Positions 1 to 64,000 of a stretch of 64,000 nt of DNA are shown here, piece by piece (within the stretch, counting starts at the first letter, position 1; each line of letters opens with the position of its first letter). Position numbers and translations under genes: made by a program. Under the pieces are notes generated by a model. It worked only from the letters and a program-made list of their open reading frames with translations. It had not been told where the DNA came from and made no database searches. The DNA lies in contig OZ004587.1 of assembly GCA_963924555.1 (NCBI GenBank), positions 7,580,075 to 7,644,074 of the forward strand, given 5' to 3'. The stretch is from Crambe crambe (lineage: Eukaryota; Porifera; Demospongiae; Poecilosclerida; Crambeidae).

Positions 1-332
1 AGGAAGCTATTAAAGTGAGGAAATAAAGAGATTCAATAATCATTAAGGGAGACATGATATCTCTTAAGTGGGTTTAGACTCTCTCCCAGACATTCACACG
101 GTTTGGGTGATTCGCCACGAACTGCTTAATGGAAACCCAATCAGGACTGCCTTCCGATTAGTTGATCACTTGCCATTGTCATTAGTTTTGACCTTAAATT
201 CTTCACACACGTCACATGCTTGACTGCAGGTGGTTTAGAATGTCACACATTGCGTAACAGCTGAGCATGCACCAGTGCAAAGGGCTGCACTAAAACTTCC
301 ACACTTGGAAATCCTCAAACAGAAACAGTAAA

Positions 333-1060
333 AATTTCACAGATTGACAAATGATTATCCAGAATGTATGCAAGTATTTACAAAATAACAGATGTGATTA
401 GACTCGATTCTCTCTCCTTCCTTCCTGTTGGTGTTTTAGCAACCACAACTCAAATGTCTCCCCTTTCTTCCTGTTGGTGTTTCAGTGACCATAACAACAT
501 CGACTGCTCAGGTCGACCTCTAAGTCATGATAATCACATACAACAGCTGAGTAGAGCAAGAACGCTGTTCTCTGTTGTGGTCTGGTTTAAGAATGTTCTA
601 GTCGCATCAGCAGTGCACTACATCAAAGAGCTGCTTAATATGACCCCACGAAGCCTTAATTAGTGCATGCAGCCTTAATTAGTGCATGCAGCTACGTGGG
701 TAGAGTGAAGGATTCAAAGAAATATCTACACTAGCTTAATTTTTTAATTACAATAGAAACATCACAGACTGATGAATGACCATGATTATCACAGAATGTA
801 TGCAAGTAACATCTGTGATTATACTCAAACGTCTCCCCTTTCTTCCTGTTGGTGTTTCAGTGACCATAACAACATCGAGTGCTCGAGACCTCTTAGTCAT
901 GATAGTCATGACAGCGACAATGTTCGCTGCATGTGCTCGTTGTTATGGTTTTGTTTATGGATGTTCTAGTCTCATCTGCAGCGCACATCGTGTGCCCAAA
1001 TCAAAAAGAACTGCTTAATCTCATCATGCAAAGCCTTAATTGGGTTGTACGAAGTAGAGC
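333..1060. repeat. Degenerate ~400 bp direct duplication
   Basis: Two related stretches (about 333-660 and 765-1060) share the run TTCCTGTTGGTGTTTCAGTG and its flanks, with drift between them. Short open frames here encode near-identical peptides only because the DNA is duplicated; I see no start, domain or splice structure that supports a gene. Bases 1-332 show nothing recognisable. Confidence 0.6.
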
Positions 1061-1099
1061 TAGGGCTGTCCTCGATACTTATGTATGCAGGCAGTACGT

Positions 1100-1510
1100 A
1101 GAGCCTCTCTATTGTGAACATTTTGGGGCCTTGGAAATTATAGAGGTGTCCTCAATACAGAGGTTGAATGATACACTAAAGTACAGTGGGACCTCTCTAT
1201 TGTGGACACTTTGGGAACCTTGGAAACTGTCCTTAGTATAGAGGTGTCCTCAATACAGAGGTTGAATGATACACTAAAGTACAGTGGAACCTCTCTATTG
1301 TGGACACTTTGGGAACCTTGGAAACTGTCCTTAGTATAGAGGTGTCCTCAATACAGAAGTTGAATGATACACTAAAGTACAGTGGAACCTCTCTATTGTG
1401 GACACTTTGGGAACCTTGGAAACTGTCCTTAGTATAGAGGTGTCCTCAATACAGAAGTTGAATGATACACTAAAGTACAGTGGAACCTCTCTATTGTGGA
1501 CACCTTTATA
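1100..1510. repeat. 98-bp tandem array of a palindromic mini-element
   Basis: About four copies of a 98-bp unit lie head to tail. Inside each unit the arm AACCTCTCTATTGTGGACAC and the reverse complement of GTGTCCTCAATACAGAGGTT match closely, so each unit is a ~70-bp fold-back plus a spacer (gaatgatacactaaagtacag). The copies differ at only a few bases, which suggests recent array growth. The same unit recurs at 1,866-2,095 and 29,530-29,770, and singly near 5,405-5,480. Confidence 0.9.
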
Positions 1511-1865
1511 GGACATCCTTAGAACTCGATATCATATAACTCTAGGGAAATATGTCTTTAGTGCTTCGATCAAGATTGATCTAGAATTGTCATGATATTT
1601 CTACAGGGATAGAATGGCTACATACATATACAACTCGCACCAGATAATGTGGCAGTGTTGGGACCACCCGAGTACTAAGAGAAAAATGTGACTCATACTT
1701 AAAAAGACGTGCTTGTTTGTATACTTGATCCCCTCATGGGGAGAAATAGGACTCTATAGCTATAGGCCTGTTACCATGGTAACCGAGATCACAGGCAAAG
1801 GTATTCCTAATATCTCTTTTATTGATTATGAAGCTATTCATTTAAATCATTGACATGTACATTAT

Positions 1866-2095
1866 GGAGACCTCTCTATTGTGGACACTTTAGGACCGTT
1901 GAAATTGTCCTTAGTATAGAGGTGTCCTCAATACAGAGGTTGAATGATACACTAAAGTACAGTGGAACCTCTCTATTGTGGACACTTTGGGACCTTGGAA
2001 ATTGTCCTTAGTATAGAGGTGTCCTCAATACAGAGGTTGAATGATACACCAAAGTACAGTGGAACCTCTCTATTGTGGACTTGGAAATTGGAAAT
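1866..2095. repeat. Second array of the 98-bp palindromic unit
   Basis: About two and a half copies of the unit seen at 1,100-1,510, slightly more diverged. The 350 bases between the two arrays hold no gene that I can support. Confidence 0.85.
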
Positions 2096-2099
2096 TGTC

Positions 2100-5000
2100 C
2101 TTATAGTATAAAGTTCTTACAAACCTAGCTCTATTATGACAACATAATTGCACAGTTACGTGTACATTATGTACGTACCTTTCTTTCTGGAGATGGGCTA
2201 TTTGAGTGTGAGTGGAGGTTTGAGGTCTCTTAAAGTGCGGCCCTCGTTTCTTCACTCTTACTGGAGACTGCAGGAAATTATGGATTAGCAGTTAATTGAG
2301 TCATGCAAGCTGTTATCATTTCTAACCAATTTGACTATAGTGCAGATTACAATGAACTCCTCCACATGGATTATTTCCACGAAATACATTTAAAAACCTC
2401 TCTGTCCCAGTTAATTCACCCATGAAATGAGGACACCTCTCTAATCAGGACACTTCTATTACAAAATGCCCCCAAGTTGTTGCTTTCCGTCAATCAAAAA
2501 CTTGCAATGATTGATTCATGTAAAGCATGTACATCTTCGATCATGCTGCATTAATTCAAGTTAAACTGAATGGGTGCGAATAAATAAATAACGTCCCATA
2601 TTAGAAGTGCAGACATCAAAATAAGTCACTAGATGAATATCACAGACACAGATGAGTGGCCATGAAATGGAAGGAACTAGTAAACATTTATATCATACAC
2701 ATGTGATATCAGAAGGATGGAGTGTTTTTTTTGTTTTTTTTTCCCCATTGGGCATTGTTGACCTCTGACCTACATTACATAATATTTATAACCACAGAGG
2801 ATGCATAATAGTGATCATAAAACTGGAAATCATCATTTCCCATTATAATACGTAAGAATCAGTTTTCTTTTAAATTTTCATTACGGATTTGTCCCATGCT
2901 GAACATCACATAAGCTACCAGCTGCTTTTGTTTATTTAATCACCATGGCAACGATTATAGCAAAACTTTCGATGACAATGCATTCAATGATTGGATTATA
3001 TATTGAGTAAATGATACGAGAGAAGTTGGGACACATGGCAACTAGAGTAGAGAGGTGGGGTCTCTTAATAGGCTACGGAGGTTGAAACAGCCGGAATAGG
3101 TAATGCAGCCGGATCGGTGCTGTTGGGACGCACATCCATGGCAGAGTGACCTTAATAGGGAGGTAGTCTCTTTTAGGGAAGAGATGGGAATAACTGGAAT
3201 AGCTTGACCTGTTTGGACATGATGTCTTTATAGTCTGGGGAGGCCAAAAAAAAATAGTATAAGGTGTTGTTGGGGGCATGGCAGCTAGAGTAGAGAGGTG
3301 GGGTCTCTTAGGGATGTTGTTAGTGCCAACGGATATCAGTGGTGGTGCCCAGGCATCTGACACATCTTAGCCAGCTATTTGCTTTGTGGAAACTATACAT
3401 CATCATATTGTTAGAACTGGAGAAACTATAATCCATTTTAGTTCAGTCTATATACAGTTAGTAGTGTATTAATTATTAATTAGCCTCATCCCCAGGCCCT
3501 CCTTTTAATTAATGGCAGATTCCTACATACAGAGCTACATTATGTTTTGCCACCCATGCAGAAGTTAGAAATTCCTGTGGATGTTCAATTGACCCATAAC
3601 CTCCTAAGACAAAGCCTGTTTTACTGCTACTAGCGCAGGATATCAGTAAGACTACGTATTATGGAGGTGCAATGCAATGAAAATGTGTTTGCACGGAGAT
3701 AGTCCATGGCTGCATGACCACACACTGCGTGAGAAGTTCTAATTCCAAAATGCGAACAACAACGATCAGAGTGATACTTACACCAATCGTTGAGCTCAGT
3801 AATGCAAGATTTTTAAGAAATGCTTGTTTGGAAATCTCAGAAACTCACAAAGATAAAAGGGAAAGAAAATTCTTTCTCACATATTCCCACCGTTCCATTT
3901 AACTAAGAGCCGAAATTAAGTCTAATCTCTTTTTCCCTCTCTTGTAATGTAAGACTTGCTTTGAAGATGGAATTATATTCCAGAAATAATTAATGGGCTA
4001 TCGTATCAACTTCATCCGAATATGTCAGCCGAAATTGGTTGATGGAATTCTTTTCACTAAGATCACTAACAGAAGAATTGGATAAGAGAGAGAGAATTCT
4101 TTCTCATGGAGAAATTTCATTGTGATCGTAAAGAGAGAGATCCAAAATTTCATAACTCGATTGGATTTTTCTGAAATGTATTTCATAATATTCATACAGG
4201 AAACATTGGACTTGGTTCCATTGACTCAATCCTACTACGTATTAAATTGAGAATTAAGTCTTTTCTTAATTACCTAAAACTGTGGTACACTTTGCAACAT
4301 TTTTGATACCGTTTGTCTTGAAATACTTTGTGGGCTCACTGGCTGAGAGGTAGTGTGGCCCTTTTGTCATTATCTGATGCTGGGAACGACCCATTTCTTT
4401 CGTAAGCAAGTATTGGACAAACCAAATCTCATAATGGAATTATATCATAGGAGATATCATTGAGTTACCAAAGAAATGAGCTGCTTATCTTTTAATTAAT
4501 CCAATTACTCCATTTCTCGGCTGTTCTCCTTCACAATCTAATTATCCCAAATTCTTCTCATAACGTTCTAAAATGGGTCAGACTGCATGTCTCCATAGCT
4601 ACAGTAGTTAAATCACAGGGGCAAGACTCGCTCGCTCATCATGTGATAGCTACCTCCGATATTGCCTAATAGGGAGGTCTTATTCATATCCAGAGTTCAC
4701 TAAGAGAGGCCCCATGTAGCCACACTGCCAGTGTTTTCCTGGATTCTTTCTTCATATTGCATTAGTAGCATGCAAAAAAAGTCTCTTAGAAAAGAATCTT
4801 TAAGTTAATTAATTAAAATTGAATTTATGGGATATTTTCCAAGGAACCAAATCACACTGCTGATACAAATGGAACCTCTGAAGAGTGTTAAGGAAAAAGA
4901 GCTGGTTCCAATGTGTCCACTACGTATAATTCTATAAGAGGTTCCATTGTTATGGCTAATATTCATATAATGCAGCGAGTGTCAAATTCTTCCTTCCCAT

Positions 5001-5140
5001 GGTATTAATTTTCAGGCACACTCTTCTACTTATATTCCATAAATCTTACCATGCCATGCCATGCCATGGGTGTGGCCCAGCCTATACGAAGGACATAATT
5101 GACATCTTGCCACCCCCTCTTATTGACGTATAGGCTATCA
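2100..5140. other. Gene-free stretch with scattered element fragments
   Basis: No domain, conserved exon or splice pattern is visible. Bases 2,395-2,470 hold one copy of an element with the theme 'aatcaggacac...cacccatgaaatgaggacac', also present near 8,262-8,390, 23,503-23,600 and 24,285-24,385. A 45-bp run containing GGCAACTAGAGTAGAGAGGT (3,035-3,075) is repeated at 3,280-3,325. The rest is AT-rich unique-looking DNA. Confidence 0.5.
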
Positions 5141-5142
5141 AC

Positions 5143-5210
<68 letters not shown>

Positions 5211-5331
5211 TTACTAAGGAGACAATTTCCAAGGTCCCAAAATGTCCGCAATAGTTATAGGTTTCAACCTCTGTATTGAGGACACCGCTGTAACTAAGGA
5301 GAATTTCCTAGGTCCTGATGGTGTATAAGGG

Positions 5332-5409
<78 letters not shown>

Positions 5410-5480
5410 ATCTATTGTGAACATTTTGGGACCTTGGAAATTGTAATACTATATAGAGGTGTCCTGAATACAGAGGTTTT
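5143..5480. repeat. (CT)n and (GA)n runs flanking a palindromic mini-element
   Basis: A run of about 30 CT dinucleotides (5,143-5,206) and a run of about 36 GA dinucleotides (5,333-5,406) lie in inverted orientation about 125 bases apart. Arms of the CCTC...GGACAC family lie between and just after them. The two runs could pair as a very long stem. An Arg/Glu-repeat peptide on the minus strand is only a reading of the CT run. Confidence 0.9.
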
Positions 5481-5484
5481 GACC

Positions 5485-6730
5485 TCAAGACCTCTTGTAC
5501 TATGTATACGTTGCACCTAGACCACCTGTTTCACATACATACAATGTCATAGGTTAAAGGACTTTGCATCCAAAAGATCCATGCATAGACTGTCTTAAAA
5601 TTGAATTAGGAACAGGTGCACTGTCACCCTGAGGCATTTATACATGCAACCTGCACTACTCCATGATCTCACGGTATCGAGTGTCGAACCTTAATGACCA
5701 AGCAGACTTCCAGAACCAGGTTTTTAACCCAAGGCTAAGAATGAAGTATGACCCGAGGCTATAATGCAGTTTGACCTGAGGCCATATTGTACTTCAGTAC
5801 AAGCCTACAAGGTTGTTTGTTGTTTTTTTTCAATGGCCACACATGACCCAAGGCTATAATGCAGTTTGACCTGAGGCCATATTGTACTTCAGTACAAGGT
5901 TGTTTTTTTCAATGGCCACACATGGTATAATCAGTCATCAAAGCATGAACCACTGGACTCAAGAGGGCAGCTAGGCTCTCTACTACTTCAAAGAGAAAAA
6001 GCATGCGATGTCACATGACATCAAAGCGAAAAGATAATTGCCCACTTTCCCTGAGTGTAATTGGAAACTTGCTAAATCACATTAAACCACCATACAACCA
6101 CCATGCAACCTCCATGCAACAAGAAGACATATCATTCAGTAGTGATGTCACATGATATCAAAGCTATGGTAATTAGCATTTTGCACATTAAGCATACAGA
6201 TGTTATAGATATGTGCCTTGTCATTACAACTATATAGCTGGTGCTTCTAGGTGGTCTGAATTTTTAAGAGCATTATAACCTTGTCTGCCCAGGACCCATT
6301 GGCTGGCCACTACAACTCTTGACATGAGATATTGGAGACACACATTCAGTTAGATAAACAAAACATGTGTGCATGTGTGTGTGAGTGCGAATAAGTGTGC
6401 ATGTGTGAACCCACGACATCCATCCCAATGAAACAGCCAGTGCCTCAGGGTCTACATAGATCTGTTGGGTGGTCTCAATTTGTATGCATGGTCTCTTGAT
6501 AGCAAAAGTAAAGAAGATACTAGGAGCACTTAAACTCAGAATTAAGGAGCGACTCGGCGGAGTCTCTTTCCACTTAGATAATTTCTCCATTATTTCCATC
6601 TCATTGGCTGATGCAATTTTACACCCTTACTGCAATGTCTTTGAACTGGTTCCTTAAATCGAACCTGGTTAAAATGTAGTTAAACTCTTAATGGCCAACG
6701 ATCAGTTACTTCCGCTCGATAATAGCTAGT
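5485..6730. other. Gene-free stretch with a short direct repeat
   Basis: A ~55-bp run (begins ACCCGAGGCTATAATGCAGT) occurs at 5,750-5,815 and 5,845-5,905, each time ending in CTTCAGTACAAG. A GT-rich run lies at 6,367-6,410. I see no coding support. Confidence 0.5.
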
Positions 6731-6732
<2 letters not shown>

Positions 6733-6776
<44 letters not shown>

Positions 6777-6960
6777 GTTATCACACTCTGTTAAGTATAC
6801 AGTGGGACCCCTCTATTCCAACCCCCTGAAATGGAGACACAGTGGGACCCCTCTATTCCAACCCCCTGAAATGGAGACACCTCTGTATACAGTGGAACCC
6901 CTCTATTCCAACCCCCACCTCTGTATAAAGTGGGACCCCTCTATTCCAACCAATTGACTA
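6733..6960. repeat. (CA)n run followed by a 40-bp tandem repeat
   Basis: A run of about 21 CA dinucleotides (6,733-6,775) is followed by 3-4 partial copies of a unit starting GTGGGACCCCTCTATTCCAA. That unit carries the same CCTCTATT and GGAGACAC words as the other palindromic families, so it may be a further branch of them. Confidence 0.85.
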
Positions 6961-7639
6961 TCGAAAAACAGGCTTCACAAGAAAGAGGACTTCTTCCCAA
7001 ACGATAACACAGATGCTTACAATAGATCAGGTATCCTTCAATCTCAAAACGACTTAATGATTTTGCATTATTAACGATTCAGCTTTGTCTGCCTCGTTGA
7101 AATCACCCAATTACTTGAATAACGAGAACTCCTTTCCCCCTGACTCTTGTACTCTATTGCATAATGGGGTGAACACTGATGCAACAATAACCCCATTATC
7201 ATGCGTAAACACCATCTCTCCCCGACAGATGAGACAAGGCGAACCCTTTGACCCCTAGCATCTGGACACAAGAGTCTCCCATTTGCACCCGAATGACATC
7301 ACAACGAGGCAATATCGATGTGACATTATCAGCATTGGAAGTTAATACCCTCGGGGGAAACGTGATACTTATTATTAGAGGAAAAAAAAAAACAGCTAGT
7401 GAGAATACGAGAATACAGCTTTTATTTCCTAGAACATTTGAATTCATTCTGTATCTTAGCTATAATCGTGCATAGCTCAGGACCTCCATCATTATTATTG
7501 CAAGCTGCCATATTATCGTTTCCAATACAAATGCTCCTACATATTATACTTAGTCATCTTAGTCATGCACTCATATCATCTGTCAACCCTTTACCACAGC
7601 TTCAAATCAACAGGGATCCAACTACCTGACTCTATCCAA

Positions 7640-7925
7640 ATTGAGGGGACACTGTGGATACCTTGGGGCATACCTTGGGGCACTATGGTGGATACTGTGG
7701 GGCATGCACTGTGGATACCAGCCAATTAATAGAGGATACCTTGGGGCATACCTTCAATTAATGTGGATACGCCTGGGCATATACCAAGCTTGCTTGGGGG
7801 CATTGTGGATACCTTGGGGCGCCAGGAAACTATGCACTGGCAATTAATGAGGATATACCTTAATATAATGTAGACACGATGGGGCACCGTGGATACCTCG
7901 TGGGCATGCAGTGTGGATACTCACG
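7640..7925. repeat. Degenerate minisatellite built on 'ggataccttggggca'
   Basis: Irregular head-to-tail copies of a 15-25 base unit (GGATACCTTGGGGCATACC and variants) with AATTAAT interruptions. Open frames through it give a Gly/Tyr/Leu repeat peptide, which is a consequence of the repeat. Confidence 0.8.
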
Positions 7926-7929
7926 GATA

Positions 7930-10900
7930 TAATTGTATTACAGGAGCCTTATACATATTTTATTACATAACAGTTTCAAATTTTGTGTGATCGATTACAT
8001 AATCTTGGAGATTTTCAATCCTAAAAAAATGTTTCCTCTGAATCAATGAATATATGAGCTTAGTGATCCTTAAATCAATCAATTAATACCAGTCCTTCCT
8101 TCCAAACACAAACCACTTCCTCTATTGGTCACCATAGCTACCAATAACATCCCTCTCCTCTTTCCAGTCAATTATTGTTTCCTTTAAAAAAGTCTGTGAT
8201 TATCACAACTGGAACTTTGAACCCTAGTAAGAAATGCAGCACATTCATGCAATTAGAGAAGTGTTCTCATTTCAGGGGCACATCTATATTGCAGAAAAGT
8301 GTCCTGATTAGAAAGATGTCCTCGTTTCAGGGGTGAATTGATACACATCTATATTGCAATGGAACAGAGAAAAGTGTCCTGCAGGGTTCCACTAAGTCTG
8401 CATAGATTTGTTTATCTGTTTGTTCGTTTCTTCAGGAGTCCAAAGAGATCGATGAGGAGTTACCAATCACCCTAACACACCCTCGCAAATACGCAACTAA
8501 CCTTTTGAAGCCAGACAATGATCACACCCCCAAGAGGTTGACGGCACTTTCTCTATTAACTACACACGTACTGCAAACCATCCCACTCACTATGAATGTC
8601 ACAAAAACATCAGTACACACAGCAACCGGCAAACAAAGGTATGAATCCCATTAAGTGGCTCGTGAATATCATTATATGCTCATGAATCTCATTAAAGTCA
8701 TGAATGCCGTTGTGACAATTAGTGGGTTGGTGTACCCAGCATGCATGCAATAACAATGACGAAGATTCTGTTCAAACAGTGCGAGACATTAAGATGCAAT
8801 TTTTAGTAGCATTGCATGGAGGAGGACGACATCATTACATGCTAACACAATATATAGTTCCAATCATTGTAAAGAGGGGTGAGTAAGTGAGTGGTGGCTT
8901 TAATTTACTGTCTCCATTGACGTACGTACCACTGTCCACAGAAACAAGGAGATAGGGTTGCAAGGTTGTCAAGGCGTGGTGGTTTTTTCTCTTACCTCTC
9001 TCGATATCAGTTCTCACGGTCTTATGTAAACTTATGTCTGTATGACACTTGAATTTCTTGTGTATGTACGGTGTGTGTGACATGTCACTACACATTTACG
9101 TACAGCAAGATCAGCATTTTCTCCTTTTAGATGTCAGATAAATTATGCAATTCAACCCATTTAACCCTCATTAGACTGTACGATATAATTAATACTATCC
9201 AGCTACATGTGTGTGCACAGTATAAATGGTCAAGTCATCAAGGGAACCACCCCTAGCTAATAACAGGTTATTATCATAATTTTGAGTAATGCATAAAAAA
9301 GGGCAAAAAATCAACCCTTCAAGTCATCAAAGAAACCATCCCTAGCTTATTAACATAAGTCGTCAAGGGAACCACCCCAAGTTAATGACATCATAATGTA
9401 TAAAAGGGAACTATCCCTTAGACACATACTTTATCCAGACCAGTCCACACATCACATTACGCATAATTTATGCACTTGCGGAGAGACCACCCTTCTCTCC
9501 AGACAACCATATATTGTGGGCATTTGACCATCCCTTGTCAGGGGACAAGGTTTTGGATCCATGTAAGTCTAAATAATCTTGCCTCTTTATTGTGCGTGTG
9601 TGTGTGTGGGGGGGGTGAGCTGTTTCTCAATGTTAAAAGCACAAAACGTCCATGGGGGAGTTAATCAAGGATGGTGTATTCTATGTCCAAATAGCTCATC
9701 TACTTCTTGTGTGGGTGCATGGACCTCCAACCTCCGTATTTGCTTGCATGTGGTCCTTTTCAAAAAAGGTCATTAGAGGTCAATGGATAAGCATCCATGT
9801 AAATAAACAACGCATTACTTCTTCTTGTGTGGGTGCTAACATGTGGTGTTTAAGAAGAAGAAGGAGGGACACTCTAAAGAGGACAATTAACCTCTCAATA
9901 AAGTAAATAGCTATAAGAGCAGTCTTTATATACAAAGTAACCAAGGACAACTTAAAGTACCTTTGCATATACACTCTATACAAAATAACCTCCAAAAGAG
10001 GACAACCTCTCTACAAAGGATGAAAGGCCTGGGTCCCAAGTGTACAGCCATAATTCGACTGCAAACATGTTTGATATCTAATGTTATGCGGTATGAAATG
10101 ATTAGATTTTTACGTGATTATTAATAATATTATTGCTAACCATCACACATTCCAGGCCATTTATGGAGGGCAAGGGTCAAGCTGACTCTACTGGTCTTGA
10201 TCACATACATACATACATACATACATACACACACACACACGCATATGTAGGATATTCCCCCCCCCCCCCTTCAGTGCTGGGCATCAAAACAATGCCCCTC
10301 CACACCCTCCAGCCTTGCTCAATCGGCTGAACAAAGGTCAGGAAGTTCGGGGTCCCTCCCTTGTAGAGGCTGGCGACCTTGTAAAAGATTGTTTTTTTTT
10401 CTCCCTAAAGCTGATAAACAATTGAGTGGAATGTAATCACTCCCAGATCCGTTTAAATATGCTGACCTTTTGTGATCGGGTCGTTAGCTACAGACTAACT
10501 CATCCAATCACAGAGTGATCATTCGGTCAGTGTGCTTTAAGGAAAGAAAAAAAAAAGAGCATGGCATGATTTCCCTTGACGATTCATACACGACCTGAAG
10601 AATCTCATTTCTATTATGCAATATGGACACATGCCAAGGCCATTCTTGAGATTATTGGCTCTGAATAATATAAGACCATGGGCTATTAATAGCCAGTAAA
10701 ATACATGCCCACGGGCTACTAATTCCATTATGGGGCTTCATAATGAATCACACTGGGCTATTAATTGGAAGTAGTATTGTTATAAGGTACTATATACAAC
10801 TACAGATTGGAGTCTTTAAAATAAGATTTTAAATAAGCTATTAATTGCTACACAGTTTAATATCATAGGCTTTTTAAACAGTACAGCAATGGGTAATGCC

Positions 10901-12270
10901 CTTGTTAATTAGAGGGAAAAATTTGGACTCATTCATCCCGTTGTGTGAGGGATTATTTACATCCTAAGGAAGTAGATTTGACGCTAATTAACCTTACAAT
11001 GATTTGATCTGCCTAGCTGGTTGAGGCAATCAATTGTGCTTTGGTGGCTGATAATTGGACCCCTTAGCAACCACGTGTTTACAATTACGGGGCACATGAA
11101 GGAAAACAGAAGCAAATTAAGGGTTGATTTCATAGAATTGCTTCTTCCGTCTCCCCCTTGTTCCAGCTAAACCAATTAACACTAACCATCCATCACTCTT
11201 ATTTAGAAGAAAACTTCCAAATTTCAATTCTTTCCAGCTGAGCAAACTCCAGACTGACTAGCCATTGAATTGGAGGCATTAATCTGGCTAAATAGATTGA
11301 CACTTCCCCCTAACTTATTTGCTTTGCTGCAGGGTTCAAATATCTTTGCAAACAAAGAAATTAGCACACTTCCTTGGCTGGGGAGAGAGAAACCAGACTT
11401 GAGACAAGCCTGTTTTTTGATAACCGCCCCTCCAGCAATGTGTAGGTCTTTCTTAAAAAGAACAAAGCAATGGAATTATGTAGCTTTTAAGTATCAGCGC
11501 TATACAGCAGTTTGCAGGTCAGTTCTTAAGGCAGAGATAGGCAGTGGCTCTGGAACAGCTAGTGGCTAAGAACAATAGGGCTATGAAAACATTTAATTGC
11601 TCCCAAGCCTCAAATACCACCACTTAATGCATGACCGATTGTTCTGCAAACTACTGTAGAAGGTGATAGTTAATGCCTCGATCAACAAAGATCACAGCTT
11701 TAATTTGAAGGTCAGCAAAATGGCTAACGCCAACAACATCTCCTTCCCCCAGGTCTGAGTATTGTACACATTTTGAGCTGGAACCAGAAGTATCCAGAAG
11801 TAGGCGGATCTCAATCAGGCGAGTGTGTGCAGCATGGTGCTTCAATGAGAAATTTCAATTGGGTTCCCACAGCTCAAAGAGTGATGAATTCATGCTTTGA
11901 TTGTGTCAGTCTCGTAGCCAGCATTCTGGACTGCGTGCCCTTATCAATAAAACATTCCATTTTTTTTCCCTTGGAATTATTATTCACGAACTGATGTGGT
12001 ATATGATATTCAGTGACTGGGAGATGATTATGTTAAATGGCAATCATTGCTTTATGGTTAAGTGACACACTCCTAGCGACAGCAGCTTCACATGTTCATG
12101 TAAACAACTCTTTTTTTCCACTAAAAATCAATTTTTTGACCCCTGTACACCCTTTTTTCAAAGAGTTATGTTCTGCTCTAATTATGCACTAAGGTCCTCG
12201 GGGGGAATTGATATCCAACTTAAGGGGAATAAATATTATAGGGGGCTCACTGGCTCACTACATACAGACA
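7930..12270. other. Gene-poor interval with several small elements
   Basis: No gene is supported. It contains an element of the 'gtgtcctgatta' family (8,262-8,390), three copies of a unit starting GTCATCAAGGGAACCACCCC (about 9,230-9,380), a ~170-bp CCTC-arm element (about 9,860-10,030), TACA/CA runs (10,205-10,240) and a C run (10,257-10,269). A minus-strand open frame at 11,651-11,845 is discussed under rejected items. Confidence 0.5.
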
Positions 12271-12279
12271 CACACCTTA

Positions 12280-12375
12280 ATTCGGGGGTGTGGTAACAAT
12301 ACATCAAGGGGCCTTATAATAGGGGGTGTGGTAACAATACATCAAGGGGCCTTATAATAGGGGGTGTGGTACACG
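12280..12375. repeat. 36-bp tandem repeat, about 2.5 copies
   Basis: The unit GGGGGTGTGGTAACAATACA plus 'tcaaggggccttataata' is repeated almost exactly; a partial third copy follows. No coding meaning is apparent. Confidence 0.85.
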
Positions 12376-12829
12376 GCACATCAAGGCCAGAGCATGAGAG
12401 GGTTTACAAGCACTGAGTTTATGACCAACATCACTGTGAAGCTGTTGCTGATTTGTTAAGCACACAAATTGAGTCATTTGCTAGTCAGGACAGGTCATTC
12501 AGTACAAATTAAGCCGTTGGCCACGTCCATACACATTCAGCTCTTGGCCACATCTGTATAAATTGAGATCTTCACCACGTCTTTGTACAAACTGAGATCT
12601 TCACAACGTCTAGGTCCAATTCATCACAATTATTGTCAATTCTGATGTTAAATTTCCCACACACCCTTAGAAGTAAACATGGTCTGTAACAGCTAGAACA
12701 CATTTCTAGGAACTGTTTTGGTTTTCCTCTTGTGATTGTATTGTTAGTCGTTGTTGTCGTCATTGTTGTTGTTGTTGTCGTCATTGTTATTGTTGTTGTC
12801 GTTATGCTGTCGTTGTTGCTGTTGTTCAG

Positions 12830-12965
12830 TGGAACCTCCGAAAAATGGACACACTTAGGATTCCGTCTTTTGTAGAGAGGTTGTAGAGAGGTTGTAGAGA
12901 GGTTGTAGTAATTTTGTATAGAGTGTATATAAATTTGTTGATAGGCTCTTTCAGAATGTCCTTTA
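12830..12965 (-). repeat. CCTC-arm inverted-repeat element (family B)
   Basis: A diverged and partly tandem copy (ggttgtagaga repeated three times) of a ~170-bp element best seen at 16,055-16,232. Its end reads GTGGAACCTCCGAAAAATGG. It follows a degenerate (GTT)n tract at 12,745-12,825. Confidence 0.7.
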
Positions 12966-13508
12966 CCCACTGCAATGGTATCAGATTCTCTTATACTTCA
13001 TTTCTTCTTCTAATCACCACACACCTACAAACGTAATTGCATCCCTTGCAATCTCACCTCACCTGTTTTCCTGAAATTGACACATGCAACTTAAAGCCCC
13101 TAAAGACGTCACAGGCTGAGAGCGAGGTCAGAAAAACAGATTGGAATAAAGGATATCCAGTTTCTCGAGGCTCCAATGGATCAAAAATACTATAAATTCC
13201 TCAAGATTTAACTCCAGCAAGGTCTACTGGTAGACCATGACGTGTTAATTATAATCATTAATAGAGGAAAGATCATAATACTAGTCTATATATAGCCTGG
13301 AGCCAAGGCCCTCGAGCAAGGGGGTGCCTAGGGGGCTGTACCTAGGGGGGGTTGTACAAAGCAGTCAGTATGCATGTCCATGTTCCAGTCTGACAATCAG
13401 ATACCGTGAGATACCGTGATGATGTCATGATGAAAAAATTTTAATGTCTAGACATTGTTAACTGATTTCTTAATATGTCAATTTCTTGAAAATGAATTAA
13501 TAATTTCT

Positions 13509-13510
13509 CT

Positions 13511-13541
<31 letters not shown>

Positions 13542-13572
13542 GACATTGTGGAATATGTTGGGGGGGGGGGGG
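13509..13572. repeat. C31 homopolymer facing a G13 run
   Basis: A run of about 31 C and a run of about 13 G are separated by only 20 bases, so the strand can fold into a G:C hairpin, and the G-rich strand is a strong quadruplex candidate. Poly-Pro and poly-Gly frames across it are artefacts. Confidence 0.9.
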
Positions 13573-14489
13573 AAGGAGATATCAGATTGGTACCTCGTTC
13601 CTTTATCATAATCATAATATGTATGTCACTGGTGCATGTACGTATGTATATGTGGCACATGATTGGATATTTTTCTGAGAAGTTGTCCAGCAAAACAGTC
13701 ATTTGAAATGATTCGATCAAAGGACACATACCACAAAGCAATACCCAGACAGATGATGATGAATATATATGCTTGAAATTATAATTTAGTGCTGATCAAG
13801 CAGGCACACGTCCATAAGAGCCAGACCTGGCTAATTGCGTGTGCAACAATCGGGCCGGAGTTATGAGAATTTCGCATAATTGATTCCATTACCAGCTGTG
13901 AAATCATACAAGTGAGATTAAATATTGCAGTTCCTTTCCACAGACGTACACACAGACATGCATTAGAACTCCTTTCTCGTCCTTGTGAAAATATAAAGAA
14001 TTTTTATTAATATTATTTCGTTGAAATTCTCCATTAAAAACATCACGCATAAACTCCTTTTACGTCCTTCTAATAAAACTAAATAATGTAATGTTTCCGT
14101 TCTTACATGCACTCTAGAGCTTCATTCTTCCAATCTCAGAACTTACTTGTCATAACTTACATGCCATCTTCAGCCATTGCTCATCAGCAAACACCGACAG
14201 TTTAGTGAGGCCAGCAAAAACAATTTAGAAACATCACTCCAAGGGGTATGCATTTTTCTCATACAAATGCTAAGTATGTTTTTCCCAAATGATTTAAAAA
14301 GTTATTCAACAAAAGAAATTTTTTTCACATTTCAGGTGCTGAAAGGTGCTTGCATTGCTTATGATCAACATGCTCCCGTCTTGGTGTCTGGGAATTTTTA
14401 CTCACACTCAACATGTTTACAAGGTTCAGATTCTTGCAACGTGTGCTCATTAATTAATGAATTATTTATTTATGGGGTCTGTTCTTTTA

Positions 14490-14662
14490 TCCCCCCCCCC
14501 CCCCCCCCCCCCACACACACACATACACACACACAAAAGGTGTGCACACATGCACACATCACAGTGTATGTGAGAGAGATCCATGGAAGAAATTATGGAG
14601 AACAAACTTATGTATTAAGTATAGTTGAAGTGAACTCTCTTCTATACAGTCAGGACACAACT

Positions 14663-14697
<35 letters not shown>
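14490..14697. repeat. C22 run, CA run and G34 run
   Basis: A run of about 22 C followed by a CA-rich tract (14,511-14,536), then a run of about 34 G (14,663-14,696). The C and G runs are inverted relative to each other about 150 bases apart. A 182-residue plus-strand open frame spans both runs but has Pro and Gly homopolymers at exactly these places and no domain; I do not call it a gene. Confidence 0.9.
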
Positions 14698-14698
<1 letters not shown>

Positions 14699-14749
14699 TT
14701 ATTCAAGGAATCGAATTACCTCTGAAGAATGGAAACATCTCTCTTCGGA

Positions 14750-16050
14750 TAATTAAACACATGCAGCTGCATGGTCCCAAAGTGTGCACTATAAAGATTA
14801 TGATTAACTAATCTTGAGATGTAAGTTAATTTGAGATAAATACACTCAAAAAAATGTGTTATTTTCAAATAAGACCGTTACATATGCAAGCAGGCATTAG
14901 GCTATGTGAGTATGTGTGTTTCCAGACTCCAAATTCTCTACCTGCAACATTAATTATAAATTGTTAATACCAAAAAAAACAACCAGGGGCTTACCCAATG
15001 CAATATACCATAGATGTGAAGATGACATACCTCTTCAGCATGGATAGTCAAAACTCTACCTCCTACCACTTGTAAGTATTTTTTTAGAACGATTATTACG
15101 TAACTGATTCTATCGAAATGCACCGGATAGCGTACACAGGTGATTATAAACAGTCACATCATCTGATATTTCCACTAATTAACTGCCAAATACAGTAATT
15201 AGATTAAGTCCCACCGTCACTAATATTAATTAATTTAGAACAAGGTTGGAATTAGCAAAGGAATTTTTTGCAGATTTTTTTTTTTTGAGCGCGTAGGAAA
15301 GACATTAGGAATGACATAACAAGGAAGAGGGTGTTGTATTACCGAGTCAGGTCTTTGCAAAAACAAGAACAGGTGTCAATTTGATTAGAAAGAGATTTTG
15401 ATCCGGGGGGGAAAAAATCGAATGCCAGTTCATAGGATATGTATGCTGGGATGGGGAATTCGGAAAGAAAGGAAAATTCAGTGTTAGGAAGGACATGCAT
15501 TACAATCATACGTACGCAAGAAATGAAAGTTTCAAGTGCAGCAAAATACTTTTCATGCCTTGTAGTCTCATTGAAGGAAATGTAAATACACAAACTTAAA
15601 AGATTAACATTGGAACTTTACACGTATACACATGAAAGCTTCCTGTTTTGAGATGAAACAGATATCTTCTTGGATAACACTACAAGTTGAACATTTTGTG
15701 GAAAGGAGAAAGGAGCTCTTTGTGTCAATTGTGTCTATCAATGATTACGATAATTAGACTTAAAAAAGAAATTCAGACAGACCATGAGAGGACAATTACC
15801 AGAACAATCAAAGTGTCTCACCATTGTAATACAAGATGATTGTAGGAGATGAATTTATGAGGATTCATGATAATCATGCACATCTTGAAGAGGATCGATG
15901 CACACAGAGAGAAGACCTACATGGCGAACCGCTAATCCAATTTCCCACGGCTTCAGATCTGGTGGTAGGATTATATTTTTCAGGAAATTGCTGACATGGT
16001 CAATTACAAACATCAAGACAAACAGGTTGCGTCAGATAGGATTTCCAAAA
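14750..16050. other. No gene recognised
   Basis: AT-rich DNA with no recognisable exon, domain or repeat family. A minus-strand open frame at 15,339-15,593 has no visible motif and no usable start context. Confidence 0.45.
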
Positions 16051-16054
16051 CGAT

Positions 16055-16232
16055 GTACTGTGGAACCTCTGATGAAGGACACTCCGAAAGAATACGAACC
16101 TCTCAACAAAGGACAATCTAAAAGTACCTTTGTATATACACTCTATACAAAATAACCTCCAAAAGAGGACAACCTCTTTACAAAGGACAAGAGGATGGGT
16201 CCCAAGTGTGTCCATTATTCGGAGGTTCCACT
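16055..16232. repeat. CCTC-arm inverted-repeat element (family B), best copy
   Basis: A ~175-bp element that starts GTGGAACCTCTGATGAAGGA and ends TTATTCGGAGGTTCCAC; the outer ~12 bases are inverted repeats (GTGGAACCTC / GAGGTTCCAC). Internal landmarks are AAGTACCTTTGTATATACAC and AAAGAGGACAACCTC. Other copies or fragments: 9,860-10,030, 12,830-12,965, 21,325-21,395, 27,690-27,870, 51,295-51,360. No transposase is encoded, so it is a non-autonomous DNA element (inference from structure). Confidence 0.85.
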
Positions 16233-16314
16233 TCATCTAACAGCTTCAAATGCAATCAGAAGGAGTTTTGTTTAATAATGAGTCAACAGATTCAAAATAT
16301 CATAGTCATGAGAT

Positions 16315-16590
16315 GGGAAGGGTGAGCTAAATAGAGGGGGCAGGGTGAGGGGGCAGAGTGAGCTGAATAGAGGGGGAAAGGTGAGCTGAATAGAGCGGGC
16401 AGGGTGGGTTAAACAGAGGGGGCATGATGAACTAAATAGAGGGGGGCATGGTGAGCTAAATAGAGGGGGCATGGTGAGCTAAATAGAGGGGGCAGGGTGA
16501 GCTAAATAGAGGGGGCAGGGTGAGCTAAATAGAGGGGGCAGGGTGAGCTAAATAGAGGGGGTAGGGTGAGTTAAACAGAGGGCTAAACAG
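16315..16590. repeat. 24-bp minisatellite (gtgagctaaatagagggggcag)
   Basis: About eleven head-to-tail units; the central units (about 16,440-16,570) are nearly identical and the outer ones drift. Purine-rich on the plus strand. Confidence 0.9.
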
Positions 16591-16864
16591 AGGCTATCAA
16601 CATCCTTTATGGAAAGGATATTCACTCACGTACCCGACAACGTACATTATAGCTAATCAACTCAATGAACATGCCCCCAGTAAGTGTGGGGAGGAGAGGG
16701 GGAAGTATTGTCCCCTCCTCCTCCTCCCCCTCCCCATTTCCCCTCCTCATTTCCCCTCTCGGAGTTAGAAATTATGAGTCTCCATTATATAATTTGGTCA
16801 TCACAATGGGGTGATTAATTTTGTGCATACATATGTATAGGTATCTACATATGTAGTGCTGTCC

Positions 16865-17135
16865 TCCCCTCCCCCCTTCTCTCCCTCGTATGTACTTAAC
16901 ACCTCCCCTAGGACCCACCACTAGGCCCTTCTCTCCCTCATATGTACTTGACACCTCCCCTAGGACCCACCACTAGGCCCTTCTCTCCCTCGTATGTACT
17001 TAACACCTCCCCTAGGACCCACCACTAGGCCCTTCTCTCCCTCGTATGTACTTGACACCTCCCCTAGGACCCACCACTAGGCCCTTCTCTCCCTCGTACG
17101 TACTTAACACCTCCCCTAGGACCCACCACTAGGGT
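16865..17135. repeat. 52-bp minisatellite, five copies
   Basis: Unit starts CCCTTCTCTCCCTCGTATGT and ends CACCACTAGG; successive units alternate between 'acttaac' and 'acttgac', so the array may have grown by doubling a two-unit block. It is followed by a (GA)n run of about 36 units (17,228-17,298). Confidence 0.9.
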
Positions 17136-17223
17136 TGATTTTGGGTTCTGACAAGAGCTATCTCAAGGATGAATGGTAAGTGTTGATTAGTCAAAGCTCA
17201 TCAACACACCCTACCAAGTCAAT

Positions 17224-17301
<78 letters not shown>

Positions 17302-17839
17302 TCTTTATGTTTGAGGAGATAAGAAGCAAGCATGGTATGGTGGCACGAACACAAATTAATGCCGTTTTCTTTTTTTTTAAATACACACACGCGAACTGCT
17401 ATACCACAACGATAATCAATGGATAACTTTCACACATTTTTGTTAGAATTGTGGAATTGTGGTCTTAATTTGTTTCAAGTTAGTGTGAGTGCATGCGAGA
17501 GAGAAGCATAATACATTTGTGTAGGCTAGCAAGAGTCATATACATAATCATGTCACATTGGAATTGATACAGTATCATCACCTTTGTGTAGTAGTAAGGG
17601 GGGAGGAGGAAGGCCTTTCATGTCAATATTCCAATATTAAAAATGGAAGAGGAAAGAAACCCTCCACCTTGAAACAGGGAGTGAGGAGAGGGAGGTATGC
17701 ACATTATCATTCATCTACTCTGTAAGTATAAGACTTCTAAACAAAATTGCAACTTTGAATTTAAGGTGCATTGCATCCCCCTCATAACTTCCTCCACTAT
17801 ACTATACCCTGCGTGGACAGAGCTTCTTTACTAAGAACT

Positions 17840-18786
17840 TTATTTAAGTACCTGCATGTCGTAAGCATCAGCATCCGTTGAACCAGACTCTGCAGAATCA
17901 GGGATGTAACCTCCACTGTCATTCATATATTCCTTACTCTCCTCTGTCTGACGTCCTTGCTCCTCTGCACCTTCTGCTATCTCTCTCTCTGAAGGATGAA
18001 AGTAACGATGACGATAATCGCGACCTCTCGATGCCGGAGATCTCGACGACGGGTGGTGGTAATAACTTGGATTGCCTGCAGACGTTTTGTGGTAGCTACC
18101 GGCAAACGGGGATGGATGAGAAGATGAAGAGTAGCCTTCTTGGAAGTAGTTACCTGCAAGGAAAGCATGTCCATGTCAACAATGATCTTCAGTTGAGTGA
18201 CTGAATGTGTATTACCAATAGTTAAGTAATTACCTCTACAGACTTGTTGGAAATCAATTACTAATTTTACAGATTATGGAGTCCCAGCTATAGCTAAGAA
18301 TTAGTTTGCTAACTTTTTTTGTCTTTACTAATAGGATAGGCAATTCAAAAAAAAGCTTCTTTGCTTCCAAAATAGATTAGTAATCATAATAGTTTATATA
18401 CCAACTTGCACTGTGGAAAAACAAAACCTAGACAAAAATGGTATCAAATTTCACTCATGAATTGATTATCAAGCAGTTAATTCTTGCAACTTTTTGGAAA
18501 AGGAAAATAAAATGCTGCAGCTTTACTTAATGATTCAAGCTTGCATATTAAAAGGTTGATTCCCACTTAGCTATAGGCTGTCTAAAGTTACTTCCTTACC
18601 TCTTTTTACTATGGCAACTATCCTGGTAGCTAGAACATACAGAATACTTAGAAAACTCCCACTGCAATACTATTACTACGTACTAGCTTTTTGAGTAAAC
18701 ACAGACTGCGGTTAGTCTCTTATGTAGCCAGCAATAGTCAAAATACACCAGCTAAGCTATCTGAAGTGCTTACCCCATCCGTCCAT
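17840..18786 (-). CDS. Two-exon gene for a 108-aa Ser/Tyr/His-rich protein of unknown function
   Basis: Proposed exons 18,786-18,774 and 18,153-17,840. The start is the ATG at 18,786 in a good context (gccATGG). Exon 1 codes only MDGW plus one base and ends at a GGTAAGC donor; the acceptor is ttccttgcag. The frame is phase 1 on both sides. Exon 2 stays open for 313 bases and reads GNYFQEGYSSSSHPSPFAGS..., then an Arg/His-rich middle (RGRDYRHRYFHP), then an acidic end (EEQGRQTEESKEYMNDSGG). The stop overlaps an AATAAA polyadenylation signal on the minus strand. A rival reading starts at 18,983 and uses the other frame of exon 2, giving a basic 128-residue peptide; I prefer the first because composition and the poly(A) signal fit. 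I do not recognise the family; low-complexity Tyr/Ser/Arg content suggests a nuclear or RNA-linked protein, which is inference only. Confidence 0.45.
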
Positions 18787-19145
18787 GGCTCTTTAAGCTT
18801 TTTAACGACTTTATAACCGCTGTGGGATTTCAATCGAGTTTTCCCGATGTAGGAGATAACTTGCGAAGAACGCCTGGAATTTTGTCTGTTCCTATGTTTC
18901 TTGCTCTGCCTCTGCAAGACTAGAGATGGAGGATGCGTATTTTGTTTATGGGCCGGGCAGCTCAGCAAGCAACTCAATTGCATGCGTGCCCATGCGCGCT
19001 TATTCTATTATTTTTAATTTAATATAATTAATTTTAATGACAGTGCTTCACTCATAACTGTGTAAGTAAGTGAAATTTAGACAAAAATAATTCACAACAA
19101 ACAAGATAAATGCCACAATCAATAAAAGAATACTGCTTTCTAACG

Positions 19146-19232
19146 TCATTTTTTTGTTCGTTGGAATTTTCTATGACTGTTGCTTTTGGCACCATTGGTA
19201 ACTGATGCAGAAGAGGTAGATCGCTTTTTTTT
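19146..19232 (-). CDS. Lysine-rich terminal exon of an otherwise unplaced gene
   Basis: A strong pyrimidine tract on the minus strand (ctttcttctttctctcctctttcag) precedes an open 87-base exon that ends in TGA and reads KKKRSTSSASVTNGAK...FQRTKK. The basic tail looks like a nuclear or nucleolar localisation segment. It would be spliced in phase 0. The next gene downstream on the same strand begins about 360 bases further on. I could not identify the upstream exons; a candidate at 19,515-19,442 has the wrong phase. Confidence is low because a single short exon carries little evidence. Confidence 0.3.
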   Translation of the reverse strand, partial: KKKRSTSSASVTNGAKSNSHRKFQRTKK

Positions 19233-19329
19233 CTGAAAGAGGAGAGAAAGAAGAAAGGTAAAAGACATGAAAATGGATAACAAATGATTTTGTAGCAGAA
19301 GTTGGAGGTTGGTATGTATACAGAATGTC

Positions 19330-22080
19330 AATCAATAGACGTTAATGATGAAATCATACTCTTGTGGAAGTTAGCGTATCCTCTTATTCAGAGATTTAAA
19401 GGTTATGCCCAAATGAGCTTCGGTATATCAAATTTACATACTGTCTCTGGGAGATAGACACCCAAAGAAGATACGAGAACAGATTGTCCATTCATCAATG
19501 GCTTCTCTTACACCCTATTTAAAGGTACTAGACTATAACCAATCAGATCACAGTTCCCACATTGTGCCCCGAGGGTCGAATTTTACTAAATATGTGCAGG
19601 TACATTCTGACAGTGATCTCCAAAACAAGAGTGATCTAAGCTCATATTGAAGGTGGTACTCTTAATAAGGGCCAACTCAGACACGCACAAGACTTGTTTA
19701 TCGCACTGGATGCAGGGAAGGCTGGTGAATGCCACCAGAAGGCATTTCTAGTTCTTCACATAATTGGAGACTGATTCTCTCTTTCATGATGACATTGCCA
19801 TCATGAGACAACAGTATACATGCATATATTGGCTTAGAGGAACATTGTAAAGAACCTCTCTCTCTCTCTCTCTCTTCAAAAACTTCAACATGGATTAAAC
19901 AACTCATTCACTTATTAGGTTTATGATAATGTTAACTGAGTTCTTCGCATAATTAATCACACAGAAAAACTACCAACAATATAACATTACAAACCAATTA
20001 CTCAAATCTCTGTGAAAGGAAATAAATTTGAAGCAAAAATAAATTAAAATTAATCATGGCATGCAAGATTTAATCATCACAAGTATACACTTTCCACAAT
20101 AAAATTCCAGAGATCTCAGATCAGAGGTATATGATTATCGGAAGCTGCGGTCTGGGTGGTCAACAAAGCACGCTAAAACTGTATCCAAGAAGTTCTGTTT
20201 TCAGGCTGGAGGAAATGGAGATGATTTGATATTTTGCTTTCTCGTATTGCTTGCGACCAATCAAATTGGATTTCTTGTTTCTATGCTCTGTGTGCAATGT
20301 ATCATTTCACTGGCCTCCTGTGAGCAAAGGTACACTGTACGTAGATTTAATGCTTTGGTTGGTCGTTGAGAAAAGTTATAAGGTACACTGAGAGTCTCGT
20401 ACGTGAACAATACCATTGGGAGCAGTGCATGAGTGCTAAATATCGTATTGAATTCGGGTCAAGAATTTATGCTAATATCATGGGATGAAGGAATGCAAAC
20501 AGGCAATCTATTTAAGGGCACATCTTTGACTTGAGCTCCTATCGTAGTAGGCGGACGATAGACGGTCGAATTTCACAGGCATGAGAAAAAGCAATCACAC
20601 AAGTTCTCCATCCTTTGCTAATGCCACCCGATCACATGTTGTGTGAACACAAATAAACACAGAGGAACATTCTGTTCATCGCCCACTCACAAAGAAGGAA
20701 CGAAATTATCATTACGAGCAAAATATGATATGGGGTCACTAAGTCCAGCACAGAAATGGGATGAGGAAGGGTCATTCAAAGGTCATCTGAAATTTAAGAG
20801 CTTATGGATGGGCAGTGATTGGAGATAGTGCCTTGAAGACAACGTGCCCAAATCAGAAATATCTGGAAATCTAAATGAATAGACATCGACTTTATTCTTT
20901 TAATCTTACAGGGCTCACAGTAACATTCTGTTATTGTCTGGACATGATTATCTAATAGCAGTTTTAAAATTTATATATAGTATAATTTGGTCAGATAAAG
21001 GCAGAAAATGACCAGACAAAATTGACTGGAAAATGTCCTAGCTGTGACTGACTGTTATTGTGAGCCCCGATCTTAACTCTCTGGAATTTCATCTTTTCCT
21101 CAGAGGAATACGAATCATTAATTTCATTGCCGACGATTTTCTATCCTTCCCCTTGTCCGTGTCTCTATTAATTTTATAGAAGAAATCAAGCTTCAAACAC
21201 TGCTGCAGGTAACCAGACTGGTTTGTAATTTGACCCACCTGGCCACAATATCAACTACGTACATTCAACACTACAAGTGGTCGACTTTTGAGTTAAATTT
21301 TCACATTCAAAACAATCACAATTGACCACAAAATAGCCTCTAAAAGAGGACAACCTCTCTACAAAGGATGAAAGGATGGGTCCCAAGCGTGTCCAACCCC
21401 CTTTTGTCTCCAGGTGGTCTCTATAATGCTACCTTTCGGCCCAATTCAGCAGATGTATCCTGGAGACTACTCTGGCGTAGCACTGAATTTGCACTGATTG
21501 AAATACCCACTATGCGGCCAAGCAGCAGTTTTTTGCTTAGACATTTTATCTAACGTATATCAGACTGTTCTAACTGTCAGATCAACACAGCCCAACTGCT
21601 ATATAGTTTTGCCTAAAAAATTTAGCCCGCATCAGACAGCCATAAATTCCCCCCAGCAAATATACGCATGTATGTGTGGATATCAGAGAAATCATGATCT
21701 AACGACCTGTTTATTGCTTTGTGTATTAATTATACACCATTTGGCATGCCAGGATCAACTATTTACTGCAAAGACTGTTGTCTCGGACTAAGTCACACTA
21801 TTAAAAAAGAGAATCCCATTCAGTTCCGTGAGGCTTCCTTGCCACTAGGTCTCTATGCTACATAAGGAGACCACAGCTCTTTGATGAATTACTGAAATAT
21901 CTCTGATATTTCCACTCACTCTCCTGGCCTGCTCGTGTTTTTTAAATGGACCAGTTATTTCACTAAAACTCGTCCTGAATGGCTTCTGATTGCTGTTCAG
22001 TTGAACTCTTTTCATAGGTATTATTATTGAACACAACAGTAACTGCAATGCCCCAAGCATGGCATGGCTACTGCAGGAAA
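19330..22080. other. No gene recognised; element fragment near 21,325-21,395
   Basis: Open frames are short and lack domains or splice support. A partial family B element (AAAAGAGGACAACCTCTCTA) lies at 21,335-21,395, and a short CT run at 19,857-19,875. Confidence 0.4.
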
Positions 22081-22084
22081 TGGT

Positions 22085-22600
22085 CAGAGAATCTGCCTGG
22101 TACGTAAAAGGATATTAAGGATGTAAATATGAATCAAAACGTTAAACCGTCAGATGTGTTTTGTATTATCGTTACAGAGAAGCTGCCATGGGCTCATAGC
22201 TACTGCAGGAAATGGTTGGAGAATTTGCTTAAAAATTAGTTAGTGTTATAAGAAGCTCCGAAAAAAGGACAACTTTGAATTAAGGATGTAAATATGAATC
22301 AAAACGTTAAACCGTCAGATGTGTTTTGTATTATCGTTACAGAGAAGCTGCCATGGGCTCATAGCTACTGCAGGAAATGGTTGGAGAATTTGCTTAAAAA
22401 TTAGTTAGTGTTATAAGAAGCTCCGAAAAAAGGACAACTTTGAATTAAGGATGATGTAATGTTGAACTTTAAACTCTTTTGTATTTTTTTGTTACAGAGA
22501 AGTTGGCATAGGCCCAGCCATAGCTACTGCAGGAAATGGTTGAAGAATTCTCTTTCCGGCTAATCTTATGAAGAAGGAACAGCTTTGAATTAAGGATGTA
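22085..22600. repeat. ~166-bp tandem repeat, about three copies
   Basis: Unit contains CAGAGAAGCTGCCATGGGCT, ACTGCAGGAAATGGTTGGAG and CTCCGAAAAAAGGACAACTT. The first two copies are almost identical and the third (22,430-22,600) is diverged, so the array grew recently from an older seed. Confidence 0.9.
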
Positions 22601-23499
22601 ATGTGAACTAAAGAATTAATGTCGTGAAGAAGTGACAGTGAGGATATAATGTGCAATAATTAATCCGATTAATTAAGGCAGCTGTCACCCACAACTCATT
22701 AATTATTCATAAGAAAGAGTTATGCTCTAGGACGAATTCAATAGTTGAAGTCATGATTGAAAAATAAACAAACAAACAAACAAACGAACAAACAAAAGAA
22801 GAACAAAACACAATTTTCCCTAGCACTCTGTCAATGTAATATTAATGTGAGGATATCCCTCTAATTAGTATAAATGTTGACTTCAAAAATACACAGTTTT
22901 GGGGTTTGGCTAATTACACATGTGCAGGGGACACATGTGCAGGGAGGGTATAAAATTACGGTGCATACTTCAAAATGGAAATTCAATCTTAAGAGGGAGC
23001 AACGACTCACTCAGTACGTTACATTTGTACATCTTCATTACAAGGAACTATTGAATTTCCACCCAATGCCATCCACACGGGTGGCCCCTGCTACTACTTG
23101 ATGGCATACTTCCATAAACGTGCCCTTCCCTTCCCTTCCCTTCCTCCTTCCCTCGACCCTTCCTCCCCCCTTGAACCCTTCCCATATAAGGAAACCCCCT
23201 CAAGGGAGTGATTATCTGCTTAACTTGGGAGGGGTACTATAAACTTATTAACCAGGCACACGTACATACGTATGCACACACATACATACATATGTATATA
23301 AATGCATCGGGTGGAAATTTAATACCCATAGTGCATATGCCCCAATGATTACTGATTGATTGGGATGGAGGGAGGGAGTTGGTCATCGTCAACACTTCAT
23401 TATCTCATTATCACTAAGTCTTGATTTATTAGTCTCACTGTCATGGGAGATTCAAGGAGAGAAGTATAGAATGACATTCTTTCAATACGGACACTGTTT

Positions 23500-24390
23500 C
23501 GTGACTAGTGTCCTGATCAGAGAGGTGTCCTGGTATTCTAGAGAGGTGTAGAGAAGTGTCCTGATTAGGAGGGGTGTCCTCATTTCAGGGGGTGAATTAA
23601 TTAAAGCATTTTGGATGTCATAGAGAAGAGAGCTCACACAGAGGGGAGGGGGGTACCACGCAAGCAGTTCTTGAAATGATAATCCAATACGTATGACAAT
23701 CTCCCATTTTGATCAGTCAATTCATACAGTGGAAATTCTCCTAGTGAACTCAAATAATATTCAGGACACAATACAACAGGGACAGGACCAAACCTTACTG
23801 CTAATATAAACCACTCTCTTAATAATAGCAGGGCTCTCCCCCAAGGGTGTTAGAGAGGTGCAACACCAACTCTGATGGGACCCATCTTTCTTTTTCATGT
23901 GGTTAAAACAATGCATTTTAGTAGCCACAGGAATATCAAAATCCTTTAAAAGTGGTATTCAAGCACCACTCTGATCAGTTTCACTGGGGAGAACCCTGTA
24001 ATAGTGGATCCCTCTATGTACATAGAGATTCCTGGCCAAATTGAAGATCTATGGATCTCCACACCATGTCCACTAGTCACACAGTTGCTATAAGTGGGAT
24101 GGCCATCTATCATTATCCAGGGACAAGTGACCGCTCTCTAGGGAGAAGCATGCATTGAATATCGATAGCTTATACAAGCCAGCCAGCTAGCTATCAGATG
24201 AGTGAGATTAATGTACACTGCCAATCCACTAGGGATCATAGCAAAGTAAGAGAGAGAAATGGCTAATGTCACTGGAAAATGGCCAGGGGTTGGTCTCTAA
24301 TCAGGACACCTTTCTCTGTCCCATTGCAATATAGATGTGCATTAATTCACCCCTGAAATGACGACACTTGACACTTTTTAATGGTCCCAG
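23500..24390. repeat. Two copies of the 'gtgtcctgattag' element family
   Basis: Copies at about 23,503-23,600 and, inverted, 24,285-24,385. Landmarks are GGTGTCCTCATTTCAGGGG and, in the inverted copy, CCCATTGCAATATAGATGTG. The interval between has no recognisable gene. Confidence 0.7.
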
Positions 24391-24412
24391 AAATGAGAAG
24401 TTCGACTGCAGC

Positions 24413-24459
24413 ACCTATGTATGTATGTATGTATGTATGTATGTATGTATGTATGTATG

Positions 24460-24490
<31 letters not shown>

Positions 24491-24777
24491 TAGAAGTTTA
24501 AGACTGGCATGCAAAAAACTCGACTAATTCACAGCAGAGGAAACTCATGTTTAGTCGGGTCTCGGGGGGATTGAGTTTAAGTGGGATGATAATAGAGACA
24601 TTATAGGCTACACATGCTATCAGCATATTATGAAAACATAGCTCACATAATCAAGACCCTGCACTTGCGTCAGCAAAACATTGGCAGCGACAGGACGAGA
24701 TATTCATGCATGTAGGCAGCTAGATGATTTGCATTTGCATTTTTGTATGTATGTATGTATGTATGTATGTATGTATG

Positions 24778-24807
<30 letters not shown>
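24413..24807. repeat. Two (TATG)n microsatellites
   Basis: Perfect or near-perfect TATG runs at about 24,413-24,489 and 24,744-24,807, separated by 255 bases of non-repeat DNA. A third run at 26,488-26,590 alternates GTATGTTT and GTATGTAT. Confidence 0.95.
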
Positions 24808-24810
<3 letters not shown>

Positions 24811-25019
24811 TCCCAAGATGAAAAATTATGATCAAGCGGTCAAGTCTGATGAATAATGGAATTCATACAAAAATATATATTTGCATTTCTCTTCATCCCT
24901 TGATCATTCACTATATCTGCTCTAATTTTCTCAATTCTTGACCAAATTTCAAATTTAAAACACCAGCATGCAGAGAGCTGATCTATGAGCTGTTTTTTGA
25001 GAATTGAGCAGTGCTCTCA

Positions 25020-25190
25020 AGTATACTGAGAAGTACTTTTGATATACAAAAATATACTGAGAATAATACATACACAAGTGTACTGAGATTAAGTTAGTAT
25101 ACTGATCCAGTTAGGATACTGAGCCTATGTGGAGTATACTGATCAAGTATACAAGAATATACTGGCCCTGTATGATTATACAGATACTAC
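25020..25190. repeat. Loose 'agtatactga' repeat
   Basis: About eight irregularly spaced copies of GTATACTGA with variable spacers. Flanking DNA (24,810-26,480) shows no gene. Confidence 0.6.
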
Positions 25191-26487
25191 ATCATTATTA
25201 TGAGAGGAGACGTTAACTCTGATGGAGCATAATTTTCGAGAATGTCGAATATTCTCTTTGAGGTTACCCGCAAAAAGAGCTATATTACATTTGAATACAA
25301 TACCAATTCAATTTGCACATGTCCGTCCTTATGTACGTACACACGTCAGTTATGTGTAGGTTGGTCTCATTATGTGATAAGCCTGCCTACATGCGGGAAT
25401 TAATCACCCAGCTGTTTTCAGCCTCTGATTCACGGGCCCCCCTCCACATAACACCAGCATAAGTGGACCTTCCCCCAGAAAGAAGAATCAGAAAACATCC
25501 ATGATGAGATTAATCACCCTACGTAGGTACGTAGTCCACCTATGCCTTACATGGGACCTCCTACGGGCACTGGATGCTCCCACGGGTGGGAAAAACACAC
25601 GGGAGAGGAAGAACTCTGAAAGAATTATGACAATTCCGCATGCCTCGGATGTACTCCTTCGTATGTACGTAGTAGAGGAGGGGGTGATACTTTTGACGCA
25701 CTCTTCTCCTCTCAATGAAGAATGCTTGGATGTTTAGTGGAGGAAGGACCCTTAACTATCTCATTACGTACCCTACAAACACGTGTCTGATTGTCACACA
25801 ATTCCTCTCTAATGCAGTACTTAGCTGGATAAGGTCATATTCGAAACAGATGGCTTCTGAAAAGAAAAAAAAGCTGTGCTGTATATAATGCAAGGAGAGA
25901 AAATCTTCTGGATAAGGTCACTCATTTCAATAAGGTCAATCACTTGAGGCATAATTTGTACGTAGCAGTCAAACAATTCTCAACCAATTCTCGACTAAAT
26001 TCTGAATTTGAGAGACCAGCAGATACGTAAACACCTAATTATATGCTTAGCTGGTTCTGACGATGAAGGTCACCAGTACTAGGGAAATGCAAAACATTGT
26101 AGCGCACGAGCGAAGCTTTAGCTAATGACGTCAAAGGACGGAACTGGAAGAACGTATGTGATATAATATATGCCCTCTCATTCGACCCCTTAGTGGCTTG
26201 CTGACCCCCTAGTGTTCACAATAACCTTTATGCTTCTACGTAAGTGCTCAGTGAATGTTGATAACACTCAATACCGTAACAGACAAGTGTGGGACCAAGA
26301 ATCTTGAAAGGTGTCCTTTAACTAATTAGTTAAACTAATGATTGGTCCTCAACAAGTGTCCTTCTGATTGAGGTTTCACTTCCAGTAATCTCATGGAATT
26401 ATGAAATGTAAACAACTTATTATGAATGTAAATTTGTTGGAATGAAACATGGGCTAACACACATTCTAAGTGCACCACGCCTCAGGT

Positions 26488-26595
26488 ATGTATGCATGTT
26501 TGTATGTATATTTGTATGTATGTTTGTATGTATGTTTGTATGTATGTTTGTATGTATGTTTGTATGTATGTATGTTTGTATGTATGTATATATGC
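26488..26595. repeat. (GTATGTTT)n microsatellite
   Basis: About twelve 8-base units. Overlapping plus and minus open frames (Cys/Met/Phe or His/Thr repeats) are readings of it. Confidence 0.95.
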
Positions 26596-27689
26596 ATGTT
26601 CGTGTAACATATCCAATTGGCGAGCAAAGCACTTTTTAGGCTAAGATAATTATTGCTGTGGTGGCAGCAGGACTTTCTTTCTTCTGCAACTTCTGGCTCC
26701 ATTGCTATGCCTGGACTTTCTTATGCCCTGTGCAGGTGCTAGTATGATTATAGTCTCTATGGAGATTCTCAAATTTGTAATTTGAACTTTGACCCTGACG
26801 TGCACATAATCATGTCAGGTTGTAAGATTTGTTAGCGAGCTTACTTCGCTCGTCCAATCACAACAATTTCACCTGTTAAAAAAAGAATGGTCCCTATCAA
26901 TTTCAAAGTTTGCATATGAAATTAACGACCTGCCCAACCTAGTAACTGCAAGCTGGCATTATTAGGATCCCCCAGGTCATTAAATTAATTACACCAGGGA
27001 TCTACCCACAGCACTCAGCAGACACTTTTCACGGATCATTGGGAAAGGACTTACCAAATAGGGGCGCCCTCAATTACAAAGGTCGAAGAGATAAGCCATT
27101 AGGAGATGTCACGCTACAAATAAGGTGATATTATCCCTACATAGGTATTCCATAGCAACCACCAGATGGACCCAATCATCAAAGTGGTGTGAATAGAGAG
27201 GTGGTACGGTCTTATTAGAGAGGTCACAGATGATAGATGCAGAAACCTGTCTAGACTACCCGATCAAAGTGGTCTGAAAAATAGTGAGGTGATCTTAGGC
27301 TTAATTTCAAAGGCAAAATATTCATACAAAGACTCGCTCCAAATGACCAAATAGGGTAAATTTTACTAAATGTCTATCAGACTCTGAGCTATCCCTGATT
27401 GTCAGGCTTGAACCCAGTCACCCATAAATAAACAAATTTAAATCACTTTATTTGAAGTCTCCCCGACAAAGTCCACTTTAATGAAATTAACGAGACAGGA
27501 ATAGGAGACTGATAATGATATTCAAGACCTTTAGGTCTGCACTTAATTGTATGATTTGGACTGCAGCTCATTAGGAGCTGACCAATCAGATAATGGGTCG
27601 CTAAGTCCCACTTAGATATGCAGGATCGGGTTACAGGATAAGTACACGCTGACTAGCAACTTGAGTTGTTTATCAGAGAAGAGTCTACA

Positions 27690-28060
27690 TACAGTGAAAG
27701 AACCTCCAAATAATGGACACATTTGGGACCCATCCTTTTGTCCTTTGTAGAGAGGTTGTCCTCCTTTGGAGGTTTTTTTTCATATAGAGTGTATATACAA
27801 AGGTACTTTTAGATTGTCCCTTTGTCGAGAGGTTTGTCCTCTTCAGAGTGTCCCTTATCTGAGGAACCTTTCCACTGCATTTGCTGTGACAGGGTTTTGC
27901 AGAATCTTTGCAACAGAGCTTGAAGACGGAAGACCCAAGACCGTTCCTTATTTGGAAGTAGTGGTAGAGTAGTGGTAGCTAGGTCTGGACCACAGCAGTA
28001 TAGCTCTATCACAACAATTTGAGCATATTCTTGTTGCAAAGATTCTGCAAAACCCGTCTG
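27690..28060. repeat. Family B element adjoining a palindromic element
   Basis: A family B copy (about 27,690-27,870, from GTGAAAGAACCTCCAAATAA to GAGGAACCTTTCCAC) is followed by a pair of inverted arms: GGGTTTTGCAGAATCTTTGC at 27,892 and its reverse complement ending at about 28,053. The arms enclose ~115 bases. Confidence 0.75.
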
Positions 28061-29015
28061 TATGTGATATTTAAATTTAATTGGCACTGATTTAAAAATA
28101 CTACTTTCTACCAGCCAAACTGCAGTTAAATTTGTCTCAGACATTTTGTCTTGTGTCAGACAGTTGTAAGTGGAGAGAGACAGTCTGACAGATCATGATA
28201 CAGAAGGAAACAATTTATGCTATAGACTTGAAATTCAAGTTGCTTCTTCTCGATGTACATAGACAGTTGATGTACATAGACGGTCGGATTGACCAGACCT
28301 TCAACAATGCAGTATCAACCTCACTAGTTTCCTCATCGTGTCTGCACATGATACACCTCATGATGTCACCTCAAGGGGGCTAAGCTGTGATAAATCCTCG
28401 AGGAAAAGAGATAATTTGCCTTAATATTCCATTCCTACGTATAAATTTCTCTGCACCTTTCTCAAATTCTCAAAGGATTGCCTTAAAATTCTTTGGCCTA
28501 GGGCCTTACTCAAATTTCCACACGCTTCAAATTTGATTGGTCACGATTCAGTCAGACACTACGGTTCCCTAATGCCCTAAAAATGATATTTGGTCTACCA
28601 TTTCCCCAAAAAATGATCACGGAAATGATCAATTTACCACCAGCACTTATTTCTAGCAGTGTCTTAATATTCCTTTTTTTTAATTTTTATTTTTATTTCT
28701 CTTGTCCCCGTCCCCAGGCTATGTCTCTCATTGTTTACTTAGTAAACAGAGCTTTCCTTCCTCCCATGAAGGATGAAATAGACACCTTAATGGATGTCTC
28801 CTTCCCTCCTCCCTTCAGTGACTATCACCTATACTACATTACATCCTGTTTTCCCTCTATCCTCAATGAACTTTGAACTCTGTATTTATACCTACTGGTT
28901 TAGAGTTACAATTCCACTTTTTTAAAAAAGAGAGAACCTGACACTTGAGAACTTCCTTATTCCCATCATTATGGTTCAAATCTTACATCATGATGAAAGG
29001 TTGGATCAATTTGAT
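28060..29015. other. No gene recognised with confidence
   Basis: Contains one possible plus-strand terminal exon (28,722-28,876) after a long pyrimidine tract ending ccccgtccccag, listed under rejected items. Otherwise AT-rich DNA. Confidence 0.35.
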
Positions 29016-29019
29016 ATAT

Positions 29020-29260
29020 TATTGGTGGGGGGAAGGGGAAGAGGGAGAGGAGAGGAGGGAAGGAGAGGGGAGAGGAGGGAGGGGGAAGAGGGAGAGGAGG
29101 GGGAGGAGGGAAGGGGAGGGGAAAGGAGGGGGAAGGGGAGAGGAGGAGGAGGGGAAGGGGAGATGAGGAGGAGGGGGAGAGGAGAGGAGGGGAGAGGAGG
29201 GGGAGGGGAGGGGAGAGGAGGGGGAGGGGGAGGGGGAGATCGAGAGGAGGGAGGGGGAAA
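29020..29260. repeat. 240-bp purine-only tract (GGGGA/GGA-rich)
   Basis: Almost pure A/G on the plus strand, with irregular GGGGAGAGGAGG words and very few pyrimidines. It begins 8 bases beyond the stop codon of the LRMDA-like gene on the minus strand, so that gene's 3' untranslated region would open with a polypyrimidine tract. Arg/Gly/Glu or Pro/Leu/Ser frames through it are artefacts. Confidence 0.9.
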
Positions 29261-29267
29261 TAGAGAT

Positions 29268-31257
29268 TCAAAAGGGGAAGACAGGGAAAGAGAGTCTGAC
29301 TAAGAATGTCAGTTGTTGACTCACAAGTGTGTTTGGAGAGTCTCCTTTGTTTAAGGTGCTTGATGCTCTTCTTCGGCCATAGATTTTTAGGGCTGCTTCT
29401 TTCTCTTCCCTTGAGATTATTGTGTCGTCCAGGTACTCCAGTCTCGGTAGGTGAGATATAACATACTGTCTGAAGAAAAGAAATTATAGAAACATACAAT
29501 TATTCACACTCCAGGACCTAGTAAACTGAACTCTCTATTGTGGACACTTTGGGACCTTGGAAATTGTCCTTCGTATAGAGGTGTCCTCAATACAGAGGTT
29601 GAAGGATTCACTAAAGTACAGTGTATTGTGGACACTTTGGGACCTTGGAAACTGTCCTTAGTATAGAGGTGTCTTCAAGGTTGAATGATACACTAAAGTA
29701 CAGTGGAACCTTGGACTCTTTGGGACCTTGGAAATTGTCTTTAGTATAGAGATGTCCTCAATACAGAGGTGATTGATAAAGTAAAGGCATCATTATTGCA
29801 GAGACCTCCACTTTTGGTGCCAAAAAATAATAAAGTAACAAATAGGGTCACACCTGAAGTCTTGATAGTCTTGTTTCGATCCTCCATTGAAGTAACTAGG
29901 AGCAGCAGGATTGTTCATCATGCTCAGCTGTCGGAGGTGAGGGAAATGGGACACGATGGACTCCATGAAGATTGAGAGATTGGTGATCTTGTTCTTGTTG
30001 AGCCAGAGTATCTGGAGGTTTGGGATGGAGGGGAAGACAGTGTGGGAGGAAATCTCATTGGCGTCCAGGACGAGGGAGGTGAGTCCAGAGAGACCATGTA
30101 ATGATTGGAGATCACTGAGAGAGCAAACGTTAAGGACTATGTTATGTTAATGGTGCCCCTCCTAATTGACAAGAGGGGACCAAGCAGACTGGATTGAGTG
30201 CTAACAGGAACACACTAAAATACTAGAATACACACACCGGATACTAGAATCAATACCACAAGAATACTAGAATGCACACACTAGGATACTAATATGAGGA
30301 GGGGACCAAGCAGATCAGATTGATACTAGAATGCACACACCAGAATACTAGAATCACCACCATAGAATGCACACACTAGAATGAACACACAATATGCTAT
30401 GCCATGTCTGCATGTCCGTGGCAGACATTACTCCACATTACTCACAACTCAGATCAGGGACATGATAATTTAATATGCATAAACCCTTTACCCAACCAGT
30501 GACCCTTTACCTAAAGGACTTTGCTGATGCAGTATCCAATTTACTCACGGCTCAAGTATTATTGGTGTGACCAACCACTTTTACCCTACATACATGTAGC
30601 ATGTACAGACATGCACATAGATGGCATATGCTAGCTTATTGGGTATCAAGTAAATGCTACATACAGTGCTTATGTGATATCGACCAGACATGCTGTGCAC
30701 TTTTGTCCTGACAAACAAATAATGACCAGACATGCCAATATTGGCCAGAAAATGTCAGGCTGTTATCATAAGCTCTGCACTCAAATAGCTGCAAATATCA
30801 TTGGCAGTACATAGGGAAATCGACTGTCTGTGTAAGCTTACACATAGAACATTATGCTAGGCAGTTTTGTTTCCCACAATACGATCCTGCCAAATATGAA
30901 TACACACTGCATTGAAGTTTTAGTAGCTCTAGTTATGAATATATTTGGCTGCCTGGTTACCAACTTCCCTGGCCCCCTTGTTCGAGCTATTGTTGTCCCA
31001 GAACAACGATACTTTCATTCACGAGCAAGCACTAGCTAGCTCTGAACAATGACTAGTCTGCACTACATTTTGTAAGGATACGAGAACTTGTTATTACTGA
31101 GATCAAGGTGTTGGACGTGCTCCAGTCTTGCTATGCATTCTCGTGGTAGCTCTATCAGCTCCCTGTACGCGAGGCTGAGGTAGCAGTCCTTTTCGTCTTC
31201 CTTGTTCATGATCGTCACTTTCTCTCCTTCCGTGTTATACACCGTGTAATAAGACAT
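29268..31257 (-). CDS. LRMDA: LRMDA-like leucine-rich-repeat protein, 3 exons, 212 aa
   Basis: Exons 31,257-31,082, 30,114-29,854 and 29,469-29,268; introns have GT/AG ends and the joins (phase 2 both times) restore a continuous frame. The protein has an N-terminal stretch (MSYYTVYNTEGEKVTIMNKE), then LRRs: LSLAYRELIELP, HLDLSNNKFSDLQSL, SLVLDANEIS, ILWLNKNKITNL, QLSMMNNPAAPS, and the LRR-capping segment QDYQDFRQYVISHLPRLEYL followed by SREEREAALKIYG. This order, the 'LVLDxNxIS...FPxIPNLxxLxLNKNxIT' core and the cap match the family of human LRMDA (leucine-rich melanocyte differentiation-associated; recalled, not searched). Length is close to the human protein. The vertebrate protein is tied to melanocyte development and endosomal recycling, but a role here is unknown. 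It stands head to head with the NLR gene, with 239 bases between the start codons. Confidence 0.85.
29530..29772. repeat. Array of the 98-bp palindromic unit in LRMDA-like intron 2
   Basis: About two and a half degenerate copies of the unit seen at 1,100-1,510, lying within the 384-base intron between exons 2 and 3. The array accounts for most of the intron. Confidence 0.85.
30195..30385. repeat. 'actagaat(g/a)cacacac' tandem repeat in LRMDA-like intron 1
   Basis: Irregular copies of a 15-20 base unit (ACTAGAATGCACACACCAGA and variants), broken by two copies of 'gaggggaccaagcaga'. The rest of the 967-base intron shows no exon. Confidence 0.8.
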
Positions 31258-31496
31258 GCTGATTAACAGGTATGTTTTACGGGAATACCCGTGCGTGTCC
31301 TAGATCACATGCCTCGAATCCGAAGTAGTATCCTGAAATTATGGATATACGGTATATTTGCATTTAGTGGGAGGGGCTCTACGGGAGCTTGCTGGATTCT
31401 GCAGAGTGTATGGACTCCAAGGAGTATCACTGTAGTCAAGTGTAGCAGGAAGCTTGAGATTGCTCTAAAGAGTCACAGCTAGATCCATTGGTGGAA
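31258..31496. promoter_or_regulatory. Short bidirectional promoter region with a shared GGGAGGGGC box
   Basis: The 239 bases between the divergent LRMDA-like and NLR start codons must hold both promoters. The 18-base run ATTTAGTGGGAGGGGCTC (31,362-31,379) is present word for word upstream of three other loci of this cluster (35,348, 39,738, 61,787). The core GGGAGGGGC is a GC-box of the kind bound by Sp/KLF zinc-finger proteins (established for animals; binding here is inference). Confidence 0.6.
31401..31475 (+). pseudogene. Partial duplicate of the CARD exon 5' end
   Basis: Matches the first ~70 coding bases of the following exon (TGTAGCAGGAAGCTTGAGAT against TGTAGCAGGAAGCTGGAGAT) but is two bases shorter inside, so it is out of frame with its own ATG, and it runs into a stop at 31,480. 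It lies 25-95 bases upstream of the true start and would be in the 5' untranslated region of the NLR transcript. Confidence 0.75.
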
Positions 31497-34400
31497 ATGG
31501 CAGAGTCCAAGGAGTATTCCACTATTATCAAGTGTAGCAGGAAGCTGGAGATTGCTCTCAAGTCAGACAGAGATATAGCACAGTTTCTTTATGAGCAGAG
31601 ACTCCTCACAACAGATGTTTATGATCTTGTCAGCAGTCCAACGTCAAAATATTCTCCCTCTGAGAAATCTAGCATACTTGTGGCTGCAATCAGAGATCGA
31701 GTTGAACTCCATCCTCGCAATTACCATGTAGTGGTCAACTACATGCACCAGAACAACACAAGATACAGAGACATTATAGAGATTCTAGGTGAGAAGTATC
31801 AAGGACTTAACCTGACCACACCCACCCCTCCACCTGTACACAATGCCTCTAAGGGGACTACAGATCCTGGAGTTGGAGTACCAACAACTGCAAGTGTTTG
31901 CCTTCAACCTGGTATGTTTCAAAAGTACCTAATGCTAGATCTGTCTTGATGATAAATGCATTATAATGCTTCAGATTCTCCAAACGAACTAAGCATTGAA
32001 AATCTTCAAGGGAGGTTCAATGAAATTGTGCTACAAACGCGTAGACATATGAAAAAGATTGACATAGATGTTGAAGAATTCACAGCAGGCATTTTTGCTT
32101 TGACAGTTGAGAATAAACAGCACCACAGGGAGTTCCTTGAAAAGATTAAAAACGATATAGACACAGATAAAACTGTAGGAAAAATATGGGCAACTCTGAG
32201 TCTGTACTGGAATTTCCTCAATTACTCACTCCTGGAAATTTTGATCCACCATTTCGGGGATGATGATCTTAAAATCAAGATGAAGGAATATGTGAGGCAA
32301 CTGAAAAAATTTCGATCCAAAACACGTGTGCTGGACTTTGCAAAGTTCTGTATTAAGATCAATGAAGATTTAACAGAACACGATTTAAAAGATTTCGTCA
32401 TCAGTTTGGGGGAAAGTTGGGATGAGTGCACACTGGAAGATTTAGAAACATTAAAGGAAAATATCACTCAAAAATTTCTTCTCCCCTCATTTGCAATGAA
32501 CATTAAAGATATCAAACCAGGATCTATCATAGTTACATGGACACTTCCAACACTTATTGCATCAGCTCTCAGGGAAAACCTCAAAAACATGGACATAAAT
32601 GAATTCTGTAAGGAGAATGAAATCGAACACATCCTTATCGACAGCAAGGAGTGCAAATACTCACCCAAGGAGAAGTATTCTGACTACTTGAAGGACCTTT
32701 ATTCTAAAATGGAGGGGGAAAATCTTGCTGTTTTCAAATTAGCACGAATAGAGAAGGAGAATTTTAATAATAAAGGAGAAGCTGATGAATTCACTAAATC
32801 AACATGGAGAGGTGATGAAGATGATGTGATATACAAGAAATACCCCATGACAGAAGATAGAGTATGTTGTCCTCCTAATGACAGTAAGCCTCCTCGACTC
32901 ATCCTTATTGAGGGAGCTCCAGGTGTGGGTAAGACCACATTCAGTAAACAGTTTTGTCACAAGTGGTCTCAGGGCCAATATCTTAAAGACCACACCCTAC
33001 TGGTCCTCCTACAACTACGCAACAACAGAATGAAGTTGGCCAATAATGTATCTGACCTCTTCTTTCACCCTCACCTCAAGCAGGCCATAGCACAGGAAGT
33101 GGAGAGCACCCAAGGAGAGGGTGTGGCCCTGTTACTAGAGGGCTGGGACGAACTGGAAGAAGAGATGAGGGAAGAGGGCTGGGACGAACTGGAAGAAGAG
33201 AAAAAGCACTCCATATTCGTGGACCTGGTGTGTGGTCGTGCTCTACCTAAAGCCACTATAATTGTCACCAGTCGACCATGGGCCTCTAAGACCATTGTTG
33301 AGAGCTCTCATATTGAAGTGGATCAGCATATTGAACTATTGACTACTCCGAAGATCCAGTATGATCGAGTGATGAGTGAAGACAAAGTGAAGGCTGAAGA
33401 TAGAGAAGAATTTGAAGATTACATTTCATCAAACCCAGCAGTAAAGGCAGCCATGCACACTCCTGTTACTGCCAATATAATAACAGAAGTGTTTCAGTGG
33501 AGACGAGACACCAAGTCACCCCTTCCAACCACAATGACCCAACTCTATACATCGTACACATGTAAGTTGCTGACACAGCACTTTTTCAGTGGTGAGGCAC
33601 ACAGCCAACAATCACAGAAGATTCGAACTCTGGAAGAACTTCCTCCTGACATGCAGCAACAGCTGCAGACCATCAGTCGAGTGGCCTGGGAAGGAATCCT
33701 GAAGCAGCAGCTTACATTTAGTGGTCATGCAGTGAAGGAGTCACTTGGTTTGATGTTGACAACAGGAGAACTTTACAGTGAAGAGGACAGTCAGGTCTCC
33801 CGCCACTTTATCCACCTGACGCTGCAGGAATTCCTCGCAGCCTATCACATGCACATTAGCCAACTTAAACAAGAAGAGCAACAGGAAACTATTGAACACT
33901 ACACTCACATCAACCATCTCAAAGTCGTTGTCAAATTTTATTTCGGACTTTCAGAAGATGATCACGTTTTATCAATAATAACGAAATACCTCGCAAAAAG
34001 AGGTGATGTCAGTCCATACCAATGGATGTTTGAAACCAGCTGCAGGAACAATAAACCAAAACTGATTCGTGATATCATGAAGTCTGTCGAGTCAGTATCT
34101 GTTCATTCTACTTATAATTGGAGTCTACTCGACTACTACGGTGTAGGTTACTGTGTGTCCAACTCTTCTAGCAAGTGGGAGTTGAAATTCAGCTATTCTT
34201 CCATGGGAGATGACGAAATGGAGATGTTCCATCAAGGAATAATGAACAATACAAAATACGTTTCAACTCCTCACTTAGTGCTCTTGGACATCTCTCACAA
34301 TTCCTTCAGTGAGAAGAGAATGGCTAAACTCATCGAAACTCTTCGTAAGTCCAAAATCACATTAAAGAAATTGAAACTCACAGGAAATACTATTGGTGAA

Positions 34401-35114
34401 GATGGCGTGAAAGCGCTTCGTGAATTCCTGCGGGCTAAAAAAGATATTGAAGAACTAAATATCGATGGCTCCATGATCTCCATCATGGCAGATCACATTG
34501 AAACCTTTCCATTCAAGACCCTCAATATGAACTATACGGCAGTATCCATCGATAGCTGCACATCCTTGGCAACAATGCTGCGACACTCAGACTGCCAGCT
34601 GCAGGAGTTGCATATTTCTCATTGCAAGATTGATAGTTATGGAGCCAGAGAGATAGCAGAGGGACTAGTCCAGAACCATTCTGTGGAGGAAGTCTTTATG
34701 TTTGGGAATGAAAATATTGGAGATATCGGAGCAGGGAGTATTGCAGACATGCTTAAGGAAAACTCAACGATAGTGAAACTCGATTTGCATAACTGTGGAA
34801 TAACATCTGAAGGTTGTGTTCAATTGGAAAAAGAAGTGAGAAAGAACACTACGTTACGAGAGCTAGATCTGAGCTCAAATCGATTAGGGTTGGAGGGTGC
34901 CAAGGCATTAAGCAAGATCATTCAACATAATAACCTGGAGGAACTGAAATTACACAATGATGGTCACTCGTTGGAGAAGAAAGGGGTGGATCTTATGATG
35001 GAAAGTCTGGCCCAAAGGGACGCAGGCTTGAAGCGACTCACAATCACCTTATCACAGGAATATGAGCGACCTACAGACACTGGAGGCCAAGTGATATGGA
35101 AAAGTAAGGAATAG
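31497..35114 (+). CDS. CARD-NACHT-LRR receptor (sponge NLR), 2 exons, 1184 aa
   Basis: Exons 31,497-31,911 and 31,975-35,114; the 63-base intron (ggtatg...cttcag) is phase 1. Residues 1-105 form a CARD-like death-fold domain (LEIALKSDRDIAQFLYEQ, LLTTDVYDLV, RNYHVVVNYM). A short Thr/Pro linker leads to a helical domain (about 150-370) with WATLSLYWNFLNYSLLEIL and CTLEDLETLKENI. The NACHT ATPase follows: Walker A GAPGVGKTTF (about 452), Walker B LLLEGWDELEEE (about 524), sensor TSRPW (about 569), and the NLR helical motif HLTLQEFLAAYH (about 751). LRRs of the NLR type run from about 900 to the end. NLRs are cytosolic sensors that oligomerise through NACHT and signal through their death-fold domain. 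Walker B has Glu where Asp is more usual, and the GWDELEEE block is present twice in a row. Unlike its neighbours it ends just after the LRRs (KSKE), though a donor-like GTAAGG overlaps the last codons. Confidence 0.9.
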
Positions 35115-35184
35115 GGATGAAGCTACAGCAGTATCAGAACTTCTAGCTAGATCGATTTGTTTCTGAATTATGATCGCAAAAACT

Positions 35185-35593
35185 TTTTTTTTTCTCTATA
35201 GGGTTGTTATGACTGATGCAGCTGGACTGTTAAAAACTTCACAAGGAGATTCATTGACTGATGTGTCTGTAGCTAGTAATTATTCATAATCCTCCCACGT
35301 TATTATTATAGACTACGTAATTATCTACGGTTCAATGCATCACAAGAATTTAGTGGGAGGGGCTCATCTCTCGCAGTTGTTGTCGAAGACTTCGCTTGCA
35401 CATAATTATTGTAGGTAAACAGCTAGAACTAACCTATCCCATACTTACTTTGACATGGCATAAGAGTTAGCGATAAAAATCATATGTTAGAAAAAGAGTC
35501 TGGTTCACAGACTAAGCTAATGTATGCTAAACTTGCCAGCCACATTGGCTGATTGTAGCCATTTTCCATTATATAGTATGGCCACGTCCACTC
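35185..35593 (+). pseudogene. Upstream region and first 14 coding bases of a Death-domain gene, cut by an inversion
   Basis: This segment matches 39,590-40,012, the region upstream of the Death exon of the next NLR-like gene, through the shared box ATTTAGTGGGAGGGGCTC (35,348) and up to ATGGCCACGTCCAC. Similarity stops there. The rest of the exon lies on the opposite strand at 36,190-36,455, so the exon has been split by a local inversion. Confidence 0.8.
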
Positions 35594-35799
35594 GTACATT
35601 GCAGCATTCTAGTATGCCTTTTCGATAAAATTAATGGAGTCTCTAGAAGCAGCACTGCAGCATCTACTTCTGCTACTCAGAGCTTAGGCTATGAACGCCC
35701 AAGAGACACGCAGATGAAAGAATTTGTCAAAAACTAGCTAGAACTTCAGCTTGATTATGAGGAGCTTAGCTACTGCCTGCTATTGGTGCAGGAACATCT

Positions 35800-36060
35800 T
35801 CCCAAATTTTTCAAGATAAACCTTGACTCTCCACTACCTCCTTCATGAGAGACCTCCATGCTAAGATGACTCCAAGGGAAGGAGCTGCAGTAGGTTTCAA
35901 GTTTCTTATCTCCTTTGCTGACTCGGGAACATATGTGTGTATGTGTGACATCATAATTATTATGTCACCTGTGCACTGACAAAATAATTGCATTTTACTG
36001 TATAGCATGTTCCCAGACCCTTTCCTTCCCTTGCAGTTGGTAAGGGTCAGCCACGCAAGA
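35800..36060 (-). pseudogene. Inverted copy of intron sequence downstream of the Death exon
   Basis: On the minus strand this reads as a copy of 40,860-41,100, the sequence downstream of the Death exon at 40,000. Shared words include GAAACTTGAAACCTACTGCA and CTCCTTCCCTTGGAGTCATC. It contains an open frame (SAKEIRNLKPTAAPSLGVIL) that is closed by a stop in the other copy, so I treat it as non-coding. Confidence 0.6.
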
Positions 36061-36189
36061 CTATACAAATTATCACTCTTAGCTACAGCCCTGTATCCTC
36101 ATAGTTAATAGCTATCCATTATACAAAGGTGGCTATTGATTAAATAAACCTTGTCCCTGGTAACTACGCATCATATTGGTGGAAGCAAC

Positions 36190-36455
36190 CCCTCCATGAC
36201 CAACACTGTCTAGGGCCTTGATCAAACATGTCCAAGATGGAGAGCCACTATTTTTTTTAACACATAGTCTGCCCCATTGAGCCAGGCATGCACCATATCT
36301 TCTGGCAGGTCCTTCATCCTCTTAAGTTTGGCAAAATCCAGACCAAGAGCAGTCCCCAGTTCTATCAACTCTTCATCTTTTAAGACCTTCTGACTCTTAC
36401 AGACTTCAAAGTGATTTGCCACAGATAAACTATCTCTCAGAGAGAGGATGTAACA
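36190..36455 (-). pseudogene. Broken Death-domain exon (inverted copy)
   Basis: Minus-strand reading gives LSVANHFEVCKSQKVLKDEE, LIELGTALGLDFAKLKRMKD and LPEDMVHAWLNGADYVLKK, a Death domain nearly identical to that at 40,020-40,280. A run of A has gained two bases compared with the other copy, shifting the frame before SGSPSWTCLIKALDSVG. It has also lost its start codon, which lies in the other orientation at 35,578. It is therefore a pseudogene of the host's own receptor family. Confidence 0.85.
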
Positions 36456-36459
36456 TCAC

Positions 36460-37260
36460 TTTACCTCTACAAATTCTTCCAGATACGAATTTTTCACTCA
36501 TATTCCAAGGCTATGGAACTCAGTCCCCACAATAGACTTAAAAATATCATTAATTACCATCAAACATAAAACTTACAGGATTTTCTATACAAAAACTTTC
36601 TGGCCAAGTTCGAATCATCTAACGTGTGTTCATTCCATGTCCTTGCATGACACTTCTCATCCCCCCACTCTTTTGAACTCTCTCAATGGCTGCAATGCAG
36701 ACCATCAGTATATTCACTATTCTTAAGTCCATTTACTCTTTTGTGTCACTTTTGAGCATTAAAACTGTAAAAAACAACAAAAAACTAACTACATACTTTA
36801 AAGACACTCCATGCCGATAATAATTAAGTAGAATGCATCTAGACTCAGTTTCTAGCTAGCTAGCTACAAGCATAATAAGCACCTATGAAAAATCAGGTCT
36901 TAACCCGCTCTTTCTCTTCTTCTTGAAGAAAAGAACTCCTTTTGTACATTGAACGTAGATAGCTCTTGTCTTCACTGCAGTCTGGGGAGTAGCGCTGCTC
37001 AGTTATGTATGAGAAAGTTATGTCGAGGTTGTATAGAGTTCATTTCTAGTTCTCCACTTGATTCACTATGCACGCATGTCCAGATAATTTTTTGTCAAGG
37101 GGTCTACTTTTTTCTTGGAAAAAAATGGACCCCCGGTCTAAATGTTTCGTGATAGTACATAACAGTCATGGTACACTGTAAAATATTAAATTTTGCCCCC
37201 CCCCCCCCCCCCAATTGAAATTTGTTTCTTCAACTTATGGTAGTATGGATGAATGAATAG
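36460..37260. other. No gene recognised
   Basis: AT-rich spacer between the inverted Death copy and the 3' end of the Delta-like gene. It contains a C17 run at 37,195-37,212 and a GCTAGCTAGCTA run. An open frame at 36,949-37,152 has no recognisable motif. Confidence 0.45.
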
Positions 37261-37264
37261 CTAG

Positions 37265-39179
37265 CTAGCTACGAGATTCTGTTTTTCGTTTCTGGATCAC
37301 AAATATCAGTGTCACTATGAGAAGGATGACTAGAGTGATTCCAACCAGCCCTCCAAAAATTCCACCACCAATGGCTCCAGCAGGATCAACACTACCACCA
37401 GCTGAAAGATGGTATTACATGAGAGCATGTATAAGGCTATCGTAGAGGCAAGTCCATTACCCTCTACCCGAGTAAACTATACACATCTAATCAGTGATAA
37501 GTATGACACCATCATAGGCGGAGGAAGCAAAATAAAAGTGGGGGGGGGGGGGGGGGGGGGCCAATGTAGTCTAGCTATGTATTGTACTTTAACACAATTA
37601 TCATTATAACTATTATGGAAAAAAATAAAGTGCATGTACAGCTATTACAGCTAAAAGTCACCAAAAAAAATTCTTCCTCCTATCATTAACTTTGATAAAT
37701 TCTTTAGTAATAGAGTTTATATATGTAATGTAATGCTGACTAGCTGGTTTACCTCACATGACCAGCAAAAAAATGGGGGGGGCCATTATATATTAGAGTA
37801 AAAAAGTGGGGGGGCCATGGCCCCGGCCCCCCTTTTCCTCCGCCTATGACCATAATTATTGATCACTCACTTTTAATTTCACAGATCTGTCCAGTGTATC
37901 CTGCATCACAGGTACATGTAACTCTACCAGGTGAATCCAGGCATTGTCCATTTCCACTACAGTAATTGACTGACTCACAATTAACAATGACTGTTTCACA
38001 CATCTGTCCCGTGTAGCCTTGGTTGCAGACACATGTGTTGAACCCACTAGGTGAATTTCGACGACAATGACCATTTTCACTGCACACACAATTAACAATG
38101 ACTACTTCACAAGTCTGTCCAGTGTAGCCTTGGTTGCAGGCACATGTGAACCCACTAGGTGAATTTTGACATCGTCCATTTCCACTGCAGTCAACTGACT
38201 CACAATAATCAATGACTGTTTCACATGTCTGTCCAGTGTAGCCTGGGTTGCAGACACATGTGAACCCACTGGGTGAATTTTGACACTGACTATTTCCAGA
38301 GCAATTTGCACCAGTGCAGTTGTCAATTAACTGGCAGAAGCTTCCAGTAAGCCCTGATAGACCACAATCAGCACAGTTCCGAAAGTCTTGACAATGATTT
38401 GTGCAGTCTGGACCATAATAGTCAGCAGCACATCTGACATTGAAGCTAACACTCAACTCTGCAAATCCAGCTTCTCCTCTATAAGTCATTTGGGGACTGG
38501 ATGTACCCATTGTAATGTTAATGTCTATAGGAAAACTATCAATCAATGTACTGTCATACGCAATTCCATCTGTTATTATTCCATCTATTGCCACAATAAA
38601 GAACTGAGTTCCCTGCAAAAAGTGATCATTATTAGTATCGTTAATGTGTAGATGCTAATACGTACTCTCCATGATTCATTAAATGTTCTTGTCACTGGAT
38701 TTGCAGGGATGAAATCAAGGTTTTGTCCATTGGTAAAATTCAATGAATTTGTGTCGATTTTAACATACACTCCAAAGTCACCGGCAGCCAATTCTTCATC
38801 CATACAATCCATATGATTAGCTCCAAGGGGTCTGATGCAGTAACCTATTACTGTATCACAGGTAGAACTAAAGTCACATCTTTGATTTTGTGGTCTAACG
38901 AAGGTTTCATCACAGCACCCACGATTAGTAGTGTAGGGCGGGCAATACACACACCTCCCAGACGGGTTGTTGTAGGAGTAAAAGGTTACTTCAATCACAT
39001 AACGTCCAGATACAGCATGTACCTGTGAAGCGAAGCCGTGTATGATGTTTAGCTAGTTACCTTATCACTTGCATGATGTAGCTAGCTAGCTAGTATTTCA
39101 TGCTCTAAGCTTACTACTGTTTAGAGCTTACCAAGAAATCAATGAGAAGTAATTGCAACGGCTTGGAACCATAAAACAT
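37265..39179 (-). CDS. Delta-like Notch ligand (MNNL-DSL-EGF, transmembrane), 4 exons, 427 aa
   Basis: Exons 39,179-39,132, 39,022-38,666, 38,612-37,871 and 37,401-37,265. All junctions are GT/AG with matching phases (0, 0, 1). Exon 1 gives a signal peptide (MFYGSKPLQLLLIDFL) completed by VHAVSG. Exon 2 holds an MNNL-like region (GRYVIEVTFYSYNNPSGRC, then CC) and ends at NESWR, continued by GTQFFIVAI, the usual end of MNNL. A compact DSL follows at about 196-228: VRCAADYYGPDCTNHC with six cysteines but shorter loops than bilaterian DSLs. Four EGF repeats (NSPSGFTCVCNPGYTGQTCE type) follow. The third is irregular yet in frame. Exon 4 encodes a Gly-rich stalk, one membrane helix (GGLVGITLVILLIVTLIFVI) and a short basic tail QKRKTESRS. 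Delta ligands bind Notch on neighbouring cells. Assigning it to Delta rather than a generic EGF protein rests on the MNNL and DSL patterns. Confidence 0.82.
37513..37848. mobile_element. CATAGG...CCTATG element in Delta-like intron 3, 5-bp target duplication
   Basis: Ends are CATAGGCGGAGGAA and TTTTCCTCCGCCTATG, near-perfect inverted repeats, flanked on both sides by ACCAT. Internally it holds runs of G next to each end (about 20 G at 37,541). It fills most of the 469-base intron and stops 22 bases from the 5' splice site. No coding capacity, so a non-autonomous DNA element; superfamily not assigned. Confidence 0.85.
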
Positions 39180-39239
39180 CTTATCCAATAATTAATTTTT
39201 GGGGACGAGGCTAGTAAGCGCTGGATCGATCATGACATG

Positions 39240-39455
39240 GACGCCTAATTGCACTCCTACATCTGCGCATGTGCAGACTAGCGATGTTTCTAAAGATAGC
39301 TTGATTTATTTCTACAACGTTTTTTCAAAGTGAATTGTAGGTGCTAGGCTTATCTCTAAGTGGAATGTCTGCCTAGTAAGCCACCCGCTAGGCTTTTGTA
39401 AGTGTTTTGTGGCAAGCATTACAGGTTCACATTAGCAGCTTAAGGCAATAAAAAA
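39240..39455 (+). repeat. ~215-bp dispersed repeat, four copies in the window
   Basis: Landmarks are GCGCATGTGCAGACTAG, GTAGGTGCTAGGCTTATCT and GGCAAGCATTACAGGTTC. Other copies: 43,290-43,500 (inverted), 52,250-52,465 and 53,285-53,475. The copies differ by 10-20 percent by eye, so they are old. No ends or coding sequence are clear; a SINE or part of a larger element is possible. Confidence 0.65.
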
Positions 39456-39737
39456 AATAGGCCTGGGAATGAGGCTAGGCAATCACATGCTTTTGAGTGC
39501 AATTTGGGGAGAAACTGGCTAGGTAATTGCACGAGACGAAGGTTCCTCCGCTTCCTCGTCAGCCACTTGGTGGTAAATTGGCTTACAAAACTTTTTTTTC
39601 TTTCTATATGACTGATGCAGCTGGACTGTTAAAAACTTCGCGAGGAGATTCATTGCATGACTGATGTGTCTGTAGCTAGCAACTCATAATCCTCCCACGT
39701 TATAATTATAGGGTCAAAGTTCAATGCATCACACGAA

Positions 39738-39755
39738 TTTAGTGGGAGGGGCTCA
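39738..39755 (+). promoter_or_regulatory. Shared ATTTAGTGGGAGGGGCTC box upstream of the Death exon
   Basis: Identical to the boxes at 31,362, 35,348 and 61,787. It lies 242 bases upstream of the ATG at 39,997. Part of the match with 35,348 comes from segmental duplication, but the match with 31,362 and 61,787 extends little beyond the box itself. Confidence 0.55.
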
Positions 39756-40411
39756 TCTCTATTAGTTTGTCGTCGAAGACTTCGCTTACACATAATTATT
39801 GTAGCTTTGAAAAGGTAAGCAGCTAGAACTAACTTATCCCATACTTACTTTGATATGGCATAAGAGTTAGCTATGAACATGATAAAATCAAAATTTTAGC
39901 TATGTTAGAAAAAGAGTCTTGTCCACAGACTAAGCTATTTGTATGCTAAACTTGTCAGCCACATTGGCTGATTGTAGCCATTTTCCATTATACAGCATGG
40001 CCACGTCCACCTCTCTGAGAGATAATTTATCTAAGGCAGATCACTATGAAGTCTGTAAGAGTCTGAAGGTCTTAAACACTGAACAGTTGATAGAACTGGG
40101 CACTGCTCTTGGTCTGGATTTTGCCAACCTTAAGAAGATGAAGGACCTGCCAGGAGATATGGTGCATGCCTGGCTCAATGGGATGGACTATGTGTTGAAA
40201 AAGAGTGGCTCTCCATCTTGGACATGTTTAATCAAGGCCCTAGACAGTGTTGGTCAGGGAGGGGTTGCTTCCACTATCAGGAAAGGTAAAATATTATACC
40301 AGGGACAAGGTTTATTTAATCTATAGCCACTTTTAAATAGTGGGTATTTGGAATTATTTTTAGCAGGGCTGTAGCTAAGAGTGATAATTTGCGTAGCCGA
40401 CCTTACCAACT

Positions 40412-40844
40412 CAGGGGTGCTGGAAGCTATTTTCGACTGAGGGGGCACTCCCATCATTGTACAGTGCGCATTTCATGATCATTCAAATATATTATACAAA
40501 CAACATTATGGAAGATTAGTTATTATTGATCACACCAAAAAATCTTTTTCTTCTATCATAATGCTGCTATGAATTCGTTAGCTATGGCATTAAGGTCTAT
40601 TATTATGTTTTACATGCAAGAGCATTATATTGTTGAAATCCAGCCAGTTAAAGAACACTGCTTAGCCTTATCTGAACAGGTACAATAAGCATGCACCTGG
40701 CAATATACTTTAATGTACAGCGTTGCTAATTTAGCAATTTACTGACTGTGCTTGCTATATTAAGGAGTGCCCCCAAGGCCCCCCCCCCCATCTCAAAATC
40801 TGGGGGCCCAGTGCCCCCTTGGCCCCCTGCTTCCAGCACCTATG
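40412..40844. mobile_element. CATAGG-type element in intron 1, 5-bp target duplication CAACT
   Basis: Left end CAGGGGTGCTGGAAGC and right end GCTTCCAGCACCTATG are inverted repeats (the left CATAGG has decayed to CAGGGG), flanked by CAACT on both sides. The related inverted segment at about 36,030 lacks the insertion, showing an empty site. Confidence 0.8.
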
Positions 40845-41680
40845 CAACTGTGAGGGAAGGAAAGGGTCTGAGAACATGCTATACTAGTAGTTGTTCCATA
40901 GGAATGCAATTATTTTGTGCATGCGTGACATACGTCACACGTACACACGAGTCAGCAAAGGATATAAGAAACTTGAAACCTACTGCAGCTCCTTCCCTTG
41001 GAGTCATCTTAGAATGAAGGTCTCTCATGAAGGAGGTAATGGAGAGTCAAAGGTTTATCTTGGAATATTATGAAAAACTTGGGAAGATATTCCTGCATGT
41101 GCACCAGAATGCCGCAATGTACGAGTGGGAAATGGCGTTGTCTTCATACACTTAATGACGTCATTACGTGGAATATGATTACTAATCGCTGGTGCTTTTG
41201 GGGATGGCATTAACAACTACTAGTATAGCATGTTCCCAGACCCTTTCCTTCCCTCGCAGTTGGTAAGGGTCAGCTACGCGAGAGTATAATTTGTAGGAGG
41301 CAAGGACCAAACTCTGGTCCAGAGGGTCTGAGAGCTTAATAATTTTGAGAGAGCTGAGAGATTTCACATAAAATATTCCAATGGAAAGTAAGGAGCTATT
41401 AGCCTGTATCCTAACCAGAAAGAGCAAGGCTCTGATGGTGCTGCATCATGGTAGCTATTGTTATATCACTAGCTAACCTGATTAAGGAGATGTATAAATA
41501 TCGTACCTCACATGCTATTGCCTCATACCCTGGCACGTGCTATTGCTATTGCATGATGTCCATGTAGCAACATAAGCTATAGGCATAATGAAGAGCTGGA
41601 TTTGATGAATAAGAAGAACTGCCATAATTATGATGAAGGAATACATGTACCTATGTTATTCCACTGGCTGGATGTCTATA

Positions 41681-41822
41681 GCCCCATTTACACTGGGGTT
41701 CTAACCCGGATTCGCTTCGCATGTGAATGGATTGCAATCCGGGTAGCCCAACCCACATCAATTAGGTGGGTTGGAATCTGGATTGAATCTCAACCCGGGT
41801 TGGGTGCACGTGTAAACACGGC
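41681..41822. mobile_element. 142-bp inverted-repeat element
   Basis: Left GCCCCATTTACACTGGGGTT and right TGCACGTGTAAACACGGC pair imperfectly (GCC..TTTACAC / GTGTAAA..GGC), and inner AACCCGG words are also inverted. It is non-coding and lies in intron 1 of the Death-LRR gene. Confidence 0.65.
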
Positions 41823-42274
41823 TTATGATGTTTGAACTTCTCTGTGAATATTTCATCTGTGAATAATTAAATCAAATTCATGTAACTACATACAATCATG
41901 CTCTCCACTGCAGTTTATGTGTGCTTTCTCAGATGATCATTTTGCTCTCACTAGTGAGCCGGCCCATGCATTAAAGGTCTAATGTTCATGCATGCATAAA
42001 TATGGACATAGTTGCTTCCAGTACTACACCTCGGTACTTCAGTGCTGAGGCAAAAATATTTCAGTTGCCAACCCATAACTATGTTGTGCTCCTTGTAACA
42101 ACTTCCCACACCCACAGAACGTATATCCAACGATGCTCCAAATGGAACATCCAAGAGAATTACCTCTACTATAGCCACACCCACCCCATCTCTTGAACCC
42201 AGTGACTCTTCCTCCCTCTTGATGCGGTCATCTCATCAGAGCTCTTCTGAAACAAAGTCATGTAAGTTTATGAC

Positions 42275-42386
42275 TACACTGTAAAAAGAAATGCGTAAAA
42301 ACAAGGTTATAGTTATCTGAGTTGCAATTTTGCAACTCAGATAACCTAAAAATGGGTTATTTTTACACATTTCTTTTTACAGTGTA
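42275..42386. mobile_element. 112-bp near-perfect palindrome starting TACACTGTAAAAAG
   Basis: Arms TACACTGTAAAAAGAAATG and CATTTCTTTTTACAGTGTA close on a central palindrome GTTATCTGAGTTGCAA / TTGCAACTCAGATAAC. Starts 13 bases after the 5' splice site of exon 2 of the Death-LRR gene. Typical of a small fold-back DNA element. Confidence 0.85.
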
Positions 42387-42649
42387 AGTAATTCGTTTTA
42401 ATTGACAAATACTTCTACCAGTGAGTCGGGACAGTTTCTTTATAATTATTGATTGCACTAGTTACAAAGTTGGAACTCCTGCCTGATAATTCTCATGCAT
42501 GTACACTAAATTAATTATTACTGATACTCTAATCAGTAGTTATACTCAATTGAATTTTGTTGCAGATTCACCCAATTCATCCTAGATCTACATCAATTTG
42601 CATATACACTTGCTAACAGTTCTTAATAGCTACGTATGTACATAACTTG

Positions 42650-43017
42650 TAGTCTGGTGTAGCCAGCCCCAGGCACTTCCGGAACTCCAGCGCAAGGGTC
42701 TGGTAACACACAATACTTCGACTTGTTCCTGTTTAGCAGAAATCCTGCTAAAACGATGAATATCATTAACTGACGCGTTATGATGTTTAATGACGTGGGT
42801 AGCTATAACAACCATAATTATTACGGGATCGGGAGGCCATTTTTTCTTTGCGCGAGATGTTGCTATGACAATTAAACAAGACAACGTCATTTTACGACAC
42901 TAAAACGTCATATTACGTAAATAAAAAATTTAGGCCGGGAACAAGTCGAAGTATTGTGTGTTACCAGACCCTTATGCTGGAGTTCCGGAAGTGCTTGGGG
43001 CTGGCTGCGCCAGACTA
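42650..43017. mobile_element. TAGTCTGG fold-back element with 9-bp target duplication
   Basis: Ends TAGTCTGGTGTAGCCAGCCC and GGGCTGGCTGCGCCAGACTA (allowing for local mismatches) begin ~85-base inverted arms. The 9-base word CATAACTTG flanks both sides. A 9-bp duplication with long arms is the hallmark of Mutator-like (MULE) elements. No transposase inside. Confidence 0.85.
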
Positions 43018-43100
43018 CATAACTTGATCACACAGTTTACTTAGCTATTATTTTAAATCGGTATAGAAGTTGAAAGCAAATTGCTGGCAGTAATGGAGCT

Positions 43101-43254
43101 ATTAGTATAGGTAATCACATGCTTTTGAGTGCAATTTGGGTATAATTGCATGAGAAACTGGCTAGGTAATTGCACAAGGCGAGTGCAATTTTAGACAAGT
43201 TTTGAATGAATGCAATACCCAAATTACACTCAAAAGCATGTGATTGCCTATTAA
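43101..43254. mobile_element. 154-bp palindromic element
   Basis: Arms ATCACATGCTTTTGAGTGCA (left) and its reverse complement (right, ending in GATTGCCTATTAAT) enclose a short core. A one-sided relative lies at 39,470-39,540. Confidence 0.75.
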
Positions 43255-43560
43255 TCATATGGTAGATTACTTGTATCAGCCAGGCAGCTGCATGTAGGAA
43301 GCTGTTGGCTAATAATATATGAACCTGTAATGCTTGCCACAAAACGCCTAGTGGGTGGCCAACAATCCACTTAGATAAGCCTAGCACCTACAGTTCACTT
43401 TGAAAAATGTTGTAGGAATAAATCAAGCTAGCCTACCATCTTAAGAAACATGTTAGCTATTATTTGTCTGCACATGTGCAGATGTAGGATAAAACCATAA
43501 TTGCACGTGAACTAAGGAGGGAAAATGTATTAGTAAATATTAACCATATGATTAGTATAG

Positions 43561-43690
43561 GCAATGTTAGCTGTGGTATTTGGGATTAATAGCACGAATA
43601 ATGCAGGGGTAATAGCGTGAGGCGAAGCCGAGTGCTATTTACTGCATTACAAGTGCTATTAATCCCAAAATACCACAGCTAACCATGCTA
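43561..43690. mobile_element. 130-bp palindromic element
   Basis: Arms TTAGCTGTGGTATTTGGGAT and ATCCCAAAATACCACAGCTAA enclose AATAGCGTGAGGCGAAGCC. Non-coding; lies in intron 2 of the Death-LRR gene. Confidence 0.75.
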
Positions 43691-46271
43691 TCACATGCTA
43701 ATAGTACACTGTTCATAATAGCCAAAGTAGTAGCTCTACTTCTGCTTCTGGCTAACTTAGCCCATCAAAAATGACTGTATATCTGGGCAGAAGAAGGAAT
43801 AAGGCCACGGCATAGCTAACTAGTAGTTTTCTTGTAGCTAGTACTTAGTTGGTTGTTGTTTTCATAGCTAGTAGTTAGTGGTTGTTTCTAGCCAATTATA
43901 CGCATGCGCATTAACACGGAGCAAGCACTTAGCAGATTAGCTATGAATTTCATTAAGATAGCTGTAATCGTTTATGTAGTTTACTGTACAAATGATTTTG
44001 AACTATTATGTAGCTGTGCATTGTGAGCAATAAACATTTCAGCTAGCTACAGTATCTATCATCTAGCTATTTTCTTAAGTATGTCATATGCAGTCTCATC
44101 CTTGAGTCTTGAAGAACAAATCCAAAGCTTGGAAGATCAGTTTAGTGAAATTGCATTGCAAACATTTGATAAAATAAAAGAGAGAAAACTCGATGTTGGC
44201 CAATTTAGAGCATGTCTAGTTACTGTACCGATCAAGTATCGAGAGCACCATGAGGAGTTTTTCCAGCGGCTAGAAAGTGATATAGAGAGAGACACAAGCA
44301 TAGATCGTATTTGGATGAAGTTGAGCCGTTACTGGGATTTCCTCAACTACACACTCCTGGAGAATCTGGTTAAAAGGTTTGGGGATGACACCCTCAAATC
44401 TGACATGGATAATTATGTGAAGAGACTTAAAGAGTTTCGATCCACCACTCGTGTGTGCATCTTTGCTAAGTATTGTACCAAAGTCAATAAAAAGTTGTCA
44501 GAACATGATTTACAAGACTTCATTCTCAAGTTTAAAAAAAAATGTTGGGAGGAATGCACATTGGAGGATTTGGAAAACGTGAAGGAAAATATTTCTCATA
44601 AATTCTTCCTCCCTTCATTTGTGATGAATTTGAAAGACATTCAACCAGGATCCATCGTAGTCACCTGGACACTCCCGACAGTTATTGCATCAGCCATCAT
44701 GGAAATTCTTGAAACCACATACGTGAGTGAATTTTGTAATGAGAATAGAATCGAAAACATCACAATCGATGGTTATGAGATTATTTACTCACCAAGTAAA
44801 GACTATGAAGCATATGAGGCCTTCTTGAAGGACATCAATTTCACAATGAAGGGATTTGATGCTTCAAAACTGGGTCCAATAATGGAGAAATACAGATGTG
44901 GAGATGTATATGTACATGCTTCAGGATTGGTATATGTTCATTTTAGATCCTCATAGACCCCACTTGATTACTATAGTCTTGGATATGCTCTAGCCAACTC
45001 TCCATTGAAATGGGCATTAAACTTATTATATTCTTCCATGGGAGATGAAGGGATGAAGGCGATGTGTAGGGGAATGTTGAAGTGTACGGAACCATCAGAA
45101 TCAGGACAGGATGTATATGCATACTTTGGAGATATGTCTGTGGAGAGTCTAAAGTGGTTTGTGAAAATGCCTCATCACCTTCTTCAACGAATAGTGTCAC
45201 TGCATTTTTATCGTAGCAAATTGGATAAGAAAGCTTTGGGTCTACTTTCACAAGTCATCCCTGCACTGTCTAGGTTAGAGATATTAGATCTTTTCAATAA
45301 TCCCATTGGTGAGGGGGGAGCAGTGGAGCTCATGAGAGCTCTCTCTCACTACAAGGCTCCATTGAAGAAGTTGTATTTGCAGGGGACATCTCTTAGAAAA
45401 GAAGACATACAAGCACTCTGTGAAGTCCTGGCTGACAATCATATAGAACTACTAGCCATCGATGGCCCCATCATCTCCATTATGAGACTCCATGTTCAAA
45501 CAATCAGAGTCAAAACTCTTCATGTTGGTCCACCTATGTCAGTGGATAACTGCACATCCTTGGCATCACTACTCAAGCATTGTACGTGTCAGTTGAAGGA
45601 GTTGGATATTTCCAGATGCAGTATTAATAGTGATGGAGCTGTTCAACTAGCAGCTGCACTAAGTGAGAACAAGTCAGTGGTGGAAATCAATATGTCGTGG
45701 AATAAAGACATCGGAGATGTTGGAGCAGGTGCTTTTGGGAACATGCTGAGGAGGAACGCAGTACTACGAGAACTTTATTTGAGTCATTGTGGAATTACAT
45801 CTCAAGGTTGTGATCGGTTGGCAGGAGGAGTAAGAGCGAACTCAACATTACAAGTGTTGGACTTGAGTGATAATGTATTAGGAAGGGAAGGAGTTTACCT
45901 GTTGTTAACTAGTTTACAAAACAACACGTCTTTGAAGAAACTCATCCTACCACAAATATACAAGCAACCAGCAGACCCTAGAGTGGAATGGAGTGAAGGT
46001 GAGGACAGTGTGAACATGTTATGTGTGTGTGTTTGTGGTACAATATACTATCAAATGAGGGTAAGTTATGTTATAGCTGATACTGCTGCTTCTGTAAGTA
46101 TTGAGTACTGTATTCCTGGTGTTTGTAGCTATGTATCTCCACTAATGGCTAATCGTGCTTTTATTCATAGATTTCCTTCAACTATTAATGACTCCTCGTA
46201 GCTCAGTTGGAGGTGAGCATACTAGCAATATTTAGTTGCATATATAGTTTCTAACCACGATCTAATAACAG

Positions 46272-46680
46272 ATACTCGTTCATCATCTTCTGACTATGGT
46301 TCGTCACGATCCTCATCTTCTGGCTATGGTTCATCACGATCTTCATCTTCTGGCTATAGTTCATCACGATCCTATTATTCTGACTATGGTTCATCATTTT
46401 CTGGCTATGGTTCATCACGATCTTCATCTTCTGGCTATGGTTCATCACGATCTTCATCTTCTGGCTATGGTTCATCACGATCTTCATCTTCTGGCTATGG
46501 TCAATTACGATCTTTATCTTCTTCATCACGATCTTCATCTTCTGGCTATGGTTCATCATGATCTTTACCTTCTGGCTTTGGCTATGGTTCATCACGATCC
46601 TATTATTCTGACTATGGTTCATCATTTTCTGGCTATGGTTCATCACGATCATCTTCTGGCTACAGTTCATCACCCAGAAA
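46272..46680 (+). repeat. 30-bp coding repeat (SSRSSSSGYG) in exon 4 of the Death-LRR pseudogene
   Basis: About twelve variants of a 24-30 base unit around GGCTATGGTTCATCACGATC. They encode Ser/Tyr/Gly/Arg repeats in the splice-supported frame. The His/Leu and Met/His/Gln repeat frames on either strand are shadows. The in-frame TGA at 46,559 arose at a CGA codon, the signature of CpG decay. Confidence 0.85.
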
Positions 46681-47274
46681 GTACATTATATCTAACAACA
46701 TGCATATTTGAATGCTCTGTTCTTCATTTTGTATAACATAGGTTGCATGAAACATCTCCTGATAAGCACAGCATATCACCCCTAGTATCTTCACTCAGCT
46801 TAATAGGTGAGTGTACTGACACATATATAGCTACTCCATGCATAGAAATAACATTAATCCATATAGAGCCTCCACAGCCATCCCCCCACTCCAAACTGCA
46901 GTCTACCTACCATGCTATATAACATATGATACAACAGCCAGCCAAAACTCCTGAAGCCCCAAAATCTAAACTAGAGTCCTCGAAAGAAGAAAGTGAAGAC
47001 TGGACACGGTAAGCCACCACAGCCCACCAATAGCTTACTCAATGTATCATAATAATTATGTAGGCCTTTAAGAGTCCCAAGTCCTCCACTGCCACTTGAA
47101 GAAAGTCCCCCACTGCAACCACACCCACTAAAGGAAAACAGGTATAAACTATCAGTCTGGCTAGCTATCTACCATATCAGACTTCACTAATAATCATAGG
47201 TCTGACTCCCTGTCTCCAACCTCAAGATCTCAAGTATGTACAAAACCACAACCACACAAAACCTTCTAGTGGAG

Positions 47275-48556
47275 AACTATGAAACAGAAACACTTTTTTT
47301 CCTACTTAAAGTAGTTATGCATTTAACTATTTTGGCTATTTTTATTATGATTCATGAAAAAAAAAAGAGGAAAAGATGTGAACTATTCTTGTGAGTAGCT
47401 ATAGAGAAAATCAGAGACTGGATCACCATGACAGCCATGACGACATGAAGACATGAAGAGCCACTTGGGTCCATGGTGCATTCATTTCAAGATAATTAAT
47501 ATAAAGAGAATTTCATGGATTAAAATGAAGTAGCTATAGCTATATGCCATAATGGAGTTACAGTGAACCTCCATCCAATATCTATAGTTAGCTGGATAAA
47601 CCTCCAAACAAGGACAATTATGCACAAGAGATGCCTGCTGACATTTTTAGCCCTGCAACCTCCACAAAGGCAGGTCTCATGGAGTTTCACTCTCTATATA
47701 CAATATGAAATCAAGTAATCACTTGCAAGAGAACAGGTGCTGACCAACCAGGTTCTTCATTTTATAAAGAGGTCAGGGGCACTTGTTTTGCTTCTTCAGG
47801 CACTGAACAGTTCTAAATAAATTAACCCCCCCCCCCAGTCACTGCTACAGTACACAAATCTTTGAGATTAGCTAGCTATTTTAATCAATAGACCTCCATT
47901 TCAAATCCAGGTAGATGCAATTGTCTACTACCCTAATGTTAAATTAGCCATTCCTCAACTTGTTTAGTCTTCATGTGCTGGTCCTATAAAGGTTGGACTA
48001 TCTCCACACCAAATTTCAGCCCCAAGCTATACACTATAGTACAAAGTTTTGGAGTAGCCAGAAATGATGTCCAATAAAACTTAGATTTCTACCTGGAACT
48101 GTTACAAAATAAATGGAAGCTATCATGTCAGCACTACCTCAAACTCTCACTATTATACTGCTCACACATATTTAACCACATGATGTGATTCATTGCTTTC
48201 TTCCATTAATGTCTCTATAGCTACTTTATTGACCTCAGTAAATATTGTCTCTTGGTCTTGAGTTAATAGCATGCAGTCTCTTTAGTAGTATGCCATTGAT
48301 TTTCTTGCAGAGGTTAGTCAGTTAGCTAGTTAGTGTTAGTCTACAGTTGTGGCATAGCTAGTGGGGACCCCCACCCACAATCACATTTTTTTTTCAGATT
48401 AGGATCTTCTTAGACAGTAGCTACCTAGCTACCTAGTTATTTTGCTGATTTGACTTCTATTTGTATTGTAGCTACCACTAACTATGATGGCTAGTTGACT
48501 ACATCACATCTCTTTACTCAATTAGAGCTGCATGTTGCTGACAGTTGGTGGTGGAA
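47275..48556. other. Spacer between two NLR-like genes
   Basis: No exon is recognised. It must contain the 3' end of the Death-LRR gene and the promoter of the next gene. The ATTTAGTGGGAGGGGCTC box found at the other family promoters is not present here. Confidence 0.45.
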
Positions 48557-51500
48557 ATGACAGAGTCCAAGGAGTATTCCACTATCGTCAAGTGTAGCAG
48601 GAAGCTGGAGATTGCTCTTAAAAATGACAGAGAAATAGTACAGTTCCTTCATGAGCAGGGACTCATCACAACAGATGATTATGATGTTGTCAGCAGTCCA
48701 ATATCAAGATTCCCTCCTGCTGAGAAATCTAGCGTACTGGTGGCTGCAATCAGAGATCGAATTGAACTTCATCCTCGCAATTACCATGTAGTGGTCAACT
48801 ACATGTGCCAGAACAGCACAAGATACAGAGACATTATAGAGATTCTAGATAAGGAATATCAGGGAGAAACAGTAACACCAAACTCTATGATGGCCATACC
48901 CACCTCTCCTTCTGTACCCAATTTACCCTCCAAAGGAGCCACCTTTATGCTGGCCATCCCACCCAGTGGTAGCTCCTTATCAGCTTCCATGACACAATCC
49001 TCCACTGAAGGTGCCACAGTATCCAATGACAACTCAGGTGAGATACGTATACTTATTTAGCTATCAGTGGGTGGACACAGTCTGAAAAAACCAGTAGTAA
49101 TAGTGTCCATGTTTAACTTTTTAACCTACACTCTATTTAGCCTATACATTTTATCATATTGGGTAAATGTACTATAGCAGAAGAGAGATTTCCTTATCAG
49201 AACAAGCACAATGAAGTAGCTAACTATAATCAGAGAGTGCGGTAGCACTCTCTATGTAGGGATGACTCGGACGGCCGCGCGCGCCGCCTATAGACTAATA
49301 CAAAAGTGAAATTCTAGTTCTCCCACTTAGACTTAACAAAAGCTACTGTGAATGATCATCCAGCCTACTACAATGTGCAGACCCAGGGAGCTTACCGTTT
49401 CAGAAATACGGCAAGCAGGTAAATCGCTGGATTCTTCTTCTTCTCTATTATCAGAGAGTGTGGTAGCACTCTCTATGTGTACGTGTAGGGATGACTCGGA
49501 CGGCCGCGCGCGCCGCCTATAGACTAATACAAAAGTGAAATTTTAGTTCCCCCACTTAGACCTAACAAAAGCTACTGTGAATGATTATCCAGCCTACTAG
49601 AGCCTACTACAATGTGCAGACCAAGTTTCAGGACCGGGGAGCTTACCGTTTCAGAAATACGGCAAGCAGCATAGGCGTAGGAACCAGGGGGGCTGAGGGG
49701 GCTATAGCCCCTCCAATATTTCTAGTTAATCAGTACAGTTATTCCGATAATTATTGTGTAAGGGTTAAAGGTGCAGTGCAAAATCAAAATCTAGCTATAG
49801 CTAATTGGCCTCCAAGATATGGTTAAAATTTTGCTTCGTGCTCCACGCGGCAGGAGGCGCACATCCCCTCCCCACGCTGTGGCCTAACTAGGTGGCCATG
49901 CAGTCCACTACATAGTTCAAAATCTAGCCCCCCCCCAAAGTGAAATTGCTTCCTACGTCTATGACAGGTAAACCGCTGAATTCTTCTTCTTCTATATTAT
50001 TATTATTCTTCTTAGACAACCATCTCTCGAACCACTCAAACTACAGCTATGATTTCTGGATAAATCCACTCCAAATTCTACCAACTACGATCTTTTCTAC
50101 TCGTTGATCCTCGAAAGAGTCGATGAAAAAGGAGACACTAGTCTACGGAGCACAGCATGCACTCGATTAGGAAGCCATCTTTTCGATAATACGCATGCGC
50201 ATGTAATTTTGATATCCAATTATTCGAAATTATTTGAGCGAAGCGAGCGAGCCACACACTTGTGATGCAAATTGAGATTCGCGATATTAATAATAGTTAG
50301 ACAACGAGACAGAGGGATCTACCGTCTGTAGAAACCCGAAGGCCCTGGGCTGTAGCGTCCCGAGCGCAGCGAGGGCACTACTAGGGGCCTGAGGGTGGGT
50401 GTGTATAAACTTCGGACCGGACCGGACCCACGGACCGTGTACGATCTGCGTGGGCGGAGCAAGACGGACCATTGCGCTGCGCTGAAGAATGTAGCTACCT
50501 GAGCAAATGATAATTCATACCTCATGCCTAGAAGCCCAGTTAGATAGCTAGCTAGCTAAACTGTTATATTTGTCTAAATATTGGTAGCTAGCTAGTCTGA
50601 TAGACCACTTGCATCTGGTTCACTATTAATTTTTCTAGAACATTGACTATAGGCTATTTTAGTTAGTCAATTAATGATTGTTCTTTTAACTCTAAAATCA
50701 TTATTTTTCTGATATTCTTTGTGTTCCTAGATCCTGCAGGGAAGGAATAACTAAAAAACAAAAAAACACAACATTATGGTATATCTGACCTGACTGAAAG
50801 AAAAAGGCTGATAAAACACTTGATATCTTGCATACTATACAAAAAAAATTAGCTAGTTTTATATTGATATTAATTGAAGTATTTTTACCATGCATGTGAA
50901 TACACCACAGTCATAACCATTTGTTTGCATATAGGTATTATCCTAATAACAAAAATATAATAAATAACTTGAATAAATTCTTAATACTTTTGGGCATAGC
51001 ATCTTCTGGAGAAGTCTACATTGGGATTTGCCTTGCTTAGGTAATTTCTGAATCAGAAAAGCAGACAATGAAACTCAATGTTGTAATAATAACGTATATG
51101 TTTAGCTATACCTGATTGTTTCCAAGTATCTGATGTATTCGGAGTCATAGTAACGCAATTCCTGCATAGTATAGTGTCTACAATAGCTAGACACCAGTGT
51201 GCACCTCTGTTGATTGGTACTCTTTTTGTATTTGAGAACATTGACCTACGTATGTATGCATGGACATTGTATGAGTGAAAGGCAAAAGCAAACTATCTTG
51301 GAACCTCAATAAAGGAGACTCCAAAAGAGGACAAATCTTTGATAAAGGACAAAATAGAATTCTTATACACATTAGAGGAACAGAAGCAGAACAGAGGGAC
51401 ATTAGCTGATGAAATATGCAGTTTTCAGACTTGGAATGTCCATGAGGAAAGTTTATAGCAACACTTTCATCTCCTATGTAGTTAAAACTTGGTAGAATCC

Positions 51501-54500
51501 AAAAGTAAATGTGGCATGATGCTTAAATCTCAGATCTCTTCGTGAGGGAAAAACGATTGAAAAATAAATTTTAGATCACCGCTAGGAATCAATTTGGTCC
51601 CATTCTGGTACAAGTGATAACCATCGTCATCTACAGAATAAGTATGGTGGTATGAAAAGAAGTTAAGGAAGCTCACTTCAAAAAAACTGGATTAAGTAAA
51701 GATTTACTTCTCGACCATTTGCATTCCTAGGAGGTTTGCATTCCTAGGAGGATAGGTGGGGTTAAGATTTGTATTTTGCTTAAAATACTTCAAAACATCA
51801 GTAAACTTTAGTTCTTCATTGCTTCCATCCTTTAGCTGGCAAAAAAGAACAGCAGCGGGCAAATCATGGTCCGCCTCGCTCCGCGCACGCAGATCGGTCA
51901 CGGTCCGTTGGTCCGGTCCGGTCCGAAGTTTATACACACCCCTGAGGGTTTCTACAGACGGTAGATCCCGTTGGTCGAGGTGTCTAACTATTTTAGAACA
52001 TGCCAATAACCTTGACAATAACCTTGACAACCTAGCGCTATAGCTAGCTAGCTAGTTTCAAATACTCGGCATGGGGTGTATATATGTAGACTTACCTATG
52101 CCCTGAGAGGAGGTAAGTCTATATGTAGACACCTCCCAGTAAATAAGTGAACTGGTCTACCTCTAACTGACCAATCAGATTGCAGGAATCAATCAAGCCA
52201 TGTTCTAAATATATTTATTCTTACAGACCACGCCCATTAGTACATTTTCCCCATAGACGAGCCTCATATTCCAACGATATACTACGCATGCGCAGACTAG
52301 CCTAGTATCCTTTTTGGCCGACATTTCTGAAGTTGATAGGCAAGCTTAATTGAATCTTACAGCGGTTTGTCGAAGCGCATTAGTTGTTTGTAGGGCCCCG
52401 GTAGGCTGCTAGGCTTATCTAAAGTGCTTCGTGGTGAGTATTACAGGTTCTCATAACAGCTTCCTACAGACGTATGTTTATATGATGGCTATAAACATAG
52501 TCTGGCATAGCACCGCCCACCAACTTGAGTAGGTGGTCTGGTGACATACAATACAACGAGTTGTGCTGGTGGATTCTACTGCGCACGCGCGTTACTAACA
52601 GGAAGTGTCGTAGGAAGCGGTATTATATAATTAGCCAGTGACATCACAGTTGTCATAGTTATTCTTAATTTAATTAGTAGGTACAATTTTAGCGCGCGAA
52701 CTTACAGGAAAAGGCGCCAAGTGTTGCGTAATTTTACGTCATTAAACGTCATTTAATGATATTCATTGATTTAGCAGGTTTCCTGCTAAACGGCACAACT
52801 CGTTGTATGTATTGTATGTCACCAGACCACCTACTCAAGTTGGTGGGCGGTGCTATGCCAGACTACTATAAACACTCCTTAGACTTGTTGTTGTGACATA
52901 TGTTGTGCACTGTAAGAATAAATCACTTATTACACTCGTCAGCTGTGAGATATGGCGAGATATTTCACTCGCCTTCGGCTCGTGAAATATCTCCCCATAT
53001 CTCACGCTGACTCGTGTTATATATGTGACAGTACTTGGGAAAAGGTACCTTTCGCGCAGAAATTCAAAACGGAGTTATTGGTATCATTCTAAAGCTCTTA
53101 ATCTGGAGATTTACATGGCTTTTAAATCAAATTAATACTCCATTTTGTTCCTGAGTTATACTTAATTGAATTTTACATCTCATGTACATTTTATATGTAG
53201 CTTGTAAACTTTACAAGCGTTTAACAGCTTTTAATGTTTTGGGCGAAAAGGTACCTTTTCCCAAGTACTGTCACTTATAGCTAGTGGGCATAGTTAATAA
53301 TATGCATGCGCACGTTCGTTTGATCTTTGACCCCACAAATGAAGCTTGCCCATAGCACGTACTTAGAACAACAGCTAGAGCTTATTGCTTTCTACAGCAT
53401 TTGTCATAGAGGCGCTAAGTGGATTGTAGGCGCTTGGCTTTCTAAGTGTTTGTGGTAAGCATTATACAGCCTCCTGTGTATGCAGCTGCCACAACCACTG
53501 CAATATCTTAGCCCAATAAGTCAAAGTTGTACTTTCACCAACTGCTTCGCTCGCTCGCCGATTAAATATGTTACACGAATATACCCTAGTAATATTACTC
53601 ATCTGTCTCTAGCTAGCTAGCTAGCTAGTCTCAGCCCAGCCCCCACCCGGAACGGAGAGGGGGCTGGGCCAAGACCATAGATATATGACACGGAACAGGA
53701 TTGGAGACTGATGACGTCACGCGCATGAACTAATACTTTTCCGCGCGTGCCATCCTTGTTGTCACTAATGACGTCATGAGGAGTTAAAGGTAAATACAAA
53801 GGATAAATAAATGTTTGGAAAATAAGTCAGTGAATGAACAAAGAAAAGTCAATAAATGAATGGGAGGAAAAAATAGTTTAGTCCTCATCCAAAAGTTCCT
53901 AATCAGAGGTATGGGTGAATGTCTGATGGCATGTCCAGGTCGACTACGAGCTCCACGGATGCAGGTTATTGCAGATCGTAACAGTGAGAATACCAACCTA
54001 CAGCGCAGCCAGGACATAGTTGCACTGTATGGGTTGTCCCATTTTTGGGCAAGCAGGGCAGCTAAACGTTTGTAAAAAACTGTAGCACCACTAGCCATAC
54101 TGCCAGTGGCAGAGAATATCAGGGGAGTAAATGAGGCATGTTCAATTTCCCTAATTCTTCTTTCATAGCAGTTTCTCTTCTAGGGCTAGCCCTAGCCCTA
54201 GCCCTAGCCCTTGTTGTCACTAATTGTTACCCTGCAACGTTGTTTTCAATGGCCGTTGTTATAATTACTTTGTGGGGGTGTGCCAGACTTTCTATCGGGT
54301 TTTGAGAATAGGTAAGAACATGAAAAAGTGTAGAAAATGCTGCTTTTTTACTGCAATAGCTGGTTTGTGAGAAATTTATGATAAAGATACTTCCTAGAAT
54401 AACCTTTTAGAGTTTTAGAATGTAGTAGTTTTGTGGGGGTCCATTTCATAAAATATATAAGTTGACTAATTGGAACCATTTAATTAACAATTAATTAATT

Positions 54501-57500
54501 AACAACCAGAATAAGCATGCACAGGTTCTTTAAAGAGTCCTATAAATAGTGGATACATGTAAGCTATACACATAATGTAATGAACTGTTTGCATGTAGAA
54601 ATGGGAGGAAGGTACCTCAACTCTACTTCCATGGCAGCAAACAAGGAGAACATAGTGTCACTGATGTAAATGAGACCCCTCTCTATCCACCAGATCCATC
54701 CACTGTTCTGATATGGTTCGCTATAAAGAAATTGGAGGCCTCGTAGTTAGCTATTTTAAAGTACTACCAGATGTTTTTGGATGCACTAGTTCATTAGTTA
54801 AACTTATGTATCTGTTGCAAATATCCTGGAACTATGATACAACTTCACTAGCTACATGGTGACTCTTGGTGGCCACCCTTGGACTATTGCTTTTGTCAAG
54901 GCTTATAGGTCCATTACAAAGGAGCTGGCAACTATCATGGCTTCACCCCTTTTCATTCAACAACTTCTCTGCACCGTACCGGAGACTGCATTTTTTTCCC
55001 CGGCTTCCTTCATCACTTGCAGAGGTGGAGGAAGATCATTTCAATTGGGGGGGGGGGGGGGGGGCACTTCGATGTGTATAAGTGTGAAGAAAACATTCTT
55101 ATCACAACAATTACAAGCTAGCATGCAAGATATACAGTACAGGACACATTGCCATTGTGAAAAATTTGTGCCCCAGTGGTTCCTCTGCCTCTGAGTCTTG
55201 GGAAATTGCAGCCCTAAACAGCTCCTGACACTCTAAAAAGTACAACTGGTTGTAACTATAAAATCTATTCTCCTACCTGTATATCCAAGACTTGAGTTCC
55301 CAGCCTAGTCTGGCGCAGCCGACCCTTTTCCCAGCCATTGTGCAGCAAATGAAACACTATTTTCAATTTTTACCGCCACTTGGCGCGCTTGCACTAGTGA
55401 CAACGAGGATGGCACGCGCCTCAAGGCTTAATTGGAGAAGTAACCAATCCTGTTCCATGTCATATATCTATGGCCGAGACTAGCCCTAGCCCTAGCCGGC
55501 CCTAGCCCTCTCCTTTCCGGGTGGGGGCTGGGCCGAGACTACTAGCTAGCTAGCTGTAGGCTCTAGACATAGATAATTTAGTATAGATTATCTATGCTCT
55601 AGATAATGATGATAGACTACTGTATTGACTCGGGGATTTAGATTCACCACGGTAGACTCTATTTCAGCATCTTCGACCTCCAAGTATAGCTCAACGATAA
55701 CACAACACCTTGACTCGTTGATTGGGCTGGTATGCTATTGGAGAACTATTCTTCTTTCATCTGTCCCTGCATACACATAGAAGAATGAACGCTAAAACCA
55801 TAAAAAAGACCAGGAACAAGTAAGGGAAAAAGCATTTCTTGAAGTGAAAAAAGATATAGGGATGACCACTGCTCAAAAAAGTAAGGAAACAAGAAGGATG
55901 GAATCTTTCTTCTGTATATCCAGCCAACAATCCCTACATATACGTCGGGTAGCTTCAAATTATAGTGTAGTAATGTACGTATATGTAGGGATTGTTGGCT
56001 GGATATATATACAGAAGAAAGATTCCATCCTTCTTGTTTCCTTACTTTTTTGAGCAGTGGTCATCCCTACATCTTTTTTCATTTCACGAAATGCTTTTTC
56101 CCTTACTTGTTATCAGAGAGTGCGGTAGCACTCTCTATGTAGGGATGACTCGGATGGCCGCGCGCGCCGCCTATAGACTAATACAAAAGTGAAATTCTAG
56201 TTCCCCCACTTAGACCTTACAAAAGCTACTGTGAATGATTATCCAGCCTACTAGAGCCTACTACAATGTACAGACCAAGTTTCAGGACCAGGAAGCTTAC
56301 CGTTTCAGAAATACGGCAAGCAAGTAAATCGCTGGATTCTTCTTCTTCTCTATTATTATTCTTCTTATTATTCTTCTTAGACAACCATATCTCTCGAACC
56401 ACTCAAGCTACAGCTATGATTTCTGGATAAATCCACTCCAAATTCTACTAACTACGATCTTTTCTACTCGAAAGAGTCGATGAAAAAGGAGACACTACGG
56501 AGCACAGCACTCGACTAATTCAATTACACCGATTTGCAGGTCGGTTGTCACAAAAAGGTCGTCAATTTGCACGCATGCGTGTTGAATTCCATTGGTTTTG
56601 AATTGAGATGAACGCGCATGCGTACAAATTGACGACCTTTTTGTGACAACTGACCTGCAAATCGGTGTAGTGGAAGCCATCTTTTGTATGTATTTGATAT
56701 CCAATTATTCGAAATTATGATATTACTCAGCTATCTGTAGCTAGCTCTACGTGTATCAACTCGGGGATTTAGATTCACCAATCCATCTACGGTACCGGTA
56801 GACTCTATTTCAGCATCTTGGACCTCCAAGTATAGCTCAACAATGACACAACACCTTGACTCGTTGATATGATTGGGCTGATGCTATTCTTAGTATTGGA
56901 GAACTATTCTTCTTTCATCTGTCCCTGCATACACATAGAAAGAATGAACTCTATACATAGCTAAAACCATAAAAGAGAGGAAAAAAGATCAGGAACAAGT
57001 AAGGGAAAAATCATTTCCTGAAATGAAAAAAGATGTAGGGATGACCACTGCTCAAAAAAGTAAGGAAACAAGAAGGATGGAAATGGGATCAATCTTTGTT
57101 CTGTATATCCAGCCAACAATCCCTACATATACGTACATTACTACACTATAATCTGAAGCTACCCGACGTATATGTAGGGATTGTTGGCTGGATATACAGA
57201 ACAAAGATTAATCCCATTTGCATCCTTCTTGTTTCCTTACTTTTTTGAGCAGTGGTCATCCCTACATCTTTTTTCCGAAATGATTTTTCCCTTATAGATA
57301 CTCAGAGAGTACTTAATTGTTACGTGTTATGATTAGCTACACTGTATTATGAATTCTCAGAGTATTCTCAGTCTGCAACTATCACACCCACACCATCTCT
57401 TCATTCATCTGTTCCTCCAAATGAACGATCCAAAAGAACCACCTCCACTGTAGCTACACTCACTCCATCTCTTCTTTCCAATGACTCTCTTCTTTCGACA

Positions 57501-60500
57501 AGAGCTCCAAATGAACCATCAGAAAGAACCAACTCTACTGTAGCCACACACTCCATCTCTCAAACCTCCCTCTTGATGAGGTCACCTTCAAAGAACTCTG
57601 AAAGAATGTTGAATGAAGACAACAGTGAGTCTACAATAATTACTTAGTCATTAGCTATAATAATCAGTTTCACAGCAAAAAGATTGTGTAATTTCAAACT
57701 ATTGTCATTATGTCACATACAGCATCCCCCTATTCTCCAACCGAAATTCTTGAAGACCAAATCCAAAGCTTGGAAGATCAGTTTAATAAAATTGCTTTGA
57801 AAACATTTGATAAAATTAAGAAGAGAAAACTCGATGTTAGCCAATTTAGAGCACGTCTAGTTACTGTACCGATCAAGTATCGAGAGCACCACGAGGAGTT
57901 TTTCCAGCGGCTGGAAAGTGACATAAAGAAAGACACAAGTATAGATCACATTTGGATGAAGTTGAGCCGCTACTGGGATTTCCTCAACTACACACTCCTG
58001 GAGAATCTGGTTAAAAGGTTTGGGGATCACAAGCTCAAAGTCAAAATGATAAATTACGTGAAGCAACTAAAAGAGTTTCGATCCACCACTCGTGTGTGTA
58101 TCTTTGCTAAGTATTGTACCAAGGTCAATAAAAAGTTGTCAGAACATGATTTACGAGATTTCATTCTCAAATTTAAAAAAAAATGTTGGGAGGAATGCAC
58201 ATTGGAGGATTTGGAAAATGTGAAGGAAAATATTTCTCATAAATTCTTCCTCCCTTCATTTGTGATGAATTTAAAAGACATTGAACCAGGATCCATCGTA
58301 GTCACCTGGACACTCCCAACACTTATTGCATCAGCTATCATGGAAATTCTTGAAACCACATATGTGAGTGAATTTTGTAATGAGAATGGAATTGAAAGCA
58401 TTATGATCGATGGTAAAAAGATTATTTACTCACCAAGTAAAGACTATGAAGCATATGCGGCCTTCTTGAAGGACATCAATTTCACTTCAAAGGAAAAGCA
58501 CTTTAATGCTTCAAAACTGTCTCCAATACTAGAAAAATACAGATGTGGAGATGTGCGTGTATATCCTTCAGAATTGGTATCTGTTTTTCCTATATCCACA
58601 TGGAGTCCATTCAATTACTATAGTCTTGGATATACTCTAGCCAACTCTCCATTGAAATGGAAATTATCCTTTTATTCATCCATGGGAGATGAAGGCCTGA
58701 AGGAGATATGTAGGGGAATGTCTGAGAGCTCAGAACCATCAGAAATCGGACAGGAAATACATGCTTACTTTAGAGGTAATATTTCTGTGGAGGGTCTCAA
58801 GTGGTTTGTAAAAATGCCTCATCACCTTCTTCAACGAATTGTGTCACTGGACTTCTCATTTAGCAAACTGGATAAGAATGCATTAGATCTCCTTTCTCAA
58901 GTCGTCCCTGCACTGTCTAGGTTAGAGGTATTACGTCTTTCCTTCAATCCCATTGGTGAGGGGGAAGCAGTGGAGCTCATGAGAGCTCTCTCTCACTTCA
59001 AAACTCCTTTGAAGGAGTTGAGGTTGCAGAGGACGTCTCTTGGAGAAGAAGATATACAAGCACTCTGTGAAGTCCTGGCTGACAATCACATCAAGGAACT
59101 AGCCATCGATGCCCCCACCATCTCCATTATGAAACTTCATGTTCACACAATCAAATTAAAAACTCTTCGTATTTATTCACCTATGTCAGTGGATAGCTGC
59201 ACATCCTTGGCATCACTACTCAAGCACCATACATGTCAGTTGAAGGAGTTGTATATTTCCATATGCAGTATTAATAGTGATGGAGCTGTTCAACTAGCAG
59301 CTGCACTAAGTGAGAACAAGTCAGTGGTGAAAGTCAATATAGGGTGGAATGAAAACATTGGAGATGTCGGAGCAGGTACTTTTGGGAACATGCTGGGGAA
59401 GAACACAGTACTACGAGAACTGAATTTGAGTTATTGTGGAATTACATCTCAAGGTTGTGGTAGGTTGGCAGGAGGAGTAAGAGCGAACTCAACGTTACAA
59501 GTGTTGGACTTGAAGAATAATCGATTAGGAAAGAAAGGAGTTGACCTGGTGTTAACTAGTTTACAAAGCAACACAACTTTGTCGACACTCATCCTACCAC
59601 GAATATACAAGCGACGACAAGCAGATCCTAGAGTGGAATGGAGGGGAGGTGAGGACAGTGTGAACATGTGTGTGTGTGTGCATGGTACAGCATATATAGC
59701 TACTATCAAATGAGGGAAGTTATATTATAGCTGATACTACTACATTTGCACAGAGATACATACATAGCTACACAGTCAATAGTTTCTAACCATGATCTAA
59801 CAACAGATACTCGTTCATCATCTTCTGGCTACAATTTATCACAATCCTCATCTTCTGGCTCTGGTTCACCACAATCCTCATCTTCTGGCTATGGTTCATC
59901 ACTATTCTCATCTTCTGGCTATTCGTCTTTATCTTCTGGCTATGGTTCATTGCGATCCTCATCTTCTGTCCATGGTTCATCATCTTCTGGCTATTCATCA
60001 CAATCCTCGTCTTTATCTTCTGGCTATGGTTCATTATCCTCATCCTCTGGCTCTTCATCACGATCTTCATCTTTATCTCCTGGCTATGGTTCATCGCGAT
60101 CCTCACTATCCTCATCTTCTGATTCTGGCTATTCATCACAATCCTCATCTTTATCTTCTGTTTATGGTTCATCACAATCCTCACGATCCTCATCTTCTGC
60201 TGACATAACTTCAGCAGTGGATACATTTTCCTCTTCCTCATCAGGTAAGCAATTACTTAATTATAAGCATTGAACACTATATTCTTTATTCAGGTTCCCC
60301 ACCTTCATCACTACGCGAATCATCAGCAGTAGATAAAATCTCACCCAGGAGGTACATAGATGAAATTAAGCCACTGTACAACAGTTAAATCTTTTGAATG
60401 CTCTGTTCTTATACATTTATCATAATATAGGTTGCATAGAACATCTCCTAGTGAAGGAATTCATGGCATATCACCCCTAGCATCATCACACAGTTTAAGT

Positions 60501-60653
60501 GGGTGTACTGACAGAGACACTATAGCCCCACGCAGCTACCAATATTTAATATTTTATTCTGTAGGATTCCCACGACCATCACACTCTAAAGTGCAGCACA
60601 AGACCTCAAAAAAGAAGGCACATGATCAAACTTCACCTCCAAGTCATCATTGA
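48557..60653 (+). CDS. CARD-helical-LRR-SYG-tail NLR-like gene lacking NACHT, 6 exons, 1129 aa
   Basis: Exons 48,557-49,037, 57,361-57,624, 57,723-59,648, 59,807-60,244, 60,294-60,351 and 60,431-60,653 join without a stop; the first four introns are all phase 1. Exon 1: CARD (LEIALKNDREIVQFLHEQ, GLITTDDYDVVSS) and start of a Ser/Thr/Pro linker, continued by exon 2 (two APNEPSERTNSTVAT-type repeats). Exon 3: helical domain at about 255-490 (YWDFLNYTLLENLVKRFGD, CTLEDLENVKENI), then straight into WSPFNYYSLGYTLANSPLKW and LRRs (about 625-880). In the full NLR at 31.5 kb, WSLLDYYGVGY follows the NACHT and winged-helix part, so about 350 residues are absent here. Exon 4: 146 residues of Ser/Tyr/Gly repeats. 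The tail ends basic (KTSKKKAHDQ). The role is inferred: without an ATPase it cannot form a classical inflammasome wheel; it may be a decoy, co-receptor or condensate-forming adaptor. Confidence 0.85.
49228..50160. repeat. Repeated 'gcggtagcactctctatgtag' units and associated tail in the long intron
   Basis: Two ~205-bp units (about 49,228-49,430 and 49,453-49,660) with the CpG-rich core CGGACGGCCGCGCGCGCCGCC are followed by a ~170-bp tail (about 49,970-50,145, contains ATTTCTGGATAAATCCACTC). One further unit plus tail is at 56,113-56,500. A 294-base CATAGG-type element (49,670-49,963) sits between the second unit and its tail. Confidence 0.8.
49670..49963. mobile_element. CATAGG-type element nested in an older repeat
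   Basis: Ends CATAGGCGTAGGAACC and CTTCCTACGTCTATG. The host repeat continues on either side (compare 49,405-49,425, where no insertion is present). The flanking duplication is less clear here (GCAG / ACAG). Confidence 0.75.
50294..51990. mobile_element. 1.7-kb inverted-repeat element in the long intron
   Basis: Left arm from TAGTTAGACAACGAGACAGA and right arm ending TCGAGGTGTCTAACTA are inverted copies over roughly 150 bases, including GGATCTACCGTCTGTAGAAA and the CGGACCGGACCGGA run. The interior (50,520-51,830) is AT-rich and carries only a family B fragment (51,295-51,360), so it is a non-autonomous element. The terminal TA may be the target duplication. Confidence 0.75.
52498..52865. mobile_element. 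TAGTCTGG fold-back element, second copy, 9-bp target duplication
   Basis: Ends TAGTCTGGCATAGCACCGCC and GGCGGTGCTATGCCAGACTA are perfect inverted repeats that continue for ~95 bases; CTATAAACA flanks both sides. Same length (368 bases) and ends as the copy at 42,650, though the arms differ. Confidence 0.9.
52926..53274. mobile_element. Two adjacent fold-back elements
   Basis: First: 52,926-53,023, arms GAGATATGGCGAGATATTTCA and TGAAATATCTCCCCATATCTC. Second: 53,025-53,274, arms GTGACAGTACTTGGGAAAAG and CTTTTCCCAAGTACTGTCAC with an inner GGTACCTTTCGC / GCGAAAAGGTACC. They abut almost base to base. Confidence 0.8.
53626..55541. mobile_element. 1.9-kb composite with TAGTCTC inverted arms and 9-bp flanking repeat
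   Basis: Left arm starts TAGTCTCAGCCCAGCCCCCA and the right arm ends TGGGGGCTGGGCCGAGACTA; the arms are inverted copies over ~160 bases (shared words TGACGTCA/cactagtgacaac, CATATATCTATGG). CTAGCTAGC lies on both sides, although low complexity there weakens the point. Inside are a CCCTAGC microsatellite (54,182-54,210), an old retroelement piece (53,850-54,175), a G18 run (55,047) and a second TAGTCTGG end at 55,306. Confidence 0.6.
53850..54175 (-). mobile_element. Fossil fragment of a retroelement-type protein C-terminus
   Basis: A short minus-strand piece resembles a conserved C-terminal segment that I recall from mobile-element polyproteins of marine invertebrates (words such as FYKRLAALLAQK and SLLRSAITCIRGARS). 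The family cannot be settled from this fragment. It is broken and only a few percent of any full element; nothing upstream in the window continues it. Confidence 0.5.
55628..56112. mobile_element. Long-hairpin element, copy 1
   Basis: From 55,814 to 56,112 the DNA is one long imperfect palindrome: AACAAGTAAGGGAAAAAGC at one end and its complement at the other, with arms of ~130 bases (inner word TTGTTGGCTGGATATA). A leader of ~185 bases (GGGGATTTAGATTCACCACG) precedes it and is repeated before copy 2. Confidence 0.85.
56113..56500. repeat. Third 'gcggtagcactctctatgtag' unit with tail
   Basis: Same unit and tail as at 49,228-50,160, here without an insertion between them. It directly follows the hairpin element. 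Confidence 0.8.
56525..56670. mobile_element. 146-bp fold-back element (TACACCGATTTGCAGGTC)
   Basis: Arms TACACCGATTTGCAGGTC and GACCTGCAAATCGGTGTA, extended by CACAAAAAGGTCGTCAATTTG and its complement; short central loop. It interrupts a repeat tail whose continuation is seen at 50,150-50,240. Confidence 0.85.
56759..57293. mobile_element. Long-hairpin element, copy 2
   Basis: Same leader and ~300-base palindrome as copy 1 (56,993-57,293), ending 68 bases upstream of exon 2 of the CARD-LRR gene. Arms contain AAGTAAGGAAACAAGAAGGA and its complement. Confidence 0.85.
59807..60244 (+). repeat. Ser/Tyr/Gly coding repeat (exon 4 of the CARD-LRR gene)
   Basis: Degenerate 24-30 base units (TCTTCTGGCTATGGTTCATC) encode runs such as SSSSGYGSS and SSLSSGYGS with no stop. 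Phase 1 on both sides, so the exon can expand or be skipped without breaking the frame. The composition resembles prion-like low-complexity domains of RNA-binding proteins. Confidence 0.85.
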
Positions 60654-60761
60654 CCTGCCACCCAGACCCTTATTTTTGTACTTCATATGTATCATAGTTT
60701 ATTCATGTAGTGACCCTTTACCGCTATTATTGTCATCCGGTTGGGAGGGTCTTGTATAATA

Positions 60762-60983
60762 ATGGCCGAGCATCTGACACTATCTTTGGCAGATCATTTT
60801 GAACTCTGTAAGAGTCTGAAGGCCTTAAACAATAAACAGTTGAGTGAACTGGGCACTGCTCTCGGTCTGGATTATGCCAACCTTCAAAGAATGTATACTC
60901 TGCCAGGAGATATGGTGGATGCCTGGCTCAAAGGAGTGTATAAACTCTTCCAGGAATCACTGGCTGCATATGCAATTAGCTAG
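60762..60983 (+). pseudogene. Shortened Death-domain exon, 73 codons
   Basis: Starts MAEHLTLSLADHFELCKSLK and continues ELGTALGLDYANLQRMYTLP, GDMVDAWLKGVYK, a clear relative of the Death exon at 39,997. It then diverges (LFQESLAAYAIS) and stops, missing the last two helices (PSWTCLIKALDSVG in the relative). It begins 108 bases after the stop of the CARD-LRR gene. It could still be expressed as a small half-domain, but the family context suggests a relic. Confidence 0.7.
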
Positions 60984-61203
60984 TATAGTAGGCTAACTAT
61001 CATCTCTGTAGCTGTCTGGATCAATAGCTAGCTATCACATCAGAGAGAACCCCATTCCACCAGGTATGCGGATCAGATGGGAAGACTGGATAGTTTATGT
61101 GATGTGTGTATATTTATCTAGAGAAATATCCCAGACACTCCCCCCCAAATCAGTTGTCTGATTACATGTAGTAAAACTGTGATTTACACGATGAATTAAT
61201 TGT

Positions 61204-61560
61204 ATGATGGCCACCCCAACTCTTCCTCCTGTACCCAATGCTGCTCCTTTACCGCTCACTTCTAGGCAGCTACCACAGTGTGAACAAGAATATCCTCTTC
61301 CTACTAGAAATGGTTCGTCCATTCATACATACATTGCTGCACCACTGGACTTGAGGACAGTACAGATAGTGTTATGGGATGCCAAATACAAATAGTATAA
61401 CCTTGGTCTGGAGCTTGGCTTGGATGAATCAAGTGGAGGACTGTTTTCGAGAAGTTCTTTCTAAATGGTTCCATGGAAGGCACTGGTTAAGGCCCTAAGG
61501 TTCCCCACTGCTGGACTTCCCTCACATTGCCGACAAGATCGAAAGCAATGCATTTGAATA
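61204..61560 (+). pseudogene. Decayed linker plus second-type Death-domain exon
   Basis: Begins with a linker like that of the CARD exon (MMATPTLPPVPN against MMAIPTSPSVPN) and runs into a different Death domain: PLDLRTVQIVLWDAKYK, YNLGLELGLDES, DCFREVLSKWF, WKALVKALRFPTAG, HIADKIES. The pieces lie in different frames, with a stop at the expected Trp (TAG at 61,393) and at least two frame changes, so it is a host pseudogene. Confidence 0.75.
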
Positions 61561-61786
61561 CTAGATATTAATTACGACATATTATTCTGTTTTCATTTTT
61601 GTTTTACAGTTATTGTACATAACTAGTCTGGCAGTTTATGTTATGACTGTGGAAGGAGCAATTCTTAAATATGTGCACTGGCTACATAATATGGCCCATC
61701 AGATTTGACAGAGTGATCTGATTTGAGTGGGCGTTCCAAGGTTGCTTTACGCATGCTTCGTAGTATCTTGATGTCATGACGTCAAA

Positions 61787-61804
61787 ATTTAGTGGGAGGG
61801 GCTC
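61787..61804 (+). promoter_or_regulatory. Fourth ATTTAGTGGGAGGGGCTC box
   Basis: Identical to the boxes upstream of the NLR and Death exons. If the 639-base insertion at 61,902 is removed, it lies only ~115 bases from the decayed CARD exon, so it probably marks that exon's old promoter. Confidence 0.5.
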
Positions 61805-61901
61805 AACTACGTGGGTAGTGCAAGGGCGCCGCCCCACCAGCTTCTACATATTAAATTGTGGTAGCTGGCTGCGAGAGGTTCAAAAATGACGTCCACTATA
61901 G

Positions 61902-62540
61902 CATAGGCGGAGGAACCATGGGGGCAGTGGGGGCATTTGCCCCCGTTCTTTGCATGATATGAACAGGGGCATTGCCCCCATACAAAATACAGGTGTGACA
62001 TATTAATACATTCATACATACATGAGAGAGAGAGAGAGAGAGAGGAAAAAAAGACCAGGGAAAAAACATTTCCGTGAAATGAAAAAAAATGTAGGGATGA
62101 CCTTTGCTCAAAAAAGTAAGGAAATAAGGGTAGGGAGTGGAAATGGGATCAATCTTTGTTGTATATATCCAGCCAACAATCCCTACATAATATTATACGT
62201 ACACTATAATCTGAAGCTACCCAACGTATATGTAGGGATTGTTGGCTGGATGTACAGAACAAAGATTGATCCCATTTCCACTCCCTACTTACTTTTTTGA
62301 GCAATGGTCATCCCTACATTTCACAGAAACGTTTCTTCCCTTATATTAAAATTGTTGTTTGGCTTTTTGTAGCCTGAAATGGGCATCCAGTATTCAATAA
62401 TACCCAAAGCTTCGCGCTTCACACGGGAGGGGGCACATCCCCCTCCCACACTCTCCCCCTCGCAGCAACCTCCGGCCGTACGTTACAGATAACCTTGTCA
62501 GTATTGCCCCCATACTCAAAATCATCTTCCTCCACCTATG
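61902..62540. mobile_element. CATAGG-type element with a nested hairpin element, 5-bp target duplication TATAG
   Basis: Ends CATAGGCGGAGGAACCATGG and TCTTCCTCCACCTATG, flanked by TATAG on both sides. Within it, after a GA run (62,022-62,042), lies a third copy of the ~300-base long hairpin (about 62,043-62,341). The hairpin therefore jumped or was copied into an existing CATAGG element. Confidence 0.85.
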
Positions 62541-62555
62541 TATAGTCAACTGTGA

Positions 62556-62840
62556 AGGTTTCCTGGAGACTGCTCTGGAGAAGTTGCACCGTTTCTCCAT
62601 CAGCAGGGATTCATCACCACTGAAAATTATGATGTCTTTATCAACCCAACATCAATGCTCTCTGCTGCTGATATAAAAGCTGGTCTACTATTAAGGGGTA
62701 TCAGGAACTGAGTAAAATTCAATTCTCACAATTACTACAAGTTCATCGAACATTTGCATGAGAATGAAACTAGGCATGGAGATACATGTATCTTAGATAT
62801 CCTTGAAAGAGAATACTACAGAATTGCAGATCTTGAAGTA
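62556..62840 (+). pseudogene. Decayed CARD exon
   Basis: Read with frame changes it parallels the CARD of the two larger genes: LETALEKL, HQQGFITTENYDVFINPTS, AADIKAGLLLRGIRN (then a TGA), VKFNSHNYYKFIEHLHENET, ILDILEREYY. A frame change and an in-frame stop make it non-functional. It is more diverged than the other two CARD exons are from each other, so it is an older branch. Confidence 0.75.
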
Positions 62841-62914
62841 ACAGCGAACTTGGCCCTCCTGCTGCAAGAATCCCCATACAACTTGGTATGCTGACTATTA
62901 GTAGAGTTAAGCCA

Positions 62915-63270
62915 GGAGAGTGTGGCAGTTAAGCTCAAAGGGATGGACAATGTGTTCTCCATCCTGGATATCTTTGATCAAAGCCTGTCATAAAATTATT
63001 ATTCAGGTATACTGGGTCTATAACTGAACCCGGGGTTAATTCTTAAAGAATGCCTAGTCTTTTTACATGTAGCTGTGTGCAGACCATTATATTGGGTCTA
63101 GCTACATTCCTATGCTAGATATTAAAGGACCGTAGCTACTATGAACAGCTAAAGTTGGTCCATTGGCTGGACTTCTGTGTTTGAACTCCTCTATGAATAT
63201 TTCATCTATGAATAAATCTGGTTCACAAGTTTGAGGATGACAACCTCAAAGCCAAGGGTTAGCACGGAAT
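62915..63270 (+). pseudogene. Scraps of Death and helical-domain exons
   Basis: Bases 62,930-62,990 (CTCAAAGGGATGGACAATGT ... TCTCCATCCTGGATATCTTT) match the 3' half of the Death exon at 40,170-40,245, and 63,215-63,255 (CTGGTTCACAAGTTTGAGGA) matches the helical-domain exon near 58,000-58,040. They are too short for any product. Confidence 0.6.
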
Positions 63271-64000
63271 GGGCGTGGCTTCTCTCATTAGAACAATACA
63301 AACTAGACTCTCTGTATCTCTTCTATTCTTGGTACAGGCTCAACTAAACTTCTTACATCTGGAAAACAATGCAGAAGATGATATGACCGCTCAAACTCCT
63401 CCAGAATAGCGTCAACGATCGGCACCAGCCGCCGCCTAAATCTAAAATTTTTATGATTCGTTCATCATTATCATCAGATTCATCTTCTTTGACGGCTGTA
63501 ACTCCATGATTCTTTCACATACGACAATGAAATTCATATCAACTTGTGCAGTTATAACCACACAATGTGCTTTTACCATCGTTATATCCACAGTTTCCCT
63601 TCAAAATGATCACTCATATCGAACGACTTTTCATTATATACAGAGGTTTTAGGGAATCTTGCAAAAATTGGTCATCAGGCGTCCGACTACTACGCATGCG
63701 CACTGCTTGATACCCAATAGCAATTGACTTCAAACGGAGCTCTACTTTTTGACATTGACAACTAAAGTTAGAGCTTCAGTATAGTTTTTTCTCTTTATTG
63801 GTCAAAGTCGTGCAAAATGGTTTACTACTTCAACCATCTTGGCTGTGAGAAGATTAGCTATACAATTTAACTATTATTTATATACACATCATGAGTGTGG
63901 AAACATGATAGTATCTTAATATTGCTGGTTACCCTTGGTTACTCAATTTCATTGGCTGTTACCAGCAGTTACCTGAATACTGTAGAGCCACACTAGTTAG
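63271..64000. other. No gene recognised
   Basis: The window's right end holds no domain, splice pattern or repeat family that I can support. Confidence 0.4.

Follow-up and report, generated by a model that had tools for sequence, protein, structure and literature searches.

A putative NLR-derived lineage of LRR proteins lacking the NACHT module in the sponge Crambe crambe

Genes at the locus and the NACHT-less junction

The window analysed here, a 64,000-nucleotide stretch of contig OZ004587.1 from Crambe crambe, includes a full NLR used for comparison (gene 1), a relative interrupted by stop codons (gene 2) and the gene under study (gene 3, 48557-60653), with the following features.

31497-35114, forward strand: gene 1, with a CARD-like exon and a helical-NACHT-LRR exon (NACHT at about 32895-33314)
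39997-40285, forward strand: gene 2 N-terminal exon, Death-like, with a phase-1 donor
44027-46198, forward strand: gene 2 helical-LRR frame, broken by a TAG (44954-44956) that replaces the junction Trp
46226-46680, forward strand: gene 2 Ser/Gly/Tyr repeats (units at about 46283-46673), with an in-frame TGA at 46559
48557-49037, forward strand: gene 3 exon 1, an open frame with a GT donor, encoding a CARD-like N-terminal domain (about residues 1-105) and the start of a Ser/Thr/Pro linker
57361-57624, forward strand: gene 3 exon 2, Ser/Thr/Pro-rich linker, phase 1-1, with similar linkers in relatives
57723-59648, forward strand: gene 3 exon 3, pre-NACHT helical domain, post-NACHT segment and LRRs, without NACHT
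58510-58603, forward strand: gene 3 junction, the site of the NACHT module in NLRs, ending at the Trp of STWSPFNYYSLGY (exon alignment, by eye)
59807-60244, forward strand: gene 3 exon 4, Ser/Gly/Tyr low-complexity tail, a degenerate 30-base minisatellite with the unit SSSGYGSSRS
60294-60351, forward strand: gene 3 exon 5, C-terminal, splice sites checked
60431-60653, forward strand: gene 3 exon 6, C-terminal, with a TGA stop

The six exons of gene 3 join into 3390 bases (1129 codons plus stop) with no internal stop, and all five introns (8323, 98, 158, 49 and 79 bases) have GT...AG boundaries, confirming the intact in-frame model proposed in the first-pass annotation. Linkers like that of exon 2 were found near gene 2, L010, L013, L014 and the C13 copy; in L013 the linker is preceded, at a distance of about 0.2 kb, by a CARD-like exon whose donor is in phase 1. 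The L012 copy is followed downstream, at C10:7688054, by a stretch 54% identical to exon 6.

A single uninterrupted exon of gene 3 carries the helical domain straight into the post-NACHT/LRR sequence. LRRs are the sole Pfam matches above curated cut-offs in the 1129-residue protein (LRR_6, E 1.4e-15), in which ten repeats were marked by hand, while the gene 1 exon at 31.9-35.1 kb matches Pfam NACHT (E 1.1e-13) as well as LRRs. A tblastn search of 144 kb around the locus, on both strands, with the 444-residue NACHT region of gene 1 gave no match on either strand of 48557-60653 (E up to 1e-3). Gene 3 thus has the C-terminal LRR domain of an NLR and, as evidenced in the Pfam scan and the locus search, lacks a NACHT domain with Walker A/B motifs; the helical domain is joined directly to the post-NACHT segment within one exon, as had been proposed. 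The alignment of exon 3 with an NLR exon that the first-pass annotation envisaged, here extended to eight NACHT-less and eight NLR exons and read by eye, located the junction. What that annotation described as a missing ATPase is indeed absent, but the loss extends further, since the whole helical-to-post-NACHT module (about 440 residues in gene 1) is gone. Compared with six NACHT-containing genes, gene 3 is 49-61% identical in the helical domain and 43-77% in the LRRs, which, taken with the helical-domain tree described below, indicates common descent with NLRs outside NACHT.

Gene 2 had been offered as a second gene of the same build and as proof of a lineage, for which it is a poor witness: its first exon is of the Death-like and not the CARD-like type, and stops lie at its junction and in its tail. 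The gene is either broken or spliced around both stops. Removal of the TAG in frame by a 51-base GT..AG intron (44,906-44,956) is conceivable by eye and leaves the tail TGA in place; given this second stop, gene 2 was treated as broken.

NACHT-less copies across the genome and their N-terminal exons

The evidence for a lineage comes from elsewhere in the genome. The best 30 of at least 145 helical-domain matches comprise eight helical-LRR frames without NACHT, ten with NACHT in the same open frame and 12 helical-only frames; NACHT itself has at least 103 places genome-wide, and L021 retains a NACHT region with a variant Walker A, GAADVGKT, as read by eye. The eight NACHT-less loci lie on three contigs, with the exon uninterrupted in six, and the stronger witnesses beyond the window are at C10:7671233, 7685740 and 7693883, C9:4952822 and C13:2216546. 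In trees of the helical domain the NACHT-less copies form one clade, with moderate support of 88/88 in a 30-row protein tree and 96/98 in a 12-row DNA tree. A junction common to eight loci on three contigs is neither chance nor a single assembly error.

The N-terminal exon may be death-fold-like, CARD-like in gene 3 and Death-like in most of its sisters, to judge from weak resemblances. Counting gene 3 itself, 93 places in the genome match its CARD-like domain. Three of these overlap PF00619 places, all weak (E 0.11-0.32), of which one exceeds the curated cut-off only with its neighbours, giving the original CARD label a weak and indirect footing; Pfam CARD models found no match in five aligned CARD-like copies, that of gene 3 among them. 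For the Death-like exon of gene 2, at least 150 matching places were listed, itself included (150 scored of 333 candidates); by eye, none of those listed overlapped the PF00531 places, for which 150 of 965 candidates were scored, and Pfam Death did not match two Death-like copies. A PDB sequence search with the helical sequence found no match, and PDB searches with alignment profiles returned chance-level matches (best E 0.77 for the CARD-like, 0.25 for the Death-like and 0.36 for the helical profile).

Selection, LRR exchange and the repeat tail

Purifying selection acts on the helical domain. In pooled pairwise counts over five uninterrupted copies, with exposed positions assigned by the repeat pattern, dN/dS was 0.25 for the helical domain, 0.53 for the LRR framework and 1.51 for the exposed-strand positions of the LRRs; pairwise values for the helical domain were 0.17-0.39, also in comparisons whose dS reached about 1.1, and those for the junction and post-NACHT segment were 0.35-2.45, indicating little constraint. 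Changes in the LRRs concentrate at predicted concave-face positions: the mean number of extra residues per LRR column was 1.67 at exposed-strand, 0.29 at scaffold and 0.50 at other LRR positions, an exposed-strand excess reached in 0 of 20000 permutations (six copies, including the broken gene 2). The single clade, the purifying selection seen in its helical domain and the position-specific LRR diversification uphold the claim of the first-pass annotation that this is a lineage and not an accident. Its proposal of a ligand-binding NACHT-less scaffold holds as far as an NLR-derived, probably ligand-binding lineage is concerned, but not in the sister gene cited as proof, given its stops, and from these patterns the lineage looks functional.

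The LRRs have a different history. Between the NACHT-less copies and three NACHT-containing NLRs elsewhere, the synonymous difference is 0.10-0.22 in the LRRs and 0.75-0.85 in the helical domain; for gene 3 against the NLRs L032, L037 and L038, pS is 0.14-0.17 in the LRRs and 0.75-0.81 in the helical domain, with the switch in divergence just before the LRRs. LRRs so close to those of NLRs whose helical domains are distant imply cassette exchange. In the LRR tree the NACHT-less copies were grouped in 0% of 200 bootstrap trees, and a single NACHT-less clade was not firmly rejected in an AU test (p 0.068). A tract of low divergence within the helical domain is common to L009 and L014 (pS 0.18, against 0.48-0.63 preceding it), so the NACHT-less copies are not independent of one another.

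The tail is a coding minisatellite private to this gene cluster. All 23 near-exact units found genome-wide lie in the cluster and on the coding strand (a reversed control gave 0), all 34 recognised units hold one frame within their tail, and unit number varies among copies. In composition the gene 3 tail is 57% Ser, 12% Gly, 6% Tyr, 3% Gln and 1% Asn, with seven [GS]Y[GSQ] motifs in 145 residues; with Q+N at about 4% it is not Q/N-rich and lends no support to its earlier description as prion-like. The repeats show no constraint at the amino-acid level, with 42 changes synonymous and 63 non-synonymous where the numbers of sites give a ratio of 29:52, and no tail was found in four of the eight copies (the C9 and C13 members, L013 and L014).

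Possible roles and significance

Our reading, which we hold at about even confidence, is that these genes derive from NLRs, have lost the entire NACHT module and persist as a maintained lineage, most likely serving as co-receptors, decoys or brakes. The LRRs would bind the same class of ligand as those of ordinary NLRs, and the protein, without an ATP-driven oligomerisation switch, would act through its helical and N-terminal domains, with or against full NLRs, while the tail would be an add-on outside the core mechanism. A free-standing trigger seems less likely, the preference for a modulator being a matter of inference. The proteins may thus be read as ATPase-free LRR receptors or modulators drawing on the NLR ligand repertoire. 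More tentatively, and with well under even confidence, they may represent an animal receptor class without an ATP switch, death-fold-headed, with shared and diversified LRR specificities, acting by ligand-induced contact and tuned in assembly by interchangeable low-complexity tails.

The first-pass annotation, which suggested assembly by low-complexity condensation or CARD contacts, favoured an autonomous, ATP-independent receptor, in which ligand would cluster the LRRs and the death-fold domains would nucleate a filament with help from the tail. The intact N-terminal exon and linker, the conserved helical domain and the confinement of the single-frame tail units to the cluster are in keeping with this, but half of the copies are tailless, the repeats are unconstrained and low in Q/N, and the death-fold identity is weak, so that we regard it as rather unlikely. 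A little less probable still is that the copies are decaying by-products of NLR tandem duplication, in which unequal recombination within the long exon removed NACHT and conversion from functional NLRs sustains what remains for now. Part of the cluster is decaying, as evidenced in two visibly broken copies (gene 2 with two stops, L013 with a frame break) and in the loss of about half of the LRRs from the C9 copy and of about 36 LRR residues from L010. Further fragments at C10:7668448 and 7691360 and the little-constrained junction segment fit such decay, and LRR diversity could be borrowed, the framework being homogenised with NLRs. Yet the helical domain keeps its low pairwise dN/dS outside the tract shared with L032, L037 and L038, and six of the eight exons are still open. 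A NACHT exon spliced in, or lost in assembly, is very improbable: although the first intron of gene 3 spans 8.3 kb and the model derives from genomic sequence, NACHT similarity is nil on both strands of the gene, the junction is internal to an exon shared by eight copies, and NACHT lies in the open frame of the helical domain in all ten NACHT-bearing relatives examined.

The NACHT-less lineage has partial counterparts in known systems. CARD-only and PYD-only inflammasome regulators are death-fold proteins without a NACHT motor; such a motorless protein could likewise cap or seed assemblies here, but unlike those regulators the lineage keeps a diversifying LRR ligand-binding end. Lamprey variable lymphocyte receptors and the LRRs of plant NLRs carry their diversity at exposed LRR beta-strand positions, the same focus as seen here, where it resides in germline paralogues of NLR-like architecture. 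The sponge NLRs NLRC, NLRD and NLRX, as described in a Dysidea avara survey (PMC12909245) and as represented in the window by gene 1, have in common with the present genes a CARD- or Death-type N-terminal exon, an LRR C-terminus and tandem expansion, but carry the NACHT module that the lineage lacks. That survey takes NACHT matches or NLR-like annotation as its point of departure (PMC12909245), so that a NACHT-less architecture would not be counted among its bona fide NLRs. Fungal NWD2/HET-S, in which an NLR is reported to signal through a prion fold (PMC4344463), shares the idea of NLR-linked signalling by ordered self-assembly of a short segment; in place of that fold, gene 3 has a Ser/Gly/Tyr low-complexity tail, and NACHT is absent. 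A literature search pairing NACHT absence with NLR, LRR or CARD returned nothing except one fungal match.

NACHT-based surveys of NLRs would miss this lineage, in which Pfam above cut-offs sees LRRs alone. If expressed, it would offer a natural test of the purpose of the NACHT motor, because related helical and LRR modules exist with and without NACHT in one genome. If LRR cassettes pass between full NLRs and motor-less receptors, with changes falling mainly on the putative binding face, the receptor classes would draw on a common pool of specificities, and the decoy and co-receptor models would become directly testable.

The NACHT-less gene 3 and its N-terminal exons

Gene 3, the NACHT-less gene at 48,557-60,653, was rebuilt from its six exons to give exactly the 1129 codons proposed in the first-pass annotation, with no internal stops, and all five introns start with GT and finish with AG. 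Its central exon is arranged as follows:

57,723-59,648, exon 3 of gene 3: helical domain, then post-NACHT sequence as in gene 1 (the full NLR of the window), then LRRs

Above the Pfam cut-offs, the protein of gene 3 gave LRRs only and that of gene 1 gave NACHT and LRRs. The annotated absence of a NACHT ATPase was borne out by tblastn over 144 kb with the gene 1 NACHT region (444 residues) as query, which matched itself and one remnant at C10:7683038, with zero matches in 48,557-60,653; the same query detected no NACHT around the related copies on contigs C9 and C13 (16 kb each). Genome-wide (143 Mb in 119 contigs, the window being C10:7580075-7644074), at least 103 NACHT places lie above the Pfam cut-off (103 of 232 candidates scored).

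The first exon of gene 3 is CARD-like and lies 8.3 kb from the linker exon, which is a weakness of the model. The combination does exist in compact form, because in L013, another NACHT-less copy, a linker like that of gene 3 is preceded at about 0.2 kb by a CARD-like exon whose donor is in phase 1. A Death-like exon, not a CARD-like one, stands upstream in gene 2 (the sister copy at 39,997-47,269), L010, L012, L014 and the C9 and C13 copies. Both the Death-like exon of gene 2 and the CARD-like exon of gene 3 end in phase 1, which would permit a swap of the two. Neither domain in the window copies has a Pfam match. The CARD-like exon of gene 3 has 93 matching places in the genome, itself included, three of which (C1:1679573, C9:7237532 and C9:7273354) overlap places of the Pfam CARD model, each weak singly (E 0.11-0.32) and one above the cut-off only jointly with its neighbours. 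By eye, no overlap was observed between the Death-like places (at least 150, among the matches listed) and the Pfam Death places (150 of 965 candidates scored). Three further features were observed near these genes:

60762-60983: further Death-like exon, starting just beyond gene 3
C10:7642651-7642890: CARD-like stretch with an in-frame stop, after that exon
37863-39052, minus strand: reading frames encoding EGF-like repeats in tandem, plus a Cys-rich stretch (by eye)

The first two probably mark where a damaged adjacent gene begins, and the predicted product of the third resembles a Notch-ligand type protein.

A NACHT-less lineage in the genome

Searching the genome with the helical domain gave at least 145 matches (150 of 235 candidates scored), the best 30 of which were read and the remaining 115 assessed by frame length alone. 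Eight of these 30 loci (L009-L016) continue into LRRs with NACHT absent, ten carry the helical domain and NACHT in a single open frame (shortened by a stop in L034) and twelve contain the helical domain alone, in frames of about 210-330 codons:

L017-L020, L022-L027, L030 and L031: helical-only loci, neither NACHT nor LRR in frame

These twelve may form another class without NACHT, or they may be individual exons belonging to larger genes. One helical match precedes that of a full NLR (C10:2914933) by about 0.4 kb.

Six NACHT-less copies, two of them (gene 2 and gene 3) in the window, stand in tandem at C10:7.624-7.696 Mb, and the other two are single, one on C9 and one on C13. In alignment with eight NLRs, the joining region is common to all eight copies, and 7/8 copies but 0/8 NLRs carry three extra residues upstream of the junction, where the helical domain meets the post-NACHT segment, L010 having a deletion at this site. 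The helical domains of the copies form one clade with moderate support (88/88), or 96/98 on DNA with six of the eight copies in the tree. The lineage suggested earlier therefore stands, as one clade of eight loci, but gene 2, its original witness, carries TAG in place of the junction tryptophan and TGA in the tail. The TAG could be a stop or the end of a 51-base intron; by eye, TAG for TGG makes an AG that possibly ends an in-frame GT..AG intron at 44906-44956. The helical-LRR exon is uninterrupted in six of the eight copies, the exceptions being gene 2 and L013, which has a frame break within its LRR. Decayed-looking LRR, tail and NACHT fragments also lie between the cluster's copies (C10:7668448-7669188, 7691360-7691622 and 7683038-7683533).

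A literature search for wording on NLRs without NACHT yielded almost nothing; most subscription papers fall outside its coverage, so the arrangement may be published. The Dysidea avara NLR inventory took NACHT matches and NLR-like annotation as its starting point, so that NACHT-less genes would not be bona fide NLRs there (PMC12909245).

Selection and LRR exchange

Pooled Nei-Gojobori counts over the five uninterrupted copies L009, L010, L012, L014 and L016, omitting the C9 copy (short LRR), gene 2 and L013 (both broken), gave a dN/dS of 0.25 for the helical domain and 0.76 for the whole LRR, with 1.51 at the five positions of each repeat taken as exposed and 0.53 elsewhere in the LRR. Pairwise values over a set of seven copies that also took in gene 2 and the C9 copy were 0.17-0.39 in the helical domain and 0.35-2.45 in the junction and post-NACHT segment, suggesting little constraint in the latter. 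Six copies, with gene 2 among them, were scored for mean extra residues per column: 1.67 at exposed strand, 0.29 at scaffold, 0.50 at other LRR and 0.66 at helical positions, and 0 of 20000 permutations reached the exposed value. Which positions count as exposed was decided manually from the LRR repeat pattern LxxLxLxx and not from a structure, and 48 of 50 were counted, the last two lying beyond the end of the counted range. The two positions that vary most in each repeat also have a raised synonymous difference (0.30 vs 0.15 outside exposed positions), which may arise partly from the counting of multiple changes within one codon. Since L009 and L014 have in common a stretch of low divergence within the helical domain (pS 0.18 vs 0.48-0.63 before it), the copies cannot be treated as independent evidence of selection.

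Three NACHT-containing NLRs were compared with these copies:

L032: C10:7277409 (7.277 Mb)
L037: C6:4357077
L038: contig C8

Gene 3 is 49% identical to them in the helical domain (pS 0.75-0.81) and 76-77% in the LRR (pS 0.14-0.17). For the five uninterrupted copies, pS was 0.10-0.22 in the LRR and 0.75-0.85 in the helical domain, and in sliding windows the change to low divergence falls immediately ahead of the first LRR. Three other NLRs, L021, L035 and L028, lack the low LRR divergence (pS 0.35-0.61 vs the same five copies), ruling out a general slowness of the LRR. In the LRR tree, NACHT-less and NLR copies are mixed: of 200 bootstrap trees, 0% unite the NACHT-less copies, but an AU test did not firmly reject one such group (p 0.068). 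At the sequence level, the diversifying LRR of the NACHT-less copies is thus related by exchange to full-NLR LRRs.

L032 and L037 lie on different contigs, and their helical domains are 98% identical. Beyond the post-NACHT segment, up to the end of the frame, 34 codons differ in residue and one only synonymously, an extreme diversification of the presumed binding end. Gene 1 (31959-35114) seems to be a mosaic: against L032, pS in the NACHT region is 0.10-0.22 in six of seven windows and 0.37 in the remaining one, whereas the helical and LRR parts have diverged far. Given NLR mosaics and LRR exchange, modules appear to move as cassettes within one long exon.

The Ser/Gly/Tyr tail and the proposed role

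The tail is a degenerate 30-base minisatellite. Near-exact units (at most two mismatches) number 23 genome-wide, all on the coding strand within C10:7626360-7687966 (eight in gene 2, three in gene 3, three in a decayed copy, five in L010 and four in L012), and a reversed control gave 0. In four tails, all 34 recognised units hold one frame within their own tail. Relative to the unit consensus, 42 synonymous and 63 non-synonymous changes were counted (a further 10 scored as stops when taken one step at a time), against 29 synonymous and 52 non-synonymous expected from sites, and amino-acid-level constraint was therefore not seen. The gene 3 tail is 57% Ser, 12% Gly and 6% Tyr with Gln and Asn together at about 4%, so we retain 'low-complexity' and drop the earlier 'prion-like'. 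Downstream of the LRR, as read by eye and with putative splicing, L015 and L016 have open Arg/Ser/Pro-rich stretches in place of the Ser/Gly/Tyr tail, and L013 and L014 a third kind of stretch. The Ser/Gly/Tyr tail was not seen in the 1.3-1.6 kb read downstream of the NLRs L032 and L038.

The main rival explanation is that the NACHT-less proteins form an autonomous scaffold. Decay comes second. What the sequences themselves show is a NACHT-less architecture retained in one clade, with the helical domain conserved and the LRR diversifying. We favour a role as modulator or co-receptor of full NLRs, because LRR sequence is common to the NACHT-less copies and full NLRs. The NACHT-less proteins would bind the same ligand class as full NLRs and may act through helical and death-fold contacts, for which ATP would not be needed.
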